DNA of 64,000 nt from Oscillospiraceae bacterium. Lineage in GTDB: Bacteria > Bacillota > Clostridia > Oscillospirales > Oscillospiraceae. The translations under genes and the position numbers were made by a program. A model generated the notes under the pieces. That model searched no databases. It worked only from the letters and a program-made list of their open reading frames with translations, and was not told the DNA's origin. Location of the stretch: NCBI GenBank assembly GCA_017458335.1, contig JAFTFT010000016.1, forward strand, positions 49,531 to 113,530, read 5' to 3'. Shown in pieces: positions 1-64,000 of the stretch (position 1 is the stretch's first letter; the number at the start of each line of letters is the position of its first letter).

Positions 1-1002
1 CCGGAGAGCAGGATTGCAGGCCTGCTGCTCTGTGATTGTTCCGGGCGCCGGGCGGAGTACTTCAAAGAAATCCTGGAGCGGGAGTGCGGGCTCCCGGTCC
101 TGGGGTATCTGCCACCGATGGAAGAAGCGCATCTGGAAAGCCGGCATCTCGGCCTGCTGACTGCGGCGGAGATCGAAGATTTTCAGCTGCGGTTCGACCG
201 CATCGCCCAGCAGGCGGAACGGAGCATAGATCTGAACCGACTGCTGGAACTTTCGGCAGAGATTGAGCCGGCGGCCGGATACGGGCGACAGGGAAGTATC
301 CCGGAAGAGCGTGTTTCCTCGGAAACCGTCCAGCCCGGAACGGGGAGCCGCGATAAAACCAGGCCCCGCTGCCGCATTGCGGTGGCGCGGGATGAGGCCT
401 TCTGCTTTCACTATGCGGACAATCTGGACGCCCTGCGTCAGGCGGGAGCGGAGCTTGTGTTCTTCAGCCCGCTGCATGACACGCATCTTCCGGAAGCGGA
501 AGGGCTCTGGCTCTGCGGCGGTTATCCGGAGCTCCATGCGAAGCAGCTGTCGGAAAACAACCGTGTTCGACGTGAAATCCGGGAGCGGGTACTGAACGGA
601 TGTCCGACGGTGGCGGAATGCGGCGGGTTCCTCTATCTGCAGGAGAGCCTGGAGGACCCGGAAGGAACGGCCTGGCCGATGTGCGGTGCATTTCCCGGGC
701 GGGGCTTCAAAACCGGGAGACTGCAGCGCTTCGGATATCTGAAGCTGAGCGTGGAGGGCGATTCACTGCTGTTTCAGGCCGGAGAGTGGATCCCTGCGCA
801 TGAATTCCACTACTGGGACAGCACGGAGAACGGTGCGGATCTCACGGCGGAAAAGGCAGACGGAAGAAGCTGGCGCTGCGGCTGGGTGACCGGCACACTG
901 TATGCAGGCTTTCCGCACCTGCACTTCGGCGGAGAGCTGCCTCTGGCAGAACGATTTGTAAAGGCGTGCTCGGCGTATGGTAAGCATGAAAACAATCGAT
1001 GA
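1..1002 (+). CDS. cbiA: Cobyrinate a,c-diamide synthase, C-terminal part (5' end outside window)
   Basis: ATP- and glutamine-dependent amidation of the a and c side chains of (cobalt-)cobyrinate in corrin synthesis. The frame is open from base 1, so only the last 333 residues are visible and the N-terminal P-loop lies to the left. Visible are the end of the synthetase domain (LPVLGYLPPMEEAHLESRH) and the class I glutaminase half with the GGYPELHA motif and the nucleophile Cys in AECGGFLYL; a C-terminal His lies in the FPHLHF stretch. The start of cobT overlaps its 3' end, so the genes are translationally coupled. Between the two halves (about residues 83-120) the linker is poorly conserved in appearance. 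The assignment to CbiA rather than CobB is based on the surrounding anaerobic-pathway genes. Confidence 0.93.
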   Translation, partial: PESRIAGLLLCDCSGRRAEYFKEILERECGLPVLGYLPPMEEAHLESRHLGLLTAAEIEDFQLRFDRIAQQAERSIDLNRLLELSAEIEPAAGYGRQGSIPEERVSSETVQPGTGSRDKTRPRCRIAVARDEAFCFHYADNLDALRQAGAELVFFSPLHDTHLPEAEGLWLCGGYPELHAKQLSENNRVRREIRERVLNGCPTVAECGGFLYLQESLEDPEGTAWPMCGAFPGRGFKTGRLQRFGYLKLSVEGDSLLFQAGEWIPAHEFHYWDSTENGADLTAEKADGRSWRCGWVTGTLYAGFPHLHFGGELPLAERFVKACSAYGKHENNR

Positions 1003-2047
1003 AGTGATCCGGGAGATCCAGACGCCGGATGAGAGCGCCCGAATGCAGGCGGAAGCCCACTGGAACAAAGTGGCGAAGCCCCTGGGCAGTCTGGGACTCT
1101 TCGAGAACATGATCACGCGAATCGCAGCGCTGAAAGGACAGGTGGATTATCGCCTCGATAAGAAGGCTTTGATCGTCTTATGTGCCGACAACGGGGTAGT
1201 GGCCCAAGGAGTCAGCCAGTGCGGCAGCGACGTAACGGGAAAGGTCGCCGTTGCGCTTGCAGAGGGACGCAGCACGGCCAACACCATGGCGCGGAGAGCA
1301 GGCTGCCGCGTGATCCCGGCCGACGTGGGAATCCTGGACTTTCCCGGACATCCCGGAGTACGGAACCTGCGGGTGCGAAACGGTACGGGAGACATCAGCC
1401 GGGAAGCCGCAATGACGAGGGAGGACTGTCTCACCGCCATGGCGGGGGGCGTTGCCCTCACGGAAGAACTGATCCGGGAGGGAACGGAACTGCTGGCAGT
1501 GGGGGAGATGGGCATCGGCAACACCACCACCGCGACGGCGCTTTCCGCGGCGCTTCTGAACCTGGATCCGGACGGGGTCACCGGCCGCGGCGCCGGGCTC
1601 AGCTCCGCGGGACTTGAACGGAAAAAGCGCGTTATCCATTCCGCCCTCGAGCGAATCGATCCGAATGAGAAGGACCCCGTCTATCTGATGGCAGAGCTGG
1701 GCGGACTGGACATCGCCGCCATGTGCGGTGCCTTCCTGGCGGCCGCGGCAAACCGTACTCCCGTGATCATTGATGGTGCCGTCAGCTCCATCGCTGCGTA
1801 CTGTGCCCTGCGGCTGTGCCCGGATGCGGGCGCGGCCATGCTGGCCAGCCATGTCTCGTCTGAACCGCTCGGAGCGCTGCTGCTGGAGAAACTGGGACAG
1901 GAAGCACCGCTGGACGCGGGCATGCATCTCGGCGAGGGGGGCGGAGCGCTGATGCTGATGCCCCTGCTGGAGATCGCACGGGAAGTCTATAACAGCGGGC
2001 AGGACTTTGAAAGACTGGGAATCGAGGCCTATCAGCCTCTGACGTGA
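986..2047 (+). CDS. cobT: Nicotinate-nucleotide:dimethylbenzimidazole phosphoribosyltransferase
   Basis: Makes alpha-ribazole phosphate from nicotinate mononucleotide and a benzimidazole base, providing the lower nucleotide loop of cobalamin. About 353 residues, the family length. The family signatures are visible: ADNGVVAQGVSQ near residue 70, the GEMGIGNTTTA glycine-rich loop near 175, and the C-terminal MHLGEGGGALM, which carries the catalytic Glu of the family. ATG 986 was chosen over ATG 977 because it gives the usual MKTIDEVI-type N-terminus; both overlap cbiA by 17-26 bases. No bluB or bza genes for making the base are seen in this window, so the source of the lower ligand is not shown here. 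Confidence 0.96.
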   Translation: MKTIDEVIREIQTPDESARMQAEAHWNKVAKPLGSLGLFENMITRIAALKGQVDYRLDKKALIVLCADNGVVAQGVSQCGSDVTGKVAVALAEGRSTANTMARRAGCRVIPADVGILDFPGHPGVRNLRVRNGTGDISREAAMTREDCLTAMAGGVALTEELIREGTELLAVGEMGIGNTTTATALSAALLNLDPDGVTGRGAGLSSAGLERKKRVIHSALERIDPNEKDPVYLMAELGGLDIAAMCGAFLAAAANRTPVIIDGAVSSIAAYCALRLCPDAGAAMLASHVSSEPLGALLLEKLGQEAPLDAGMHLGEGGGALMLMPLLEIAREVYNSGQDFERLGIEAYQPLT

Positions 2048-2055
2048 GGGAACAC

Positions 2056-2583
2056 ATGCTGAGTATTATCATCGGCGGATCGGGCAGCGGGAAAAGTGCC
2101 TTTGCGGAAGATCTGGTCTGCCGTCTGCCGGGCCGGCGGATCTATATCGCCACCATGACGGCGCGCGACCCCGAGAGCCTGCAGCGGATTGCGAAACACC
2201 GCCGGGCGCGCGCGGGGCGCGGATTTCAGACGCTGGAGCGGGGATGCGATCTCGCCGGTGCGGCAGAGTCAGAAAGCGAGTTGCCGGCACGGGCAAACGT
2301 TTTGCTGGAGGACCTCTCCAACCTGCTGGCCAACGAGATGTTCCAACCGGAAGGCGGGGAAATTGACGCGGTCAGAGCGGGCATAATAGTGCTGAAGAAC
2401 CGGTGTGAAAATCTCACGGTGGTGACGAATGAGATCTTCTCGGACGGGGGGCGGTACGACGGGATGACGGAGCTGTATCTCCGGAATCTGGCTATGCTGA
2501 ACAGGGAACTTGCCCGGGAAGCGGATCTGGTGGCTGAGGTCATCTGCGGCCTGCCGAATGTGCTGAAGGGGAATCTGCCATGA
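2056..2583 (+). CDS. cobU: Adenosylcobinamide kinase / adenosylcobinamide-phosphate guanylyltransferase
   Basis: Phosphorylates adenosylcobinamide and transfers GMP to give adenosyl-GDP-cobinamide, the activated partner of CobS. The protein has an N-terminal P-loop GGSGSGKSAFAE, a YIATMTA strand, a HRRARAG segment around the guanylylated histidine site of the family, a VTNEIFSDG motif and the C-terminal CGLPNVLKG. About 175 residues, family length. ATG 2056 is preferred to GTG 2044, which overlaps the cobT stop. The VTNE-loop sequence is less canonical than in Salmonella CobU. Its last bases overlap the cobS start (ATGA). A second, shortened CobU-like gene lies just downstream of cobS. Confidence 0.93.
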   Translation: MLSIIIGGSGSGKSAFAEDLVCRLPGRRIYIATMTARDPESLQRIAKHRRARAGRGFQTLERGCDLAGAAESESELPARANVLLEDLSNLLANEMFQPEGGEIDAVRAGIIVLKNRCENLTVVTNEIFSDGGRYDGMTELYLRNLAMLNRELAREADLVAEVICGLPNVLKGNLP

Positions 2584-3341
2584 TGATATGGAAGAGCATT
2601 CTGATTGCGTTTTCGATGTTCTCGGCGATCCCGGTCCCGCAGACGGACTGGGAGGAGAAAAGCATGCGCTACAGCCTGTGCGCTTTCCCTTTGGTAGGGG
2701 TGGTCATCGGGCTTCTGAGTTTCGGCTGGGGGAAGCTGTGTATGACTCTGGCACTGCCGGATCTTCTGCGGGGCGCGGGATATTGCCTGATTCCGGTCCT
2801 GAGCACCGGGGGGATTCATCTTGACGGTTATGCCGACACCTGGGACGCGCTCTCGAGCCACGCGGGGATCGAAAAGAAGCAGGAGATCCTGAAAGATCCG
2901 CATCTCGGCGCCTTCGCCGGGATCCGGCTGTGTATGTATTTTGCGGCGTCACTTGCGCTCTGGTGTGCGCTGCCGGAGTTGAATGTGTTCTGCCTTCTGG
3001 GGCTTTACGGCCTGTCACGCTGTCTGTCGGGAATCGCCCTGATGAGCTTTCCGCTCCGAGCGGGAAGCGGACTTGCCAGAAGTTTTGCGGAAGCGGCGGA
3101 ACAGACAACGGTGCGGCGGATCCTCGTCGGAGCGGCACTGGTTTTTGCCGGCCTGTTTGGCGCCGCTGGAGCCAGCCTCTGCACGGTGGCGGCGGTGGCG
3201 GTGTTCTGGAAGTACAGGCGGCTGTGTGAGAAGGAATTCGGCGGGCTCTCCGGCGATCTGGCGGGCTGGTTCGTCCAGACGGCGGAGCTCTGGATGCTCG
3301 GAATGCTGGTAATAAGCCGGTATGTGGGGGGATGGCTGTGA
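2580..3341 (+). CDS. cobS: Adenosylcobinamide-GDP ribazoletransferase (cobalamin synthase)
   Basis: Integral membrane enzyme joining adenosyl-GDP-cobinamide to alpha-ribazole (phosphate), the last assembly step of cobalamin. 253 residues with five to six hydrophobic segments. The family motif GGIHLDGYADTWDALSSH, whose acidic residues bind metal, lies near residue 77-94, followed by KDPHLGAFAG near 105. The start ATG overlaps the cobU stop by four bases, and the 3' end overlaps the next gene by ten bases, typical of the whole operon. Confidence 0.95.
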   Translation: MMIWKSILIAFSMFSAIPVPQTDWEEKSMRYSLCAFPLVGVVIGLLSFGWGKLCMTLALPDLLRGAGYCLIPVLSTGGIHLDGYADTWDALSSHAGIEKKQEILKDPHLGAFAGIRLCMYFAASLALWCALPELNVFCLLGLYGLSRCLSGIALMSFPLRAGSGLARSFAEAAEQTTVRRILVGAALVFAGLFGAAGASLCTVAAVAVFWKYRRLCEKEFGGLSGDLAGWFVQTAELWMLGMLVISRYVGGWL

Positions 3342-3670
3342 TCTTTGTGACGGGGCCGCTCTATGCGGGGAAGAAAACCTGGATTCGGAAACAGCTCGGA
3401 CTGACGGAGGCGGAGCTTGCCGACTGCGCCGTCTGGGATGTGCAGAATCTGGTTCCGGTTGAAAACCTGGAAACGCTGGCAGACGGACTCGCCGGGCGGC
3501 GGATTGTGATCTCCACGGAGATCGGCGGCGGTGTGGTCCCCTTGGATCCCGCGGAGCGGGAAAGACGGGAAGCTGCCGGGCGGCTTGCCTGTCTTCTGGC
3601 AGAGCGGGCAGAGACGGTGGTCCGCGTCTGCTGTGGTCTGCCGCAGCTGCTGAAAGGGGAATGGCCGTGA
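3332..3670 (+). CDS. Shortened CobU-like protein with degenerate P-loop
   Basis: A 112-residue protein that looks like a compressed CobU. The N-terminus IFVTGPLYAGKKTW aligns with the P-loop region but ends GKK instead of GKS/T. The middle part normally holding the GMP-binding histidine is missing, while the C-terminal half (STEIGGGVVPLDPAERERR, then RVCCGLPQLLKG) resembles the VTNEVG...AGRL...GLP end of CobU. It overlaps both cobS (10 bases) and cobC (10 bases), so it is translated with the operon. It is unlikely to be a full kinase/guanylyltransferase; a regulatory or accessory role to CobU is possible but is inference. It is not obviously decayed: the frame is clean and codon use matches its neighbours. 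Confidence 0.72.
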   Translation: MAVIFVTGPLYAGKKTWIRKQLGLTEAELADCAVWDVQNLVPVENLETLADGLAGRRIVISTEIGGGVVPLDPAERERREAAGRLACLLAERAETVVRVCCGLPQLLKGEWP

Positions 3671-4254
3671 AAGTCTGGCTGATCCGGCACGGAATGACCC
3701 GGCTCGGGGAAGAAAAACGGTATCAGGGACGCCTGGACGACGGACTATCCCCGGAGGGACGGGCGGCGCTCAAACAGGCGGACTTCCGGCCAAAGCGGGT
3801 GTATGTGTCGCCGGCGCTGCGCGCGCGGGAGACGGCGGAAATCCTCTTTCCGGAGGCGGAGCAGCTGCTCTGCCCAGATCTGCGGGAAATGGACTTCGGA
3901 AGCTTCGAAGGCCGCGGCTGGTGGGAGATGGAAGAAGACGCTGCGTATCGCTCCTGGGTGGATGGCGGCTGCCGCGGACGCTGCCCCGGGGGTGAAGAAA
4001 AGACAGAACTCACCGAGCGGGTCAACAGAGGCTTTGAGCGGATTCTGGAAGCCGAGATCGAAAAGGCGGAACCCGGGGAAGACCTCGTGATTGTAGCCCA
4101 TGGCGGCACACAGATGGCCCTGCTGGAGGAAAAGGGCATCCCGCGGAGAGAATACTACCGCTGGCAGAGACCCTGCGGCTGCGGCTGGCTGCTGGACTGG
4201 GAGCCGGAGGGCAAAACACTGCATGTGATACGGGAGATATCGTTTTTGAAATGA
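3661..4254 (+). CDS. cobC: Histidine phosphatase, probable alpha-ribazole phosphatase
   Basis: Phosphoglycerate-mutase superfamily enzyme expected to dephosphorylate alpha-ribazole phosphate or adenosylcobalamin phosphate. 197 residues. Visible superfamily residues: LIRHGMTRLGEEKRYQG at the N-terminus (catalytic RHG), the SPALRARETAE arginine motif near residue 45, the DFGSFEGR acidic motif near 80, and the second catalytic His in VIVAHGGTQMALL near 146. The specific substrate is assigned from context, since the superfamily is broad; its place between cobU/cobS-type genes and cbiB strongly supports CobC. ATG 3661 overlaps the preceding stop; GTG 3667 is an alternative start. Confidence 0.88.
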   Translation: MAVKVWLIRHGMTRLGEEKRYQGRLDDGLSPEGRAALKQADFRPKRVYVSPALRARETAEILFPEAEQLLCPDLREMDFGSFEGRGWWEMEEDAAYRSWVDGGCRGRCPGGEEKTELTERVNRGFERILEAEIEKAEPGEDLVIVAHGGTQMALLEEKGIPRREYYRWQRPCGCGWLLDWEPEGKTLHVIREISFLK

Positions 4255-5231
4255 GAATTCTGCTGGCTGCGATCTGCGGCTTTGTGCTGGATCTGATTTT
4301 GGGAGATCCGGAGCTGCTTACGCCGGTTCATCCGGTGGTTCTGATGGGACACTGTATCACGGCGCTGGAAACATGGCTGAGAACGCTCATGCCGAAAAGC
4401 CCTCGGGGAGAGCGGCTGGGCGGAATTCTGCTTGCGATGATTCTGCCTCTGGGGACGCTGGTGAGCTGCGGACTCATGCTCATGCTGCTGAATCGACTCT
4501 GGCCTCCGCTGGCCTTTCTGCTTGAGTGCATCTGGAGCTGGCAGGCCCTTGCGGGGAAGAACCTCAAAGATGAGGCGATGCGCGTTACCCTTGCCATGAA
4601 AGACGGAACGACGGAGGATGCCAGAGCGGCGGTTTCGCGGATTGTCGGGCGGGATACCGAGGCACTGGACCGGAGCGGTGTGACGCGGGCCGCGGTTGAG
4701 ACCGTGGCGGAGAACTTCTCCGACGGAGTCGCGGCGCCGATGCTGTATATGTTTCTCGGCGGAGCACCGCTGGCTCTGTGCTACAAAGCCGTCAACACCA
4801 TGGACAGCATGGTGGGGTATCGGAATGAGCGCTATCTCCGGTTCGGGAGAGCGGCGGCCAGACTGGACGACGCGGCAAACTATCTTCCCTCCCGGCTGGC
4901 GGCGCTGATCCTGATTGCTGCCGCGGGAATTTGCGGGGAGGACAGAAAGGCCGCCGCGGAGATCTGGAAACGGGATCGTCGGAAGCATGCCAGCCCCAAC
5001 TCCGGTCAGTGCGAGGCGGTGATGGCGGGCGCGCTGGGCCTGCGGCTCTGCGGGCCGGCAAGCTATTTCGGAAAGACTGTTGACAAGCCCTATATCGGGG
5101 ATGCACGCCGGGAGGCGGAGGCGGAAGACATCTGCCGTGCCTGCCGGATGGAGCAGACCGGAAGCTGGCTGTGCCTGGTCCTGCTGGGCGTGATCAGACT
5201 GGGCATCGTTTTACTGGGGAAGGTATTATGA
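4251..5231 (+). CDS. cbiB: Adenosylcobinamide-phosphate synthase, membrane protein
   Basis: Attaches (R)-1-amino-2-propanol or its phosphate to adenosylcobyric acid. 326 residues with several transmembrane segments. Family signatures: GFVLDLILGDPELLTPVHPVV at the N-terminus (GDP...HPV), AVSRIVGRDTEALD near 130, AVETVAENFSDGVAAP near 150, and NTMDSMVGYRNERY near 183. The start ATG overlaps the cobC stop (ATGA). The next gene encodes the threonine-phosphate decarboxylase that would supply the aminopropanol phosphate, so substrate supply and use are adjacent. Confidence 0.95.
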   Translation: MRILLAAICGFVLDLILGDPELLTPVHPVVLMGHCITALETWLRTLMPKSPRGERLGGILLAMILPLGTLVSCGLMLMLLNRLWPPLAFLLECIWSWQALAGKNLKDEAMRVTLAMKDGTTEDARAAVSRIVGRDTEALDRSGVTRAAVETVAENFSDGVAAPMLYMFLGGAPLALCYKAVNTMDSMVGYRNERYLRFGRAAARLDDAANYLPSRLAALILIAAAGICGEDRKAAAEIWKRDRRKHASPNSGQCEAVMAGALGLRLCGPASYFGKTVDKPYIGDARREAEAEDICRACRMEQTGSWLCLVLLGVIRLGIVLLGKVL

Positions 5232-6280
5232 CGGGGACACACGGCGGCGACTGGGCCGGATATGAAACAGAATACGGCTTCCTGCCGCTGGATTTCTCGG
5301 CAAATATCAGCCCGCTGGGCCTGCCGGACGGTGTACGGGAGGCGGCAGTACAGGCACTGCAGGATGCAGAGCGGTACCCTGATCCCCTCTGCCGTGGGCT
5401 TCGGACCCGGCTGGCCGAACGGCACGGCATCCCGGCGGTACAGATCGTCTGCGGAAACGGCGCCGCGGATCTGATCTTCCGAATCTGCCGGGTACTGCGG
5501 CCGAAGAAGGCGCTGCTTACGGCGCCGGATTTCGGAGAGTACGAACAGGCACTTCGGGAAGAGAATTGTGAGATCCGCACCGTGGCCAGGCAGGAGAGAG
5601 AGGGCTTTCTCCTGCACTGGGAAGACCTGGCGGAAAACATCCGGAACGCGGAACTGTTCTTCCTCTCCAATCCCAACAATCCGACAGGACTGCTGACTGG
5701 ACGGGAAGAACTGCGAAAGATCCTGAAGCTCTGCAGAGATGAGCACTGTGTGCCTGTGATCGACGAATGCTTCCTGGATTTTACCGAAGTTTCGGAGACA
5801 GAGAGCCTGATCCCGGACCTGAGGCAGAGTCCGAATCTGGTGATCCTCCGGGCCTTCACCAAGACTTATGCCATGGCGGGGCTGCGCCTCGGCTATGCCA
5901 TCTGCGGCAGCGCGGCTTTCGCGGAGCGCCTGCAAAGCGCGGGGCAGCCCTGGCCGGTGTCAAACGTGGCTCAGGCAGCCGGGGCAGCAGCATTGCAGGA
6001 TGATAATTATGTAAACCGACTGCGAGCCCTGATTTCTGGGGAGCTACCGCGCATGATCCGGGCATTGACAGCTCTCGGACTGCGCGTTATCCCCGGCGAA
6101 GCCAATTATCTGCTGTTTTTCTGTGAGGATGGGGGACTCGGGGAAAAACTTCAAAAGCGGGGCATCCTGATCCGGGACTGCCGGAACTATGCAGGCCTCA
6201 CGGAAGGCTGGTACCGGATCGCGATTCGGTCTAAAGATGAGAACGACAGGCTGATTCATATGCTGGGGGAGGTGCTGTAG
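5228..6280 (+). CDS. cobD: PLP-dependent threonine-phosphate decarboxylase
   Basis: Fold-type I aminotransferase-like enzyme that decarboxylates L-threonine phosphate to aminopropanol phosphate for CbiB. 350 residues from ATG 5228, which overlaps the cbiB stop (ATGA). Seen in the protein: HGGDWAGYETEYGF and LDFSANISPLGLP at the N-terminus, the SNPNNPTGLL motif near residue 155, the VIDECFLDFT PLP-contact Asp near 178, and the PLP lysine in AFTKTYAMAGLRLGYAI near 215. The N-terminal DFSANI...LG pattern separates this family from histidinol-phosphate aminotransferases. Context removes most of the remaining doubt. Confidence 0.92.
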   Translation: MTGTHGGDWAGYETEYGFLPLDFSANISPLGLPDGVREAAVQALQDAERYPDPLCRGLRTRLAERHGIPAVQIVCGNGAADLIFRICRVLRPKKALLTAPDFGEYEQALREENCEIRTVARQEREGFLLHWEDLAENIRNAELFFLSNPNNPTGLLTGREELRKILKLCRDEHCVPVIDECFLDFTEVSETESLIPDLRQSPNLVILRAFTKTYAMAGLRLGYAICGSAAFAERLQSAGQPWPVSNVAQAAGAAALQDDNYVNRLRALISGELPRMIRALTALGLRVIPGEANYLLFFCEDGGLGEKLQKRGILIRDCRNYAGLTEGWYRIAIRSKDENDRLIHMLGEVL

Positions 6281-6281
6281 G

Positions 6282-7781
6282 ATGGCGAAATGCATCATGG
6301 TGCAGGGAACCATGTCCGGAGCGGGGAAAAGCCTGCTGGTGACGGCGCTCTGCCGGATCTTCATGCAGGACGGCTTCCGCGTGGCTCCCTTCAAGAGCCA
6401 GAACATGGCCCTCAACAGCTTTGTCACGGCGGACGGGCTGGAACTGGGACGGGCTCAGGCGGCCCAGGCCGAGGCGGCGGGAATCCCCTGTGATGTTCGG
6501 ATGAACCCGATCCTGCTGAAGCCCTCCAGCGACACCGGCAGCCAGCTTATCGTGATGGGTGAGGTACGCGGCCAGTATGACGCAAAGGACTATTTCAGGA
6601 TGAAACGAGGGCTGATCCCGGAGATCCTGAAGGCCTACAACAGTCTGGCCGAGGAGAACGACATCATCGTGATTGAAGGCGCGGGCTCTCCCGCGGAGAT
6701 CAACCTCCGCCAGGACGACATCGTCAACATGGGCCTTGCGGAGCTGGTGAATGCACCGGTGATCCTGGCCGGGGACATCGACCGGGGCGGCGTCTTTGCC
6801 CAGCTCTACGGTACAGTGGCTCTGCTGCAGCCGGAGGAACGGAAGCGGGTGATCGGGACCGTGATCAACAAGTTCCGCGGAGACGTGGAACTGCTGCGGC
6901 CGGGCCTGAAGCAGCTGGAAGAGCTGACCGGGGTGCCGGTGCTCGGCGTGGTGCCCTGGATGAAGGTGGACATCGACGACGAAGACAGCCTCGCGCCCCG
7001 GCTGGAGAGAAGCGAAAACGCGGACAGACCGCTGGACATCGCGGTGATCCGGCTGCCGCATGTGTCGAATTTCACGGACTTCTCGCCGCTGGAGGAACAT
7101 CCAGCAATTGGACTGCATTATGTAAACCAAACGGAACAGCTCGGACAGCCGGATCTCGTGATTCTCCCCGGAACCAAGAACACCATGGGGGATCTCCGCT
7201 GGCTTCGGGAGAGGGGACTGGACATGGAGATCCTTGCGCTTCATGAAACGGGAACGGCAATCCTCGGGGTCTGCGGCGGCTATCAGATGTTGGGCAGGCG
7301 TCTGTCGGATCCGGAGGGCGTGGAAGGCGGCGGAAGCGCTGAAGGCCTCGGACTTTTGCCCTGTGAGACGGTCTTCGCCGGAGTAAAGACCAGAACCAGG
7401 AGACGGGCGGTCTGCGCGGAAGGCCCCTTTGCCGGTGTACGGCTGGAGGGGTATGAGATCCACATGGGGAGAACTCATTCCGCAGCGGCTCCTTTCTGCC
7501 GTATGGAAGACGGCACGGAAGACGGCGCGGCGGAAGAAAGTGTGTTCGGAACTTATTTGCACGGCCTGTTCGACAGCGGGGAACTGGTGAACCGCCTGGC
7601 CGAATGGCTCGCGGCGAGAAAAGGAATCCGGATTCCGGAACAGAGAGCGGAAAACAGGGCGGCATACCGGAACCGGCAGTATGATCTGCTGGCGGATACT
7701 GTGCGGAGCAGTCTGGATATGGAAACAATCAAACAGGCGATGGAGGCCTTTCAGCATGATCAGAACACCGGGACAGATTGA
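6282..7781 (+). CDS. cobQ: Cobyric acid synthase (adenosylcobyric acid synthase, glutamine-hydrolysing)
   Basis: Amidates the b, d, e and g side chains of adenosylcobyrinic a,c-diamide using glutamine and ATP. 499 residues. The N-terminal dethiobiotin-synthetase-like domain has VQGTMSGAGKS (P-loop) and PFKSQNMALNS; IEGAGSPAEINLR and GDIDRGGVFAQ follow. The C-terminal glutaminase domain has nucleophile Cys in ILGVCGGYQML near residue 330 and His in YLHGLFDSG near 425. A GGGAGGTG-type ribosome site lies just upstream. Its last 26 bases overlap the cbiC start. It is equivalent to CbiP in the anaerobic nomenclature. Confidence 0.96.
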   Translation: MAKCIMVQGTMSGAGKSLLVTALCRIFMQDGFRVAPFKSQNMALNSFVTADGLELGRAQAAQAEAAGIPCDVRMNPILLKPSSDTGSQLIVMGEVRGQYDAKDYFRMKRGLIPEILKAYNSLAEENDIIVIEGAGSPAEINLRQDDIVNMGLAELVNAPVILAGDIDRGGVFAQLYGTVALLQPEERKRVIGTVINKFRGDVELLRPGLKQLEELTGVPVLGVVPWMKVDIDDEDSLAPRLERSENADRPLDIAVIRLPHVSNFTDFSPLEEHPAIGLHYVNQTEQLGQPDLVILPGTKNTMGDLRWLRERGLDMEILALHETGTAILGVCGGYQMLGRRLSDPEGVEGGGSAEGLGLLPCETVFAGVKTRTRRRAVCAEGPFAGVRLEGYEIHMGRTHSAAAPFCRMEDGTEDGAAEESVFGTYLHGLFDSGELVNRLAEWLAARKGIRIPEQRAENRAAYRNRQYDLLADTVRSSLDMETIKQAMEAFQHDQNTGTD

Positions 7782-8418
7782 GCGGGCAAGCATGGCGCTG
7801 ATCCGGGCGGAACTTCGGGAACGGGGCATCGCGCTCCCGACAGAGAACGAGGCCGTAATCCTGCGCTGCATCCACGCGAGTGCCGACTTTGACTACGCCG
7901 CGAACCTGCGCTTTACCCAAGGGGCAGTGAAGAAAGCCACGGACGCGCTTCACAGCGGCACGGAACTCGTGACAGATACCAACATGGCGCTGGCCGGGAT
8001 CAGCAGGCCGGGCCTGCAGAAGCTCGGTGTCTCGGCGTACTGCTACATGGCGGAGACGTTCATCGCAGATCGGGCAAAAGCAGAGGGAAGCACCCGCGCC
8101 GCGGCGGCAATGGACTGGGCTGCGGAGCAGAATCCCGGCGCAATCCTCGCCGTCGGAAACGCCCCGACAGCGCTGCTGCGGATCGCGGAGCAGATCCGGG
8201 ACGGACTGCGCCCGGCGTTGGTGATCGCGGTGCCGGTGGGCTTTGTAAACGTCGTGGAGAGCAAAGAGCTGATCTTTGCGGTCTGCGAAGAAGCGGATGT
8301 CCCCTGCATTGCGGCCATGGGCCGCAAAGGCGGCAGCAGCATCGCCGCGGCGATCTGCAACGCGCTGATCTATTCCGCGGCGGATCTCCTGGAACCCGAT
8401 GCGAGAGGCTGGACCTGA
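7756..8418 (+). CDS. cbiC: Cobalt-precorrin-8X methylmutase
   Basis: Moves the C11 methyl group to C12, giving cobyrinate. 220 residues from ATG 7756, chosen because it yields the family N-terminus (RTPGQIERASMALIRAEL). The catalytic His is in LRCIHASADFDYA near residue 35; further signatures are DTNMALAGIS near 75, NAPTALLRI near 138 and PVGFVNVVESKE near 160. The gene overlaps cobQ by 26 bases in another frame. The following small gene starts two bases after its stop. Confidence 0.95.
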   Translation: MIRTPGQIERASMALIRAELRERGIALPTENEAVILRCIHASADFDYAANLRFTQGAVKKATDALHSGTELVTDTNMALAGISRPGLQKLGVSAYCYMAETFIADRAKAEGSTRAAAAMDWAAEQNPGAILAVGNAPTALLRIAEQIRDGLRPALVIAVPVGFVNVVESKELIFAVCEEADVPCIAAMGRKGGSSIAAAICNALIYSAADLLEPDARGWT

Positions 8419-8419
8419 C

Positions 8420-8695
8420 ATGAGTGAAAAACACTACCGTTTTTTTCAGAACCGGGAATGCGAATTCTTCCCCTGCCATGAAGGCGTGGAGGAAACAGAA
8501 TTCAACTGCCTGTTCTGCTACTGCCCGCTCTATGCCCTGGGCGAAAAATGCGGAGGCGGCTTTGTCTATACGGAGAGCGGTGTGAAGAGCTGCGAGCACT
8601 GCCCCTTTCCGCACCGGCGCGAGAACTACGAGGCCATTCTCCGGCGCTTTCCGGAGCTGGCCGTGCTGGCGGCCAAACGGGAGAAGGCACCATGA
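8420..8695 (+). CDS. Cysteine-rich small protein of the cobalamin operon
   Basis: A 91-residue soluble protein with nine cysteines. They are arranged as CEFFPC, CLFCYCPLY, a single Cys in EKCGG, and CEHCPFPH, the pattern of the 'cysteine-rich small domain' family that recurs in corrin gene clusters of anaerobes. The spacing suggests binding of zinc or an Fe-S cluster, but no reaction is known to me. It is tightly embedded, starting two bases after cbiC and overlapping the cbiD start (ATGA), so it is almost certainly co-translated with corrin enzymes. Possible roles are metal handling or assistance to a ring-contraction step; both are inference. Confidence 0.82.
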   Translation: MSEKHYRFFQNRECEFFPCHEGVEETEFNCLFCYCPLYALGEKCGGGFVYTESGVKSCEHCPFPHRRENYEAILRRFPELAVLAAKREKAP

Positions 8696-9831
8696 GCTTT
8701 GAACACTACATCCGCAGCGGCAGCAGGCGTCTGCGCTGCGGCTATACGACCGGGAGCTGTGCGGCCCTGGCGGCCGCAGGAGCAGCGGAACTGCTGCTCT
8801 CAGGGACTGCCCCGGAGACGCTGGCCCTGCTGACACCCGGCGGACTGCGGGTCGATACGGAACCGGTCTTCTGCCGCATGGAGGGGAAGCGGGCGCTCTG
8901 CGCCGTGCGCAAGGATGCCGGGGACGACCCGGATGTGACGAACGGAATCCTGATTGTCGCGGCGGTCAGCAAATGCGATGACGGGATCACCATTGACGGC
9001 GGAGAGGGGATCGGCCGGATAACGAGGCCGGGCCTGGACCGGGCGGTGGGGGAAGCGGCCATCAACTCCGTACCGCGCCGGATGATCCGCAGCGCGCTGG
9101 AGACCGTCTGCGACGAGCTTGGCTTTGCAGGCGGCCTGAAGGTGGTGATCTCCGCGCCGGAGGGGCGGGAGATCGCGAAAAAGACCTTCAATCCGATGCT
9201 CGGCATCGAGGGGGGCATCTCGATTCTGGGAACATCCGGGATCGTCGAGCCCATGAGCGAGCAGGCCATCGTCGAAACCATCGCCCTGGAAATCCGGCAG
9301 AAAGCGGCTTCCGGCAGCAAACGGCTGATCCTCTGCCCGGGTAACTACGGCCTGGACTTCCTGCGGGAGGGGCTGCCGGAACTGGAACCGATCCCGCGGG
9401 TCAAGTGCTCCAACTACATCGGGGACGCGCTGGATCTGGCTTTGCTGGAGGGAATGAAGGAAGTGCTGCTGATCGGTCATGTCGGCAAGCTGGTGAAGCT
9501 CGCCGGCGGGATCATGAACACACACTCCCGCATGGCCGACTGCCGAAGGGAGCTCTTCTGCGCACACGCGGCACTCTGCGGCGCGGACCGGGAAACCTGT
9601 GAAAGCCTGATGCGGCAGGTGACAAGCGACGGCTGCCTGGAAGTCCTGAATGATTCTGAATTATGTAAACCAGTGACGGAGAGCCTGCTGCGGGAGATCC
9701 AGAAGGTTCTGGAGCGGCGCAGCGGCGGAGCCTGCCGCATGGGAGCCGTGATGTTCTCCAACGTCTATGGCCTGCTGGGCAAAACCGCGGAGGCGGAAGC
9801 GCTGCTCCGGGAATGGAGAGAGCCGGCATGA
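8692..9831 (+). CDS. cbiD: Cobalt-precorrin-5B C1-methyltransferase
   Basis: S-adenosylmethionine-dependent methylation at C1 in the anaerobic route. 379 residues from ATG 8692, which overlaps the preceding stop (ATGA). The N-terminus carries the family motif RCGYTTGSCAALAA; later come DPDVTNG near residue 80, GITIDGGEGIGRITRPGL near 100, NPMLGIEGGISILGTSG near 170-185, and LIGHVGKLVKLAGGI near 260 with the NTHSRMAD segment. CbiD marks the oxygen-independent pathway. It lies directly before cbiG, consistent with successive reactions. Confidence 0.95.
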   Translation: MSFEHYIRSGSRRLRCGYTTGSCAALAAAGAAELLLSGTAPETLALLTPGGLRVDTEPVFCRMEGKRALCAVRKDAGDDPDVTNGILIVAAVSKCDDGITIDGGEGIGRITRPGLDRAVGEAAINSVPRRMIRSALETVCDELGFAGGLKVVISAPEGREIAKKTFNPMLGIEGGISILGTSGIVEPMSEQAIVETIALEIRQKAASGSKRLILCPGNYGLDFLREGLPELEPIPRVKCSNYIGDALDLALLEGMKEVLLIGHVGKLVKLAGGIMNTHSRMADCRRELFCAHAALCGADRETCESLMRQVTSDGCLEVLNDSELCKPVTESLLREIQKVLERRSGGACRMGAVMFSNVYGLLGKTAEAEALLREWREPA

Positions 9832-10859
9832 GAGAAGGAATTGCCTTCCTGGCTTTCACCGACCGGGGAGAAGCTCTGGCAGAGGAGCTCGCCGAAGCGA
9901 CCGGAGGTGAGACCGCACGGGCCGGGAGAGAGACGGATCTCGGAAGCTGGACGGAAGCGGCCTTCCGGGAAAAGCGGGCGCTGGTCTACGTCGGCGCGGT
10001 CGGGATCGCCGTCCGAGCCGTTGCGCCGTTTCTCAGGCACAAGGCGGAAGATCCGGCGGTTCTGGCGGTGGATGAAACCGGACATTATGTGATTCCGCTG
10101 CTCTCCGGACACCTGGGCGGAGCGAACGCGCTGGCCAGGGAACTGGCCGCCGTCACCGGCGGAGAGGCAGTCATCACGACGGCGACGGATCTGCACGGGG
10201 TGTTTGCCGTCGATCTCTGGGCGAAGAAACAGAACATGACCGTTCGGCAGCCGGAGCGGATCAAGACGGTTTCGGCGAAGCTTCTGGCGGGGCAGGTAAT
10301 CCGGCTGGACTGCCGCTGGAAGATTCAGGGAACGGTGCCGGAGAACGTCCGGAGGCTGCAGGATGACAGTATTCGGGAGAGAGCTTCTTCGGACATGGAA
10401 CGCACAGACATCGACGTGCTGGTGGACTTTCGCGATGCCGTGTGCACCGGGCTTCAGCTGGTTCCGCGAATTCTGCACCTCGGCATCGGCTGCCGGAGGG
10501 GAACGGGCGAAGAAGCGCTTGAAACAGGCCTGGAACACTTCTGCCGGGAAAGGAACATCCTGCCGGAGGCCATCCGCTCGGCTGCGAGCATCGACCTGAA
10601 GCGCGGGGAAGAGGGCCTTCTCCGTTTCTGCCGGGAGCATGATTGGCCGATCCGCTTCTATACGGCGGACGAACTGCGCCGCGCGGAAGGACACTTCTCG
10701 GGATCGGAGTTTGTACGGTCGGTCGCCGGCGTGGACAACGTCTGTGAGCGCGCCGCGGTTCTGAGGAGCGGCGGGAAGCTGACAGAGACGAAATATGCGC
10801 AGAACGGCATCACCTTTGCCCTGGCAGAAGAAATAGCATGCTTTGACTGGAGTTGGTAA
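9828..10859 (+). CDS. cbiG: Cobalt-precorrin-5A hydrolase
   Basis: Opens the delta-lactone of cobalt-precorrin-5A with loss of acetaldehyde, a step unique to the anaerobic route. 343 residues from ATG 9828, overlapping the cbiD stop. The N-terminal part has IAFLAFTDRGEALAEEL and VGAVGIAVRAVAP; the middle has YVIPLLSGHLGGANALA. The C-terminal CbiG domain has HLGIGCRRGTGEEAL near residue 218 and SIDLKRGEEGLL near 255. The three-part organisation (N, linker, C) is of normal family length. Confidence 0.94.
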   Translation: MREGIAFLAFTDRGEALAEELAEATGGETARAGRETDLGSWTEAAFREKRALVYVGAVGIAVRAVAPFLRHKAEDPAVLAVDETGHYVIPLLSGHLGGANALARELAAVTGGEAVITTATDLHGVFAVDLWAKKQNMTVRQPERIKTVSAKLLAGQVIRLDCRWKIQGTVPENVRRLQDDSIRERASSDMERTDIDVLVDFRDAVCTGLQLVPRILHLGIGCRRGTGEEALETGLEHFCRERNILPEAIRSAASIDLKRGEEGLLRFCREHDWPIRFYTADELRRAEGHFSGSEFVRSVAGVDNVCERAAVLRSGGKLTETKYAQNGITFALAEEIACFDWSW

Positions 10860-10860
10860 C

Positions 10861-11589
10861 ATGGGGAAACTCTATGTGGTCGGGATCGGTCCGGGGGACG
10901 GACGATACCTGACCGAGGCCGCCCGCGCGGCGCTGGAAGAGGCGGATGTGCTCTGCGGATATACGCTGTATGTGGAGCTGCTGAAACCGTTCTGGCCGGA
11001 GAAGGCAACCTACAGTACCGGTATGACCGGGGAGATGGAGCGCTGCCGCTGGTGCCTGGAACAGGCAGCCGGCGGAAAAACCGTTGCCCTTATCTGCAGC
11101 GGAGACGCGGGAATCTACGGCATGGCGGCTCCGGTCCTGGAACTCAGGAAGGAGTACGGAGAGGCGGAAGTGGAGATTATCCCCGGCATTACCGCGGCGC
11201 TTTCCGGCGGCGCACTGCTGGGGGCGCCGCTGGGGCACGACTTCTGTGTGATCTCGCTGTCCGACCGCCTGACGGACTGGGCGCAGATCGAAGAGCGGCT
11301 GCGCTGTGCGGCGAGAGGGGATTTTGCGATCTGCCTGTATAATCCCGCATCCCGGCACCGGCGGGACTATCTGCAGCGGGCCTGCGACATCCTGCTCTCG
11401 GAAAAGAGCCCGGAAACCGTCTGCGGTCTGGCCCGGTCCATCGGCCGCGAAGGGGAGAGCATCCGGATCCTTCCGCTTTCCGAGCTGCGCGGTACGGAGG
11501 CGGATATGTTCACGACTGTGTTCATCGGTTCCTCCCAGACCAGAGAACTGGACGGACGGATGGTGACCCCGAGGGGGTACCGCACATGA
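10861..11589 (+). CDS. cbiH: Cobalt-precorrin-3B C17-methyltransferase
   Basis: SAM-dependent ring-contracting methyltransferase. 242 residues starting at ATG 10861, two bases after the cbiG stop. Tetrapyrrole-methylase motifs: LYVVGIGPGDGRYLTEAA at the N-terminus, LICSGDAGIYGMA near residue 77, VEIIPGITAALSGGALLGAPLGHDF near 103-128, and CLYNPASRHRRDY near 160. The H-D-F segment after the glycine run is typical of the CobJ/CbiH branch rather than CbiF, CbiE or CbiL. The gene ends overlapping cbiJ. Confidence 0.95.
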   Translation: MGKLYVVGIGPGDGRYLTEAARAALEEADVLCGYTLYVELLKPFWPEKATYSTGMTGEMERCRWCLEQAAGGKTVALICSGDAGIYGMAAPVLELRKEYGEAEVEIIPGITAALSGGALLGAPLGHDFCVISLSDRLTDWAQIEERLRCAARGDFAICLYNPASRHRRDYLQRACDILLSEKSPETVCGLARSIGREGESIRILPLSELRGTEADMFTTVFIGSSQTRELDGRMVTPRGYRT

Positions 11590-12338
11590 AATTCGTCATT
11601 TTCAGCGGAACCACCGAGGGCAGGAAGCTCTCTGCCCTGTTGGCAGAGGCCGGGGCGGACGTGACGGTCTGTGTGGCAAGCGACTATGGCAGTGAAGAAC
11701 AGGGCATCATTCCCGGCGTGAAAGTACGGACGGGGCCTCTGAGCGCGGAGGAAAAGCAGAAGCTGCTGCGAGGCTGTGCGCTCTGCGTGGATGCGACACA
11801 CCCCTACGCGACCCATGTCACCGCCTCCGTTCGGGAGGCCTGCCGGGAGACAGGTGTGCCGTATGTCCGCCTGCTACGCCCGCCCAGCGAGACTGGGGAC
11901 GCGAGATGCTTTGAGACCGCCGAAGACGCGGCCAACTGGCTCAGCGGGCAGGAAGGGAACATCCTCCTTACCACCGGGGTAAAGGAACTCTCCGCCTGTG
12001 CGGCCATCGACCCGGAGCGGCTTTATCCGCGAATCCTGCCGAGCCGCCAGAGCCTTGAAGCCTGTGAGCGCCTCGGCATCCCGCACCGGAACATCATCGC
12101 CATGCAGGGACCTTTTTCCGAAGAGCTGAACCGGGCCATCATCCGTCAGTATCGGATCCGGTACCTGGTCTCGAAGGACGGCGGAGTGCCGGGCGGTTTC
12201 CCGGAGAAGGCGGCGGCATGCCGGGAGACCGGAACGGCGATGATTCTGCTGCGCCGTCCGGAGGAAACCGGCATGAATTTTGAAACGGTATACCAAAGGT
12301 GCATAACGCTGCTCAATAGCGGCGATGCAATACAATAA
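11586..12338 (+). CDS. cbiJ: Cobalt-precorrin-6A reductase
   Basis: Reduces the macrocycle of cobalt-precorrin-6A using a nicotinamide cofactor. 250 residues. Visible: VIFSGTTEGRKLSALLAEAG at the N-terminus (dinucleotide-binding loop), CVDATHPYATHVTASVREAC near residue 65, and ALCVDATHPYA plus RLLRPPSE motifs of the CobK/CbiJ family; AMQGPFSEELN occurs near 165 and SKDGGVPGGFPEK near 195. It overlaps cbiH (ATGA) and appears to be the last cobalamin enzyme before a 35-base gap. A short inverted repeat (CGATTC-TCAC-GAATCG, 12339-12354) sits in that gap. Confidence 0.93.
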   Translation: MKFVIFSGTTEGRKLSALLAEAGADVTVCVASDYGSEEQGIIPGVKVRTGPLSAEEKQKLLRGCALCVDATHPYATHVTASVREACRETGVPYVRLLRPPSETGDARCFETAEDAANWLSGQEGNILLTTGVKELSACAAIDPERLYPRILPSRQSLEACERLGIPHRNIIAMQGPFSEELNRAIIRQYRIRYLVSKDGGVPGGFPEKAAACRETGTAMILLRRPEETGMNFETVYQRCITLLNSGDAIQ

Positions 12339-12373
12339 CGATTCTCACGAATCGGGAAAGAAAAGGAGAAACC

Positions 12374-13330
12374 ATGAAAAAACTGTTTGCACTGATCCTG
12401 TCCCTGAGCCTGATGCTCAGCTTCTTTGCCGCCTGGGGCGGCAGCGGAACCCCGGCTTTCGCCGAAGAGGCGGAAGAAGAGGAAGAAAACTATGAAACCG
12501 GGGATGCCTCCCTGGATGACCCGCTGAATGCGGACGGGATCGGGGAGAAGGAACTGCTGGTCGTCTCCTTCGGTACCAGCTTCAATGACAGCCGCCGCCT
12601 GACCATCGGCGGGATCGAGCGTGCCCTGCAGAAAGCCTTCCCTGACTGGAGCGTACGCAGAGCCTTTACCAGCCAGATCATCATCGACCATGTGAAGAGC
12701 CGCGACGGTGAGGTCATTGACAACGTTTCCGAGGCGCTGGACCGCGCGGTCGAAAACGGCGTGAAGACCCTGGTCGTGCAGCCGACTCACCTGATGCACG
12801 GCTTCGAGTATACCGACCTGGTGAACGAGCTGGCCGAATATGCCGATGCCTTCGAGAGCATCACCGTAGGTGAGCCGCTGGTGAACAGTGAGGAAGACTT
12901 TGCCCTGACGGCTGCAGTTCTCGCCGATGTTACCGCATCCTATAACGACGGAAAAACCGCCATCGTCTACATGGGTCACGGCACGGAGGCCGAGTCCAAC
13001 GAGATCTATGCCAAGATGCAGCAGCTCATGAAAGATTCCGGTTATGAGAACTATTTCATCGGCACCGTCGAAGCGGAGCCCTCTCTGGAGGATGTCCTGG
13101 CGCTGGTTCAGGCCGGCAGCTATGAGCGCGTCGTGCTGCGCCCGATGATGATCGTCGCGGGTGACCATGCCAACAACGACATGGCCGGAGACGAGGAAGA
13201 CTCCTGGAAGTCCGTCTTCGAAGGCGCGGGTTACGATGTGGAATGCGTCCTGCAGGGCCTGGGGCAGAGCAGTGTTGTTCAGCAGATGTTTGTCCGGCAC
13301 ACCGCTGAAGCCATGGCGAAGCTCGGATGA
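12374..13330 (+). CDS. cbiK: Exported CbiK-type sirohydrochlorin (cobalto)chelatase-like protein
   Basis: Class II chelatase of the CbiK family with a signal peptide. 318 residues; residues 1-30 form a classical Sec signal (KK, hydrophobic core, AFA before EEAEEE) and residues 31-55 an acidic linker. The enzyme core starts near KELLVVSFGTSFNDSRR. The putative metal ligands match CbiK spacing: His202 in MGHGTEAE, Glu233 in GTVEAE and His265 in AGDHANND. A good AAGGAGA ribosome site precedes ATG 12374. Cytosolic CbiK inserts cobalt into sirohydrochlorin; an exported copy cannot easily serve the cytosolic pathway, and its stop overlaps the start of a NEAT-like binding protein, so a role in uptake of metals or tetrapyrroles is plausible (inference). 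Desulfovibrio periplasmic CbiK is a known exported relative. Confidence 0.9.
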   Translation: MKKLFALILSLSLMLSFFAAWGGSGTPAFAEEAEEEEENYETGDASLDDPLNADGIGEKELLVVSFGTSFNDSRRLTIGGIERALQKAFPDWSVRRAFTSQIIIDHVKSRDGEVIDNVSEALDRAVENGVKTLVVQPTHLMHGFEYTDLVNELAEYADAFESITVGEPLVNSEEDFALTAAVLADVTASYNDGKTAIVYMGHGTEAESNEIYAKMQQLMKDSGYENYFIGTVEAEPSLEDVLALVQAGSYERVVLRPMMIVAGDHANNDMAGDEEDSWKSVFEGAGYDVECVLQGLGQSSVVQQMFVRHTAEAMAKLG

Positions 13331-15249
13331 TGAAAGCCTTCAGAAAAGTTGCTTCCCTGTTCCTGAGCGCGGTGCTGCTGCTTGCACTCTGCGCTCAGGC
13401 AGGGGCGGAGAAGGCACCCGCCGCTTCCCGGGAGGTGGCGGATGCTTCCCAGATGACCACCGTAGAGGACGTGGTGGAAGAAGGAATGGTGCCCATAGCG
13501 GGTGAGATGCTTCTGGACGGGGATTACGCCGTTGCGGTGGACTGCAGCTCCTCCATGTTCCGCATCGTGGAAGCCGTGCTTCATGTTTCGGACGGGAAAC
13601 TCACCGCGACGATCACCATGAGCGGGACGAGCTATCTTTATGTTTTCCCCGGAACCGCAGCGGAAGCGGCGGCAGCTGAGGAGAGCACATGGATCGGCTA
13701 TACCGAGGACAGCGAGGGCAGATTCTGCTTCAACATTCCGGTGGATGCTCTGGATGCCGGCGTCCCCTGCGCCGCCTACAGCAGGAACAAGGAACTCTGG
13801 TATGACCGTACCCTGCTGTTCCGGGCGGATTCTCTTCCGACGGAGGCATTCCGGGAGGGATTCTTCGTCACGGCGGAGAGCCTGGGGCTTGCCGACGGAG
13901 ACTATCTTGTCGACGTGAGTCTCTCCGGCGGCAGCGGAAAGGCAAAGCTTGCCTCACCTGCGACGCTGCATGTGGAAAACGGAAGCTGTACCGCGACCCT
14001 CGTCTGGGGCAGCAGAAACTATGACTATATGCGCCTGGGGGAGACAAAGTATCTCCCGCTCCCGGACAGGGAGACATCCACCTTTGAGATCCCGGTTGAG
14101 ATCTTTGACCGCAACATGGCCGTGATCGCCGATACGGTTGCCATGAGCGAACCGCATGAAATCGAATACCGGCTTTTGTTTTCCTCAGCCAGCCTTCAGC
14201 TCTTAAACTCCGAGGCAGATTCTGCCTCGGAGGCGGAGCTCTGCGCCGCGGAGCAGTTCCGGGTTGACTTCCGGGAGGATGGTTCCGCGCTTCTGACTCT
14301 GGGGGAAAAGGAGCGGTATCTGCTCCTGGACCGCGAGGCGGAGATTCCGGCGGATGCGGAGGGACTCACGATCATCCGCACACCGGTGGAACGGGTCTAC
14401 GCGGCCAGCTCCTCCGTTCCGGATCTGTTTCTGCGCTGCGGCGCGCTGGATCGGATCCGTTTTACCAGCACGGCGGAATTCTCCTGGCGTCTGCCGGAGC
14501 TGCAGGAGGCCCTGCAGAAGGGAAGCCTTCTCTATGCGGGAAAGTATAATGCGCCGAATTATGAGCTCCTGCTGGAAGAGAACTGTGACCTGGTGATCGA
14601 AAACACCATGATCTTCCACAAGCCTGAGGTCAGGGAGAAGCTGGAAGCCCTCGACCTGCCGGTGATCATCGAGTACTCCAGCTATGAACCGGAACCCCTC
14701 GGACGGGTGGAGTGGATCCGGCTTTACGGACTTCTGACCGGACATCAGGCGGAAGCGGACGCCTTCTTTCAGAAACAGAGAGAAGTGCTGGAGCACACCG
14801 CAGCGGAAGCGCCGACGGGAAAGACCGCCGCGTTCTTCCATATCGCCTCCAACGGCGCCGCGGTGGTGCGGCGCAGCAGCGACTATGTCACCAAAATGAT
14901 TGAACTGGCGGGCGGCCGGTCACCCTTTACGGAGCTTCCGGAAGAGGACAACGCCCTATCGACCGTCACCATCCAGATGGAATCATTCTATGCACAGGCG
15001 CGGGACGCCGATGTGCTGATCTACAACAGCACCGTCTCCGGGGATCTGGAGCGGATGCAGGACCTGCTCGCCAAGAGCAGTCTGTTTGAAGACTTCAAAG
15101 CCGTACAAAGCGGCGAGGTCTGGTGCACGGAGCAGAGCATGTTCCAGCAGAGCTCCGCAACGGCGGGAATGATCGCGGACATCCATACAATCCTGAGCGG
15201 GGAAGCGGATGGACGGGATCAGCTGACCTGGCTGCACCGGATCCGATAA
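13327..15249 (+). CDS. Binding protein with two NEAT-like domains fused to a FhuD/HmuT-type receptor
   Basis: 640-residue exported protein. Residues 1-28 are a signal peptide (the Cys in LALCAQ is not a good lipobox). Two repeats of about 110 residues follow, near 61-170 and 188-288. Each begins DGDY, carries a strand of the type KLTATITMSGTSYLYV or SCTATLVWGSRNYDYM, and ends in an IPV...YDRTLLF-type strand, resembling NEAT haem-binding domains. The Tyr motif YDYMRLGETKYLP is in repeat two. Residues about 315-640 look like a class III periplasmic binding domain for metals, siderophores or corrinoids (TPVERVYAASSSVPDLFL; WIRLYGLLTGHQAEAD). It overlaps the chelatase stop (ATGA) and precedes permease and ATPase genes. 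Ligand is not determined; haem, another tetrapyrrole or a metal chelate are candidates. Confidence 0.8.
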   Translation: MMKAFRKVASLFLSAVLLLALCAQAGAEKAPAASREVADASQMTTVEDVVEEGMVPIAGEMLLDGDYAVAVDCSSSMFRIVEAVLHVSDGKLTATITMSGTSYLYVFPGTAAEAAAAEESTWIGYTEDSEGRFCFNIPVDALDAGVPCAAYSRNKELWYDRTLLFRADSLPTEAFREGFFVTAESLGLADGDYLVDVSLSGGSGKAKLASPATLHVENGSCTATLVWGSRNYDYMRLGETKYLPLPDRETSTFEIPVEIFDRNMAVIADTVAMSEPHEIEYRLLFSSASLQLLNSEADSASEAELCAAEQFRVDFREDGSALLTLGEKERYLLLDREAEIPADAEGLTIIRTPVERVYAASSSVPDLFLRCGALDRIRFTSTAEFSWRLPELQEALQKGSLLYAGKYNAPNYELLLEENCDLVIENTMIFHKPEVREKLEALDLPVIIEYSSYEPEPLGRVEWIRLYGLLTGHQAEADAFFQKQREVLEHTAAEAPTGKTAAFFHIASNGAAVVRRSSDYVTKMIELAGGRSPFTELPEEDNALSTVTIQMESFYAQARDADVLIYNSTVSGDLERMQDLLAKSSLFEDFKAVQSGEVWCTEQSMFQQSSATAGMIADIHTILSGEADGRDQLTWLHRIR

Positions 15250-15356
15250 AATATTAAGAGAGAAAACAAGCGCCCGTCATGGGCGAAACGATAACACACC
15301 GCAATACAGCGACAGCCGTACCGGATTTTGAAAAAACACAGGAAGGAGGAAAGAGC

Positions 15357-16409
15357 ATGAACCAACAGGAAGCGCTCGGCATATCCTGTGAAATGGCAGG
15401 AAAGCGCCGTATCAGATGCTGCTTTGGGATTCTTATCATTCTGCTGATGATCCTCCTGATCCTGAATCTCCTGTCAGGGAGCAGCCGTATCACGCCGGGA
15501 GAGGCCTTTTCCGCCCTGTTCCGGGGAGAGACGGGAGAAACCTCCGCCCGCATCATAAGGAGCATCCGCCTTCCGCGCCTGCTGGCCGCGGCCATTCTCG
15601 GAGGCGGGCTCTCGGTTTCCGGATACCTGCTGCAGACCTTCTTCGGAAACCCGATCGCCGGACCCTTTGTACTGGGCATCTCCTCCGGGGCCAAGCTCCT
15701 CGTCGCACTTGTGATGATCTTCTCCCTCGGAAAGGGAATTGTCCTGCATTCGGCGGCAATGGTTGCAGCGGCCTTCTGCGGCGCGATGCTCTCCATGGGC
15801 CTGGTTCTGCTGGCGAGCCGGAAGCTCAGAAGCATGGCGCTGCTGGTGGTCTGCGGCGTGATGATCGGCTATGTCTGTTCCGCTGTTACGGAGATCGCGG
15901 TGACCTTTGCCGATGACAGCAATATCGTGAACCTGCACAACTGGTCCATGGGCAGTTTCTCCGGAATCGACATGGGGGATGTGGCGGTTCTGAGCGGGAT
16001 TGTGGTTCCGGCGGTTCTGCTGGCGTTCCTGCTCTCCAAACCGATGGCGGCGTATCAGCTCGGGGAAGCCTATGCCCGGAGCATGGGAGTCAATCTCCGG
16101 CGGTTCCGGGCGGCGCTGATCCTCCTGTCCAGCGTGCTGTCCGCCTGTGTGACCGCGTTTGCCGGGCCGATCTCCTTTGTGGGGATCGCGGTGCCGCATC
16201 TGATGCGCAGTTTCTTCCGCACGGCAAAGCCGATCCTGATGGTGCCCGCGTGCTTCCTGGGCGGCGGTGTCTTCTGCCTGTTCTGCGACTTGATTGCCCG
16301 GACGCTGTTTGCCCCGACGGAGCTCTCCATCAGCACCGTGACGGCGGTCTTCGGCGCGCCGGTGGTGATCTGGATGCTGCTCACGAGAAAGAGAGGCGAT
16401 ACCCGGTGA
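15357..16409 (+). CDS. BtuC/FecCD-family ABC transporter permease
   Basis: Membrane subunit of a type II importer for iron-siderophore, haem or vitamin B12. 350 residues with about ten transmembrane helices. Family signatures: GEAFSALFRG then RLPRLLAAAILGGGLSVSGYLLQ near residue 70, NPIAGPFVLGISSGAKL near 95, YARSMGVNLRRFR near 240 (the coupling region), and GPISFVGIAVPHLMRSFF near 270. ATG 15357 was chosen because GGAAGGAGGA lies ten bases upstream; an earlier ATG in frame lacks a ribosome site. The 107-base gap before it holds a small hairpin (CGCCC-gtcat-GGGCG) without a T-run. The stop overlaps the GTG start of the ATPase. Confidence 0.93.
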   Translation: MNQQEALGISCEMAGKRRIRCCFGILIILLMILLILNLLSGSSRITPGEAFSALFRGETGETSARIIRSIRLPRLLAAAILGGGLSVSGYLLQTFFGNPIAGPFVLGISSGAKLLVALVMIFSLGKGIVLHSAAMVAAAFCGAMLSMGLVLLASRKLRSMALLVVCGVMIGYVCSAVTEIAVTFADDSNIVNLHNWSMGSFSGIDMGDVAVLSGIVVPAVLLAFLLSKPMAAYQLGEAYARSMGVNLRRFRAALILLSSVLSACVTAFAGPISFVGIAVPHLMRSFFRTAKPILMVPACFLGGGVFCLFCDLIARTLFAPTELSISTVTAVFGAPVVIWMLLTRKRGDTR

Positions 16410-17566
16410 GCAATGCAGAAAGCTTCGTCATGGGTTCTGCTGCAGGTCAGGCTCCGACGCTGTCCACCGAAGGCCTGAGCGTCGGCTACGGCAGAACCGC
16501 CGTCGTGGACGGCATCCGGATCCGGGTGGAAGCGGGAGAGATCCTCTGTCTCATCGGCCCGAACGGCGCGGGCAAATCCACGATCCTGAAGACCCTGATC
16601 CGTCAGCTTCAGCCGATGGGCGGCACCGTCCTGCTGGAAAACACACCGCTGCCGGATATGAAGGAGCGGGAATTGGCCCGGAAGAGCGCGGCGGTCCTGA
16701 CCGGTCGGATTGCACCGGAACTGATGACCTGCGAAGAGGTGGTCGCCATGGGGCGGTATCCCTATACCGGAATGCTGGGGATCCTCTCGGATGCGGACCG
16801 GGAAAAGGTGGATGAGACGATCCGCATTGTAGGGATGGAAGAAATCCGAAAGAAGGACTTCGACCGCATCAGCGACGGACAGCGCCAGCGGGTCATGCTG
16901 GCCAGAGCTCTCTGTCAGGAGCCGAAGCTGCTTGTTATGGACGAACCGACCTCCTTTCTGGATATCCGGAACAAGCTGGAGTTTCTGAGTATTCTGAGGC
17001 AGCTGGTCCGGAAGCGGGAGCTTGCGGTCATTATGTCGCTTCACGAGCTGGATCTGGCCCAGAAGTTCTGCGACCGGATCGTCTGCGTCGGAGACGGAAC
17101 AATCCGGGCGGCCGGAATGCCGGAAGAGATTTTTTCCGGAGATGTAATCCGGGACCTCTATGGGGTGGAGCACGGAAGCTATGACTGCCTCTTTGGAACG
17201 GCGGAAGCGGAAAGAAACAGCGCTTCGCCCCGCGTTTTCGTCATCGGGGGAGGCGGGAGCGGGATTCCGCTCTACCGGAGACTCCAGCGGGAGGGGATTC
17301 CCTTTGCCTCAGGTGTCCTGCCGGAGAACGACCTGGACTTGTCGGTCGCGAAAGCGCTGGCTTCCGTGGTCATCACGGACCGGGCGAACGAGCCGGTCTC
17401 CGCAGAGCGGGCGGAGGAAGCGCTTGCCGTATTGAAAACCTGCGAAACGGTCATCTGCACGGTGGATCATTTCGGAACTGTCAACCGCGAGAACCAAAGA
17501 TTGTTGGAATATGCGGAAGAACACGGCCTTCTGAAATGTGAAAAATTAATGAACGGTAAAGATTGA
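16406..17566 (+). CDS. ABC importer ATPase (FecE/HmuV type) with extra C-terminal domain
   Basis: 386 residues from GTG 16406 (GTGA overlap with the permease stop). The ATPase core has Walker A IGPNGAGKST, Q-loop region in AAVLTGRIAPELM, signature SDGQRQRVMLARAL, Walker B KLLVMDEPTSFLDIR, and the switch His in SLHELDLA, and ends near residue 265. An additional domain of about 115 residues follows (VFVIGGGGSGIPLYRRLQREG ... ASVVITDRANEPVS ... VICTVDHFGTVNRENQ). It is absent from classical HmuV/BtuD and looks like a small Rossmann-like fold with a glycine-rich turn. It may sense a nucleotide or ligand, but no function can be read from it. The gene pairs with the permease and NEAT-like receptor. 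Confidence 0.9.
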   Translation: MSNAESFVMGSAAGQAPTLSTEGLSVGYGRTAVVDGIRIRVEAGEILCLIGPNGAGKSTILKTLIRQLQPMGGTVLLENTPLPDMKERELARKSAAVLTGRIAPELMTCEEVVAMGRYPYTGMLGILSDADREKVDETIRIVGMEEIRKKDFDRISDGQRQRVMLARALCQEPKLLVMDEPTSFLDIRNKLEFLSILRQLVRKRELAVIMSLHELDLAQKFCDRIVCVGDGTIRAAGMPEEIFSGDVIRDLYGVEHGSYDCLFGTAEAERNSASPRVFVIGGGGSGIPLYRRLQREGIPFASGVLPENDLDLSVAKALASVVITDRANEPVSAERAEEALAVLKTCETVICTVDHFGTVNRENQRLLEYAEEHGLLKCEKLMNGKD

Positions 17567-17591
17567 CAAATATATGTTCAGAAAGTATAAT
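17563..17591 (+). promoter_or_regulatory. Perfect sigma-70/SigA-type promoter for tctC
   Basis: TTGACA at 17563-17568 and TATAAT at 17586-17591 with exactly 17 bases between them. The -35 box overlaps the stop codon of the ATPase gene. Transcription would start about 17598, leaving a leader of about 38 bases with AGGAGG at the tctC start. Confidence 0.85.
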
Positions 17592-17635
17592 CATTCATGT
17601 GATCTCCATAAACTTTTTTAACAGGAGGAAGAAAC

Positions 17636-18604
17636 ATGAAAAAGATCATCGCGCTTACCCTCATGCTGGTCATGGTGCTCGCACTCTGCGGTGTGGCACA
17701 TGCCGACTTCGCCCCGAACGGCCCGGTCACCATGATCGTTGCCTATAAGGCCGGTTCCGGTACCGACAATACCGCCCGCGTCCTGGCAAAGTACGCAGAG
17801 AAGTATGTCGGTCAGACCATCGTCATCGAGAACGTCGAAGGCGGCTCCGGCTCCATCGGCTGGTCCCAGCTGGCGGACGCGGATCCTGACGGCCAGACCA
17901 TCGGCTTCATCAACCTGCCGAACTTCTCCAGCTCCATCGTCAATGAGATGGGCACCTACACGGTCGAGTCCTTTGCCCCGATTGCAAACCACGTGACCGA
18001 GACCTCCATCGTCATCGTCCGCGCAAACGACGACCGTTTTCCCGACCTGGAAGCGCTGGTTGCCTACGGCAAGGAGAACGAGGGCACCAAGAATGAGCTG
18101 CTGGCTTCCACCAACGGCCCGCAGGCCTCCAACCACATCGGCGCACAGGCGTTTGCCAATTCCGCCGGCTTCATGTACACCGACATCCCCCAGGGCGGCA
18201 CGGCTGACCAGCTCCTGTCCCTGCGCGGTGCCGAGGCTGACTTCAGCGTTGTGAAGCTCGCCGATATCGTCGGCCAGGAAGCCGAATACCGCATCCTCGG
18301 CGTGTTTGCCGATGAGCGTCTTCCCGAACTGCCCGATGTCCCGACTCTGGGTGAGCTGGGCTACTATGAAGGCTGGCTGGGATCCTCCCGGTGCATTGTT
18401 GCTCCAGCCGGTGTGAGCGAGGATGTTGTGAAGTTCTATGAGGATGCCTTCAAACAGGCCATGGAAGATCCTGACTATCTCGCAGCTGCCGAGCAGGCCG
18501 GTATGGCGACCGATTATAAGGATGCCGAAACCACCGGTGCGCTGATTCAGCAGCAGCAGGAGTTCGCCGAGAGCCTGGCCGAGGGCTTCTGGTACGATTA
18601 TTGA
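17636..18604 (+). CDS. tctC: Tripartite tricarboxylate transporter substrate-binding protein
   Basis: Extracytoplasmic receptor of a TTT-family importer for citrate-like or other carboxylates. 322 residues with a signal peptide (KKIIALTLMLVMVLALCG...AHA before DFAP). Family features: GPVTMIVAYKAGSGTDNTARVLA near residue 30, VIENVEGGSGSIGW near 62, and the DIPQGGTADQLLSLRGAEADF segment near 180. AGGAGG lies nine bases before ATG. It has its own strong promoter and is followed by a terminator, which should make it more abundant than the membrane subunits. The exact substrate cannot be read. Confidence 0.93.
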   Translation: MKKIIALTLMLVMVLALCGVAHADFAPNGPVTMIVAYKAGSGTDNTARVLAKYAEKYVGQTIVIENVEGGSGSIGWSQLADADPDGQTIGFINLPNFSSSIVNEMGTYTVESFAPIANHVTETSIVIVRANDDRFPDLEALVAYGKENEGTKNELLASTNGPQASNHIGAQAFANSAGFMYTDIPQGGTADQLLSLRGAEADFSVVKLADIVGQEAEYRILGVFADERLPELPDVPTLGELGYYEGWLGSSRCIVAPAGVSEDVVKFYEDAFKQAMEDPDYLAAAEQAGMATDYKDAETTGALIQQQQEFAESLAEGFWYDY

Positions 18605-18661
18605 TCCGTCTTTGATCGCAGAGACTCCTGATTCTTAACAGTTATTTAGCGGCAAAAATCG

Positions 18662-18690
18662 AAAGGGCAGGCATAAACCTGCCCTTTTTT
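18662..18690 (+). terminator. Intrinsic terminator between tctC and tctB
   Basis: AAAGGGCAGG - cataaa - CCTGCCCTTT hairpin directly followed by a run of T. It lies inside the tct operon, so it likely attenuates transcription into tctB and tctA and favours the binding protein. Confidence 0.88.
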
Positions 18691-18720
18691 CAAAAAGAGA
18701 GAAAAAGGAGGAATCCTTCC

Positions 18721-19185
18721 TTGAAGATGAAAAAGACAGACATAGGCGTGGTCGTGTTCATGTACCTCGTCTGTGGCTATTTCTATTATCATATGACCAA
18801 GCTGAAGGCGTCCAGCCAGACCTATCCCCGCTTTACCATTATTCTTCTTTTCGGCCTGACAACACTCTACCTGGTCCAGATGATCATTGCCGCCAGAAAA
18901 TACGGTGTGGAGAGCGGTGTGAACGAGGTCTTCAAAGACTTTCAGCCGGCGCAGTTTTTTGTGTGCCTGATTGCTTCTATCCTCTATCTCGTCTGCATCT
19001 ACTTCTTCGGTTTCTATATCTCCACGGTGCTCTTTATGGCGGCTGTACTGCTGTACCTGAAGGTCCCGCCGCTGTTCACCGTGATTACGATTGTCGTGAT
19101 TGTCGGCCTGATTTACTTTGCCTTCCAGCGCTTCCTCGGCGTGAAGCTGCCGGTGGGCACGGTGATGAAAGCACTCGGAAAGTAA
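18721..19185 (+). CDS. tctB: Tripartite tricarboxylate transporter small membrane subunit
   Basis: 154 residues with four hydrophobic helices: about 8-25, 37-58, 77-96, and a pair from 98 to 140. This is the TctB pattern of a small four-helix protein between tctC and tctA. TTG 18721 follows AAGGAGGAA by about eight bases, so it is a better start than ATG 18727 two codons later. The N-terminus KMKKTDIGVVVFMYLVCGYF is typical. It works with TctA to couple substrate entry to an ion gradient. Confidence 0.88.
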   Translation: MKMKKTDIGVVVFMYLVCGYFYYHMTKLKASSQTYPRFTIILLFGLTTLYLVQMIIAARKYGVESGVNEVFKDFQPAQFFVCLIASILYLVCIYFFGFYISTVLFMAAVLLYLKVPPLFTVITIVVIVGLIYFAFQRFLGVKLPVGTVMKALGK

Positions 19186-19200
19186 AGGAGGATTGAGAAT

Positions 19201-20757
19201 ATGCTGGATACCTTATCTTTGATGGGCGCGGGCTTTCTCAATGCCCTGACCCCGATCAATCTCCTGATGATGGCGGCCGGTGTCGCCATGGGCATCATCA
19301 TCGGCTGCATGCCGGGGCTTTCCGCCGCCATGGGCGTTGCCCTGATGCTTCCGATGACCTTCACGATGAAGCCGGAAACCGGACTGATCGTGCTCGGCGC
19401 CATCTACTGCGGCGCCATCTTCGGCGGGTCCATCTCCGCCATCCTGATCCATACGCCCGGTACGCCTGCCTCTGCGGCGACGGCGATTGAGGGATATCAG
19501 ATGACCCTGCGGGGACAGGCCGGCAAGGCGCTGTTTACCGCCTGCTATGCGTCCTTCTGGGGCGGCCTGCTGAGCTGTATCTCGCTGTACTTCTTCTCTC
19601 CGCTGCTGGCGAAACTCACGCTGAAGTTCATGTCGGCAGAGTACTTCTGGCTCTCCATCTTCGGCCTGACCATCATCGCGGGCGTCTCGTCCAAGTCCAT
19701 CGTCAAGGGCCTGATGTCCGGCGCGCTGGGCCTGCTGATCTCTACCATCGGTCTGGATCCCATTACCGGCGTGAAGCGCTTCATGCCGAGCAGCTACTTC
19801 GCCGAGGGCATCAACACCACCTGCGCCCTGATCGGTCTGTTCTCCATGTCCCAGGTCTTCATTCTGGCAGAGAAAAAGATCAAGGCGCGCGCGCAGGCGA
19901 CCAAGTTCTCCGACAAGATGAGCCTCAGCCGCGAAGAGCGCAAGATCCTGCGCCCGACCATCCTGCGGTCCTGGATCATCGGCAACCTCATCGGCATCCT
20001 GCCCGGTGCGGGCGCCTCGATCGCCTGCTTCCTGGGCTATAACACCTCCCGCCAGTTCTCCAGGCATAAGGAGATGTTCGGCAAGGGCTCCATCGAAGGC
20101 GTGGCCGGATCCGAGGCGGCGAACAACGCCGTCACCGGCGGCTCCCTGATCCCGACGCTGACCCTCGGCATTCCGGGCGAGTCCGTCACGGCGGTCCTCA
20201 TGGGCGGCCTGGTCATCCAGGGCCTGACCCCGGGGCCGGAGCTCTTCGGAAAATATGCGCCGATGACCTATACCTTCTTTGCCGGCTTCGTTCTGGTGCA
20301 GTTCTTCATGCTGGGCATCGGCCTGATCGGCTGCCGCGGCTTCGCTCAGATCTCCCGTCTGTCCGACGCGATCCTGATCCCCTGCGTCACGGTGCTCTGC
20401 TTCGTCGGTTCCTACGCCATCCACAAGAACATCATGGACATCGTGGTCATGCTGTCCTTCGGCGTTCTGGGCTATCTGATGCGGAAACTTGACCTGAACA
20501 CCGCGGCCGTCGTGCTGGCGCTGATCCTCGGACCCATCGGCGAAAAGGGCCTGCGCAACGCGCTGCGTACCTCGCGCGGCAGCATCAGCGTGCTCTTCTC
20601 CTCGGTGGTGTGCTGGGTGCTGATCGCCCTCTGCATCTTCGGTATCCTCTCTCCGATCTTCATGAACAAGCTGGAAAAGAAGGCCGAAGCGGATGCGGCG
20701 GATACAGCCGGCGGCCTGGACGAGCTCGAGAAGCTTACGGAGGAAGACTCCGTCTGA
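19201..20757 (+). CDS. tctA: Tripartite tricarboxylate transporter large permease subunit
   Basis: 518 residues with about twelve transmembrane helices. Conserved TctA loops are visible: GCMPGLSAAMGVALMLPMTF near residue 38, IHTPGTPASAATAIEGYQM near 85, LPGAGASIACFLGYNTSRQ near 265, and the repeated-half motif TLGIPGESVTAVLMGGL then GLTPGPELF near 320-345. AAGGAGG lies at normal distance. It ends in an acidic, non-conserved tail. Gene order C-B-A is the common one. A bidirectional terminator follows. Confidence 0.95.
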   Translation: MLDTLSLMGAGFLNALTPINLLMMAAGVAMGIIIGCMPGLSAAMGVALMLPMTFTMKPETGLIVLGAIYCGAIFGGSISAILIHTPGTPASAATAIEGYQMTLRGQAGKALFTACYASFWGGLLSCISLYFFSPLLAKLTLKFMSAEYFWLSIFGLTIIAGVSSKSIVKGLMSGALGLLISTIGLDPITGVKRFMPSSYFAEGINTTCALIGLFSMSQVFILAEKKIKARAQATKFSDKMSLSREERKILRPTILRSWIIGNLIGILPGAGASIACFLGYNTSRQFSRHKEMFGKGSIEGVAGSEAANNAVTGGSLIPTLTLGIPGESVTAVLMGGLVIQGLTPGPELFGKYAPMTYTFFAGFVLVQFFMLGIGLIGCRGFAQISRLSDAILIPCVTVLCFVGSYAIHKNIMDIVVMLSFGVLGYLMRKLDLNTAAVVLALILGPIGEKGLRNALRTSRGSISVLFSSVVCWVLIALCIFGILSPIFMNKLEKKAEADAADTAGGLDELEKLTEEDSV

Positions 20758-20785
20758 TCCCGAAAGCGAACTTCCATCAACGAAA

Positions 20786-20830
20786 AGAATCTCCCTCAAG
20801 GCTGAAAAGCCGAGAGGGAGATTCTTTTAA
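20786..20830. terminator. Bidirectional terminator between tctA and the M20 peptidase gene
   Basis: GAATCTCCCTC and GAGGGAGATTC form an 11-base stem around a 16-base loop that can itself pair (GGCT/AGCC). TTTT follows on the + strand and AAAA precedes it, so it can stop transcription from both convergent operons. Confidence 0.85.
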
Positions 20831-20861
20831 CTGAGATCGGTTCCGGCAGAGGAGAAACCTG

Positions 20862-22262
20862 TCAGGGATTCACGTTCGCCAGTTCCATAAGCCGGATCAG
20901 AACCCGGATGCCCTGGGCATAGGAGCGGATGGGAAGGCGCTCATTGGTGCCGTGCATGCCGCGGCGTACATCTTCCGGCTCCGTCAGAAACGGGCTGCAG
21001 CGCAGACAGGTGTCACAAATCCGCTCATACTGATGCGCGTCCGTGGCGCCGACGGTCATGGACGGCACAAAAACGACCTCGGGGTAAAACTGTTTCATAG
21101 CTTCACAAAGCTTTTTGTAGCCGAAGCCGTCGCTCCGCGCGGTGGCGGAGGGATCGTTTGCCTGGAGATAACGAAGCTTCACCTTCGGATTGTTGATGGC
21201 GGCACGGCAGTGTTCCATCACCGCGTCGATGCTGTCGCCCTCGTTCAGGCGGAAGTTGATGACGGCGCGCATGTTCTGGGGAAGAACGTTGCAGGCGGCG
21301 CTGCCGCCCTCGATCATGGTGGGGGCGATAGTCGTCGTTACAAAGGAGAATGTCTCAGGCCGCTCTGCACAGGCAGAGGCGATCGCGTCGGCGTTCCTGC
21401 GCACATCCCGGACGAGTTCCCGGAACGGCTCTTCGGTGATATATGAGGAGAGCGCTTCAAAAGTCCCGATCATCGGCTCCGGCAGACGGCAGGGGAAGGG
21501 ATGATCGGCGACGGCGGTGATGGCCCGGGCCAGGTGCTCAAGAGAGCTTCCGCCGAAGGGACGGTTGGAGTGGCCGCCCGGGCTCTCGATGGAGAGTTCC
21601 AGATCGGCATAGCCCTTTTCCATCAGTTCAATCAAACCGATGGGGAGACCGGGCGCCCCGAAGCAGGCGCCGTCTTCCAGTTTGCAGCTGCCCTCGTCCA
21701 GAACGAATTCCAGTCGTACGCCGCGGCTTTTCAGTGTTTCGGCAATATCGAGCGCTCCGAGGTTCAGGGTTTCCTCGTCATCACCGAAGGCAAGGTAGGC
21801 CGTGCGGCGAAAGCGCTGACCGCGGGAGAGCAGGTATTCGGCCGCTTCCAGAATGCCGAAGACCATCTCTTTGATGTCCAGGGTGCCGCGGCCCCAGATG
21901 TATCCGTCCTCCACGGCCCCGGAGAAGGCATCCCAGGTCCAGTCCTGCTCCGTCCCGGCGACCACCGGGACCACATCCTGATGAGACATGTACAGACAGG
22001 GGAGAAGGGAGGAGTCGGACCCCGGAATGGTAATCAGCACCGCGTGCCCGATGAGCTCAAACTGCCCGTGGGCCAGAACGGCCGGAAAGCTGCTGCGCAT
22101 CAGCGCCTGCAGCCTGTCAAATTCCGAAAAATCCGTCCGGCTGTGATCTTCGTAGTTCACCGTCCTGCAGCGGATCGCATCCGAGAGATGGGAGACCGCA
22201 GCGTCCACATCCAGGTCCGGATAAAGGGTCTCATTGGCAAAATACGAAAAGACCTGATTCAT
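20862..22262 (-). CDS. M20-family metallopeptidase (carboxypeptidase S / CPG2-like)
   Basis: 466-residue zinc peptidase predicted to be cytosolic, since no signal peptide is seen. Metal-binding and catalytic residues: His-x-Asp in [11 protein letters not shown] near residue 112, Asp in GRGTLDIKE near 145, Glu pair in GDDEETLN near 180, and the late His in [13 protein letters not shown] near 408. The GGHSNRPF dimerisation-domain motif is near 240. Length and order fit the PM20D1/carboxypeptidase S branch. Its start overlaps the stop of the transporter ATPase by four bases, so it belongs to the riboswitch-controlled lysine transport operon and may cleave imported lysyl peptides or N-acyl derivatives (inference). 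Confidence 0.9.
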
Positions 22263-23008
22263 TCCTGTTTATCCTCCAGATAGCGGCTGAGAAATTCTCT
22301 GGTGCGCTCGTTTTTCGGATTGCCGAAGATCTCCTTCGGGCTGCCCTGTTCAAGGATCACACCCTGGTCCATGAATACGACGCGGTCGCTGACCTCCTTG
22401 GCAAAGGCCATCTCGTGGGTCACGACCACCATGGTCATGCCCTCGGCGGCCAGCGCTTTCATGACATCCAGCACCTCGCCGACGATCTCGGGGTCCAGCG
22501 CGGAGGTGGGTTCGTCAAAGAGCATGATTTCGGGTTCCATGCATAGCGCACGCGCAATGGCGACACGCTGCTTCTGACCGCCGGACAGGCGGGTGGAATC
22601 GGCATAAATGAAGTCCGACAGACCGACCGTTTTCAGGTTTCGTACGGCGACTTCTTCCGCTTTGGCTTTCGGAACCTTTTTCACGGTCATTGGGGCCAGG
22701 GTGCAGTTGTCGATGACATTCTTGTTGTTGAAGAGATTAAAGCTCTGAAAGACCATGCCGATCTTCTGACGCAGGGCATTGAGGTTCACATTCAGATCCA
22801 TCAGGTCCTGCCCGTCAAACCAGATGTGCCCGTCGTCGGCCTCTTCCAGAAGATTGATACAGCGGAGCAGGGTCGACTTGCCGGAGCCGGAGGCGCCGAT
22901 GATGCAGACCACTTCGCCCTTGTGGATCTCCAGGTCGATGCCCTTGAGCACATGGAGGTCACCGAAGGACTTTTCCAGCTGTTCGATTTTCAGTACGCAT
23001 TCGTCCAT
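22259..23008 (-). CDS. Polar amino acid ABC transporter ATPase (probably lysine)
   Basis: 249 residues. Walker [11 protein letters not shown] near residue 34, Q-loop in [12 protein letters not shown], signature [15 protein letters not shown] near 140, Walker [15 protein letters not shown], and switch His in VTHEMAFA. This is the GlnQ/ArtP type that energises polar amino acid import. It lies between the permease and the M20 peptidase genes on one transcript behind a lysine riboswitch, which points to lysine or a related basic amino acid as cargo. Confidence 0.94.
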
Positions 23009-23019
23009 CTCGTACCTCC

Positions 23020-24156
23020 TCAGTTCGAACTGGGAATCCCCTTCACCGGGGTGTCAAGCTTTTTGCCTAAGTACTGGAGCAGCTTGGAGGACAGCCAGGT
23101 GAGGATCAGATAAAGGATCGCCGCCACGCAGTAGATCTCCAGGGAGCGGAAGTAGATGCCGCTGACGGATTTTGTGGCGTACATCAGGTCCATCACGCCG
23201 ATGACCGAGAGAACGGAAGAGTCCTTGATGTTGATGATGAACTCATTGCCAATGGCGGGGATGGAATTCTTCACCGCCTGAGGGAAGACCACCTTGATCA
23301 TGCTCTGCCAGTTGCTCATGCCGAGGGAGCGGGCGGCCTCGGTCTGACCGCGGTCGATGGCCTGGATGCCGCCGCGCAGGACCTCTGTCAGGTACGCGGT
23401 GGAGTTGAGCGAGACGGTGCAGAGACCGGAGATGAAGAAGCTCCAGATATGGTTGATTTCGGTAACGGACATATTGGTGCGCTTGAAGAGATTGAAGCCG
23501 AAATAATAGAAAATCAAAGCCTGAACCATCATCGGTGTGCCGCGGATGACGAAGATATAAAAGCGGGAGAAGTGACTCGCCAGCCATTTCAGCGCTTTGA
23601 CAAAATCATTGTCCCGCTTGTCGGGCTCCTGAATCCGGAGGAAAACCATGAAGATCGAAAGCACAAAGGCAATGGTGGTGCCGAGCAGTGCGATGCGGAC
23701 GGTGGTCCAGACGCCGGCCAGCAGGATATCCTTGCTCTTGACGCTCATGTAGATCATGGAGGAACCAAAGTCCTGAGGATTTTTCTCAAGCTGCATGCAG
23801 GTCTGCACGGTATAAACAAGCTGCAGCAGACCGCGGTCCAGCAGCGCAAGGAGACAGGCCAGCACCACGAAATACGAAAACCAGCGGGAGATCAGCCTCA
23901 TGCGCGGCGTACACAGGAAGGTACTGCGGTAGTTCCTGCCGTTTGTCAGCTTGATTACCAGAGCCAGCGCGCTCAGCGCGAGAAAACCCCAGAAGATGAT
24001 CCGGCAGAGTGTGCCGGGAAGGTTATCCGTCAGAAAACTGAGGGAATGGGGCTCGCCGGCCAGAAGACTCAGACCGAGCAGCGCGATGAGGCTGCCTCCA
24101 AGAAAGACATAGGGGTGGTCCCGTGTGATGAAATTGCCCTTGACGCTTCGATTCAT
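23020..24156 (-). CDS. Polar amino acid ABC transporter permease (probably lysine)
   Basis: 378 residues, longer than the usual 220-250. An N-terminal extension of about 130 residues with three further hydrophobic segments ([41 protein letters not shown]) precedes the standard HisM/GlnP-type core. The core begins near [12 protein letters not shown] and carries the coupling motif of the family, [22 protein letters not shown], near residue 275. [16 protein letters not shown] lies near 205. A single permease implies a homodimer. The extension may represent fused regulatory or docking helices. Confidence 0.92.
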
Positions 24157-24176
24157 GCTTGTACTTCCTTTTAGCT

Positions 24177-24201
24177 GGCTCCCCGGGATACCCGGGGAGC
24201 C
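24177..24201 (-). other. Strong intercistronic hairpin between binding protein and permease genes
   Basis: GGCTCCCCGGG - tat - CCCGGGGAGCC, an almost perfect 11-base GC-rich stem with no T-run on the minus strand. It lies directly after the binding-protein gene. Such stems usually protect the upstream mRNA from 3' exonucleases and raise binding-protein yield; that role is inferred from position. Confidence 0.6.
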
Positions 24202-24245
24202 GATTTCAGGTCAGATTGAATTCAGATCAGTTCGCGATGATACGA

Positions 24246-25127
24246 TCAGGCGGGCTGGTTGTTCAGCGCGGTGTCCCAGAGCTCGTCGCGCTGGGCCTGA
24301 TCGATGGTGGCCAGAACCGCATCCGCCAGTGAAAGCAGGGCCTCATCGCTCTTGCGCAGACCGACGCAGGCGCCCTTGAAGCCGGGATCCAGCCCTTCAC
24401 CCTCGGGGAAGCTGATGACGACGAAGTCCGGGTTCGCGGCGAGGTAGCCGGGGGCGTTCTCAAGGTTGATGACGATGGCGTCGCAGGTGCCCTGCTGCAG
24501 ACGGGCGATCATGTCGGGGACGCTGGCGACGGCCGTGAGGTGGTTGACGCCTTCGATCTGGTCGATGGTCCAGTCAAGCGCAGTGTCCTTCTGGCCGAGG
24601 ACGCTGGCGCCGTTGAAGTCGGCGAGGCTGGTGGCGTTCTCATACGGGGTGCCGGCGTTCACCATCAGGGCGTAGACGGTCTCGTGATACGGAGAGGTAA
24701 AGTTGATGGCTTCCTTGCGGGATTCGGTGTCGGCCATGCCGGCGATGATGGCGTCGATCTGGCCCTGGTTCAGAGCTTCGATCAGGCCGTCCCAGTCCAT
24801 CTTCACGACCACCAGCTCGAGACCGAGCTGATCGGCGATAATGCGGGCGATCTGAACGTCATAGCCTTCGGCATAGGCGCCGGGTACGTTCTCGATGGGG
24901 ACGTTGGTATCGCTGGCTTCGGATTCCTGCCAGTTGTTGGGGGCGTAGGCGCATTCCATACCGACGCGGAGCTGGCCGTTGAGGTAAGAGAGGGAAGCGA
25001 CGTCTTCGTCGGTCAGGGTTACGGCAGTTTCTGCTGAGGCGCTGCCTTCCGCAGAGGCGAAAGCGCCGAGGGCGACCAGCATGACGAGGGCAAGCAGCAG
25101 GGAAAGCGTTCTTCTCAGGTTGTTCAT
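24246..25127 (-). CDS. Amino acid ABC transporter substrate-binding protein (probably lysine)
   Basis: 293 residues, family 3 solute-binding fold. Signal peptide near 1-25 (NNLRRTLSLLLALVMLVALG...ASA), with no lipobox Cys. The core starts LRVGMECAYAPNNWQE, continues GYDVQIARIIADQLGLELVVV near 90, DAIIAGMADTESRKEAINFT near 128, and FKGACVGLRKSD near 255. Expression should follow lysine through the riboswitch upstream. The lysine assignment comes from the riboswitch, not from the binding pocket. Confidence 0.93.
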   Translation of the reverse strand: MNNLRRTLSLLLALVMLVALGAFASAEGSASAETAVTLTDEDVASLSYLNGQLRVGMECAYAPNNWQESEASDTNVPIENVPGAYAEGYDVQIARIIADQLGLELVVVKMDWDGLIEALNQGQIDAIIAGMADTESRKEAINFTSPYHETVYALMVNAGTPYENATSLADFNGASVLGQKDTALDWTIDQIEGVNHLTAVASVPDMIARLQQGTCDAIVINLENAPGYLAANPDFVVISFPEGEGLDPGFKGACVGLRKSDEALLSLADAVLATIDQAQRDELWDTALNNQPA

Positions 25128-25161
25128 TTTGTTTCTCCTTTAAGTCAGATTCAGACGAGAC

Positions 25162-25200
25162 GCAAAACAAAAAGCCGTAAACGCATGTGAGCGTTTACGG
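25162..25200 (-). terminator. Terminator hairpin of the lysine riboswitch
   Basis: On the minus strand CCGTAAACGC - tcacat - GCGTTTACGG is followed by CTTTTTGTTTTG. It lies between the aptamer and the binding-protein start, where an L-box expression platform belongs. Lysine binding would favour this hairpin and stop transcription. Confidence 0.9.
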
Positions 25201-25239
25201 CAAGAAACCAATCACCGGGGCCCCGGCAGGCATCCGTAG

Positions 25240-25401
25240 TCGATAGCGCTCCACTTGCGTGACAGTCCGGCGGATCTTCTCCGACGGCCCAGCGAAACAA
25301 AGCGCAGCTGCTTCCTTTCACTTCGGCGATGTCCCCTTTCGGTTCCTGCGGAATGCTGCTCCTGTACAGAAACGTACTGATGAACCTCGCGCCTCTATCT
25401 T
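25240..25401 (-). ncRNA. Lysine riboswitch (L box) aptamer
   Basis: Reading the minus strand, the conserved L-box blocks appear in order: GATAGAGGCGCGAGG at the 5' side of P1, AGGAGCAG, GAAAGGGGACATCGCCGAAG (the GGGG...CGCCGAAG core), GCTGGGCCGTCGG, GGACTGTCAC, and GTGGAGCGCTATC closing P1 (GATAG pairs with CTATC). It follows directly after a consensus promoter and precedes a terminator hairpin, so it is a transcriptional OFF switch for the downstream transporter and peptidase. This fixes the likely cargo of the ABC system as lysine. Confidence 0.95.
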
Positions 25402-25408
25402 GTGCGTG

Positions 25409-25437
25409 ATCATAGTCTCTCCACCGGGATTTGTCAA
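25409..25437 (-). promoter_or_regulatory. Promoter of the lysine riboswitch operon
   Basis: On the minus strand TTGACA (25437-25432), 17 bases, TATGAT (25414-25409). Transcription should begin about 25402, at the first base of the aptamer P1 region. The region 25438-25573 beyond it holds no gene that I can support. Confidence 0.85.
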
Positions 25438-25573
25438 GAGAGGAAAAACAGATTCTACAAATCAGATCAAATTAGAGCGCATATTTATCCAAATTTAAGT
25501 GATTCTATACGAAAATACAGCCGCCTTCGACAGGAAGACAGCTGTATTGGAGCAGGATCGATCGGAAATCCGT

Positions 25574-26560
25574 TCAGGCCGGACGGTTTTTCCGCGGACT
25601 CCGACTGCGACCGCGGCGGCGGGCCTGAGAGAGCTTGGAGCGGTAGAAGTTCTGCATCTCCTCATCGGCCTCATAGACCAGACGATGCGCGGTCCAGAGT
25701 TCGTTGTCCATATCCTTCTTCAGCCGGATGCGGGAGAGAAAGTCTCCGTGCTCCGGACAGTTGAAGAGGTTCATATAGCGTCCGTCGCTCTGACTGATCC
25801 AGCGGTTGCCGGTTTGCACCACACCGCAGACGGGGCAGGAGAGACCGTGGACTTTTGCCTCGGCAAAGGCGTCGGCCTTGCTCTCAAAACCGGAGGAACT
25901 GTCGTGCACCAGCGCTTCCTGCGCAGGGTTCAGGTCCGGCTGAGGCGGTTTATAGTTCGGCATCCGGCGGGCGAGGATTTCCTCCGCCTCCGGATAGAGG
26001 CGCATGCCTTCTTCCATGTCGAGATGGGTGGTGACCAGCGCCGTGTTGTAGGCATCGCCCAGCGCGTCATGGGCCACGCGGGTCTGTTCGATCTCAAAAT
26101 GCTCCATCGCGGCGGCGAGGGACTTCTGGTTCTTGTCTCCGCCGGTCTGGAGGTTATAGATCATCTGAAGATTGACCCAGCCGGCGATCCAGTCCCAGTC
26201 GAGATCATGGATGATGATGTTCTGTTCAAAGATCCCCTGATCGTCCCAGCCCCAGGTGAGAAAGGTGACATCGTCGCCGCACCAGGCCCGGAAGCGTTCC
26301 AAGGCTTCGGGAAACGTGACCCCGTGGGAGAGACGGTCCTTGTCAAAGCCGGTGATCTTTTTGACCTTATAGTGCATCCGGCGGAAATAAACCGGACGGA
26401 CGTCCAGGGTGAATTCCTCGCCGAGGCTGAGGTCGGGATTGAGCTTGACGGCGCCGATCTCAATGATCTCGCCGCGGAGGTGGATGGGTAAATGGTTGAA
26501 AACGTCAGATTTGGAACTCATGGCCTGGTTCCATTCCAAATCCAAAACGACAAAATTCAT
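25574..26560 (-). CDS. DEDD-type 3'-5' exonuclease with C-terminal zinc-ribbon-like segment
   Basis: 328 residues from ATG 26560, chosen because the exonuclease motif I (FVVLDLEWNQAM) then follows at once. Asp and Glu in LDLEWN, a further Asp in GWDDQGIFEQN near residue 110, and HDALGDAYNTALVTTHL near 165 (motif III with the catalytic His and Asp) fit the RNase T / DnaQ-like fold. The last third is unusual: CPVCGVVQTGNRWISQ ... NCPEHGDF looks like a zinc-binding knuckle, and the C-terminus is strongly basic (QARRRGRSRSPRKNR), suggesting nucleic acid contact. Substrate (RNA or DNA) is not determined. Confidence 0.85.
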   Translation of the reverse strand: MNFVVLDLEWNQAMSSKSDVFNHLPIHLRGEIIEIGAVKLNPDLSLGEEFTLDVRPVYFRRMHYKVKKITGFDKDRLSHGVTFPEALERFRAWCGDDVTFLTWGWDDQGIFEQNIIIHDLDWDWIAGWVNLQMIYNLQTGGDKNQKSLAAAMEHFEIEQTRVAHDALGDAYNTALVTTHLDMEEGMRLYPEAEEILARRMPNYKPPQPDLNPAQEALVHDSSSGFESKADAFAEAKVHGLSCPVCGVVQTGNRWISQSDGRYMNLFNCPEHGDFLSRIRLKKDMDNELWTAHRLVYEADEEMQNFYRSKLSQARRRGRSRSPRKNRPA

Positions 26561-26705
26561 AGGAGACAGCCTCCGGTCATAATTGCTGCGGAACACACCT
26601 GTTCAGTATACCACAGAGCGGAGAACAATGCACGAACAATTTTTAGTTTTTTCAGGGAAATAGGTTGCTGCCGTCTGAAACAGACAGGCACCGCAGAGCC
26701 GGAGA

Positions 26706-26742
26706 CAGAAAACTCCCCCTGCCGCGTCTGCGGCAGGGGGAG
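26706..26742 (-). terminator. Terminator of the glutamate dehydrogenase gene
   Basis: CTCCCCCTGCCGC and GCGGCAGGGGGAG form a 13-base stem with a 4-base loop. On the minus strand it is followed by TTTTCTGTC. It sits 37 bases after the gdhA stop. The stretch 26561-26705 carries only the exonuclease leader. Confidence 0.85.
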
Positions 26743-26778
26743 AGCAGTATGCTGTGAATCAGCAGGGGCGGGAAAGAA

Positions 26779-28182
<1,404 letters not shown>

Positions 28183-28189
28183 TTATTCA

Positions 28190-28217
28190 AGTATAACATA
28201 ATCTGTTAAAAGGTCAA
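28190..28217 (-). promoter_or_regulatory. Probable promoter of gdhA
   Basis: Minus strand TTGACC (28217-28212), 16 bases, TATACT (28195-28190). The IS1595 element inserted about 55 bases upstream leaves this promoter intact. Confidence 0.65.
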
Positions 28218-28271
28218 GAGTGAATCATGGAATAATCCGGGGACATTCATGAAACATTTTAATATATAAAG

Positions 28272-29385
28272 GTGTTAGTCGGAATTGTAGGACCTAAAGC
28301 TTAAAGTGCCAACAGACCTTCGGTCTGAGATGAGAGATAAGTTATGGGTTCTCTCACAGCGGATAACGACCGACGAAGGTCATCAGCAGATTCGGCAATT
28401 GTTGACTTTACGCAGAACGCCATGATGGTGAAGAGCGCCAGGTAGCGGTTAAGATACTTTGAGGCAACCCCACGCAACTGCCTGAACATTGCCTTGATTC
28501 TGCTATGTAAGCTATTCACCGTGTTCAGATGATAAAGTCGGTCATAGCTTTCGTGCCCCATGAGCTCGACTATCTTGCTGTCCAGAGTTTCAGCAAGCTT
28601 GTTATAGGAAGTTGCACCATCGCAGAGGAGTACAGACTGTGGGACGATATGAGATGCCAAAGCTCTGACAAGATCATCGCCGGAAGGCTTTGCTCTGTTT
28701 ATACAAGTTGCAACGAGATTGTTGTTTCTATCTGTTGCAACGCAAACGCAATATAACTCATTGGACAAACCACGCTTTGTTGCCCCTTCTCCATGCTTCC
28801 TGGGCTTGCGGTCTACGCATCTGACACCCTTCTGCGATTCAAGGATATATGTTTCATCGGCTTCTACGAGTTCATCAAGAAGTGCAAAAGATTCCATCAT
28901 GGACTCCATATAGGCGAGAAGCTTATGGCGCATGTTAAACGCGGTTTCATGACAGACGTTGATCTTTTCCGCAGTCTCATCTATCGGAGTCATAGACAAT
29001 GTGTCTTCGATCACCGTAATCCATGAGTCGGCTGACTGATGTGAATTCGATGTAATCTGTCGGGTATCATAGGTAAACTTGCGTCCACAGCCCTTGCACT
29101 GATAACGCTGCTTGCCAGCCTGAAAGCCCTTTTTGATGAATCGCACATCTGCTTCTCCGCAGACAGGGCAAACAGTAGGGCGTGTATTCCTGAGCTCCTC
29201 GTTCAGCTTCATATATCTCGCAACCTGTGCAGATATCTGATCAATCTGGTATGGGCTGAGTTCCGGAATGGCGGCCTGAAGGTCCGTAAATGTCATCTGA
29301 ATCGTCCTTTCGATCTCTGATGACACCATTATAGCAACGATGTTGTCCTAAAAATGTCTCTAGGTCCTAGGTTTCCGACTAACAC
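28272..29385 (-). mobile_element. IS1595-family insertion sequence, about 1.1 kb
   Basis: Bounded by near-perfect 24-base terminal inverted repeats: GTGTTAGTCGGAATTGTAGGACCT at the left (28272-28295) and its complement at 29362-29385 with three mismatches in the middle. A single transposase gene on the minus strand fills it. No clear 8-base target duplication is seen: flanks are ATATAAAG and GAAAGGAA, sharing only an AAAG motif, so the duplication has diverged or the exact ends differ slightly. It separates gdhA from the two-component genes. Confidence 0.9.
28301..29296 (-). CDS. IS1595-family transposase
   Basis: 331 residues from ATG 29296, which has AAAGGAC upstream. N-terminal zinc ribbon CPVCGEADVRF...YQCKGCGRKFTYDT near residues 40-75; a helical recognition region follows. 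The DDE/N-type catalytic core has Asp in DELVEADETYILES near 135, a second Asp in VLLCDGATSYNKL near 225, and a C-terminal HLNTVNSLHSRIKAMFR with LRGVASKYLNRYL, the IS1595 (ISXO2-like) signature. The frame is intact, so the element may be active. Confidence 0.92.
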   Translation of the reverse strand: MTFTDLQAAIPELSPYQIDQISAQVARYMKLNEELRNTRPTVCPVCGEADVRFIKKGFQAGKQRYQCKGCGRKFTYDTRQITSNSHQSADSWITVIEDTLSMTPIDETAEKINVCHETAFNMRHKLLAYMESMMESFALLDELVEADETYILESQKGVRCVDRKPRKHGEGATKRGLSNELYCVCVATDRNNNLVATCINRAKPSGDDLVRALASHIVPQSVLLCDGATSYNKLAETLDSKIVELMGHESYDRLYHLNTVNSLHSRIKAMFRQLRGVASKYLNRYLALFTIMAFCVKSTIAESADDLRRSLSAVREPITYLSSQTEGLLAL

Positions 29386-29580
29386 GAAAGGAATACAAAG
29401 ATGGAAACATGATAGATGTTGCGCATGCTTTCCCAATCGATATTTTCCTGTATCTGCTGTGTAACAGCAGGACTGAGATAGCTTTTCAGTCTATTTATGA
29501 TTTTCATATGCCTCGATTTAATAAACTGGATTGTTCAGACTTTTTCGCCTTCGTTGAAGGCATTGGAAGACTGCTTATAT
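29386..29580. other. Intergenic stretch after IS1595, no gene supported
   Basis: AT-richer 195 bases between the right IS end and the 3' end of the sensor kinase gene. A short + strand frame (from 29409) exists but runs into the antisense of the kinase and has no ribosome site. It may be remnant DNA disrupted by the insertion. Confidence 0.4.
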
Positions 29581-30786
29581 TTATGATGACTGCCAAGGGA
29601 CGAGAATCGTCACACTTGTTCCGTGTGTCTCCAACGGCGCGATCGTCAGCGTACCGTCGCACATGGAGCGCAGACGCTCCCGGATATTATCGAGGGTTGC
29701 GTGCGGTTCATTGTCAGCCGACGGGTCATAGCCGGGGCCGTTATCTTCCACTGTGATTCGGGCGCCCAGTTCCGTACTCTCCGTAAAAATGGAGATATAT
29801 AGCGGCTCAAGGTTCGGATCCAGCCCGTGCTTGACAGCGTTTTCCACAATGGGCTGGAGCGTCAGGGGCGGGAGGCGGAAGGCGGTGAACGGCGTGTCAA
29901 ATTCCACGTGAAGCTGCTCGCCAAACCGCGCCAGCTCCACCGCGAGGTAGGCTCTCGTGTGCTCTAACTCCTTCTCGAAGGGGATCGTACCCTCCTCGAC
30001 GATCGCGTCGAAATTGCTTTGCAGATAGCGGGAAAACTCCCGTATGAGCTGCTGAGCCTTTTGGGGCTCCCTGTCACAGAGATAGTAAATGCTCAGCAGT
30101 GTATTATTGATAAAATGGGGACGCATCTGCAGGACGGCAACACGCGTCCTTTGCCGCGCAGCCTCGTCTTTCTGTTCCTGATAGCGGTGCACCAGATCGT
30201 TCAGCAGAAGGAACTCTACAAGAACGCTCTGAGTATAGGACGGAGTAAGGAAACAGAATAAAAAGATAATTCGTTGCATGCGGCTCAACTTTTTCCGTCT
30301 TTGAATCAAGGCGATCAGAGGTACCGCCGTCAGCGCGAAGACCATGCCCAAATAAAAAACGGGCCATGGGGGGCCAGCCACGACGTAGTCGGACGTGACG
30401 GTCATGGCGCCGGTCAGCAGATGGTAAAGCTCTACCGAAAGGGACAGACCAGTCAGTGCGTACAGGATAACCATGACCCTGCTCCTGCGCCAGTCCTCCC
30501 CGCAGCAATTAAGAAAAAATGCCGTCACAAGAAGAGGCAGAATCGGCGTGAGAAGCGTGCTGATCAGAAACAGCACGCGGCATAAGGTTAGGGGAGCTCG
30601 GTAAAAAAAGGCGGCGCTTTCCGTCAGATTAACCGCGGATAGGACAACCACAAATGACAGGATGACGATGCCCATGCGCCATGGCCATTTGTCGACACGG
30701 CGGGCGATGAAGAAGAACGCCAGCCCGAACAATCCAAATATAAGCGCAACGATTTCAGCCAGAGATGATAAGTTTATCCACGCCAT
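29581..30786 (-). CDS. Membrane sensor histidine kinase (LytS/YpdA-like His kinase domain)
   Basis: 401 residues. Six or seven hydrophobic helices occupy about residues 1-190, without an obvious extracellular domain. The kinase part has the PF06580-type phospho-acceptor region LQMRPHFINNTLLSIYYLC near residue 217, the N-box LQPIVENAVKHGLDPN near 315, and a G-box VEDNGPGYDPS near 350. Its ATG overlaps the stop of the regulator gene by one base (TAATG), so the two are translationally coupled. Unlike usual LytS partners, its regulator has an XRE output domain. The signal sensed is unknown. Confidence 0.9.
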   Translation of the reverse strand: MAWINLSSLAEIVALIFGLFGLAFFFIARRVDKWPWRMGIVILSFVVVLSAVNLTESAAFFYRAPLTLCRVLFLISTLLTPILPLLVTAFFLNCCGEDWRRSRVMVILYALTGLSLSVELYHLLTGAMTVTSDYVVAGPPWPVFYLGMVFALTAVPLIALIQRRKKLSRMQRIIFLFCFLTPSYTQSVLVEFLLLNDLVHRYQEQKDEAARQRTRVAVLQMRPHFINNTLLSIYYLCDREPQKAQQLIREFSRYLQSNFDAIVEEGTIPFEKELEHTRAYLAVELARFGEQLHVEFDTPFTAFRLPPLTLQPIVENAVKHGLDPNLEPLYISIFTESTELGARITVEDNGPGYDPSADNEPHATLDNIRERLRSMCDGTLTIAPLETHGTSVTILVPWQSS

Positions 30787-31376
30787 TACAGCACCCCCAT
30801 AACAGGATAACGCAGCCGGGAGAGTTCCCTGCGCACCTCATCTGCGTCGAGCGGCTTGAGCAGAAATCCGCTCGCGCCGACGTTCCACGCATCGATGGAA
30901 TACTCCGGATAAGCGGTGAGGAAAACCACATTGGTATGGGGTCGGAGAGCAAGCATCTGGCGACACAGCTCCAGACCGCTGGAACGCGCCAGCTCAATAT
31001 CCAGAAAAACCAATGCTACCGGGTTTTCCCGAAAAAAGGTCAGCGCCTCCAGGGACTTCGTAAAACCGATAACATTCGCTTTGGGCATCAGCTCACGCAA
31101 AACGAGAATTGAACCGTCAAGGATGATGGGTTCATCGTCCAGCAGCAGGACATTGGGGACTTCGCTGCGCTCGCCCGCAGCTGCCAGCAACGTTGCGGCG
31201 TCCACCTCCAAAGCCTCGGCAATTTGGAAAAGCATATCGATACTCGGGATACGGCGACCCGCCTCCCAGTTTGTGACACTGGCGCGCTCTACATGCAGAC
31301 GGTCTGCCAGCTGCTGCTGAGACAGGCCCTTTTCAGTTCTCAAGTGACGCAGGGTTTCACCAAAAAGCAGAACCAT
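30786..31376 (-). CDS. Response regulator with N-terminal XRE HTH and C-terminal receiver domain
   Basis: 196 residues with a reversed domain order. Residues about 5-62 are a Cro/C1-type helix-turn-helix (LRTEKGLSQQQLADRLHVE, then VTNWEAGRRIPSIDML). Residues about 73-190 are a complete receiver: acidic pair LLLDDEP, phospho-acceptor Asp in LVFLDIEL, Thr in VFLTAYPEYS, and Lys in FLLKPLDADE. The YPEYSIDAW...GFLLKP segment is characteristic of receivers that normally sit before LytTR domains. No LytTR domain follows. It likely controls the divergent + strand genes starting at 31593, where a palindrome lies at the promoter (inference). Confidence 0.9.
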   Translation of the reverse strand: MVLLFGETLRHLRTEKGLSQQQLADRLHVERASVTNWEAGRRIPSIDMLFQIAEALEVDAATLLAAAGERSEVPNVLLLDDEPIILDGSILVLRELMPKANVIGFTKSLEALTFFRENPVALVFLDIELARSSGLELCRQMLALRPHTNVVFLTAYPEYSIDAWNVGASGFLLKPLDADEVRRELSRLRYPVMGVL

Positions 31377-31539
31377 GACTTATCTCGTCCCTTTCACCAG
31401 CCTAATTAATGAATATACAATCTTGGGAAAAATCGCAAGAGGAAAGAGAAAAAAGTTCGGGTTTCATTCTGAAACGTCTACTATTATTTTGAGCGACATT
31501 ATGGTATATTTACATAAATCTGAGATGAATCAGATAACA

Positions 31540-31569
31540 GAATGAATCCTGAGATTCATTCACTATAAT
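31540..31569 (+). promoter_or_regulatory. Palindromic operator candidate overlapping a promoter
   Basis: GAATGAATC-ctga-GATTCATTC, a perfect 9-base inverted repeat (31540-31561), directly precedes TATAAT (31564-31569). The palindrome covers where the -35 box would be, and a similar half-site (GATGAATC) lies at 31524-31531. It is placed to regulate the gene at 31593 and perhaps the divergent regulator. Confidence 0.6.
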
Positions 31570-31592
31570 AATTATTTTAGGAGGAATAAGTC

Positions 31593-32021
31593 ATGAGTCT
31601 TGAAAAGAGCCAGAAAGTCGTTAAGGTGCTGGGTATCCTCAGTGTTATCTCGGCTGTACTGGGATTAATCGCGGCAATCGGCATGTTTGGCCTAACCGGC
31701 CTTGGCGCTGCGTCTATAGATACTGCCGCGATCGACGACCAGACGGCCGCAGGCCTGGCCAGCCTGGGCATGGTCGGGATCATCCTTCTGGTGAGTGCGA
31801 TCGTGGAACTGCTCCAGGGCATCTTCTCCCTGCGAGCCGCAAAGGACGCCTCCAAGGCGATGCCTCTCTGGATCATCTCGATCATCAGCGTTGCGTTCGG
31901 CGTGTTCTCTCTCATCAACAGCTTCGGCAAAGGCACCCAGGAAATCTTCTCTGCCATCTTCGGTCTCGCTATCAGCTGCGGCGTTTTCTATCTGGCCAAC
32001 AACATCAAAAAGGCCGCGTGA
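31593..32021 (+). CDS. Four-helix small membrane protein
   Basis: 142 residues with four hydrophobic helices (about 10-33, 52-75, 83-104, 113-134) and charged loops. The N-terminus SLEKSQKVVKVLGILSVIS is soluble-like, and a basic segment (RAAKDASKAM) lies between helices two and three. AGGAGGAATA lies seven bases before the ATG. I do not recognise a named family with certainty; it resembles small uncharacterised Firmicute membrane proteins. It faces the XRE-receiver regulator across a shared control region holding a perfect palindrome, so it is the most likely regulated target. Confidence 0.78.
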   Translation: MSLEKSQKVVKVLGILSVISAVLGLIAAIGMFGLTGLGAASIDTAAIDDQTAAGLASLGMVGIILLVSAIVELLQGIFSLRAAKDASKAMPLWIISIISVAFGVFSLINSFGKGTQEIFSAIFGLAISCGVFYLANNIKKAA

Positions 32022-32082
32022 ACAGATTCGCGCTGACGCTCATTCCACAGAAATTGTGGTTGAGACTTTTCCTAAAGCCGAG

Positions 32083-32159
32083 AATATGGGTATCGGTTTA
32101 AGCCAGCTTTCTCCTTACATCCGGTGAAATGAACGCCTTCTTAAACTGGTACCCATATT
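32083..32159. repeat. Imperfect inverted repeat, 20-base arms, 37-base loop
   Basis: AATATGGGTATCGGTTTAAG (32083-32102) and its complement at 32140-32159 match at 18 of 20 bases. Outer TGTGGT / ACCACA pieces extend the symmetry. No T-run follows, so it is not a simple terminator; it could be a small palindromic element or an mRNA-stabilising structure after the small membrane protein gene. Confidence 0.55.
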
Positions 32160-32388
32160 TTACCACACAGTTTGATGGCAGACAACATCAAATATACCTT
32201 ATCCCGTGAAGCAAGAAAAAACCACACACAGAACTTGAGAGAAACAGCGGTAATGAGGCGTGCGCTTATGGTGCAAAAAAGCAAAAGCTATGGTATAAAA
32301 CCATATACTGTGCGCAGAGGCGGCGGGAGCAAGCGTGATTTTTTCAACGGGCATGACGGCATTTGCCCAAAAGGAGAAAGGACGTAAC

Positions 32389-33303
32389 ATGGAAAACAAA
32401 AAGGGCTTATTTGCGGGAATCCATCGGGACGGCTATACCTGGAAGGATTCGATGATCGTTTCGATTGTCCTTTTCTTCATGATGTTTTTTGTGGGATCGG
32501 GCATCGGCCTGGCCATAGGAACGATTCTCAAGCTGTTCTCAAACGAGGGGAACGCGGCGTTTCTGGAGATTCTGGGGGACAACTTCGGATTTCTGGGCTA
32601 TTGGATCATTGCCGTCATCTACCTTCTCCTCGTCAAATCCGATAAGCCGATCCTGCACGCGTTCGGCAGGGAACCGCGGGGAAACACCGTGAAAATGGCG
32701 CTGTGGGGGCTTCTCATCGGTCTGAGCCTGAACGCCCTGTGCGTCGGCATCGCTGTTTTTCACGGGGATATTCAGCTCAGCTTTTCATCCCTCCCGGTGC
32801 TGAAGCTCCTGCTTGTCTTTTTGTCGGTGTTTGTGCAGTCCGGCGGAGAGGAACTTCTCTGCCGCGGCGTGCTGTACCAGCGGCTCAGAAAGGGGTACAG
32901 GAATCCGTGGGTCGCCATTCTGGTAAATCCCATTGTCTTTGTGCTCATGCATATCCTGCTCCCCGGGATTACGGTCTGGGCGGTGCTCAGTATCTATCTG
33001 GTGGGCGTGATGTTCAGCCTTATGGTCTATTACCTTGACTCGCTGTGGATGGCGATGGCGGCGCACGCGGCATGGAACTTCACGCAGAATTTCATCTTCG
33101 GATTGCCGAACAGCGGCACGGTTTATGACTTCTCCATCTTCAAGCTCAATTCCGCCACGGCCAGAACCAGTCTCTGCTATAACGTGGAATTCGGCGTGGA
33201 AGCCTCCGCGACCGCGGTCCTCGTAATTGCGTTGGCGGCGGCAGTTCTTCTCTGGCTGGGAAAAAAGAAGAACCTGAAATCCCTGGATGTCTGGGAAAGC
33301 TGA
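32389..33303 (+). CDS. CPBP-family intramembrane metalloprotease
   Basis: 304 residues with about eight transmembrane helices. The three CPBP (CAAX/Abi) motifs are visible: EELLCRGVLYQRL near residue 164 (EExxxR), NPIVFVLMHILLP near 183 (FxxxH), and MAAHAAWNFTQN near 224 (HxxxN). ATG 32389 follows AAGGAGAAAGG and is preferred to an upstream in-frame ATG. Families of this type process prenylated or small hydrophobic peptides, immunity factors and anti-sigma factors; the substrate here is unknown. It lies in a run of membrane and peptidase genes. Confidence 0.9.
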   Translation: MENKKGLFAGIHRDGYTWKDSMIVSIVLFFMMFFVGSGIGLAIGTILKLFSNEGNAAFLEILGDNFGFLGYWIIAVIYLLLVKSDKPILHAFGREPRGNTVKMALWGLLIGLSLNALCVGIAVFHGDIQLSFSSLPVLKLLLVFLSVFVQSGGEELLCRGVLYQRLRKGYRNPWVAILVNPIVFVLMHILLPGITVWAVLSIYLVGVMFSLMVYYLDSLWMAMAAHAAWNFTQNFIFGLPNSGTVYDFSIFKLNSATARTSLCYNVEFGVEASATAVLVIALAAAVLLWLGKKKNLKSLDVWES

Positions 33304-33460
33304 TACAATCAGGACTCTGCTTTCACGCGATCTGCGCCCTTTCGTGGATAACTTGCATGGTCTTCCCCGTGTCTTCCCTGCGAGTTCTATTTAACAAGCA
33401 AGTTTCACGGATTCAGGCAATACATGTTTCAAATAAACATAAAGATGGAAGGAGATTATC

Positions 33461-35503
33461 ATGAAAAAACTGTTCAGCATCCTGATTGCTCTGGCAATGT
33501 TGGCGTCGCTCACCGTACCCGCCTTTGCCGACGAGCCGGATTACACCACCGGCACCCCCTGGCCCTGCATCGACCTTGACGGCGTCGTGACTGAGGAAAC
33601 GACTGCCGAATTGAAGGACAACTTTGCCCTTGCCGTAAACAAGGACAAAATCCTGGCCCTGGAGATCCCGGAGGGCTACTCCAGCGCCGGCACCACGGTG
33701 GACCTGGCCATTCAGGCGGCGGAGGATCTGAAGAATATGTTCCTCGGCGACGCGCCGGAGGGACACGACGCGCGCCTGGCTTATGATTACTTCCAGCTCC
33801 TGATGGACTGGGACAGCCGCAACGCTGTGGGCGTGGCCCCGCTGAAAGCACAGACGGAACAGGTGGAGGCCATCGGCTCTGTCGAAGAGCTGAGCGCCTA
33901 CCTTTCCGCAACAGCCCCCGAGGATCAGTTGGGCACTGTCTGGAATAGCAGCTCAGGGCAGGATCTTATGGATTCCAACCGCCGCATCCTGATCGTTATG
34001 GACGCGGGTCTGCTGCTGGGCGATTCCGCTGAGTACGCGGCGCTTACCCCCTACGGCGAAACCGTCAAGCAGGCCGTTACGGAGCTTGCGGAAAAGATGC
34101 TCGTTAAGCTCGGCTATTCCGAGGAGGAGGCCGCGCAGAAGATCGACAACTGCTTTGCCTTTGAGACCATGCTTGCCCCCGCAATCTACACCAGTGAGGA
34201 AAAGCAGCGTCCCGACTATTATGGCCGCATTCTCAACTATGTGGGTCAGGACGATCTCAAGCAGATGCAGGGCAGCCTCCCCATCCTTGAGTCCCTTGCC
34301 AATATGGGCTATCCGGAGGCTGAGACGTATCTGGTCATGAATCCCGCCGGCCTTGAAAAGCTCAATGCGCTGTATACGGAGGAAAACCTGCCTCTGCTCA
34401 AGGATTACATCATTGTGCACGGCGCCATCTCCTCATCGTCCGGGCTGGACCGTGAATGCTATGAGTGGTCACATGACTGCAACAATGCCATTTCCGGCGC
34501 CACAGGCATGCTGGATGACGCGACTGTCTTCTCCTCCCAGGTTTCCCGGACGCTGAACTGGGCCACGGCGGAAATGTACGCGGCGACTTACCTCAAGCAG
34601 GAGGACAAAGACCGTATCGCCGACGTGATCGACGAAATCCTGGAAGCTTATCACGGGATCATCGAAGAGGCGGACTTCCTCTCCGACGAGACCCGCGCCC
34701 GGGCGATCGAAAAGCTTGACGCCATCAAGCCCTATGTCCTCTATCCGGACAGCTGGGAGAAATACAGCTGTGAAGAGCTGAACTATGCCGGTCCCGAGGA
34801 CGGCGGCACGCTGTGGGAGGCCAATCGCCGGATCGCCAGATACACGCTTGCCGAGAGTGTAAAAGAATATTCCGAGCCGGTGGATAAGGAGAAATGGGGC
34901 GATACGCCTCAGACTGTCAACTGCTTCTACGATCCCACCAAGAACAGCATTTACATCCTCGGTGCTTTTGCGCAGGGCAATATCTACAACAGCGACATGA
35001 GCGACGAGGAACTGCTCGCCAAGCTCGGTTCTGTGATCGGGCATGAGATCTCCCACGCCTTTGACTCCTCCGGCGCGCAGTTCGACAAGGACGGCAATAT
35101 GGCCAACTGGTGGACCGAGGAAGACCAGGCGGCCTTCCTGGAGCGCAACCAGAAGATGGCGGACTACTACAACGCCATGCATCCCTGGGAGGGCCAGGAC
35201 TTCTACGGCAGCATCATGACCGGTGAGGCCGGGGCCGATATGGCGGGCGTGAAGGTGGTGCTGCGCATCGCCGCCGGGATGGAGGACTTTGACTATGACG
35301 CCTTCTTCCGCGCCTATGCCGATGCGTGGCTCGCCAAGGATACTCTCCAGATGGCCTACATCCGCATCAACGACGTGCACCCCATGCCGTACCTGCGCAT
35401 CAACTGCACGCTCCAGCAGTTTGACGAGTTCCTGGACTTCTACGGCATCACCGAGGGCGACGGCATGTACCTTGCCCCGGCTGACCGCGTGATCATCTGG
35501 TAA
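33461..35503 (+). CDS. Secreted M13-family zinc metallopeptidase (neprilysin/PepO-like)
   Basis: 680 residues with a signal peptide (KKLFSILIALAMLASLTVPAFA before DEPDY). The catalytic zinc motif is IGHEISHAFDSSGAQFD near residue 525, with the third ligand in GEAGADMAGVKVVL near 590 (ExxxD). The C-terminus (YLRINCTLQQFDEFLDFY...APADRVIIW) matches the conserved M13 end. The upstream lid region, including NCFYDPTKNSIYILGAF, is typical. It should degrade short extracellular peptides. AAGGAGATT lies in front of ATG 33461. The preceding 157 bases show no other gene. Confidence 0.95.
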   Translation: MKKLFSILIALAMLASLTVPAFADEPDYTTGTPWPCIDLDGVVTEETTAELKDNFALAVNKDKILALEIPEGYSSAGTTVDLAIQAAEDLKNMFLGDAPEGHDARLAYDYFQLLMDWDSRNAVGVAPLKAQTEQVEAIGSVEELSAYLSATAPEDQLGTVWNSSSGQDLMDSNRRILIVMDAGLLLGDSAEYAALTPYGETVKQAVTELAEKMLVKLGYSEEEAAQKIDNCFAFETMLAPAIYTSEEKQRPDYYGRILNYVGQDDLKQMQGSLPILESLANMGYPEAETYLVMNPAGLEKLNALYTEENLPLLKDYIIVHGAISSSSGLDRECYEWSHDCNNAISGATGMLDDATVFSSQVSRTLNWATAEMYAATYLKQEDKDRIADVIDEILEAYHGIIEEADFLSDETRARAIEKLDAIKPYVLYPDSWEKYSCEELNYAGPEDGGTLWEANRRIARYTLAESVKEYSEPVDKEKWGDTPQTVNCFYDPTKNSIYILGAFAQGNIYNSDMSDEELLAKLGSVIGHEISHAFDSSGAQFDKDGNMANWWTEEDQAAFLERNQKMADYYNAMHPWEGQDFYGSIMTGEAGADMAGVKVVLRIAAGMEDFDYDAFFRAYADAWLAKDTLQMAYIRINDVHPMPYLRINCTLQQFDEFLDFYGITEGDGMYLAPADRVIIW

Positions 35504-35561
35504 CGCACCTCATCAGCCGCACCCCGCGTTAAACCATATAACTATATCAGGAGGAACCGAT

Positions 35562-36242
35562 ATGAAGTACGATATTCAAGGCGACAACATGCCGGTGGTG
35601 ATCTGCTCGCTCGACGATGGGGAGTCCATGATCTGCGAGGCCGGCGCCATGAGCTGGATGACACCGAACATGCAGATGGAGACCAAGAGCGGGGGAGCGG
35701 GAAAGCTCTTCGGCCGCGTCTTCTCCGGTGAGTCCGCGTTTCAAAACTACTATACCGCCCGCAACGGCAGCGGTCTTATTGCCTTTGCTTCCAACTTCCC
35801 CGGTGATATCCTGGCTGTGGAGGTCACGCCGGAAAAGCCTGTCATCATTCAAAAGAGGGCGTTTCTTGCCTGCACGACCGGCGTCCAGTCGGAGGTTTAC
35901 TTCCAGAAGAAGCTGGGTACCGCGATCTTCGGCGGCGAAGGCTTCATCATGCAGAAGCTCTCCGGCAGGGGCACCGTCTTCCTTGAAATCGACGGCGGCA
36001 CTATCAACTACAGCCTCAAGCCCGGACAGCAGATGCTGATTTCCACCGGCCATCTGGCAATGATGGACGAGACGGTCACAATGGACATCCAGCAGGTCAA
36101 GGGCGTGAAGAACGTCCTCTTCGGCGGTGAAAGCCTGTTCAACACCGTCGTCACCGGGCCTGGCGTCATCACCCTGCAGACCATGCCTATGACGAATCTG
36201 ATCGCGGCAATTGTCTCGAGGCTTCCTGGAAAGAACACCTGA
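35562..36242 (+). CDS. AIM24 / TIGR00266-family protein
   Basis: 226 residues with no signal peptide or membrane segment. N-terminus KYDIQGDNMPVVICSLDDGE, then GAMSWMTPNMQMETKSGG near 30-48, and a glycine-rich repeated beta pattern (GGEGFIMQKLSGRGTVFLE near 124). This is the beta-sandwich fold of the AIM24-like family. Its biochemical role in bacteria is not established. AGGAGGAACC precedes the ATG. It lies 58 bases after the M13 peptidase and 24 before the PrsW-like gene, so co-transcription is likely. Confidence 0.85.
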   Translation: MKYDIQGDNMPVVICSLDDGESMICEAGAMSWMTPNMQMETKSGGAGKLFGRVFSGESAFQNYYTARNGSGLIAFASNFPGDILAVEVTPEKPVIIQKRAFLACTTGVQSEVYFQKKLGTAIFGGEGFIMQKLSGRGTVFLEIDGGTINYSLKPGQQMLISTGHLAMMDETVTMDIQQVKGVKNVLFGGESLFNTVVTGPGVITLQTMPMTNLIAAIVSRLPGKNT

Positions 36243-36266
36243 CATACGTACAAAAAGAAGATAAAT

Positions 36267-37034
36267 ATGGGTTTTCTTGCTTCAATTATCGCATTTGCGC
36301 TCTGCGCGTTTGTCTACGTCAGAATGATTCGCCGGGAGGTTCCCGAACAGATCGGGAAAGCGCAGGCCTGGGTTCCAATCGCGGTCGGCATCGCCGCCCC
36401 GCTTCTTTCCACTGCAATCACCCTTCTGACCGGCCTGCTCATCTTCAAACTGCGCGGGGGTGACATCACGGGAATGAACGCGACCGCATCGGTACGGGCG
36501 GAAATGAATCCGCTCCTCACTTCCCTGCGCGCGGCATTCGTCACCGCCGGATTTCCGGAGGAGCTGGTCAAGCTCCTGCTGGCGCTCTTGCTGGTGAAGA
36601 TCTTTAAGCCGAAGAATGTATATGAATATGCCCTGATCTTTACCGCTGTCGGCGCCGGATTTACCGTGCTGGAGGAAGCGCTCTACAGCGGCGGCGGGTT
36701 CATCTCTCTCGGCCGTCTGGTCACCTTTGCCATGCACATGGTTCTGGGCCTGGTGATGGGCGTTGCCCTCGGCCACGCGCGTTATGTCAGACAGCACGGC
36801 GGCAGCGCGGGGAAGTATATCCTCCTCGGCCTGCTCCTGCCGTTGCTGTGGCATACGATTTATGACGCGGGGACAGCGACCAACGCAGGCTTCAACGCGG
36901 CGGATGAGAACGTCCAGGGGACGGCGATCATAGCAGGAGCTGTCGTCCTGGTTGCTTCGGTGGTCCTGCAGATTGTCCTGCTGATCAGATTTAAGAAAAA
37001 CGCTGTGGCATACAGCGAAATGATACTGGAATAA
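36267..37034 (+). CDS. PrsW-like intramembrane metalloprotease
   Basis: 255 residues with eight or so hydrophobic helices. PrsW-type motifs are visible: FPEELVKLLLALLL near residue 97 (EExxK), VLEEALYSGG near 132, AMHMVLGLVMG near 152, and LWHTIYDAG near 195. Known PrsW members cleave anti-sigma factors such as RsiW, or process peptides. The start codon follows an AAGAAGATAAAT stretch, a weak ribosome site. No anti-sigma factor gene is seen nearby. Together with the CPBP and M13 genes it forms a protease-rich block. Confidence 0.8.
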   Translation: MGFLASIIAFALCAFVYVRMIRREVPEQIGKAQAWVPIAVGIAAPLLSTAITLLTGLLIFKLRGGDITGMNATASVRAEMNPLLTSLRAAFVTAGFPEELVKLLLALLLVKIFKPKNVYEYALIFTAVGAGFTVLEEALYSGGGFISLGRLVTFAMHMVLGLVMGVALGHARYVRQHGGSAGKYILLGLLLPLLWHTIYDAGTATNAGFNAADENVQGTAIIAGAVVLVASVVLQIVLLIRFKKNAVAYSEMILE

Positions 37035-37047
37035 GCTGAATTCAAAC

Positions 37048-38454
37048 TTGAAAAGAAAAAAACAAAAAATGCAGAAAACACTATGCTTCCTGCTTATCCT
37101 TGCACTGATGCTTTCCCTCAGCACGGCCGCATTCGCGGATCTCTCGACCGGTGAAAATGCCGGCGCACAGCTGAAAATGATCGCCAGCTACTTCAGCATG
37201 CTCCGTCAGCCGGACGGGGTAGACCCTTGGTATTACGCGGTCACCGACCTGGACCACAACGGACGCCTCGAGCTGCTTGCCTGCTCAGCCGACGCTGTGA
37301 CCGGTCATGCTCACATGAGAGGCTGGGAGGTCAGCGCCGACGGCAAGCGTCTGGACGCGATCCATACCGAAAATGAGGAAGTCATGCTGGACGTGTTCAT
37401 CAACATCATAACAGACAGCGCCGACACCTACTTTGATGCCGCAAGAAATGCGTGGTTTTACATTATTACATATCACAGCTTCGATAACCTTCCGGAATAT
37501 AATCTTTCCCAGGTTTCTGACCAGATCTTTGGCATGTCCATGGTCAACGGAACCATTTATGACGGTTTGCTGGCATCGAGAATCAACACCAAGGTCGACG
37601 GCCAGACAAGCGTTACGATCACAGGTTCCCACCAAAACGAAATCACCGAGGATCAGTTCTGGAACATTGCCAGCACAACCTTTGCAGGCTATCCGCGCAG
37701 CAGCACCTCCTTTGACTGGTTCCTCGCATCGGAAGCAAACAATCTGAGCCGCTTTGCCGACAGCTACGCGGCCTTTTCCGGCGACAGGACAGGCGTTCAG
37801 GACACGCGGAATCTGACCGCCGTGAACACCGCCAATGCGAGCGTGCCTATCGTAACCAAGAACCCCACCAACGAAAACCGCGGCACGGGCGAGACTGCCT
37901 GGTTCGTCGCAAATGCTACCGGCTATACCTCGCTTTACTGGACATTTGTCTCTCCGCAGGGTCAGACGTACAGTGTGCAGGACATCCGGAATATGGTCGG
38001 CGGCACGAATATCAGCGGCGAGAATACCACGACCCTGACCATCGGAAACCTGTCCACGGCGATGAACGGCTGGGGGGCTTTCTGCACCTTCTCCAACGGC
38101 TCCCAGATTGCGCGCACCACGACGGCGTATATGAATGTCTATGTCCCCAGTGCCAATGTAAAAAACACTAACTCCAACAATTATTACAACTGGTATGGCC
38201 TGAGCGATGAAGATTTGTTCGGCCTTGCTCTTGTCGGTCTTGCCCTGAGCGATAACGACTGGGCGCTCGTGGGGGATACCAGCTATTACACCCCCTGGGA
38301 TACAAGCTGGAATAATTACGAATGGAACAATTATCTGGATACGATTTGGGCGGCAGAGACGTACGGCGGGAGTTACGGCGGCTATGATGATTACAGCTGG
38401 ATGAAGGATCTGTCAGACGAGGATCTTGCAGCACTGGCTATGCTCGCATGGTAA
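37048..38454 (+). CDS. Secreted protein with central Ig-like domain and aromatic C-terminal tail, unknown function
   Basis: About 468 residues. Signal peptide with a basic start (KRKKQKMQK) and core ending STAAFA before DLSTG. TTG 37048 keeps the basic start; ATG 37069 is the alternative and neither has a clear ribosome site. Residues about 30-265 show no family that I recognise. Residues about 268-370 look Ig-like (PIVTKNPTNENRGTGETAW ... WGAFCTFSNG). The tail is rich in Asn, Tyr, Trp and Asp and contains LSDEDLFGLALVGLAL near 385 and a second LSDEDLAALAMLAW at the very end. The repeated LSDEDL box may be a docking motif. Confidence 0.7.
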   Translation: MKRKKQKMQKTLCFLLILALMLSLSTAAFADLSTGENAGAQLKMIASYFSMLRQPDGVDPWYYAVTDLDHNGRLELLACSADAVTGHAHMRGWEVSADGKRLDAIHTENEEVMLDVFINIITDSADTYFDAARNAWFYIITYHSFDNLPEYNLSQVSDQIFGMSMVNGTIYDGLLASRINTKVDGQTSVTITGSHQNEITEDQFWNIASTTFAGYPRSSTSFDWFLASEANNLSRFADSYAAFSGDRTGVQDTRNLTAVNTANASVPIVTKNPTNENRGTGETAWFVANATGYTSLYWTFVSPQGQTYSVQDIRNMVGGTNISGENTTTLTIGNLSTAMNGWGAFCTFSNGSQIARTTTAYMNVYVPSANVKNTNSNNYYNWYGLSDEDLFGLALVGLALSDNDWALVGDTSYYTPWDTSWNNYEWNNYLDTIWAAETYGGSYGGYDDYSWMKDLSDEDLAALAMLAW

Positions 38455-38502
38455 TGCGGAAAAACATATAAGCGGGCGCAAGTAAATGGCGTCAAATTAA
38501 AC

Positions 38503-38540
38503 AAATGGTGGACTCCTGAGGGGAGCCCACCATTTGTTTT
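38503..38540 (+). terminator. Intrinsic terminator after the Ig-like secreted protein gene
   Basis: AAATGGTGG - actcctgaggggagc - CCACCATTT stem followed by GTTTT. A group IIC intron 5' end starts directly after the T-run. Confidence 0.8.
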
Positions 38541-38541
38541 A

Positions 38542-38610
38542 GTGCGCCCGGCGAGCGCATGTTCTAAAGGGTGAAAGTCCCAAGGCTGCCTGGCAGCGGG
38601 AAAGTCGATA
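38542..38610 (+). mobile_element. Truncated group IIC intron, 5' end only
   Basis: From 38542 the sequence reads GTGCGCCCGGCGAGCG, then TTCTAAAGGGTGAAAGTCCC up to 38581. This closely matches the conserved 5' end of bacterial group IIC introns, for example the Oceanobacillus iheyensis intron, which starts GUGUGCCCGGCAUGGG and continues UCUAUAGGGUGAGAGUCCC. No other intron domain or reverse transcriptase frame follows; recognisable similarity fades after about 60-70 bases (38610 is approximate). Group IIC introns are known to insert just after terminator stems, and that is exactly where this piece lies. Confidence 0.75.
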
Positions 38611-38644
38611 AGGTAGAATAAGTTGCGCAAATTTGAAATGAAAA

Positions 38645-38686
38645 TAAAAACATATCCCGCGCATTTTCAATCTTCTGCGCGGGATA
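38645..38686 (-). terminator. Terminator of the glyQS-nadE operon
   Basis: TATCCCGCGCA (38653-38663) and TGCGCGGGATA (38676-38686) form a perfect 11-base stem with a 12-base loop. On the minus strand it is followed by TGTTTTTATTTT. It lies 13 bases after the nadE stop. Confidence 0.88.
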
Positions 38687-38698
38687 GAACGCGAATGC

Positions 38699-40603
38699 TC
38701 AGTCGTCCAGGCCCGCGGTGAGGTGCTCCAGATCCTTGAGGAAGAGCGCGGCTTCCGCATCGGACGGAATCAGGAAACCGACACGCGGAGAGACCGTGAA
38801 AGCTTCCACCGCCGGGCCGTCCATCAGGCAGCTGCGCTTGAACTGCTGGCTGAAGAGGCGCCTGCAGTAGCTGGTGAGCCAGCGGATCAGCTCTTCATCC
38901 GTGAATTCCTTTGCATAGGCCTGTTTCGCCAGGCGGAAGGTCTTGGACGGCGTGAAGCCGCAGATGAGCATCTTATGGGTGAAGAAATCCTGCAGGCTGT
39001 AGGAGCCGACGGCATCTTCGCTCTTCTGCTCGATCTGGTCGTCATGGATCGGCAGCAGTTCGGGTGTGACCGGGCAGTCCAGCACGTCATACAGGGCGGC
39101 TTTCAGCACGCGGTCTTCGGTGGTGTCGGCGATATAGCGGACATTGGCACGCACCTGCGTCTTTGTGAGGCCGAGGTTCACGTCATACATGCTGGTGTGG
39201 TCGCCGTTGTAGGTGCACCAGCCGTCGATGAACTCGCTGAGATCCTCCGTGCCGACGTCCAGGCCGTTGACCTTGTTGGCAATATCCATGAGGACCTGGG
39301 TTCGTTCACGGGCCTGCGCATTTTCAAAGGCGATGGAATAATCGTCATGTGCGTGGCCGATGTCGTCAAAGTGCTGGTAGACGGCCTTGCCGATATCGAT
39401 CACGCGGACCTCGGCGCCGATCTGCTCGGCGACAACGATGGCGTTGGACTTGGTCCGGGAAGAGGTGCCGAAGCAGGGGAGTGTGCAGGCGATGACATTG
39501 GTGGCCGGCAGGCCCATCTGCTTGACGGCCATGGCGCTGACCATGACGGCGAGGGTGGAATCCACGCCGCCGGAGATGCCGACGACACAATGATCGAGAT
39601 GGGCATACTCCATGCGCTTGACAAGACCGGAAACCTGGATGTCCAGCATGCGGCGGCAATAGGCCGGAAGCTGCGCACTTGTTTCGGGGAGATGGGGATG
39701 CATGAGGTACGTCCGGGTGAGGGCGGTTTCTGAGAGGTCCTCCCCCCAGCTGAAACGGAGATAATCCGACGGGGCGTCGAAGCAGTCCAGAGAACGGCGG
39801 AGAGACATCATGTGCTCCACATCGATCTCGGAAACGGCAAAGCTGTCGGTCTTCTCTTCGGAGGCGAGGAGTTTCCCGTTTTCCGCCACCAAGCAGAGGC
39901 CCGAGAAGACACGGTCTGTGCTGCTCTCGCCTTTGCCTGGAGCGGCCAGCACCATGCCGCAGGCAAACTGTCGGGATTCATAGCGGGCGTTCAGCTCGGC
40001 CTCCTCGCGGGAGGTCACGGTTTCCGGGAAGGATCCCAGCTGGACGATCAGCGTGGCACCGGCTTCGGCGTGGCGGACAGCAGGCGTCAGGAAACGCTGC
40101 AGCCCCGCACCCACTTCCGCCGCGACACGCAGGTCGGAGAGTCCTTCATGCTCAAAAAGCACGCTGCAGGACATGGGCACCAGACCATAGCCGGGCAGGT
40201 TTACCTCATAGTCACTGTCGGGGTCCGGGACGGAGAAGTATCCGTCCGCGATGCCTTCGGCGGGAATGAAGGCGAGAATCTCACCGTGACAGAGCGCGGC
40301 GGCGACGTTATAGACCTTCGCGCCGACGGCGAGCGGCAGTCCGACGAAGGCCAGAAGATCATACTCGCTGCTTTTTTCGGCGACCTTGAGCAGGGCCTCT
40401 CTGGCACCGTCAAGGAGGACTCTGTGTGTGAAAAGATCGTAGCAGCTGCAGCCCGTAAGCGTAAGCTCGGGAAACACCAGGACTTTGACATCCTTTTTGG
40501 CCGCAGAGCTGATGACTTCGATCACCCGCTCCGCGTTATAGTCCGCGTCCGCAACCCGGATCACCGGTGACGCGGCTGCAACCTTTACAAATCCGTTCTT
40601 CAT
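38699..40603 (-). CDS. nadE: Glutamine-dependent NAD+ synthetase
   Basis: Amidates nicotinate adenine dinucleotide to NAD+ using glutamine. 634 residues, the two-domain type. The N-terminal nitrilase-like glutaminase domain (about 1-290) starts FVKVAAASPVIRVADADYN and has VLVFPELTLTGCSCYDLF near residue 45 (Glu). The synthetase domain has the P-loop VGISGGVDSTLAVMVSAMA near 345 and LGLTKTQVRANVRY near 490. ATG 40603 is chosen because GGGAGGCACC precedes it. It starts 14 bases after the glyQS stop on the same strand. Confidence 0.96.
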   Translation of the reverse strand: MKNGFVKVAAASPVIRVADADYNAERVIEVISSAAKKDVKVLVFPELTLTGCSCYDLFTHRVLLDGAREALLKVAEKSSEYDLLAFVGLPLAVGAKVYNVAAALCHGEILAFIPAEGIADGYFSVPDPDSDYEVNLPGYGLVPMSCSVLFEHEGLSDLRVAAEVGAGLQRFLTPAVRHAEAGATLIVQLGSFPETVTSREEAELNARYESRQFACGMVLAAPGKGESSTDRVFSGLCLVAENGKLLASEEKTDSFAVSEIDVEHMMSLRRSLDCFDAPSDYLRFSWGEDLSETALTRTYLMHPHLPETSAQLPAYCRRMLDIQVSGLVKRMEYAHLDHCVVGISGGVDSTLAVMVSAMAVKQMGLPATNVIACTLPCFGTSSRTKSNAIVVAEQIGAEVRVIDIGKAVYQHFDDIGHAHDDYSIAFENAQARERTQVLMDIANKVNGLDVGTEDLSEFIDGWCTYNGDHTSMYDVNLGLTKTQVRANVRYIADTTEDRVLKAALYDVLDCPVTPELLPIHDDQIEQKSEDAVGSYSLQDFFTHKMLICGFTPSKTFRLAKQAYAKEFTDEELIRWLTSYCRRLFSQQFKRSCLMDGPAVEAFTVSPRVGFLIPSDAEAALFLKDLEHLTAGLDD

Positions 40604-40617
40604 GCGGTGCCTCCCGA

Positions 40618-42054
40618 TCAAAGCCGGATGCGTTCGGCGATGTAGCTCTTGACCTGGTCGATGGGAATACGTACCTGCTCCATGCTGTCACGCTCGCGGA
40701 TGGTCACGCAGTGATCGGCGGGATCGGTCTCGGTACCCACGGTGTTGAAGTCAAAAGTGATGCAGAACGGCGTACCGATCTCGTCCTCGCGACGATAGCG
40801 CTTTCCGATGGAACCGGTCTCGTCATAATCGCACATGAAGTCCTTGGAGAGTTCCTGATACAGCTCCATGGCAGGACCGGTGAGAACGTCTTTCTTGGAG
40901 AGCGGAAGAATGGCGCACTTGAAGGGCGCCAGGGCCGGATGCAGACGGAGCACGACACGGACATCGTCCTTGCCCTTCTTGTCCTGACCGACGACTTCCT
41001 CATCATAGGCGTCGCAGAGCACGGACAGCACGGTGCGTTCCACACCGAGAGACGGCTCAATGACAAAGGGAATGTAGTGCTCATTCTTCTCCTGGTCATA
41101 GTAGGTGAGATCCTGACCGGAGGTCTCCTGGTGACGGGTCAGGTCATAGTTGGTACGGTCGGCGACGCCCCAGAGTTCGCCCCAGCCAAAGGGGAACAGA
41201 AACTCAAAGTCAGTGGTGGCCTTGGAGTAGAAGGACAGCTCTTCGGGGTCATGATCGCGCAGACGTAGGTTCTCTTCCTTCAGACCGATGGTCAAGAGGA
41301 ACTGCTTGCAGAAGCTGCGCCAGTAATCGAACCACTCGAGGTCGGTATCCGGTTCACAGAAGAACTCCAGTTCCATCTGCTCAAACTCACGCACGCGGAA
41401 AATGAAGTTGCCCGGGGTGATCTCATTGCGGAAGCTCTTTCCGATCTGCGCAATGCCGAAGGGCAGCTTGCGGCGCGTGGTGCGCTGGACGTTCACGAAG
41501 TTGGTAAAAATGCCCTGGGCGGTCTCCGGACGGAGGTAAACGGTATTCTTGGCATCCTCGGTGACACCCTGGAAGGTCTTGAACATCAGATTGAACTGAC
41601 GGATATCGGTGAAGTTGTGCTTGCCGCAGCTGGGGCAGGGAATGTTATGTTCCTCGACAAATTCCTTCATCTCGGCCTGAGAGAAGGCGTCGATTGGCCT
41701 CGGAAGTTCATAACCGACTTCCTGGCACCAGTCCTCGATGACCTTGTCGGCGCGAAAGCGCTCGTGGCACTCGCGGCAGTCCATCAGCGGATCGGAGAAG
41801 CCGCCGAGGTGACCGGAGGCAACCCAGGTCTGGGGATTCATCAGGATCGCGGCGTCAAGACCGACGTTGTAGCGGTTCTCCTGAACGAACTTCTGCCACC
41901 AGGCGTGCTTGACGTTGTTCTTCAGTTCCACGCCGAGAGGACCGTAGTCCCAGGTGTTGGCGAGGCCGCCGTAGATCTCGCTGCCGGCAAAGATGAAACC
42001 GCGGTTTTTGCAGAGGGCAACGATCTTGTCCATGGTTTTTTCGGAGTTTTTCAT
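40618..42054 (-). CDS. glyQS: Glycyl-tRNA synthetase, dimeric (alpha2) type
   Basis: Charges tRNA-Gly. 478 residues, the single-chain class II enzyme rather than the alpha2beta2 GlyQ/GlyS pair. N-terminus [19 protein letters not shown] and [18 protein letters not shown]; zinc-like [11 protein letters not shown] and CPSCGKHNF near residues 90-165. Motif 2 is in [20 protein letters not shown], and motif 3 in [13 protein letters not shown] near 355. The C-terminal anticodon-binding domain holds [12 protein letters not shown] 42054 follows AAAGGACTCAC. No T-box leader is seen in the short upstream region, unlike many Firmicute synthetase genes. Confidence 0.97.
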
Positions 42055-42108
42055 GTGAGTCCTTTCCCGCGGCTGGCTGCCGCGTAAAACGTAAAATTTG
42101 ACTTGGAT

Positions 42109-42137
42109 ACTATAGCACAAATGTTCCGCTGCCGCAA
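42109..42137 (-). promoter_or_regulatory. Probable promoter of the glyQS-nadE operon
   Basis: Minus strand TTGCGG (42137-42132), 17 bases, TATAGT (42114-42109). The leader to the glyQS start is only about 50 bases, too short for a T-box. Confidence 0.6.
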
Positions 42138-42162
42138 CAGTTGACAGAAAACTGACGCACAA

Positions 42163-42190
42163 TTGAAAAGCGGAAAAAAATGTGTATAAT
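42163..42190 (+). promoter_or_regulatory. Probable promoter of coaX
   Basis: TTGAAA (42163-42168), 16 bases, TATAAT (42185-42190), diverging from the glyQS promoter. Leader of about 50 bases ends in GGGGGAAG before the coaX ATG. Confidence 0.7.
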
Positions 42191-42245
42191 GGATAAAAAG
42201 AACGATATCATACCCATTTCCTGCGCAGAAGGGGGAAGCGAGAAA

Positions 42246-43040
42246 ATGCTGCTGGCCGTCGATGTCGGAAATACAAATATCATGCTCGGGACGATCGATA
42301 ACGGGGAGATCGTGAACATCGTCCGGATCCATACGGAGCCGAGATACACCGCCGCCGAATACGGCATCCAGCTGCGGCAGCTGCTGGACTATTACGAAAT
42401 TGATCCCGATTGTCTGGATGATGCGATTATCTGTTCGGTGGTGCCGCCGGTGACGGAGGCGCTGCGCGAGGCGATTTCCCACCAGACGGGACTGAAGTGC
42501 ATGCTGGTCGGACCGGGGATCAAGACAGGAATGAACGTGCGGATTGACGATCCGTCAACACTGGCGGGGGACCTGGTGGTCGGCAGCGTTGCTGCGATTG
42601 CCTGCTATGGGGCGCCGGCGATCGTGCTCAACATGGGCACGGCCACCACGATGACCGTGGTCGATGAGAAGGAAACCTACCGGGGCGGAATCATCGTACC
42701 GGGCGTCGAGCTTGGCCTCCAGGCGCTTTCTGCGGGCACCAGTCTGCTGCCGGATATCTCCGTAACCCCGCCAAAGAAAGTGATCGCCACCAATACGGTG
42801 GATGCCATGCGCTCCGGCGCCGTCTTTGCGACGGCGGCGATGATCGACGGCGTGATTGAGCGGATGGAGCAGGAGCTGGGGCAGCGCTGTAAGGTCATTG
42901 CCACCGGAATCCTGTGTTCGGCTGTCATCCCGCACTGCCGTCATGCCGTCATCCAGGACGACAACCTGATCCTAAAGGGCCTCTGGACCCTGTATGAGAA
43001 GAACAGAAAACAGGCAGAAAGAAGCGAGGAAAGAACGTGA
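42246..43040 (+). CDS. coaX: Type III pantothenate kinase
   Basis: First step of coenzyme A synthesis, phosphorylating pantothenate. 264 residues. ASKHA-fold motifs: LLAVDVGNTNIMLGTI at the N-terminus (phosphate 1), GPGIKTGMNVRIDDPSTLAGDLV near residue 98, VLNMGTATTMTVVDEK near 127 (phosphate 2), and GGIIVPGVELGLQALS near 146. ATG 42246 is preferred over the longer frame because GGGGGAAG precedes it and the family begins with this segment. The stop overlaps the GTG start of the acetyltransferase. Confidence 0.96.
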   Translation: MLLAVDVGNTNIMLGTIDNGEIVNIVRIHTEPRYTAAEYGIQLRQLLDYYEIDPDCLDDAIICSVVPPVTEALREAISHQTGLKCMLVGPGIKTGMNVRIDDPSTLAGDLVVGSVAAIACYGAPAIVLNMGTATTMTVVDEKETYRGGIIVPGVELGLQALSAGTSLLPDISVTPPKKVIATNTVDAMRSGAVFATAAMIDGVIERMEQELGQRCKVIATGILCSAVIPHCRHAVIQDDNLILKGLWTLYEKNRKQAERSEERT

Positions 43041-43543
43041 TTTTCAGAACAGTCAAACCGGAAGATACCGAAGAAACGATCGAGATCGAACAGATCTGTT
43101 TTCCGCCGAATGAGGCCTGCTCACCCAAATCGATGCGGGAGAGAATTGCCGCTGCTCCGGAACTCTTCCTGATTGCGGAAGAAGACGGAATCATTGCCGG
43201 ATTTCTGAACGGAATTTCAACGGAGGAAAAAGTATTCCGCGATGAATTCTTTACAGATGCCTCTCTGCATGACAGAGCCGGAACCAACGTGATGCTCCTT
43301 GGCCTGGATGTCCGGCCAGAATTTCGGAGAAGGGGACTTGCAACAGAGATTGTCCGGCGATATGCAGACATGGCCGCAAAGACAGGCAGGAAGCAGCTGG
43401 TCCTGACCTGCCTGGAAGACAAGGTCTGCATGTACCGGAAGATGGGCTTTCTTGACCGCGGTATGGCAAACTCGACCTGGGGCGGCGAAGCATGGCATGA
43501 GATGGCAATGAATTTAGGGCCACGCCCGGAAATGCATCGGTGA
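43037..43543 (+). CDS. GNAT-family N-acetyltransferase
   Basis: 168 residues. N-terminus FRTVKPEDTEETIEIEQICFPPNEACS, then LLGLDVRPEFRRRGLATEIVRRY near residue 92, which carries the acetyl-CoA-binding R/Q-x-x-G-x-G/A-like motif A, and the C-terminal VCMYRKMGFLDRG segment. GTG 43037 overlaps the coaX stop (GTGA), implying coupled translation. Substrate unknown; small-molecule or protein N-acetylation are both possible. Confidence 0.88.
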   Translation: MIFRTVKPEDTEETIEIEQICFPPNEACSPKSMRERIAAAPELFLIAEEDGIIAGFLNGISTEEKVFRDEFFTDASLHDRAGTNVMLLGLDVRPEFRRRGLATEIVRRYADMAAKTGRKQLVLTCLEDKVCMYRKMGFLDRGMANSTWGGEAWHEMAMNLGPRPEMHR

Positions 43544-43551
43544 GATTCCGC

Positions 43552-43580
43552 TTGCGCATGAACAATGATTCTGCTATAGT
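43552..43580 (+). promoter_or_regulatory. Candidate promoter upstream of the 43671 gene
   Basis: TTGCGC (43552-43557), 17 bases, TATAGT (43575-43580). Leader of about 84 bases. Confidence 0.5.
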
Positions 43581-43670
43581 AGAATAAAGAGGCAAAAACG
43601 ATCCTGACTGGCTGCCTGACTGCCGGTTGAGAGAAAAGGAGTGCCTGCTCGGAAAGGGGATGCGAACAGG

Positions 43671-44033
43671 ATGGGGTTTCAGATTGTACCGCTGGCAATG
43701 CTTGGGGCGTACCTGCTGTATGCTTCCTATTACTATGCGACCCCGATGTTTTTCCTGAAGGTCATGCTCTTCCTGGCACATATCCGGCACAGGGATATTG
43801 ATATTCGCTTTGAAGAGAGAAGGATCATTGCCCGTTTCTCAAAAGGCGGTGAAGAGCATATCGTGGTGCGCGCAGTCGACGAAGAACTGGAATCCCGTTT
43901 CTGGCCGATGACGGCCTGCGCTGCGTTCCGGCGCCTTCTCGGAGACATCAGGAAAGGCAGACTGTACGAAGCCGGGACAGCATCAGAAGAGGACGGAGAG
44001 AGCGGCGTTATCCATGATCATTCGGACAGCTGA
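43671..44033 (+). CDS. Small protein with N-terminal hydrophobic segment, unknown
   Basis: 120 residues from ATG 43671. The N-terminal 35 residues are hydrophobic (FQIVPLAMLGAYLLYASYYY ... FFLKVMLFL) and may insert in the membrane. The middle is a basic/acidic soluble part (RHRDIDIRFEERRIIARFSKGG) and the end is acidic. No family recognised. Base composition matches neighbours, and a promoter-like pair lies upstream. Confidence 0.5.
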   Translation: MGFQIVPLAMLGAYLLYASYYYATPMFFLKVMLFLAHIRHRDIDIRFEERRIIARFSKGGEEHIVVRAVDEELESRFWPMTACAAFRRLLGDIRKGRLYEAGTASEEDGESGVIHDHSDS

Positions 44034-44072
44034 ACCTTCGGTCTGAAGGGGAGCGGGACATCAAAGCGTCAT

Positions 44073-44118
44073 AAAACAAAATGGGAAGCAGCCTTCCATC
44101 TGCGGAGGGCTGCTTCCC
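44073..44118 (-). terminator. Terminator for the minus-strand phosphoesterase genes
   Basis: GGGAAGCAGCC (44083-44093) pairs with GGCTGCTTCCC (44108-44118). On the minus strand ATTTTGTTTTAT follows. Confidence 0.85.
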
Positions 44119-44136
44119 GCTCTATGCTGCGGCCTT

Positions 44137-44358
44137 TTAAGCGCCGCGGCGACGGCTTTTCAGGCGTTTGATTTCCGTTCTGATCCGGGCGCGAAATGTC
44201 AGCAGCACTTCGACGACTGCGATGATGCTCACAATCACGCCCCAGACGGTCATCGGACCTGTCTGGTAGATATCGCCGCTGCTGCGCAGCAACGCGGCGC
44301 TCAAGTCGACGAAGACAGCGTAGCACGAGACAATTGCACAGACGATAAGCTGTTCCAT
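44137..44358 (-). CDS. Small membrane protein downstream of metallophosphoesterase, unknown
   Basis: 73 residues: two hydrophobic helices (about 3-22 and 37-55) separated by a short loop (LLRSSGDIYQTG), and a strongly basic tail (RARIRTEIKRLKSRRRG). The start ATG lies two bases from the stop of the preceding gene, so it is probably co-translated. It could anchor or partner the phosphoesterase, which is inference. Confidence 0.6.
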   Translation of the reverse strand: MEQLIVCAIVSCYAVFVDLSAALLRSSGDIYQTGPMTVWGVIVSIIAVVEVLLTFRARIRTEIKRLKSRRRGA

Positions 44359-44359
44359 C

Positions 44360-44923
44360 TTACACCTCTGCGATTTCGTCCAGGCTTCTCGGCGTATAGC
44401 CCATCGCCGGGATCATCGCCCCGACGTTGTACATCCGGCACACATCATCGCGTACGTACAGCCTCTGCAGCAGGCGCTTTGCGTTCTCCGTCACGTTCCA
44501 CTCATACGACGCGTGTACATGGCCGTAAAGGTGGTACCAGCCGAAGTAATGATCCCGGAAGGCCAGAATCGGATAATGGCACAGTACCACATGCCGTCCC
44601 TGATCCGTGATCTCCCGGTATTCCGCCACATCTTCCAGCTGCGCCCGGACAGCTTCCGCGTTCAGCACGGAAGGATCGTCATGATTCCCCAGAATCAGAG
44701 CCTTCCGACCGTTCAGCCTGGAAAGCAGCTCACACCAGCGCTCCGCGTCCCCGGAACAGAAATCTCCGAGAATCCATGTCAGGTCCTCCGGGTCGGTCAC
44801 AACACAGTTCCAGTTCGCGATCAGCGCCTCGTTCATCTCTTCCACGCTGTCGAAAGGACGATTGTCATAGGCGATGATGCTGTCATAGTCAAAGTGCATG
44901 TCGGCAATATACCGGATGGTCAT
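44360..44923 (-). CDS. Calcineurin-like metallophosphoesterase
   Basis: 187 residues, cytosolic. The five blocks of the superfamily are all visible: DMHFD (residue 7-11, D-x-H), LGDF near 51 (GD), LGNHDDPS near 76 (GNHD), LCHYPILAF near 113, and LYGHVHASYEW near 131 (GHxH). Length and order resemble YfcE-like phosphoesterases of short form. The substrate is unknown. The start codon lies 24 bases after the stop of the OppF-like ATPase gene on the same strand. Confidence 0.9.
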   Translation of the reverse strand: MTIRYIADMHFDYDSIIAYDNRPFDSVEEMNEALIANWNCVVTDPEDLTWILGDFCSGDAERWCELLSRLNGRKALILGNHDDPSVLNAEAVRAQLEDVAEYREITDQGRHVVLCHYPILAFRDHYFGWYHLYGHVHASYEWNVTENAKRLLQRLYVRDDVCRMYNVGAMIPAMGYTPRSLDEIAEV

Positions 44924-44947
44924 AATGGATCACGCTCCTAATGATGC

Positions 44948-45793
44948 TTACAGTCCCGCTTCCAGCAGCCTTCTGGTGTACTCTTCCTTCGGATGATCAT
45001 AGACCTCGTCCACGGTACCCTGCTCCACGATGCGCCCCTGTTTCATGACCAGCACCCGGTCACAGAGCTGATACACCACATTCAGGTCGTGAGAGATGAA
45101 CAGGTAGCTCAGATCCAGATCGTCCCGGAGCTGACGGAGCAGCTTCAGAATCTGTGCCTGGATCGTCACATCCAGCGCGCTTACCGGTTCGTCCGCAATC
45201 AAAAACCGCGGCCGCTGAATGAGGGCGACGGCGATGCAGACGCGCTGACGCTGGCCGCCGGAAAGCTCGTCCGGCTTCGCGCTCCAGAACTCCCTGGGCA
45301 GCTCCACCCGTTCCAGCATCTCATGTACGCGGCGCTTCCGCTCGGCCGTATCGTATTTCCCGAATATACGAAGAGGTTCCTCCACGGCCCATTCCACCGA
45401 ATAGGCCGGATTCAGCGAGCTGTACGGATCCTGAAAGATGATCTGCGGCCGCTTGGTGTAGTGGACAATCTCCCCCTGCTCCGGCTCCAGCAGCCCGAGA
45501 ATCATCCGCGTCAGAGTAGTTTTTCCCGTTCCGCTCTCGCCGACCAGCCCGAGAATCTCGCCGTGACGTACCACAAAATCCACGTCGTGCAGGACTTCCT
45601 GGTATTGGTCTCTGCCGGAAAGGAAACCTCCGTCCCGGTATCCGCCGGAGACATGCCGGACCTCAAGCACCAGGCGGTTTTGAGCATCCATGGTTCCTGC
45701 CGGATTCTCTGACGTAGGCGCACTGCTTGATCCGAGCGTATTCCCGGTGCCTGATTCTGTTGTTTTTGTTTTGTTTTCCACGCTTTGCTCCAA
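44948..45793 (-). CDS. Orphan oligopeptide/dipeptide ABC transporter ATPase (OppF/DppF type)
   Basis: 281 residues. A hydrophilic N-terminal stretch of about 34 residues (Thr/Ser/Asn-rich) precedes the core; an internal Met at residue 35 is a possible start. Walker [13 protein letters not shown] near residue 83, Q-loop [14 protein letters not shown] near 115, signature [15 protein letters not shown] near 180, Walker [15 protein letters not shown] near 200, and switch His in ISHDLNV. The QDP-x-SSLNP segment marks the OppF branch. No permease or receptor gene is next to it, while a complete opp-like set lacking OppF lies at 56675-60916. Confidence 0.88.
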
Positions 45794-45934
45794 CTTCCGT
45801 GTTTGCTTCGTACCCGCTTACAGGGCACGATAAATAACATTATACAGGATGAAAGGATAAAGTGCAAGACACGGGAAAGAGTCATCGTGAGGCAAAACAG
45901 AAGCATAAAGAAATTGGATCATGGCCCGGACTCC

Positions 45935-45963
45935 TTGAACCGCGGTCCATCATTTGCTATAAT
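45935..45963 (+). promoter_or_regulatory. Promoter of the DUF2974 gene
   Basis: TTGAAC (45935-45940), 17 bases, TATAAT (45958-45963). A tiny overlapping frame (ATG 45989, five codons) lies before the gene start but is probably chance. Confidence 0.75.
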
Positions 45964-45998
45964 GAAAAAAATCGGGAGAAGGCGAGGTATGATTGTTT

Positions 45999-47174
45999 AT
46001 GTCTGATCTGTTCGACTATCTGAAATGGCGTTCGGATGTCCCGTTTTCCATTGCACCGTTCAATGATGTAGACAATCTTATTCTCGCCGAACTGGCGTAC
46101 TCGGATTTCTCTGGTCTTGTTCCATCTGACGGCAAGCCGGTTCCCGTATCTGAAATCTATGAACGTTTTTTTCAGATACACAGCAGGGAAGATATTCTGA
46201 ATGACACGTCGTTTACAGCCAGAGCACCGCTTTTGATGGAGTCTATGGTCACAGGCGGGAGATTCGGAAACATGCAGCTGTGCCGGTACGTGGATGACCT
46301 GGATGAAGAAAAGACTGCGCAGATGTCTGCGGTTACCTATCTGCTTGATGACGGTACCATCTATGTGGCCTTCCGCGGGACAGACAGCACGCTGGTCGGT
46401 TGGAAAGAAGATTTTGATATCGGCTGCCTGACAGAAACCAGAGGACAGCTGCTGGCAGTTTCGTATCTGAATCTGATTGCGGAGACGTTCGATGTTCCAA
46501 TTCGTATCGGCGGACATTCCAAAGGAGGCAATTTCGCCGTATATGCCGCTTCCTTCTGCAGACCTGAGATTCAAGCTCGTATTCTGAGCGTATACTCAAA
46601 CGACGGCCCCGGCTTCCGGGAGGAAGTGACCGAAATGTCGGGGTATCTGAGAATTCTTCCGAAAGTATGTAAAATCATTCCCGATACTTCCATGATCGGT
46701 ATGCTGCTCACAGACAAAGCAACTCGCCGTGTTGTCAAAAGCAATGCTTTCGGAATCCTGCAGCACGACGCGTTCAGCTGGTCGACCGAGCGGGACCGTT
46801 TTGAACCTGCCGAGCCATCCGATCTTGGAGAGCTGTTGAACAACATCCTTGCTTCATGGATTGACGGGATGGATGATGGTTTTCGCAATTCCGTTACAGA
46901 CACCATTTTTGACGCGTTTGAAGCAACCGGCGCAGATACATTCCGTGAGATTGCGCAGCAGAAATGGAAATCTGCAGAGGCCGTGCTAGGCTATCTTTTT
47001 AAGATACCCAGAGAGAAGCAGGGAGAGCTGTTTCAACTGGCAGGAAGTCTGCTCAAAAACGGCGGGCATGCAGCCCTGGCACAGCTTCCCGAGCTGCTTT
47101 TCCCGAAGGACGGCGCCTCCGGGGAGCACAAAGAACCAGAACCGACAGGCTCTGCCCCTGACCATATTACCTGA
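45999..47174 (+). CDS. DUF2974 (Mbeg1-like) alpha/beta-hydrolase
   Basis: 391 residues, no signal peptide. The N-terminus SDLFDYLKWRSDVPFSIAPFNDVDNLILAELAYSDF is characteristic of the family; the nucleophile elbow is GGHSKGGNFAVYAASF near residue 168 (G-x-S-x-G with Ser170). YVAFRGTDSTLVGWKEDF near 124 is the lipase-like oxyanion strand. Members are presumed lipases or esterases with unknown substrates. ATG 45999 chosen; GGGAGAAGGCGAGG lies upstream, slightly far. Confidence 0.85.
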   Translation: MSDLFDYLKWRSDVPFSIAPFNDVDNLILAELAYSDFSGLVPSDGKPVPVSEIYERFFQIHSREDILNDTSFTARAPLLMESMVTGGRFGNMQLCRYVDDLDEEKTAQMSAVTYLLDDGTIYVAFRGTDSTLVGWKEDFDIGCLTETRGQLLAVSYLNLIAETFDVPIRIGGHSKGGNFAVYAASFCRPEIQARILSVYSNDGPGFREEVTEMSGYLRILPKVCKIIPDTSMIGMLLTDKATRRVVKSNAFGILQHDAFSWSTERDRFEPAEPSDLGELLNNILASWIDGMDDGFRNSVTDTIFDAFEATGADTFREIAQQKWKSAEAVLGYLFKIPREKQGELFQLAGSLLKNGGHAALAQLPELLFPKDGASGEHKEPEPTGSAPDHIT

Positions 47175-47204
47175 TCTCCTTGTGCCTTTCCTCATTTTTG
47201 ATGA

Positions 47205-47234
47205 TTGGACACATGCAGTATCCTGTGGTACAAT
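47205..47234 (+). promoter_or_regulatory. Candidate promoter of the MATE-ATPase gene
   Basis: TTGGAC (47205-47210), 18 bases, TACAAT (47229-47234). The leader to ATG 47287 is about 45 bases. Confidence 0.55.
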
Positions 47235-47286
47235 AAGAGCCGACACAGAACAAAATGACGGTTCTTCACCGTATCGGAGTAACAGG

Positions 47287-49077
47287 ATGAAAACAACAAA
47301 TCTCCCGGACCAGCCTGTTTCGGACTACCATCTTCTCGCGAGACTGTTTTTCCGGCTGCTGCCCTATCAGATCCTCCTGATCGTCATCAACGCCGTCAAC
47401 GGCATCGTTGACGGCCTGGTTGCCAGCAACGTCGTCGGCACCGAGGCCATGAGCGCCATCGGCCTCTATACCCCCCTGACGCACTTCCTCTATGCCCTCA
47501 GCATCATGATGGTGAGCGGTTCCCAGCTGCTCTACGGCGCCTGCCTCGGAAAACGGCCGGAGTCAGTTCACAGTGTCTTTTCCGTTGACCTGCTGGTTTC
47601 CCTGGGAATCTCCCTGGTTACGTCGCTGGCGATGGTCCTTGCCGCGGTCACCAATGTGGTGTCGCTGTCGGTGAGCGATGCCTCCCAGTGTACCATGTTC
47701 AACCGCTATCTCCTCGCCCAGGCGATCGGCATTCCGGCGCTGGTGCTCGGGCAGCAGCTCTTCGCCTTCCTCTCCCTGGAGAACCGGACGCGACGGACCA
47801 TGGCGGCCGGCATCGTCTGCTTTGCCGTCAACGCGGTCGGGGATCTGCTCTTCACCGCGGTGATTCCGCTCGGAACCTTCGGCCTGGGCCTTGCCTCTTC
47901 GATCAGCGTCTGGATGTTCTTTTTCGTACAGCTCCTCTACTACACCTCCGGCAGATCCTTCCTGAAGTTCTCCCGGAAGGCCTGCAGCTGGAAGGATGCG
48001 CCCGAGATCATGCGCCGCGGCTATTCCGGGGCCCTGTCGCGCTTTGTGGAGATGTTCCGCTGCCTCCTGGTCAACGCCCTGATTCTGAAGTTCGTGGGCA
48101 CGGAGGGGCTGTCCTCGTTCTCTGCGTCCAACTCCTTCCTCGGCGTCGTCTGGGCCGTGCCATTCGGCATGATCGCCGTGGAACGCATGCTCATGAGCAT
48201 TGCCCTTGGCGAGGAGGATCGCGAATCCCTGCTCAATGCCATGCGCGTGATGTTCCGAAGGTGCCTGCCGATCATGGCGGGCATCGCGGCGCTGATCATT
48301 GTCTCGGCGGTGCCGCTGACGCGGATGTTCTACCGCAACCCGGCGGAGCCGGTGTATCAGATGACGGTGATGGGCTTCCGACTGCTTCCGCTCTGCATGC
48401 CGCTGGCGGTTGTGAGCCTCGGGTTTGCCTGCTATGCCCAGGCCGCTCAGAAAAAGCTCATGTCCGTGGTGCTCCCGGTAGTGGACGGCTTTGCCGGTGT
48501 TTCGCTGACCAGCCTTTTCCTGATCCCGGCCATGAAAATGAACGGCCTGTATGTGGCGAATATCCTCAACGGCGTCATCTGCCTTGGCGTCATCCTGGCC
48601 TTCTCCGTCGCCGGCGTCAGACGCTTCCCGAAGAGTCTCGACGACCTGATGGTCATCCCGGAGGACTTCGGGCCCTCCGCGGACGACCGGATCGACATCA
48701 CGGTCCGCAGCATGAAGGATGTGGAGACCGTCTCCCGGCAGGTGATCGACTTCTGCAGGCGGCGCGGAACGGACGAACGGCGTGCGTTTCTGTCCGGGCT
48801 TGCGCTGGAAGAGATGGCCGGCAATGTCGTCAAGCACGGCTTTGCCCTGGGCCGGAAGCGGCCGCATTCGCTTGATATCCGCGTGATCCGCCGGGGTGAC
48901 GACATCATCCTGCGCCTTCGGGACGACTGCCTTCCCTTTGACCCAGCCATGGGCGTGCAGATCCAGGAGCCACAGAGCCCGGAGCACAACATCGGCACCC
49001 GCATTGTATTTCGCATCTCCCGTAGGGTGGAGTATCAGAACCTCCTGGGCTGCAACGTTCTGACCATAACCGTCTGA
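47287..49077 (+). CDS. MATE-family transporter fused to a C-terminal RsbW-like ATPase domain
   Basis: 596 residues. About residues 1-450 form a MATE/MVF-type transporter with twelve hydrophobic helices (NAVNGIVDGLVASNVVGTEA near 40; ALSRFVEMFRCLLVNA near 245). A cytosolic GHKL-type ATPase domain follows from about residue 455 (DITVRSMKDVETVSRQVIDFC; N-box LALEEMAGNVVKHGFALG; DDIILRLRDDCLPFDP; GTRIVFRISRRVEYQN). This resembles the HATPase_c_2 domain of anti-sigma kinase RsbW. ATG 47287 has GGAG eight bases upstream; longer frames run antisense to nothing and lack ribosome sites. The fusion may couple export to phosphosignalling, which is inference. Confidence 0.88.
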   Translation: MKTTNLPDQPVSDYHLLARLFFRLLPYQILLIVINAVNGIVDGLVASNVVGTEAMSAIGLYTPLTHFLYALSIMMVSGSQLLYGACLGKRPESVHSVFSVDLLVSLGISLVTSLAMVLAAVTNVVSLSVSDASQCTMFNRYLLAQAIGIPALVLGQQLFAFLSLENRTRRTMAAGIVCFAVNAVGDLLFTAVIPLGTFGLGLASSISVWMFFFVQLLYYTSGRSFLKFSRKACSWKDAPEIMRRGYSGALSRFVEMFRCLLVNALILKFVGTEGLSSFSASNSFLGVVWAVPFGMIAVERMLMSIALGEEDRESLLNAMRVMFRRCLPIMAGIAALIIVSAVPLTRMFYRNPAEPVYQMTVMGFRLLPLCMPLAVVSLGFACYAQAAQKKLMSVVLPVVDGFAGVSLTSLFLIPAMKMNGLYVANILNGVICLGVILAFSVAGVRRFPKSLDDLMVIPEDFGPSADDRIDITVRSMKDVETVSRQVIDFCRRRGTDERRAFLSGLALEEMAGNVVKHGFALGRKRPHSLDIRVIRRGDDIILRLRDDCLPFDPAMGVQIQEPQSPEHNIGTRIVFRISRRVEYQNLLGCNVLTITV

Positions 49078-49229
49078 GATGCGCGCTGCATGGGCAGCGG
49101 TTACCCGGTTTCGAACGGTTTGAAAAGCCGCTGTGACAGTCCTGTGAAGGTTACGCTCCGTATCTGACTTTCCTGTGCGTACGGGACGACTGTGACCAGA
49201 GTGTTCTGAACGATCCGGAGCTTACCGCC

Positions 49230-50201
49230 ATGATTCCGGGCGGCGAGGTCTATGAGGTGACGACGGTCGGAGCCTATACCCATTACGTAGCCGTCGGAAC
49301 GGATGTTCTGCCGGACAGTTTCACCGCGGATCAAGTCAGCCTGTACAACCGGCTCCTCGAGTATACGGATGACATCATCAACGGCGCGGACTACTATGAA
49401 CCCCAGGATCCCTATGCCGACCTTGCCGGAACCGGCATCAGTTTCCAGACCACCGACTTTGACGGCAATCCCGTCAGCAGCGAGGAGCTCTTTGCCGCCA
49501 ACCGGATCACCATGCTGAACATCTGGGAGACCGGATGCGGCCCCTGCAAGGGTGAACTCGGTGAACTTGCGCAGATCCATGAACGTTTCCAGCAAATGGG
49601 CTGCGGCATCGTCGGCCTGCTCTTTGACAGTGACTCCCAGGAGAACATAAACACGGCCAGACAGCTTCTTCAGAATGCAGGGGCAGACTATCCGAGCATC
49701 ACCTGCCCGTCCAATTTCGATGACCTCTTTGACCTGCAGGGATTCCCGACGAGCTATTTTATCGACAGCCAGGGCAGAATCCTCGGCAGCCCCGTGGTGG
49801 GCGCGCAGGTCGACAAGTATGAAGCGGCGCTTCAGGAACTGCTCAACGGAGGGGAGGAGAGTGACGCTTCCGCCTATGCACAGCCCTCATTCCTTGGGAA
49901 TGTCGGCGCACTGAACCTTACCGGCAAAGGTGCCCCGGCTGATGTCGCCGGCACCCCGTACCGCATCATCTGTGTGGATGAGGACGGAAACCCCGTCCAG
50001 GGCGCAACGATCCAGTTCTGCTCTGATATCCAGTGCATGATGGGCAAGACGGACGCGGACGGCGTCGCCGAGTTTGACGAGGCGCCGGGCAGCTACATCG
50101 TGCATCTGCTGAAGGTTCCCGAAGGCTTCGCCAAGGATTCGACAGAGTATGAAGCACCCTCGGTTCCGGGCGATTTGACAATTGTCGTAAAAGCTGCATA
50201 A
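49230..50201 (+). CDS. TlpA/redoxin-like protein with C-terminal Ig/SpaA-like domain, 5' end missing
   Basis: 323 residues from the first in-frame ATG. A thioredoxin-fold domain (about 70-215) has the redox motif WETGCGPCKGEL (Cys103 and Cys106) and a QGFPTSYFIDSQG cis-Pro region. A prealbumin-like domain ends the protein (YRIICVDEDGNPVQG; GKTDADGVAEFDEAPGSY). No signal peptide is visible, although relatives are exported lipoproteins. The same frame stays open upstream to 49137 with coding-like text (YAPYLTFLCVRDDCD) but has no start codon or ribosome site. I read the gene as 5'-truncated, probably non-functional in export. Confidence 0.75.
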   Translation: MIPGGEVYEVTTVGAYTHYVAVGTDVLPDSFTADQVSLYNRLLEYTDDIINGADYYEPQDPYADLAGTGISFQTTDFDGNPVSSEELFAANRITMLNIWETGCGPCKGELGELAQIHERFQQMGCGIVGLLFDSDSQENINTARQLLQNAGADYPSITCPSNFDDLFDLQGFPTSYFIDSQGRILGSPVVGAQVDKYEAALQELLNGGEESDASAYAQPSFLGNVGALNLTGKGAPADVAGTPYRIICVDEDGNPVQGATIQFCSDIQCMMGKTDADGVAEFDEAPGSYIVHLLKVPEGFAKDSTEYEAPSVPGDLTIVVKAA

Positions 50202-50251
50202 TCAGTAGAAAACAGAGCAATGGACAGCCGTCAGGACTGTCAGCAGCTTAG

Positions 50252-50283
50252 AAAAGGACCTGCCCAAACGGACAGGTCCTTTT
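50252..50283. terminator. Bidirectional terminator between redoxin gene and potD
   Basis: AAAAGGACCTG - cccaaacgga - CAGGTCCTTTT: an 11-base stem with A/T runs on both sides, suited to the two convergent units. Confidence 0.88.
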
Positions 50284-50341
50284 CCTGACATTATGCCTCA
50301 AAATATCCGGATTCACCTTCAACGGCCGGTTTGCTCCGGGT

Positions 50342-51481
50342 TCAACGGCTGGTCTTTACCTCGACCATGGCGTCGATCTCGGCCGCGATGGCTTCTCCGT
50401 TGAAGGTGTTGATCATATAGATGCGGCTCTTGATATCGTCGGAGAGCAGACAGAGTTCACTCTTCGCGAGCTCTTCCGGCAGGTATTCTACAGCCGCCGT
50501 GTTGAAGCAGACATAGGGGAACTCCGTCGTCAGCTTGGCGGAGACGTCTCCACGCAGCAGATAGTTGATAAAGAGCTCGGCCTCGGTCTTGTGCTTGGTT
50601 CCCTTCAGGATGACCAGGTTGTCGATGGAGAGGGAGACCTGCTCCTCTTTCAGGGCCAGCTGAAGATTCGGGTTTGCCTGCATGGCCTGCATGATGTTGC
50701 CGCTGTACATGTAGGCGACCGCCGCTTCGTTCTTGATCATGCTGTCCCGGACATCCGCGGGCAGGGAGTAGGCCTTGACATTCTTGTTGATGGAGAGCAG
50801 ATACTGCTTTGCCTGTTCAATGTCTTCCAGGTTGTTGGAGGTTGGATCCAGATCCATGGCGCTCAGCCCGCAGCAGATGTTGCCCTGGGCGTCATCGGAC
50901 ATGAGAATGTTGCCCTCAAAGCGCGGGTCTTTCAGATCCTCATAGTTGTCCGCCTTTACGCCGAGCTCTTCCAGCTTCTGGGGGTTTCCGAGCCAGAGGG
51001 AAGCGGTGCCCATATATGGTACGGTATACTTGCCTTCCGGATCAACCTGAGAGGTGCGGAACTGGGGATCGATGTTATCAATGTTCGTGATGACGCTGAA
51101 GTCGAGCTCCTCCAGAAGGTCGTTGGCCAGCATGGCATCGATGTAGAAGTTGGACGGGACGGCGATGTCATACTGTCCCTTGCTGCCGGCCAGGAGCTTG
51201 GCCAGCATCTCGTCATTGGACTCAAAGGTGGTCTCGATGACCTTGATGCCGTATTCCTTTTCAAAGCCGTCCAGGACTTCCTGCGTCATATACTCCGACC
51301 AGTTGTAAAGATAGATCTCTTTGGCGTATTGAGGGGCTGCACTTTCTGCGGGAGCCGCGCTTTCCTGAGCGGTTTCCGCGGGGGCGGCTGTCGGCTGCGC
51401 GGCGGGCTTTTCTGCACCGCAGGCCGAGAGAAGCATGACACAGAGTGCCGCGAGAACGAGTGCCAGAATGGTTTTCTTCAT
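50342..51481 (-). CDS. potD: Spermidine/putrescine ABC transporter substrate-binding lipoprotein
   Basis: 379 residues. Signal peptide with lipobox LLSAC near residue 20, then an Ala/Pro/Glu-rich linker. The mature fold begins KEIYLYNWSEYMTQEVLDGFEKEYGIKV near residue 55, the PotD/PotF start. VPYMGTASLWLGNP near 155 and GNILMSDDAQGNICCGLSAM near 190 follow, and aromatic and acidic polyamine contacts (W, D, E) fall where expected. It is the last gene of the pot operon, after an inserted amidohydrolase gene. Confidence 0.92.
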   Translation of the reverse strand: MKKTILALVLAALCVMLLSACGAEKPAAQPTAAPAETAQESAAPAESAAPQYAKEIYLYNWSEYMTQEVLDGFEKEYGIKVIETTFESNDEMLAKLLAGSKGQYDIAVPSNFYIDAMLANDLLEELDFSVITNIDNIDPQFRTSQVDPEGKYTVPYMGTASLWLGNPQKLEELGVKADNYEDLKDPRFEGNILMSDDAQGNICCGLSAMDLDPTSNNLEDIEQAKQYLLSINKNVKAYSLPADVRDSMIKNEAAVAYMYSGNIMQAMQANPNLQLALKEEQVSLSIDNLVILKGTKHKTEAELFINYLLRGDVSAKLTTEFPYVCFNTAAVEYLPEELAKSELCLLSDDIKSRIYMINTFNGEAIAAEIDAMVEVKTSR

Positions 51482-51535
51482 GTTTTTTCTCCTTTGCTTT
51501 ATTGTCGCTGAGTGCTGAGGTATATCAATCGATGC

Positions 51536-53185
51536 TTACGCTCGGTGATAACGAAGAATTCCGTCCGTCCAGGTCTCCAGAACTTCAATAAGATGGAGAT
51601 CTTCCTTCGGGACGGTAAAGGGATCGGCCGAGAGCACGCAGAAGTCGGCGTCCTTCCCCGGCTCCAGAGAGCCTTTTTGCTGCTCCAGACGGAGCTGATA
51701 CGCACCGTTGCGGGTGAGAACATCCAGCGCCTCCCGCACGGAGAGACACTCCTGCGGCCCAAGCACATCGTCCTCCGGATGTTTCGGATCCCGGCGGTTG
51801 ACCATGAGATGCAGGGCGTCCATGGTACGGGGCGGATTCGTGACGGGATAGTCGCTGGCCTGACTCACCGGAATGCGGCTCTCCACAAGGCTTTTCATGG
51901 GATATTGCGCTTTTGCCCGTCGGGCACCGAGATACGGCAGCTCCAGGGCTTCGTAGTAGACCGGACTGGAGTAGTGCCAGTAGGGGTTTGTCACGGCGAT
52001 GACCCCGAGCTTCTTGATCCGGGCAATCTGATCCGGCCATGCGAGCTGCAGATGCGTCACCGCGTTCCGGAAGCCGCCGGTCTCTCCGCGGACCGAACGG
52101 ACGCGGTTTTGGCCCTCTTCCAGAGCATCCAGCGCCATGTCCAGGGCGGCATCGCCGATCACGTGGATGTGTACGTCGAACCCGTCTTCCAGTGCGGTGG
52201 AAACCTCCGCACGAAAGGCTTCCGGTGAAAATGTCAGTTCCCCTCGGTTCCCGGGAGTGTCGGCATAATCCTCGCGGAGAAAGGCGGTGTGGCATTCGAC
52301 AACCCCGTCTGCGAAAAACTTGGCCGTGTTCAGGCATACCTTCCGGCAGCCTGAGAGGCGTTCGCGCGTCTTCCGGAGCTTTTCCCGCGAGACAGCGAGA
52401 TTGTCATCCGCCTCCAGGCTCCAGCCGAGGGAAAAGGTGACACGGAGCTCATCGCGCAGATCCAGCAGGCGGTACGCCTCCGCCCGCAGGTCATAGTCCC
52501 GCATGCAGTCATACATGGGTTCAAAGGCTGACGTCACCCCGTTGGAGAGCGCGATCTGCTGGTAGAACAGCACCGCCTTCGCATAATCCTCCGGACTCAT
52601 CGGCGGCAGAACCTGTCTGGTGAACAGCTGTGCCGTCTCCTTGAGCCAGCCCGTGGCACGGCCGAGGGCGTCCCGGACGATTTCCCCGTTCAGGGGATCC
52701 GGGGTCCGGTCTGTGATGCCGGTTTTCTGCAGGGCCGCCGTGTTGAGCCAGCGGGAGTGATGGTCGGAGGCGATCATCACCACAGGAACATCCGAAACGG
52801 CTTTGTCCATCAGCGCGGCAGTCGGCCCTGCTCGGTCGAAGACGCCGTTGTCATAGCCGCTGCCGACGATATAATCGGCATCCGGGTGCGCGTCCCGAAA
52901 GGTACGGATCTTCTCCAGATATTCCTCCGGGGAATCGGCCGCACCGAGTGCGAGACCGAAGACCATCTCCGAGGCGCAGGTTACGTGGGCATGCCCTTCC
53001 GTGATGCCGGGGATGATCAGGCCGGGTTTCTCTTCCATTGCGGTCTCACTGCCTGCCCAGGGGAGCAGGTCCTCCAGGCTTCCCACGGCGAGGATTTTTC
53101 CGTCCCCGATCGCCATGGCCTCGGCAAATGAACCTGTCCCGTCTGCCGGATAGATCCGGCCGCGTATGATCCTGTCAGCTTTCAT
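51536..53185 (-). CDS. Amidohydrolase (YtcJ-like) within the polyamine transport operon
   Basis: 549 residues. Metal-binding HxH in IIPGITEGHAHVTCASEM near residue 64; IASDHHSRWLNTAAL near 138; TSAFEPMYDCM near 218; HIHVIGDAALDMAL near 335 (metal His); and ASDYPVTNPPRTMDALHLMV near 450 (catalytic Asp region). LEPGKDADFCVLSADPF near the end is the family closing motif. Family members hydrolyse amides or cyclic ureas. Its start overlaps the potC stop (ATGA), and potD follows after 54 bases, so it is expressed with the transporter. A role in breaking down an imported amide or acylated polyamine is possible but unproven. Confidence 0.88.
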   Translation of the reverse strand: MKADRIIRGRIYPADGTGSFAEAMAIGDGKILAVGSLEDLLPWAGSETAMEEKPGLIIPGITEGHAHVTCASEMVFGLALGAADSPEEYLEKIRTFRDAHPDADYIVGSGYDNGVFDRAGPTAALMDKAVSDVPVVMIASDHHSRWLNTAALQKTGITDRTPDPLNGEIVRDALGRATGWLKETAQLFTRQVLPPMSPEDYAKAVLFYQQIALSNGVTSAFEPMYDCMRDYDLRAEAYRLLDLRDELRVTFSLGWSLEADDNLAVSREKLRKTRERLSGCRKVCLNTAKFFADGVVECHTAFLREDYADTPGNRGELTFSPEAFRAEVSTALEDGFDVHIHVIGDAALDMALDALEEGQNRVRSVRGETGGFRNAVTHLQLAWPDQIARIKKLGVIAVTNPYWHYSSPVYYEALELPYLGARRAKAQYPMKSLVESRIPVSQASDYPVTNPPRTMDALHLMVNRRDPKHPEDDVLGPQECLSVREALDVLTRNGAYQLRLEQQKGSLEPGKDADFCVLSADPFTVPKEDLHLIEVLETWTDGILRYHRA

Positions 53186-53988
53186 TCAGGATGCCTCCTG
53201 CGATGCCCGGCACGGATGACCATTCCGGCCGGCCAGATAAGGACGACCGCGAAGATCAGAATAGAGGAAATCACGTATACCTGGGTGGAGATCTTTCCGC
53301 GGACCATGCCGTAGATCTTGATGGGGAAGGTCAGCTGATCGGCCCCGGAGACAAAATAACTGATGATGACGTCGTCAATGGACAGCGTGATGGACATGAA
53401 GGCCCCGGCCAGAATCCCGGGGGCCAGAATCGGCAGCGTGACGCGCCTCAGCGTGCGCCACTCATTGGCGCCGAGGTCCATGGCGGCCTCTTCCAGAGAG
53501 CGGTCGAAGTCGGCGATCCGCGCCCGCAGCGTGATGATCACGAAGGGGAGACAGAATGTCACGTGAGCGAACACCAGCGTCCCGAAGCCCATCTTCATGC
53601 CCATACGGCTGAAGGCAGCAAGGGAGGCAAGCCCGATCACGAGTTCCGGGATTACCAGGGGGATATACAGCATGGCGTTCAGATACTTTTTCAGACGGAA
53701 CTCGTAGCGGTAGGTGCCGATGGTGGCAAGGGTGCCGAGCACGACGGAGATGATCGTGGCTACCAGGGCCAGCTTCAGCGAGAGAAACAGGTTTGCCCAC
53801 AGGTTGCTCCCGTGGAGCACTTCGCTGTACCAGCGCAGGGTAAAGCCCTGGAAGGTCATGTTGCTGGCGTTCCGATTGAAGGAATACACCACCACAACCA
53901 GAATCGGCATGTACAGAAACAGATAGACCAGCAGCATGAAGACGATGGGCCAGACGCCCTGCCGGTGTATTTTGGATCGTTCAGACAT
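53182..53988 (-). CDS. potC: Spermidine/putrescine ABC transporter permease PotC
   Basis: 268 residues, six transmembrane helices. N-terminus ends in FMLLVYLFLYMPILVVVVYSFN; the coupling motif EEAAMDLGANEWRTLRRVTLPI lies near residue 175. FVSGADQLTFPIKIYGMVR near 230 is typical of PotC. Overlaps the amidohydrolase start. Forms the membrane channel with PotB. Confidence 0.94.
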   Translation of the reverse strand: MSERSKIHRQGVWPIVFMLLVYLFLYMPILVVVVYSFNRNASNMTFQGFTLRWYSEVLHGSNLWANLFLSLKLALVATIISVVLGTLATIGTYRYEFRLKKYLNAMLYIPLVIPELVIGLASLAAFSRMGMKMGFGTLVFAHVTFCLPFVIITLRARIADFDRSLEEAAMDLGANEWRTLRRVTLPILAPGILAGAFMSITLSIDDVIISYFVSGADQLTFPIKIYGMVRGKISTQVYVISSILIFAVVLIWPAGMVIRAGHRRRHPE

Positions 53989-54000
53989 TGTTTTACCTCA

Positions 54001-54861
54001 TTAGGCCAGGTCGTCCAGACTGCCGATGCGTGTATACAGCCTCAGCATCACCAGTGTGAACACTATCAGCAGCACGGAGAAGGCGGCTCCGAGCGGCCAG
54101 TTTCGAGCGACCAGAAACTGGTTTTGAATCAGGTTCCCGAGATAAACCGAATTGCCGCCGCCCATGACGTCCGCGACGAAAAAGGCGCCGAGACTCGGAA
54201 TAAACACCTGGATGGTGCCGGCAAAGATACCGGGAAGCGTCGCCGGAAGAATCACCCGGATAAAAGTGCGGAAGCGGTTTGCGCCAAGGTCCATCGCCGC
54301 CTCGATCAGGCTGTGGTCCAGCTTGGAGATGCTGGTATGCAGCGGGAGAATCATAAACGGAACCATACAGTACACCATGCCGAAAAGAACGGCGCCGTCG
54401 GTGTACATCATGGTGATGGGCTTCTTGATGATTCCGGTTTTGATGAGCAGAGTGTTGACGATGCCGCTGTCTCTCAGGATGTTGCTCCAGCCGTTCAGGC
54501 GCAGCAGCGCGCTGACCCAGAAGGGGAGGATGACCAGCAGCATCAGGATCCCGTGGTGCCGCTTCGGAACCCGGCTCAGGAACCAGGAGAAGGGATAGGA
54601 GATCAGCAGACAGATGACGCAGGTTTCAAAAGCCATCAGCAGAGATTTCCACGTGACCTTCAGGTACAGCGAAGAGAAGATGCTCCTGTAGCTTGCGAAG
54701 GAAAGCTGATACTGGATACCCCCGTAGAGTCCGCGGGTGCAGAAGCTCATTACGACGACGTAGACCAGCGGCACGGCGAGAAACAGGAGCAGCCAGAGGG
54801 CCGACGGCCCAACCATCACCAGAATGCGCAGAAAGTTCGGATTAAGGGATCTCTTCTTCAT
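54001..54861 (-). CDS. potB: Spermidine/putrescine ABC transporter permease PotB
   Basis: 286 residues from ATG 54861, which has GGAGG eight bases upstream. Six transmembrane helices; coupling motif LIEAAMDLGANRFRTFIRVIL near residue 185; FVADVMGGGNSVYLGNLIQ near 230 is the PotB signature after it. Lies 16 bases after potA and 12 before potC. Confidence 0.94.
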   Translation of the reverse strand: MKKRSLNPNFLRILVMVGPSALWLLLFLAVPLVYVVVMSFCTRGLYGGIQYQLSFASYRSIFSSLYLKVTWKSLLMAFETCVICLLISYPFSWFLSRVPKRHHGILMLLVILPFWVSALLRLNGWSNILRDSGIVNTLLIKTGIIKKPITMMYTDGAVLFGMVYCMVPFMILPLHTSISKLDHSLIEAAMDLGANRFRTFIRVILPATLPGIFAGTIQVFIPSLGAFFVADVMGGGNSVYLGNLIQNQFLVARNWPLGAAFSVLLIVFTLVMLRLYTRIGSLDDLA

Positions 54862-54877
54862 TCGTTGATCCTCCGCT

Positions 54878-56002
54878 TCACTTTCCGAGCACCGCGAATT
54901 CGATGGCGTCGTATACATAGTCTTCCCGGGTATGCATGACGACCGCGTCCTTCGGATCCCAGAAGAGATTCACCAGCATGCCCGGTGTGATCAGCTCGCC
55001 GTGCGGATTCCGGTTTACCTGAACGGTTTTCCCGTTCGGCAGCTCTACGACGGTTTTGACGATGTTGCCGACATAGACGTGATCCCGGACAAAGCCCTTG
55101 AGCGTGAACCCCTCGCGGGAAACTGTCGAAATTTCAATATTTTCCGGACGGAGGCAGAGATAGACGATTTCATCATACTTGAATCCCTCGCCTTCGGCCA
55201 GAACATGCCCGTTCTCCATCATCAGGGTCAGGGTGCCCTTCGCTCCGGTCTCGCTGACGACGCTGGCTTCAAAAATATTCGATTCTCCAATGAAGTTTGC
55301 GACAAACTTGTTCTGCGGATGCTCATAGATCTCCCGCGGTGTGCCGATCTGCTCGAACCTGCCGTTGTTCATGACGATGATCCGGTCGCTCATGGTCAGC
55401 GCTTCTTCCTGATCGTGGGTCACGTAGACGAAGGTAATGCCGAGGTTCTTCTGAAGCGTCTTGAGCTCAAGCTGCATCTGCTTGCGCAGCTTCAGATCCA
55501 GCGCGCCCAGCGGCTCATCCAGCAGGAGAAGCTTCGGGTCGTTGGCGAGCGCTCTTGCGATGGCGACGCGTTGCTTCTGGCCGCCGGAGAGCTGGTTCGG
55601 CTTCCGCTTTCCCATCTTTCCGAGCTGGACCAGCTGCAGCATGGCATCCACCTTTTCACGGATCTCCGCCTTGCCGAGACGTTTTTCGACCAGACCGAAG
55701 GCCACGTTGTCGAAGACGTTCATGTTCGGGAAGAGGGCATAGTTCTGAAAGACCGTGTTGACGTTCCGCTTATACGGCGGCAGATTCGTCACGTCCCGGC
55801 CCTCCAGCTTCACGGTTCCTTCCGTCGGCGTCTCGAGCCCGGCGATGATGCGCAGGGTGGTCGTCTTTCCGCAGCCGGAAGGCCCCAGGAAGGTCAGAAA
55901 CTCTCCCTCATAGATCGACAGGTTGGTCGGCTTGAGAATCTGTACGCCGTCAAAATCCTTTGTGATGTTTTCAAGCTGTGCGATGACCTTGCCATTGCTC
56001 AT
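54878..56002 (-). CDS. potA: Spermidine/putrescine ABC transporter ATPase
   Basis: 374 residues. Walker A LGPSGCGKTTTLR near residue 37, signature [15 protein letters not shown] near 135, Walker B LLLLDEPLGALDLK near 157, switch His in VTHDQEEAL. A C-terminal TOBE-like domain (about 240-374) ends in FWDPKDAVVMH. AAGGAGG precedes the ATG, 21 bases after the PII-like gene stop. It energises PotB/PotC. Confidence 0.95.
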   Translation of the reverse strand: MSNGKVIAQLENITKDFDGVQILKPTNLSIYEGEFLTFLGPSGCGKTTTLRIIAGLETPTEGTVKLEGRDVTNLPPYKRNVNTVFQNYALFPNMNVFDNVAFGLVEKRLGKAEIREKVDAMLQLVQLGKMGKRKPNQLSGGQKQRVAIARALANDPKLLLLDEPLGALDLKLRKQMQLELKTLQKNLGITFVYVTHDQEEALTMSDRIIVMNNGRFEQIGTPREIYEHPQNKFVANFIGESNIFEASVVSETGAKGTLTLMMENGHVLAEGEGFKYDEIVYLCLRPENIEISTVSREGFTLKGFVRDHVYVGNIVKTVVELPNGKTVQVNRNPHGELITPGMLVNLFWDPKDAVVMHTREDYVYDAIEFAVLGK

Positions 56003-56023
56003 GACATGTGGCCTCCTTATGGA

Positions 56024-56362
56024 TTATAGGACGTTTTTCCCGTGCTCTCCGGTGCGGATGCGTACCACATCCTCCACATTGGAAATGAAGATCTTGCCGT
56101 CGCCCACGGTACCGGTGGAGAGTTTGGCGATGATCTCCGCCAGAATCTCATCGAGATCCTCGTCCCAGACCACCGTCATGACATAGAGGCGGGGGAGAAG
56201 GTTGATTTCGATCCCAAGCTTCTCAAACTCCTCGCTGTTGCCCTTCTGGTGGCCGCAGCCCATCGCGGACATGACGGTCAGACCGCTGTATTCATACTTG
56301 GTCAGGATGCCCTTGAGAAGCGCAAGCTTTTCGGTGCGAATGATCAGTTCGATTTTTTTCAT
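56024..56362 (-). CDS. PII-family (GlnB-like) regulatory protein, first gene of the pot operon
   Basis: 112 residues, family length, from ATG 56362 with AAGGAGGAATC upstream. Conserved: N-terminus KKIELIIRTEKL, the T-loop base GCGHQKG near residue 37, the B-loop ATP site TGTVGDGKIFI near 83-93, and the C-loop RIRTGEHGKN at the end. The T-loop tip reads SEEFEKLGIEIN and lacks the Tyr51 that is uridylylated in enteric GlnB, so control by uridylylation is unlikely. It lies only 21 bases before potA, so it may regulate polyamine import through direct contact (inference). Confidence 0.88.
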   Translation of the reverse strand: MKKIELIIRTEKLALLKGILTKYEYSGLTVMSAMGCGHQKGNSEEFEKLGIEINLLPRLYVMTVVWDEDLDEILAEIIAKLSTGTVGDGKIFISNVEDVVRIRTGEHGKNVL

Positions 56363-56381
56363 GTTGATTGATTCCTCCTTG

Positions 56382-56423
56382 AAAATAAAGAAAATGCAGG
56401 TAGGTGCAAACACTACCTGCATT
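56382..56423 (-). promoter_or_regulatory. Leader hairpin with T-rich tail before the PII-like gene
   Basis: Minus strand AATGCAGGTAG - tgtttgcac - CTACCTGCATT, then TTCTTTATTTTC and the ribosome site. The stem lies at or just after the predicted start point, so it could act as an attenuator or as a protective 5' stem. Confidence 0.6.
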
Positions 56424-56428
56424 GTTCC

Positions 56429-56458
56429 ATCGTATAGATCTTATGACGAACAGGTCAA
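56429..56458 (-). promoter_or_regulatory. Candidate promoter of the PII-pot operon
   Basis: Minus strand TTGACC (56458-56453), 18 bases, TACGAT (56434-56429); TATACG two bases upstream is an alternative -10 with 16-base spacing. The -10 box is weak. Confidence 0.5.
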
Positions 56459-56674
56459 GACCATTGCCAATCAGATTATTGATCGTTTCACAAGTTAGGC
56501 GTGTCTGTTTGTTCTGGACACTGGTTTATAGTAACCAACTTATAAAATTTGAGCTCTTAACTCAATCAATAATGCAGCAGCGCTGCGCGTCGGCATTGGA
56601 CCCGGCTGTCCGTATGGCCTCAAACCCCGAAGGGTGGTCCGATATTATTTTCTGATCTCAGATTTCGATCGATT
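56459..56674. other. Intergenic region between the pot and opp operons, no gene seen
   Basis: AT-rich, without a supported reading frame. A GGCATTGGACC / GGTGGTCC-like partial symmetry is too weak to call. No clear terminator for the opp operon was found here. Confidence 0.5.
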
Positions 56675-57511
56675 TTATCCTTTCTGCGTGAAAATGTCAA
56701 GCCTTTTTTGTTCGGGTCTTTCCCCGGAACCGGGAAGATGATTCCGTGACGGAATCGCGTCGATGAGATGCTGCGTGTATGGATGCTGCGGATTCGTGTA
56801 CACCTGTTCGGTATCGCCGTTTTCCACCAGCACACCGCGCTGCATGACCGCGACCCTGCCGCAGAGTTTTCGCACCACTTTGAGGTTGTGGGAGATGAAG
56901 AGCATCGAGATCCCAAGCTCCCTGTTGAGCCGTTTGAGCAGTTCCAGGATCTGTGCCTGTATCGTGACGTCCAACGCAGTCGTCGGCTCGTCAAGCAGCA
57001 GCAGACTCGGCTCGATGACGATGGCCGACGCGATCATGACCCTCTGCAGCATGCCGCCGGAGAGCTCGTGAGGATAGGAGCGGTAAACCTTTTCCACGTC
57101 GTTCAGCTCTACCGATTCCATGGCCTGCAGCGCTTTCTCTCTTCGTTCTTTCGCGCTCAGGTTTGTGTGGATGCGCAGTACTTCTCCGACCTGTTCACCG
57201 ATTTTCATCAGCGGGTCCATGGAACTCATTGGCTCCTGAAACACCACGCCGATCTCCCGTCCGTGCAGCTTTCGGAGCAGGCTGCGGTCTGCGTGCAGAA
57301 GATCCTGCCCGTTCAGCAGAATATCTCCGGAATAGGTGCACTGTTTTCGGGGCAGAAGACCGGCGATGCTCATGGCGGTGACGGTCTTGCCGCTGCCGGA
57401 TTCCCCGACCAGGCCGAGAATCTCGCCGTCTGCAATGCGGAAGCTGATGCCGCCGACGGCATCCCGGTCCCGGTTATGGAAGCGTACGTGCAGATCTTTT
57501 ACTTCCAGCAT
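56675..57511 (-). CDS. Oligopeptide/dipeptide ABC transporter ATPase (OppD/DppD type)
   Basis: 278 residues, somewhat short for OppD (about 320) because the C-terminal oligopeptide extension is abbreviated. Walker A LVGESGSGKTVTAM near residue 35, Q-loop GVVFQEPMSSMDPLM near 90, signature LSGGMLQRVMIASAI near 147, Walker B LLLLDEPTTALDVT, switch His in ISHNLKV. The FQEPMSSMDP segment marks the OppD branch. It is the final gene of the operon; no OppF gene follows. It may pair with the orphan OppF at 44948-45793. Confidence 0.9.
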   Translation of the reverse strand: MLEVKDLHVRFHNRDRDAVGGISFRIADGEILGLVGESGSGKTVTAMSIAGLLPRKQCTYSGDILLNGQDLLHADRSLLRKLHGREIGVVFQEPMSSMDPLMKIGEQVGEVLRIHTNLSAKERREKALQAMESVELNDVEKVYRSYPHELSGGMLQRVMIASAIVIEPSLLLLDEPTTALDVTIQAQILELLKRLNRELGISMLFISHNLKVVRKLCGRVAVMQRGVLVENGDTEQVYTNPQHPYTQHLIDAIPSRNHLPGSGERPEQKRLDIFTQKG

Positions 57512-57513
57512 TG

Positions 57514-58326
57514 TCAGGCCACCTCCCGATCCTGCGCCTGCAGGCCTTCGCCGATCAGCCCGACGCCGAAGACCAGGAGCACGATGGTGAGTCCTGTACT
57601 GAGTGCGTACCAGGGCCCGGCCTTCAGCATGCTCTGTGCCTCTGAGAGCATATAACCGAGGGACGCGTCGGGCGGTGTGACGCCGATGCCGAGAAAGCTC
57701 ATGCTCGCCTCGGCCAGCACCGCGTTGTTAAAACCGATGGTAAACGCCGGCAACAGCGTACGTACGGTGTTGGGCAACAGATGCACAAAGAGAATGCGCG
57801 CATTCCCGGCACCCATGAGCCTTGCCTCGGTGACAAAGTTCCTCCCGCGCAGGGAAGCAAATTCCGCCCGCATGACACGGGCAAAACTCGGAATGAACAC
57901 CAGCCCCAGCGCCAGAATCACGCTGTATTTTTTCCCCGGTCCCACAAGGCTCACGATAAGCAGCGCCAGCAGAAAGCTGGGAAACGCCGTCAATGCGTCG
58001 TTGAGCCGCATCAGCGCCTCGTCGACCCAGCCACCGAAATAACCCGTGACAGCTCCGACAAGGGTTCCGACCACGGCGCCGATGGATACGGTGGACAGGG
58101 CGATGGCAAGGGTGGTCCCGGAGCCTTTGAGGACGCGGCTGAAGATGTCGCGGCCGAAGTTGTCCGTGCCGAAGAGATGTGCCGCGCTGGGTGGCTGAAA
58201 CCGGCCGTACTTCATGTCGGTGGGGGAATAGGGGGTCCAGAAGATCCCGACCAGGATAACGGCCAGCATGAGACCGGTGATCACGAGGCCGGCTGTCAGA
58301 TACGGGTTCATCCGACGCTTCTTCAT
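57514..58326 (-). CDS. Peptide ABC transporter permease (OppC/DppC type)
   Basis: 270 residues, six helices. N-terminus YLTAGLVITGLMLAVILVGIFWTPYSPTDM; GTDNFGRDIFSRVLKGSG near residue 55 is the DppC signature; coupling motif EARLMGAGNARILFVHLLP near 172. GVTPPDASLGYMLSEAQSML near 218. Starts overlapping OppB stop (ATGA) and ends two bases before oppD. Confidence 0.94.
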   Translation of the reverse strand: MKKRRMNPYLTAGLVITGLMLAVILVGIFWTPYSPTDMKYGRFQPPSAAHLFGTDNFGRDIFSRVLKGSGTTLAIALSTVSIGAVVGTLVGAVTGYFGGWVDEALMRLNDALTAFPSFLLALLIVSLVGPGKKYSVILALGLVFIPSFARVMRAEFASLRGRNFVTEARLMGAGNARILFVHLLPNTVRTLLPAFTIGFNNAVLAEASMSFLGIGVTPPDASLGYMLSEAQSMLKAGPWYALSTGLTIVLLVFGVGLIGEGLQAQDREVA

Positions 58327-59306
58327 GCCGCACCCCCGATCCGGCGACGGCCCGTGCTCAGGCGAAGTCTCGGGTCAATCCCCTGACTGATGAGATCTGC
58401 GGCGGTCCCGGCAAGCACAACCCAGAACGCCAGAATCACCACGATTGCCGACACCACCGGATAATCCCGATGCGAGATGCTGGTTACGAGGAAACGTCCC
58501 AGTCCCGGAATGCCCAGCACCTGCTCGACCACGATCCCCGCGCCGACCAGCTCAGCCAGTGTCTGACCGAGGAAGGTGACGACAGAGACCAGGGAATTCT
58601 TGAGGACGTGCCGGGTCAGAACAGCGGCCCGGTCGTTGCCGCGGCTGATGGCGGTGCGGACATATGCCTTGTTCATCTCCGAGATTACCGTCGCGCGCAT
58701 CATGCGCACCGTCATGGCGATCCGTGGAATGCTGAGGCAGACCGCACCGAAGAACAGGTGCCGCAGCGACCCCGAAAAGTCATTCCGCAGCCCGGGAAAA
58801 TCTCCCGGAGTAAATACTTTTAACACGATCCCGAAGCCCCAGGATACCAGAATTCCGGTGAAGAAGGGCGGCAGCGCCATGCACAGCTGGTTCAGCACGG
58901 TTCGCGGCCAGCCCGCAAAAGTGCCCGTGAACCGGTAGGAGAATACTCCGAGAGGGATTGAGATGACAGTGATCAGCACAAAGCTTATCAGGCTCAGTAA
59001 GAGTGTGAGCTCCAGCTTCCCGCTGATCAGGCCCCACACAGGCTGCCGGTAGCTGTACGAGATCCCCAGATCTCCGGAAAAGAACCCGCCCAGCCACCGG
59101 AAATACCGCTCTGTGAAAGGCCTGTCCAGCCTCATCTCGTGCCGCAGCGCCTGCACCTGTTCCTCCGTGGCCTCGGTCCCCAGCATGGTCCGGGCCGGGT
59201 CGCCGCTAACGAGCTCAAACGCCAGATACGTCAGCAGCGACACCAGCAGCATCGTGACCAGAAGCAGAAACACGCGCCGCAGAATGTAACGCAGCGCAGC
59301 CGTCAT
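58323..59306 (-). CDS. Peptide ABC transporter permease (OppB/DppB type)
   Basis: 327 residues, six helices. N-terminus LRYILRRVFLLLVTMLLVSLLTY; GDPARTMLGTEATEEQV near residue 38; LDRPFTERYFRWLGGFFSGDLGISY near 58-82 is the DppB family motif; coupling region AYVRTAISRGNDRAAVLTRHVL near 215; PGLGRFLVTSISHRDYPVV near 268. Overlaps the receptor gene stop by four bases. Confidence 0.94.
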   Translation of the reverse strand: MTAALRYILRRVFLLLVTMLLVSLLTYLAFELVSGDPARTMLGTEATEEQVQALRHEMRLDRPFTERYFRWLGGFFSGDLGISYSYRQPVWGLISGKLELTLLLSLISFVLITVISIPLGVFSYRFTGTFAGWPRTVLNQLCMALPPFFTGILVSWGFGIVLKVFTPGDFPGLRNDFSGSLRHLFFGAVCLSIPRIAMTVRMMRATVISEMNKAYVRTAISRGNDRAAVLTRHVLKNSLVSVVTFLGQTLAELVGAGIVVEQVLGIPGLGRFLVTSISHRDYPVVSAIVVILAFWVVLAGTAADLISQGIDPRLRLSTGRRRIGGAA

Positions 59307-60916
59307 GCGGTCCAGCCGAGCGTAGACACGTCCAGCACGTACAGCGGATAGAAGGTGAGCCCGTCAAGACCCTTCCGTACCGCTACCAGGTCTGCCATAT
59401 CCTGCAGATACACGTTGGCCGCGTTCTCGGTGAGGTTCCGCTCAAGCTGCCGGTAGAGTTCGGTCTGCTCCGCGTCATCCGCCGTGCGCAGCGCCTTTGC
59501 GAGAATCTCGTCGTACTCCTCATTGGAGTAGTTGGTAAAGTTGTTGCTCACCTCTGTGCCAAAACGCTCCAGGAGCTTACGTGCGGTCAGGTTGTCGCTG
59601 GTCAGGCCCGTCACCGTGCTCTGGAACTTCCGGTTGGAGTAAACCTCCTCAAGCCAGGTGCCCCAGTCCACGGGCTGAACCGTGGCCTTGACTCCCACTT
59701 CCCGAAGCAGCTCCACAAGCACTGTGGCAGTGTTCACATGCGGCGTATAGTTTGACGGCACCGTAATCGTCATCTCAAACCCATCCGGATATCCCGCCTC
59801 TGCAAGCAGCGCTTTGGCCTTTTCCGGGTCCGGGGTATAATAGTCCGTCAGGGACTCATCATAGTACTTGCTGAAGGATGGGAACATGCTGGTCCCCAGG
59901 GGAATCCCATATCCGTCGAATGCCAGGTCAATGACCGCCTGCTTATCCACGGCCCAGCAGAGTGCCTGCCGCACCCGGACATCGTCGAACGGCTTCTCCG
60001 CGTTGTTGAGATAGAGCGCCTGTACCAGGTTCATGCTGCCCTCGGCGATGTTGAACTCATCCTGGTCCAGCTGTACGGTCTGGTCGCTGCTGAGATGCGC
60101 CACCAGATCCAGCGCGCCGCTCTGCAGCCCAAGCACCAGACCGTCCGCGCTCTCGAGAATTTTAAAAGTGACCTTATCCAACCTGCCCGGCGTGCCCCAG
60201 TAGTCCGGAAAACGTTCCAGCACCAGGCTGTCCTGTACGGTCCTGGAGACAAAGCGGTAAGGCCCCGTGCCGACCGGCGAGGTTTCCTGTTTGTCATAAT
60301 CCGCCGGAAGAATGTACGCGTTCATCACCGCCGCGAGGAACTCATTGCTGGGCTCGGAAAGCGTGATGGTGAGTACGTTCCCGTCTGCGCTGAGGCTGTC
60401 TATGACGCTGAGTGCCGCCAGCTGAGCCGCGGTGTCCTCGCCCTTCCATCTGCGTTCCACGGAGTAGAGAACATCTTCCATCTCCACCGGATCGCCGTTA
60501 TGGAACTTTACGCCGTCGCGCAGGGTAAACATATAATTCAGCCCATCCTCGGACTTGACCACTTCCGATGCTACCGCGGGCACAATATCTCCATCCGAGT
60601 TCGGCTTGACCAGTCCCTCAAATACGTTGAACAGAACTTCCTTGGTTCCTGCCGCGGTCATATAATCGGGGTCAAGACTGTCAAAATCCTGCGCGATGCC
60701 GATGCTGATCTCATTGGCTGCCGCCCGGGGACTTGCTGCTGCCGTGGCCTCATCCGCTTCCGGCGCGGTCTCAGCGGCGTTTCCCGCGGGAGCTTCCGAA
60801 GGCGCCGCGGAGGGTGCGGGTGTTGCGGAAGGTGCGGGCGTTGCGGCGGGTGCGCCTCCGCAGCCTGCCAGAAGCAGGGCGAGCACAAGGGTGAGTGCCA
60901 GAATCGTTTTCTTCAT
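59303..60916 (-). CDS. Peptide ABC transporter substrate-binding lipoprotein (OppA/DppA type)
   Basis: 537 residues. Lipobox LLLAGC near residue 18, followed by a long Ala/Pro/Ser/Glu linker (to about 68) that would tether the receptor to the membrane. Family 5 binding fold: ISIGIAQDFDSLDPDY near 73, FTLRDGVKFHNGDPVEMEDVLYS near 130, VGTGPYRFVSR near 215, and VRQALCWAVDKQAVIDLAFDGYG near 310. First gene of the operon. The peptide or other ligand is unknown. Confidence 0.93.
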   Translation of the reverse strand: MKKTILALTLVLALLLAGCGGAPAATPAPSATPAPSAAPSEAPAGNAAETAPEADEATAAASPRAAANEISIGIAQDFDSLDPDYMTAAGTKEVLFNVFEGLVKPNSDGDIVPAVASEVVKSEDGLNYMFTLRDGVKFHNGDPVEMEDVLYSVERRWKGEDTAAQLAALSVIDSLSADGNVLTITLSEPSNEFLAAVMNAYILPADYDKQETSPVGTGPYRFVSRTVQDSLVLERFPDYWGTPGRLDKVTFKILESADGLVLGLQSGALDLVAHLSSDQTVQLDQDEFNIAEGSMNLVQALYLNNAEKPFDDVRVRQALCWAVDKQAVIDLAFDGYGIPLGTSMFPSFSKYYDESLTDYYTPDPEKAKALLAEAGYPDGFEMTITVPSNYTPHVNTATVLVELLREVGVKATVQPVDWGTWLEEVYSNRKFQSTVTGLTSDNLTARKLLERFGTEVSNNFTNYSNEEYDEILAKALRTADDAEQTELYRQLERNLTENAANVYLQDMADLVAVRKGLDGLTFYPLYVLDVSTLGWTA

Positions 60917-61222
60917 TGTTTTCTCCTTTCATCACTGCCCGGAATTCCCGGGTCAATGTGCGGTGTCGTTACCGGACACCTTGGACCTGAACTGCCTTTG
61001 GAACACCGCATTTGATCGGCGGCGCCAAACCGGAGGTATTATACACGAATCCTGATGATATCGCAAGCTGTTTGCGTATGGATTTTTCATCCGCGGAATC
61101 ACTGTTTTGACCGCTGCGCATCCAACCATGCTCCCGGCTGTCCCCTGCGGTATTACCCGGCTTTCCCATTGCACATTGTCTGTCCTCTGTGTTACAATAT
61201 CTTTCATCAGGAAAGAAGAAAG
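60917..61222. other. Divergent intergenic region between oppA and rlmD
   Basis: 306 bases carrying the oppA ribosome site (AAAGGAGAAAAC on the minus strand) and, on the + strand, TTGCAC (61169-61174), 18 bases, TACAAT (61193-61198), a candidate promoter for the methyltransferase. No gene is supported inside. Confidence 0.6.
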
Positions 61223-62389
61223 GTGGTGTTCCCTCTGAGCGGGAAGGAACCCTGTCCGGTTTATAAAAAGTGCGGCGGCTGTCAGCTTCAGAGAATGACG
61301 TATGAAGAGCAGCTTCACCATAAGCAGCTTCGTGAGATCCGCCTTCTGGGCCGCTTCGGTCATGTGGAGGAGATCATCGGCATGCAGAACCCGACCCATT
61401 ACCGGAACAAGGTCACGGCGGCTTTTGCCCTGGATGCGAGGCGGAAGATCGTCTCCGGCGTGTATCAGTCCAGCAGTCACCGGGTGGTTCCGGTCGACAG
61501 CTGCATGATTGAGGATGCAACGGCAGATGCGATCATCGTGGATATTCGGCGGATGCTGCCGGAATTTAAGATCCCCGTCTATGACGAGAGGAATTCCACC
61601 GGCTGGCTGCGCCATGTCCTGATACGCCGTGGTTTCGCGACGGGCCAGGTGATGGTGGTCCTGGTGGCTGCGTCCCCGATCTTCCCGACGCAGAAGCCAT
61701 TTGCACGAAAGCTGAAGGAACTTCACCCGGAGATCACCACTCTTGTGCTGAACATCAATGACCGCTTCGGTCCGGTGGTGCTCGGCCAGAAACAGAAGGT
61801 ACTGCTGGGGGACGGGTATATCGAGGATGTGCTCTGCGGCAAACGGTTCCGAATCTCCCCGAGCTCCTTTTATCAGATCAATCCCGTCCAGACCGAACGC
61901 CTCTACCGGATTGCGGTGGACTTTGCGGACCTGCAGGGTGACGAAACCGTCCTTGACGCCTACTCCGGCATCGGCACCATCGGCATTACCGCGAGCGACC
62001 GGGCAAAGCAGGTGATCGGGGTGGAGCTGAACCGGGACGCGGTGGCCGACGCCATCGTGAACGCCCGTCTAAACGGCCTGAAGAACTGCTGGTTCACCGC
62101 CGGAGACGCGGGGGAATACATGCAGCGGATGGCGGAAGACGGCATGCGCCCGGACGTGGTCTTTATGGATCCGCCGAGGGCAGGGAGTGACCGGAAGTTT
62201 CTGGCCTCTCTCCTGAAGACGGAACCGAAGCGGATTGTCTACATCTCCTGCGATCCGGAGACAATGGCCCGTGATCTCGGTATCCTGACGGAGCAGAAAC
62301 ACTATGAGGTGAGAAAGATCCAGCCCGTGGACATGTTCCCATTTACAGAGCACGTTGAGACAGTCGTGTTGATGTCAAAGGTAAAATAG
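61223..62389 (+). CDS. rlmD: 23S rRNA (uracil-5-)-methyltransferase, RlmD/RumA type, without TRAM domain
   Basis: 388 residues from GTG 61223 (GTG 61226 equally possible). The Fe-S cluster site CPVYKKCGGCQLQ lies near residue 12 with a fourth Cys in VDSCMIED near 93. SAM-binding region VLDAYSGIGTIGITASDR near residue 242; VFMDPPRAGSDRK near 312; catalytic Cys in VYISCDPETMARDL near 338. The usual N-terminal TRAM domain is absent, so the protein starts directly with the cluster. In Firmicutes such enzymes methylate U1939 and/or U747; the target here is not known. Confidence 0.9.
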   Translation: MVFPLSGKEPCPVYKKCGGCQLQRMTYEEQLHHKQLREIRLLGRFGHVEEIIGMQNPTHYRNKVTAAFALDARRKIVSGVYQSSSHRVVPVDSCMIEDATADAIIVDIRRMLPEFKIPVYDERNSTGWLRHVLIRRGFATGQVMVVLVAASPIFPTQKPFARKLKELHPEITTLVLNINDRFGPVVLGQKQKVLLGDGYIEDVLCGKRFRISPSSFYQINPVQTERLYRIAVDFADLQGDETVLDAYSGIGTIGITASDRAKQVIGVELNRDAVADAIVNARLNGLKNCWFTAGDAGEYMQRMAEDGMRPDVVFMDPPRAGSDRKFLASLLKTEPKRIVYISCDPETMARDLGILTEQKHYEVRKIQPVDMFPFTEHVETVVLMSKVK

Positions 62390-62424
62390 GGATAGCCGTC
62401 AAAAGGCTTGAAATAAAGGGTTTT

Positions 62425-62474
62425 AAGACCAAAGGTAGCATTTTTGAGTGCTGCTTTTGGTCTTTCTTTTTCTT
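62425..62474 (+). terminator. Terminator of the rRNA methyltransferase gene
   Basis: AAGACCAAAGGTAGCA pairs with TGCTGCTTTTGGTCTT around a short loop, followed by TCTTTTTCTT. Confidence 0.85.
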
Positions 62475-62510
62475 GTCGGTGGAAACCTATCGAAAGGCTG
62501 AAAATGGTAG

Positions 62511-62630
62511 GGTTGTGGCTACACTTTTGATATAGGGGTAGGTTGTGAATACACTATTGTTAAAGGGGTAGGTTGTAGAAACACTATGGTTAAAGGCATA
62601 GGTTGTGGAAACACTATGGATAAAACTATA
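62511..62630. repeat. Four tandem 30-base repeats
   Basis: Units start at 62511, 62541, 62571 and 62601, each beginning GGTTGT and containing ACACTATxGxTAAAGG-like text; spacing is exactly 30 bases. A degenerate piece (GGAAACCTATCGAAAGG) at 62481 may be a fifth copy. No spacers are present, so it is not CRISPR. Repeated terminal motifs of this kind occur at ends of IS21-type elements, and the array abuts a broken methyltransferase gene, so it may be an insertion-sequence end (inference). Confidence 0.75.
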
Positions 62631-62655
62631 ACGGCGGCTTTTCAATGCTTATCGG

Positions 62656-62787
62656 CTATAATGTATAAGTACAAACAGCCAGTTTGCTTGTATCTGAATA
62701 CCCTATGCTCTTGAGTCCAGCTTTTTCTATGTCAAGACGTCCACCACCGATACCAGAGCATAAATCTAAAAAAGTCTTAATTTGCAT
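62656..62787 (-). pseudogene. Truncated DNA (cytosine-5-)-methyltransferase, N-terminal 43 codons
   Basis: Starting at ATG 62787 with AAAGGA upstream, the minus strand encodes 43 residues that begin MQIKTFLDLCSGIGGGRL, the SAM-binding motif I of C5 cytosine methyltransferases, and continue GLKSIGYSDTSKLAVCTY. The similarity ends there and a stop follows at 62656. Motif IV (Pro-Cys) and the target-recognition domain are missing. It lies five bases after the stop of the XRE gene, so the pair was once a restriction-modification-type regulator-methyltransferase operon. Confidence 0.82.
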
Positions 62788-62791
62788 TGTC

Positions 62792-62995
62792 TCAATCCTT
62801 TATTGTTTCCATGATGTCTTCTAACCTACAATCCATAGCTTCGCAGATTTTGAGAAGAACATCTGTTGTGATGTTGGCACCTTTACCGAGTTTGGCAATG
62901 GAAGCTGCACTAATTCCGGCAGCCTCCTTAAGGTCATTTCTGTTCATTTCTTTGTCTATTAACATTTTCCATAATTTATTGTAACTGATTCGCAT
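62792..62995 (-). CDS. Small XRE-family HTH regulator
   Basis: 67 residues from ATG 62995 (GGAGG six bases upstream). Almost the whole protein is a Cro/C1-type HTH: ISYNKLWKMLIDKEMNRNDL, then KEAAGISAASIAKLGKGANI and VLLKICEAMDCRLEDIME. Small proteins of this exact type precede C5 methyltransferase genes and act as controller proteins. Here the partner is truncated. Confidence 0.88.
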   Translation of the reverse strand: MRISYNKLWKMLIDKEMNRNDLKEAAGISAASIAKLGKGANITTDVLLKICEAMDCRLEDIMETIKD

Positions 62996-63011
62996 AATCA
63001 ACCTCCTTGCT

Positions 63012-63962
63012 TTACAACCAAAAATCAAAAGATTCTTCTTGCTGTTTTTCTGTGAGATAGTTTTTCAAGAGTTCTACATCTTTACTGATATCTCGTGGTC
63101 TGATTCGATTGATAACCTTTTCTTCAACCTCTGGAGTCCAGTAGATTTTCAATCTTTCCCTGGCTCTCGTGATAGCAGTGTAGAAGATATTGTGTGTCAC
63201 AAGTTCCTCAACTTCGTCAGTAATAACTATCTTTACAGAGTCGTATTCAAGACCTTGTGCTTTATGAATGGATACTGCGTAAGCAATCTGGAATGGTACA
63301 ACAGTGAGTGAAATACTTTCATCTCCATCTTCATCAGCACTCTTTAATTTGTGTACGCAAAATCTGACTAACGATTTTTCTTCGCTTTCCCAACATTCAA
63401 GTAGTTCGAGATTAATACGCCAGAGATCACTTTCATCCACCACCTTGGGTATCTCAACATCAAACTGAATGCGTTCTTCATGAGTATCTGGATTTAGGAT
63501 TTCAATTCCTTTTATGATTCCCTTCATGTTGTTGTGTATGATAGGGAAGAACCTATCTGAATCAAGGAAGAGAATCGGATCTCCGACTTTGTATTGTTGA
63601 ATGTCCCATTGAACTGCGGGGTTAGGATTACTTTCCTGTAAGAATCGATTGATGTTGTTAATTCCGTATAAACCGTCATAATTCAGACAGAGGATAGCCT
63701 CGCCAGGGTCAAGTGAAGAGAGTAGGGTTTCATCCACTTTTAAGGAATAACTTTCTCGCTCGATGACTTCCTTTGCAGTATCATCCATTTGTCTAACCTT
63801 ATCCCATAGTTCAAGTAGTCGTTCATCCTTGGTTCGATGAGGCTGGGTAAGTTCAAATACGTAAGCGTAAAAGCTACCGGCGCATTGAGTGCCGGGCAAT
63901 GATCTGAGATAATACTCCCAAACATGCAGCAAGTATCGTCCACTCTCATGGAGTTGCAGCAA
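63012..63962 (-). CDS. UvrD_C_2-type helicase, C-terminal part (incomplete)
   Basis: 316 residues, lacking Walker A and B. Near residue 35 FELTQPHRTKDERLLELWDKVRQ is the segment after the DExx box of RecD/PIF1-like helicases; the C-terminal part has AYAVSIHKAQGLEYDSVKIV near residue 230 and HNIFYTAITRARERLKIYW near 255 (motifs V-VI). The frame is closed by a stop at 63966-63968, and the apparent TTG start has no ribosome site. Traces of the upstream domain occur in other frames up to the window end, so the gene is frameshifted or continues beyond 64000 in another frame. Codon use is AT-rich. Confidence 0.75.
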   Translation of the reverse strand: MLQLHESGRYLLHVWEYYLRSLPGTQCAGSFYAYVFELTQPHRTKDERLLELWDKVRQMDDTAKEVIERESYSLKVDETLLSSLDPGEAILCLNYDGLYGINNINRFLQESNPNPAVQWDIQQYKVGDPILFLDSDRFFPIIHNNMKGIIKGIEILNPDTHEERIQFDVEIPKVVDESDLWRINLELLECWESEEKSLVRFCVHKLKSADEDGDESISLTVVPFQIAYAVSIHKAQGLEYDSVKIVITDEVEELVTHNIFYTAITRARERLKIYWTPEVEEKVINRIRPRDISKDVELLKNYLTEKQQEESFDFWL

Positions 63963-64000
63963 CTTTCAGCAACTTCCATCCACTTGATGATGCTTGCAGC

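Follow-up and report, generated by a model that had tools for sequence, protein, structure and literature searches.

CbiKP of Desulfovibrio vulgaris is reportedly a periplasmic, exported CbiK with cobaltochelatase activity (cf. Lobo 2008), and we know of no NEAT-like/SBP cluster that accompanies it. The names FetB and IhtB are taken here to denote one protein. The Iht system of Porphyromonas gingivalis groups an exported CbiK homologue with a binding protein, a permease, and an ATPase, which gives the pairing of an exported CbiK with an importer a precedent; PgFur does not control IhtB (PMC10913741). P. gingivalis is described as unable to reach precorrin-2 for want of the required steps (PMC6461909, with reference 83 of that paper as its source). 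FetB is described as inserting manganese into protoporphyrin IX (PMC13402209); metals other than cobalt are thus possible, which tells against the B12 reading given below. The product of CbiK is cobalt-sirohydrochlorin (PMC7689651), and experimentally verified tetrapyrrole-precursor salvagers take up ALA (Shelton et al. 2018, PMC6461909).

The locus compared here lies in the window, the whole stretch of 64,000 nucleotides that was analysed, from an Oscillospiraceae genome assembled to 84% completeness. Four predicted open reading frames at 12374..17566 encode a chelatase, a receptor, a permease, and an ATPase. They are preceded by genes in the order CbiA/CobB, CobT, CobU, CobS, phosphatase, CbiB, CobD, CbiP, CbiC, zf-like, CbiD, CbiG, CbiH, and CbiJ, where CobU, CobS, CobD, and CbiC score under the curated NCBIfam cut-offs and CbiH is our name for a protein whose Pfam match is TP_methylase. 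The chelatase gene starts 35 bases 3' of the end of cbiJ and is therefore probably part of the cobalamin operon. The features are as follows.

1..12338, + strand: upstream cobalamin genes (Pfam and NCBIfam matches)
12374..13330, + strand: exported CbiK-family class II chelatase, 318 amino acids (PF06180, E = 1.1e-79)
12374..12463, + strand: signal peptide, about 30 amino acids (...TPAFA, then EEAEEEE; by eye)
12977..12979, + strand: His202 codon, putative metal ligand (MGHGT; invariant in alignment)
13070..13072, + strand: Glu233 codon, putative metal ligand (GTVE; invariant in alignment)
13166..13168, + strand: His265 codon, putative metal ligand (GDHANNDMA; invariant in alignment)
13327..15249, + strand: receptor, 640 amino acids, with signal peptide, two NEAT-like repeats, and Peripla_BP_2 (Pfam, sequence)
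13438..13836, + strand: NEAT-like repeat 1 (SSSMF motif, invariant WYxR; profile/alignment)
13852..14232, + strand: NEAT-like repeat 2 (YDYM; HxxxY at the canonical YxxxY place, by eye; profile/alignment)
14377..15246, + strand: substrate-binding-protein domain (Peripla_BP_2, residues 360-603, E = 8.1e-30)
15357..16409, + strand: FecCD/BtuC-type permease (PF01032, E = 1.7e-78; reading frame open from 15279)
16430..17566, + strand: ABC ATPase with C-terminal extension (PF00005, E = 3.3e-29; reading frame open from 16250)
17180..17563, + strand: ATPase C-terminal extension (ATPaseC), common to many relatives (comparison with relatives)

The chelatase scores 267.9 bits against PF06180 (CbiK; cut-off, 26.2). 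Its signal peptide, MKKLFALILSLSLMLSFFAAWGGSGTPAFA, was called by eye and supports export; an acidic linker comes next, together with the class motif ASLDDPxNxDxIGE. This linker motif recurs in 27 of the 29 listed exported domains and is missing from L036 and L037. Residues 202, 233, and 265 align with the His, Glu, and His of Salmonella CbiK, CbiKP, and FetB, and the putative metal site is invariant in all 24 exported domains of the A1 set. The chelatase and receptor genes overlap in the four bases ATGA at 13327-13330. The original prediction had described an exported CbiK-family protein with intact putative ligands, a four-base overlap with the receptor, and a permease and ATPase following, and the analysis bore it out on each of these. 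The nearest solved chains are FetB 9b86 (E = 2.6e-44), CbiK 1qgo, and CbiKP 2xvx. Against the equivalog model for sirohydrochlorin cobaltochelatase, NF047852, the protein reaches 230.7 bits, under the cut-off of 400; it is therefore a CbiK family member but is not filed as the equivalog. In the chelatase tree it falls inside a clade made up of exported domains only (29/29; support, 100/99). A grouping of the clostridial exported proteins with FetB or CbiKP was tested in this tree and gained no support: the clade forms without either reference, although both sit on long branches.

YxxxY is the motif of canonical haem-binding NEAT domains. It occurs in none of 41 first repeats and in 4 of 41 second repeats. 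The receptor's two N-terminal repeats are alike (profile comparison, probability 98.6), and a search with the permissive E value of 10 finds NEAT in 35 of the 41 aligned sequences. The window's own repeats score 16.1 bits against PF05031, below the cut-off of 32.8 that a fused relative, L067, passes with 36.2 bits. For the window's own repeats the NEAT-like designation of the original prediction is therefore fair but weak, and the score below the cut-off is a point against the B12 reading. The binding domain has weak profile matches among solved chains to Lmo2184, 4ovk, and IsdE.

The importer set is complete by Pfam and of the FecCD/BtuCDF type: Peripla_BP_2, FecCD permease, and ABC ATPase. 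The permease probably starts at 15357, where there is a ribosome-binding site, and the ATPase at 16406 or 16430. Among NCBIfam models, the corrinoid ABC transporter ATPase NF007082 ranks first for the ATPase, with 235.9 bits where the cut-off is 537. The nearest solved chains to the permease are, in order, HmuU, FhuB, and BtuC. As a counterpoint to a reading in terms of B12, the permease (HmuU first, BtuC third) and the binding domain (IsdE) are equally haem-carrier-like, so that two of three fully comparable parts resemble haem carriers as much as B12 carriers. No TonB-dependent outer-membrane receptor was found among the neighbouring genes run through Pfam.

The arrangement is kept in relatives. 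The NEAT-like pair is the next recognised gene in 69 of 80 named loci and is fused to CbiK in 6 more, so that 75 of 80 keep chelatase and repeats together. Where enough DNA is present, SBP (63/68), FecCD (58/64), and ATPase (52/58) follow. The loci thus do not show the scattering that the original prediction had named as grounds for its rejection; the physical and evolutionary link between chelatase, receptor, and importer is supported, and the cluster is a conserved system. The fusions, together with the S-layer homology domains on the CbiK proteins of L066 and L069, indicate that the parts sit together outside the membrane. Other cbi/cob genes surround 45 of the 80 named loci. Rfam detected a cobalamin riboswitch before 31 of 46 scanned exported loci and none before the cluster in the other 15. 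Split by source, the positives are 13 of 19 loci from the family's exported set and 18 of the 27 named loci scanned; 11 of these 27 had been chosen because a B12-box pattern failed there. The distance from riboswitch to CbiK domain or cluster is at most about 0.7 kb. That simple pattern missed riboswitches found by Rfam (e.g., L122, L147, and L164) and was not counted as evidence. On the other side, neither the window nor the preceding 19.6 kb gave a cobalamin riboswitch over threshold for the window's own genes. The riboswitches of the relatives and their cbi/cob neighbours support the relevance to cobalt or corrinoids that had been suggested at the outset.

The source genome keeps CbiL, CbiF, CbiET, and CbiD in addition to the window's genes. 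At 84% completeness, it yielded no HemC, no SUMT match over the cut-off, and no CbiX or second (cytosolic) CbiK; the window's chelatase is its sole PF06180 and sole PF01903 match. It thus has the traits of a tetrapyrrole-precursor salvager, with the corrin ring pathway present and HemC and SUMT not found. Its three PF13241 matches are TrkA, a GltD-like protein, and the glutamate synthase small subunit; the genome therefore shows no precorrin-2 dehydrogenase, an enzyme scored in this genome only. HemC and SUMT genes often lie close together, so one assembly gap could remove both from a genome of this completeness. Both are missing from the nearest named relative (L109/G150) as well. The host is a gut-type bacterium, and the ring it seems unable to make is probably scavenged from neighbours.

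The early genes, scored as HemC and SUMT with HemA, L, B, and D outside the scoring, were followed in a panel of 50 corrin-pathway genomes of the family, the window's included, of which 17 have only exported CbiK, 8 both kinds, and 25 only the cytosolic kind. SUMT is present in 5/17, 5/8, and 24/25 of these, and HemC in 3/17, 5/8, and 23/25; with kinship ignored, Fisher's test of exported-only versus cytosolic-only genomes gives 6e-6 for SUMT and 1e-6 for HemC. Among 50 named exported-CbiK genomes, scored for SUMT and HemC and not for cytosolic CbiK, SUMT is present in 9 and missing in 41, and HemC is present in 8 and missing in 42. The exported system co-occurs with loss of HemC, SUMT, and the cytosolic chelatase. 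Since SUMT is kept in 9 of the 50 named and 5 of the 17 exported-only panel genomes, the system does not serve only SUMT-less cells. CbiL had no match in G033, G080, G083, G113, and G127.

Taken together, gene content and sequence make it probable, though well short of certain, that the cluster feeds vitamin B12 synthesis and does not serve to gain haem iron: a scavenged ring would be loaded with cobalt outside the cell, imported, and finished inside. We infer the substrate, the direction of insertion, the hand-over between parts, and the transport of the cobalt form as follows. The opening steps of tetrapyrrole synthesis (HemC, SUMT, and precorrin-2 dehydrogenase) have apparently been lost and the corrin pathway kept from CbiL onward. 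Free tetrapyrrole derived from neighbouring or dead cells would be caught by the NEAT-like repeats, most likely as sirohydrochlorin or a relative, or as sirohaem after iron removal. The exported CbiK would insert cobalt outside the membrane, and the resulting cobalt-sirohydrochlorin (cobalt-factor II) would pass to the binding-protein domain and then, by way of the BtuC-like permease and ATPase, into the cytosol, where CbiL and the other Cbi enzymes would complete the corrin.

Metal-free sirohydrochlorin might instead be imported, or sirohaem stripped of its iron first, with an unrecognised chelatase adding cobalt inside and the exported CbiK limited to stripping or carrying. Two published observations would suit this route: in mutants, CbiK is able to provide the iron of sirohaem (PMC7689651), and metal exchange in porphyrins is ascribed to FetB (PMC13402209). 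However, the exported-only genomes lack CbiX and cytosolic CbiK in a search that had CobN-type chelatases outside its scope, their matches to the CbiX model coincide with the exported CbiK, and the putative metal site of that protein is intact. We consider this route unlikely. Ordinary uptake of a corrinoid (cobinamide or cobalamin) under B12 control, with the chelatase as no more than a surface store or source of cobalt, would fit the riboswitches, the BtuC-like permease, and the corrinoid-transporter model that heads the ATPase's NCBIfam matches, albeit below its cut-off. A pure salvager needs neither CbiL-CbiJ nor a chelatase, and the kept corrin pathway and lost HemC and SUMT would go unexplained, which makes this quite unlikely.

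Acquisition of haem iron was the first idea: the repeats would take haem, the exported chelatase would remove its iron by reverse chelation, and iron or haem would be imported. The same idea is published for P. gingivalis IhtB (PMC10913741), and the NEAT-like repeats, the IsdE-like binding domain, and HmuU as top permease match agree with it. It was set aside as decidedly improbable in view of the riboswitches, the cbi/cob neighbours, the association with loss of HemC, SUMT, and cytosolic CbiK, and the near absence of YxxxY. The original prediction had left the chelatase two roles outside the cell, and these results weaken iron removal, while metal loading before uptake is the role favoured by the absence of HemC, SUMT, and a cytosolic chelatase. 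That the pathway gap is an artefact is very improbable: many of the genomes are bins of 59-90% completeness and the exported chelatases form one clade whose kinship the Fisher values ignore, but the gap persists in panel genomes at least 90% complete (SUMT in 1/7 exported-only versus 16/16 cytosolic-only), HemC and SUMT are missing from two isolates, R. flavefaciens YL228 as well as F. naviforme ATCC 25832, the pattern also holds within one genus (G064 versus G143), and the exported-CbiK tree calls for 6 changes in HemC status, no fewer than 5 when judged by well-supported branches.

If cobalt loading before import is indeed the role of the cluster, B12 synthesis would be split across the membrane, with the clostridial cluster and a convergent Iht providing the missing entry to the corrin pathway and sirohydrochlorin acting as a shared good among anaerobes; our confidence in this wider proposal is evenly balanced. 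No earlier statement of it was found in the literature searched, in the portions available and with subscription papers and preprints outside the coverage. Such anaerobes of the gut and rumen have a corrin pathway but no means of producing its substrate, P. gingivalis being the old example. If true, the proposal would give the missing step a concrete, testable machine and predict a new currency of B12 cross-feeding. The annotation of such genes, now haem-iron or cytosolic cobaltochelatase, would change, and genomes now scored as other kinds of salvager would form a class of their own.

The window's chelatase shares family and metal site with the Salmonella-type (1qgo) cytosolic CbiK that serves anaerobic B12 synthesis, from which it differs in being exported, in its separate clade, in its coupling to an importer, and in its NF047852 score (230.7 versus 400 bits). 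Like CbiKP it is exported, although CbiKP, on its long branch, falls outside its clade. NEAT-like repeats and an IsdE-like binding domain before a FecCD importer recall Isd-type haem import, whereas the window's group mostly lacks YxxxY, adds a chelatase, and has a B12 riboswitch in many relatives. Tetrapyrrole-precursor salvagers have likewise kept the corrin pathway and lost early tetrapyrrole genes (PMC6461909); the source genome differs in also lacking SUMT and in the uptake machine proposed for it. Iht (IhtA, IhtB, and IhtC-E) similarly pairs an exported CbiK with a binding protein, permease, and ATPase, in a host that is also described as lacking precorrin-2 synthesis (PMC6461909). It has a TonB receptor and an outer membrane where the window's cluster has NEAT-like repeats, and FetB, discussed in the available text for haem iron and manganese porphyrin, lies on a long branch outside the clostridial exported clade (100/99). 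Iht is the nearest known arrangement to the window's cluster, with the two chelatases in separate clades.

The four-gene cluster of the window, in which the original prediction had placed an exported chelatase, a NEAT-like receptor, and an importer, was found at the same positions. It and other features of the window are as follows:
12374..13330, forward strand: exported CbiK-family chelatase
13327..15249, forward strand: receptor with two NEAT-like repeats
15357..16409, forward strand: FecCD permease
16430..17566, forward strand: ABC ATPase with a C-terminal extension
17636-20757, forward strand, directly downstream of the cluster: tripartite tricarboxylate transporter TctC-TctB-TctA
25236-25405, reverse strand: lysine riboswitch (93.7 bits)
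56590-56640, reverse strand: hit to SpF59, an sRNA family of Streptococcus (62.9 bits, threshold 37.2); the nearest named relatives of this genome are clostridia

The chelatase gene begins 35 bases downstream of cbiJ and overlaps the receptor gene by ATGA. Its product (PF06180, E = 1.1e-79) has a plain signal peptide, judged by eye, followed by an acidic linker, and carries the metal-site residues His202, Glu233, and His265. Only three solved chains matched it: FetB, Salmonella CbiK, and Desulfovibrio CbiKP. The receptor consists of a signal peptide, the two repeats, and a Peripla_BP_2 domain whose profile weakly matched Lmo2184, 4ovk, and IsdE (E = 8.5e-9 to 4e-4). HmuU, FhuB, and BtuC ranked first among solved chains for the permease.

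Conservation was assessed in named genomes, using the best 80 of 589 relatives. By title, 79 of these are Bacillota and one is Fusobacterium naviforme (Fusobacteriota at NCBI), which we suspect to be a misnamed clostridium. Among these best 80 of 589, a NEAT-like pair was encoded by the next recognized gene at 69 loci and fused to CbiK at 6. Five loci lack the pair: L138 and L183 have little DNA downstream of the gene, in L184 the next gene is that of the binding protein, and L116 and L128 have sufficient DNA, yet no cluster. Where enough DNA was available among the 80, the binding protein followed at 63 of 68 loci, the permease at 58 of 64, and the ATPase at 52 of 58; other cbi or cob genes were found at 45 of 80. 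Loci L067 and L139 encode tandem CbiK-CbiK-NEAT chains, and S-layer homology domains on the CbiK proteins of L066 and L069 would fit a place at the cell surface. The chelatase, NEAT-like receptor, and importer form a unit, and the cluster had been correctly recognized.

In the same family, 57 of 150 genomes had a CbiK match, 56 of them over the cutoff. Sixty loci, plus ten more, were typed as exported or cytosolic from signal peptide and context by a home-made rule with corrections by hand (L086, for example, became cytosolic). The first 60 comprised 24 exported and 36 cytosolic loci, the cytosolic proteins being about 260 residues long and many of them encoded within cbi operons. NEAT-like repeats were present at 16 of the 24 exported loci (of the eight without them, four stop at a contig end) and at no fewer than 2 of the 36 cytosolic loci (L075 and L079). 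In a tree of 72 CbiK domains, all 29 exported domains fell into one group (support 100/99), with FetB and CbiKP outside it, both on long branches. A linker motif directly N-terminal of the domain is common to 27 of the 29, and the metal site is invariant across an alignment of 24 exported domains.

At L075:461-2334 and L079:4250-6255, the protein encoded directly after a cytosolic-type CbiK begins like a signal peptide and contains two NEAT-like repeats, which is another pairing of the same parts; neither NEAT-like protein had a Pfam match, and no FecCD importer was present in the DNA examined there. Genome G084 encodes at L107 a divergent relative of CbiK whose N-terminus resembles a signal peptide, another putative exported chelatase, and had no match to CbiD, CbiL, HemC, or SUMT. 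A stalk N-terminal of the exported CbiK in L053, L062, and L067 resembles the copper amine oxidase N-terminal domain, by a below-cutoff Pfam match in L067 only and by eye in the other two. Neither G004 nor G109, both of the window's genus, had a CbiK match, which makes the trait patchy in this genus.

Presence of the early pathway was tallied in 50 of the 57 CbiK-bearing genomes, including the window's. Left out were G084 (divergent exported protein, no cbi genes), G098 (CbiX), and five genomes with a cytosolic CbiK but lacking CbiD and CbiL; G081, known from fragments, was counted as cytosolic. SUMT was found in 5 of 17 exported-only genomes, 5 of 8 with both kinds of CbiK, and 24 of 25 cytosolic-only genomes; for HemC the counts were 3 of 17, 5 of 8, and 23 of 25. 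Both were missing from 12 of the 17 exported-only genomes and from none of the 25 cytosolic-only genomes. When only genomes with completeness of 90% or more and contamination of 5% or less were counted, SUMT was present in 1 of 7 exported-only versus 16 of 16 cytosolic-only genomes, and HemC in 1 of 7 versus 15 of 16. With a cytosolic CbiK, 29 genomes have SUMT and 4 lack it; without one, 5 have it and 12 lack it (Fisher P = 5e-5, kinship among genomes being ignored here and in the other panel statistics).

Among the 80 named genomes, 50 (the 27 best and 23 picked; completeness values not given) were checked likewise: SUMT was over the cutoff in 9, and HemC was found in 8. A weaker methylase match (80 to 165 bits; partial in G175) in 49 of the 50 was interpreted as CbiF, since CbiF is what gives this match in the window genome. 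Isolates without HemC and SUMT include Ruminococcus flavefaciens YL228 and F. naviforme ATCC 25832; those with both include Ruminococcus sp. YE71, Enterocloster alcoholdehydrogenati, and Lachnoclostridium An14. HemC status requires six changes on the exported-CbiK tree, at least five by well-supported branches, and there are neighboring rows with opposite states; on this gene tree, which is not a species tree, the loss was therefore not inherited from one event only.

In the window genome, CbiL is encoded on another contig and CbiF and CbiET directly upstream of the window; CbiD is present as well. The window encodes CbiG, CbiJ, CbiB, CbiP, CobT, a CobB-type protein, and a TP-methylase taken for CbiH; matches to CobU, CobS, CobD, and CbiC were below the cutoff. 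This genome, 84% complete, yielded no HemC match, no SUMT over the cutoff, and no CbiX or second CbiK; its 140-bit match to the SUMT model is CbiF (TIGR01465, 328.6 bits). Nor was a precorrin-2 dehydrogenase found in it: its three PF13241 matches were rejected as TrkA, a GltD-like protein, and a glutamate synthase small subunit.

The two receptor repeats resemble each other (hhalign probability 98.6) but alone score 16.1 bits with Pfam NEAT, against a cutoff of 32.8. Repeats of ten relatives, scored singly, all stayed below the cutoff, while the second repeat of the fused L067 protein exceeded it (36.2 bits); at a lax E value of ≤10, 35 of 41 sequences in the alignment matched. The YxxxY motif ligates heme iron in canonical NEAT domains. 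It occurs in none of 41 first repeats and in 4 of 41 second repeats; at that position, judged by eye, 35 of the 41 have His and then Tyr four residues later. The repeats are divergent NEAT-like candidates for tetrapyrrole binding.

Of 19 exported loci in the family, 13 have an Rfam cobalamin riboswitch at most about 0.7 kb upstream of the CbiK domain (for L071, the distance was counted to the cluster's first gene). L093, the twentieth source scanned and the one cytosolic locus covered, has two. Among named loci, 18 of 27 have one, 11 of the 27 having been picked because a B12-box pattern had failed there. None was over threshold in the window or the 19.6 kb upstream, where a MerR-family regulator gene (L096:16062-16892) precedes cbiF and the window's cbi genes. 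In G080, a NiCo (nickel/cobalt) riboswitch (L052:11450-11521, reverse strand) lies some 1.1 kb upstream of the reading frame for the exported CbiK.

An internal precursor pairs with an internal CbiK, and a missing precursor goes with an external CbiK, a tetrapyrrole-type receptor, and an importer, often under B12 control. A cell without precorrin-2 synthesis that keeps CbiL onward requires cobalt-sirohydrochlorin or a near precursor; cobalt-sirohydrochlorin is described as the product of CbiK (PMC7689651). The simplest account is that scavenged sirohydrochlorin would receive cobalt outside the cell and then be imported, the exported system serving as a possible second source in genomes with SUMT. 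Substrate, reaction direction, and transport are steps that we infer; gene content, predicted export signals, metal-site residues, fusions, and riboswitches are read from the sequences. Of the two roles originally offered, metal loading before uptake, with cobalt as the metal, is a genomic hypothesis with good support, and the stripping of iron from heme is unlikely.

The latter role is the one proposed for Porphyromonas gingivalis, where IhtB has been suggested to remove iron from heme, IhtC-E then importing the iron, and IhtB is outside PgFur control (PMC10913741). Locus L036:6578-9389 (G003) is closer to Iht in make-up, with an exported lipoprotein-type CbiK downstream of a FecCD permease and ATPase, adjoining cbi genes, and no NEAT-like match at the locus. 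A 2026 review has FetB making manganese protoporphyrin (PMC13402209). P. gingivalis has been reported to lack the steps to precorrin-2 (PMC6461909, citing its ref. 83); the same paper, by Shelton et al., defines the tetrapyrrole-precursor salvagers as a class and verifies salvage of ALA, the text examined naming no uptake machine. A rumen study labeled a genome with corrin genes and none of five early genes a cobinamide salvager (PMC12654859). In the literature searched, with subscription papers and preprints outside it, no passage was found that describes cobalt being loaded outside the cell for B12. An exported CbiK with an importer is already known; the role proposed here is new.
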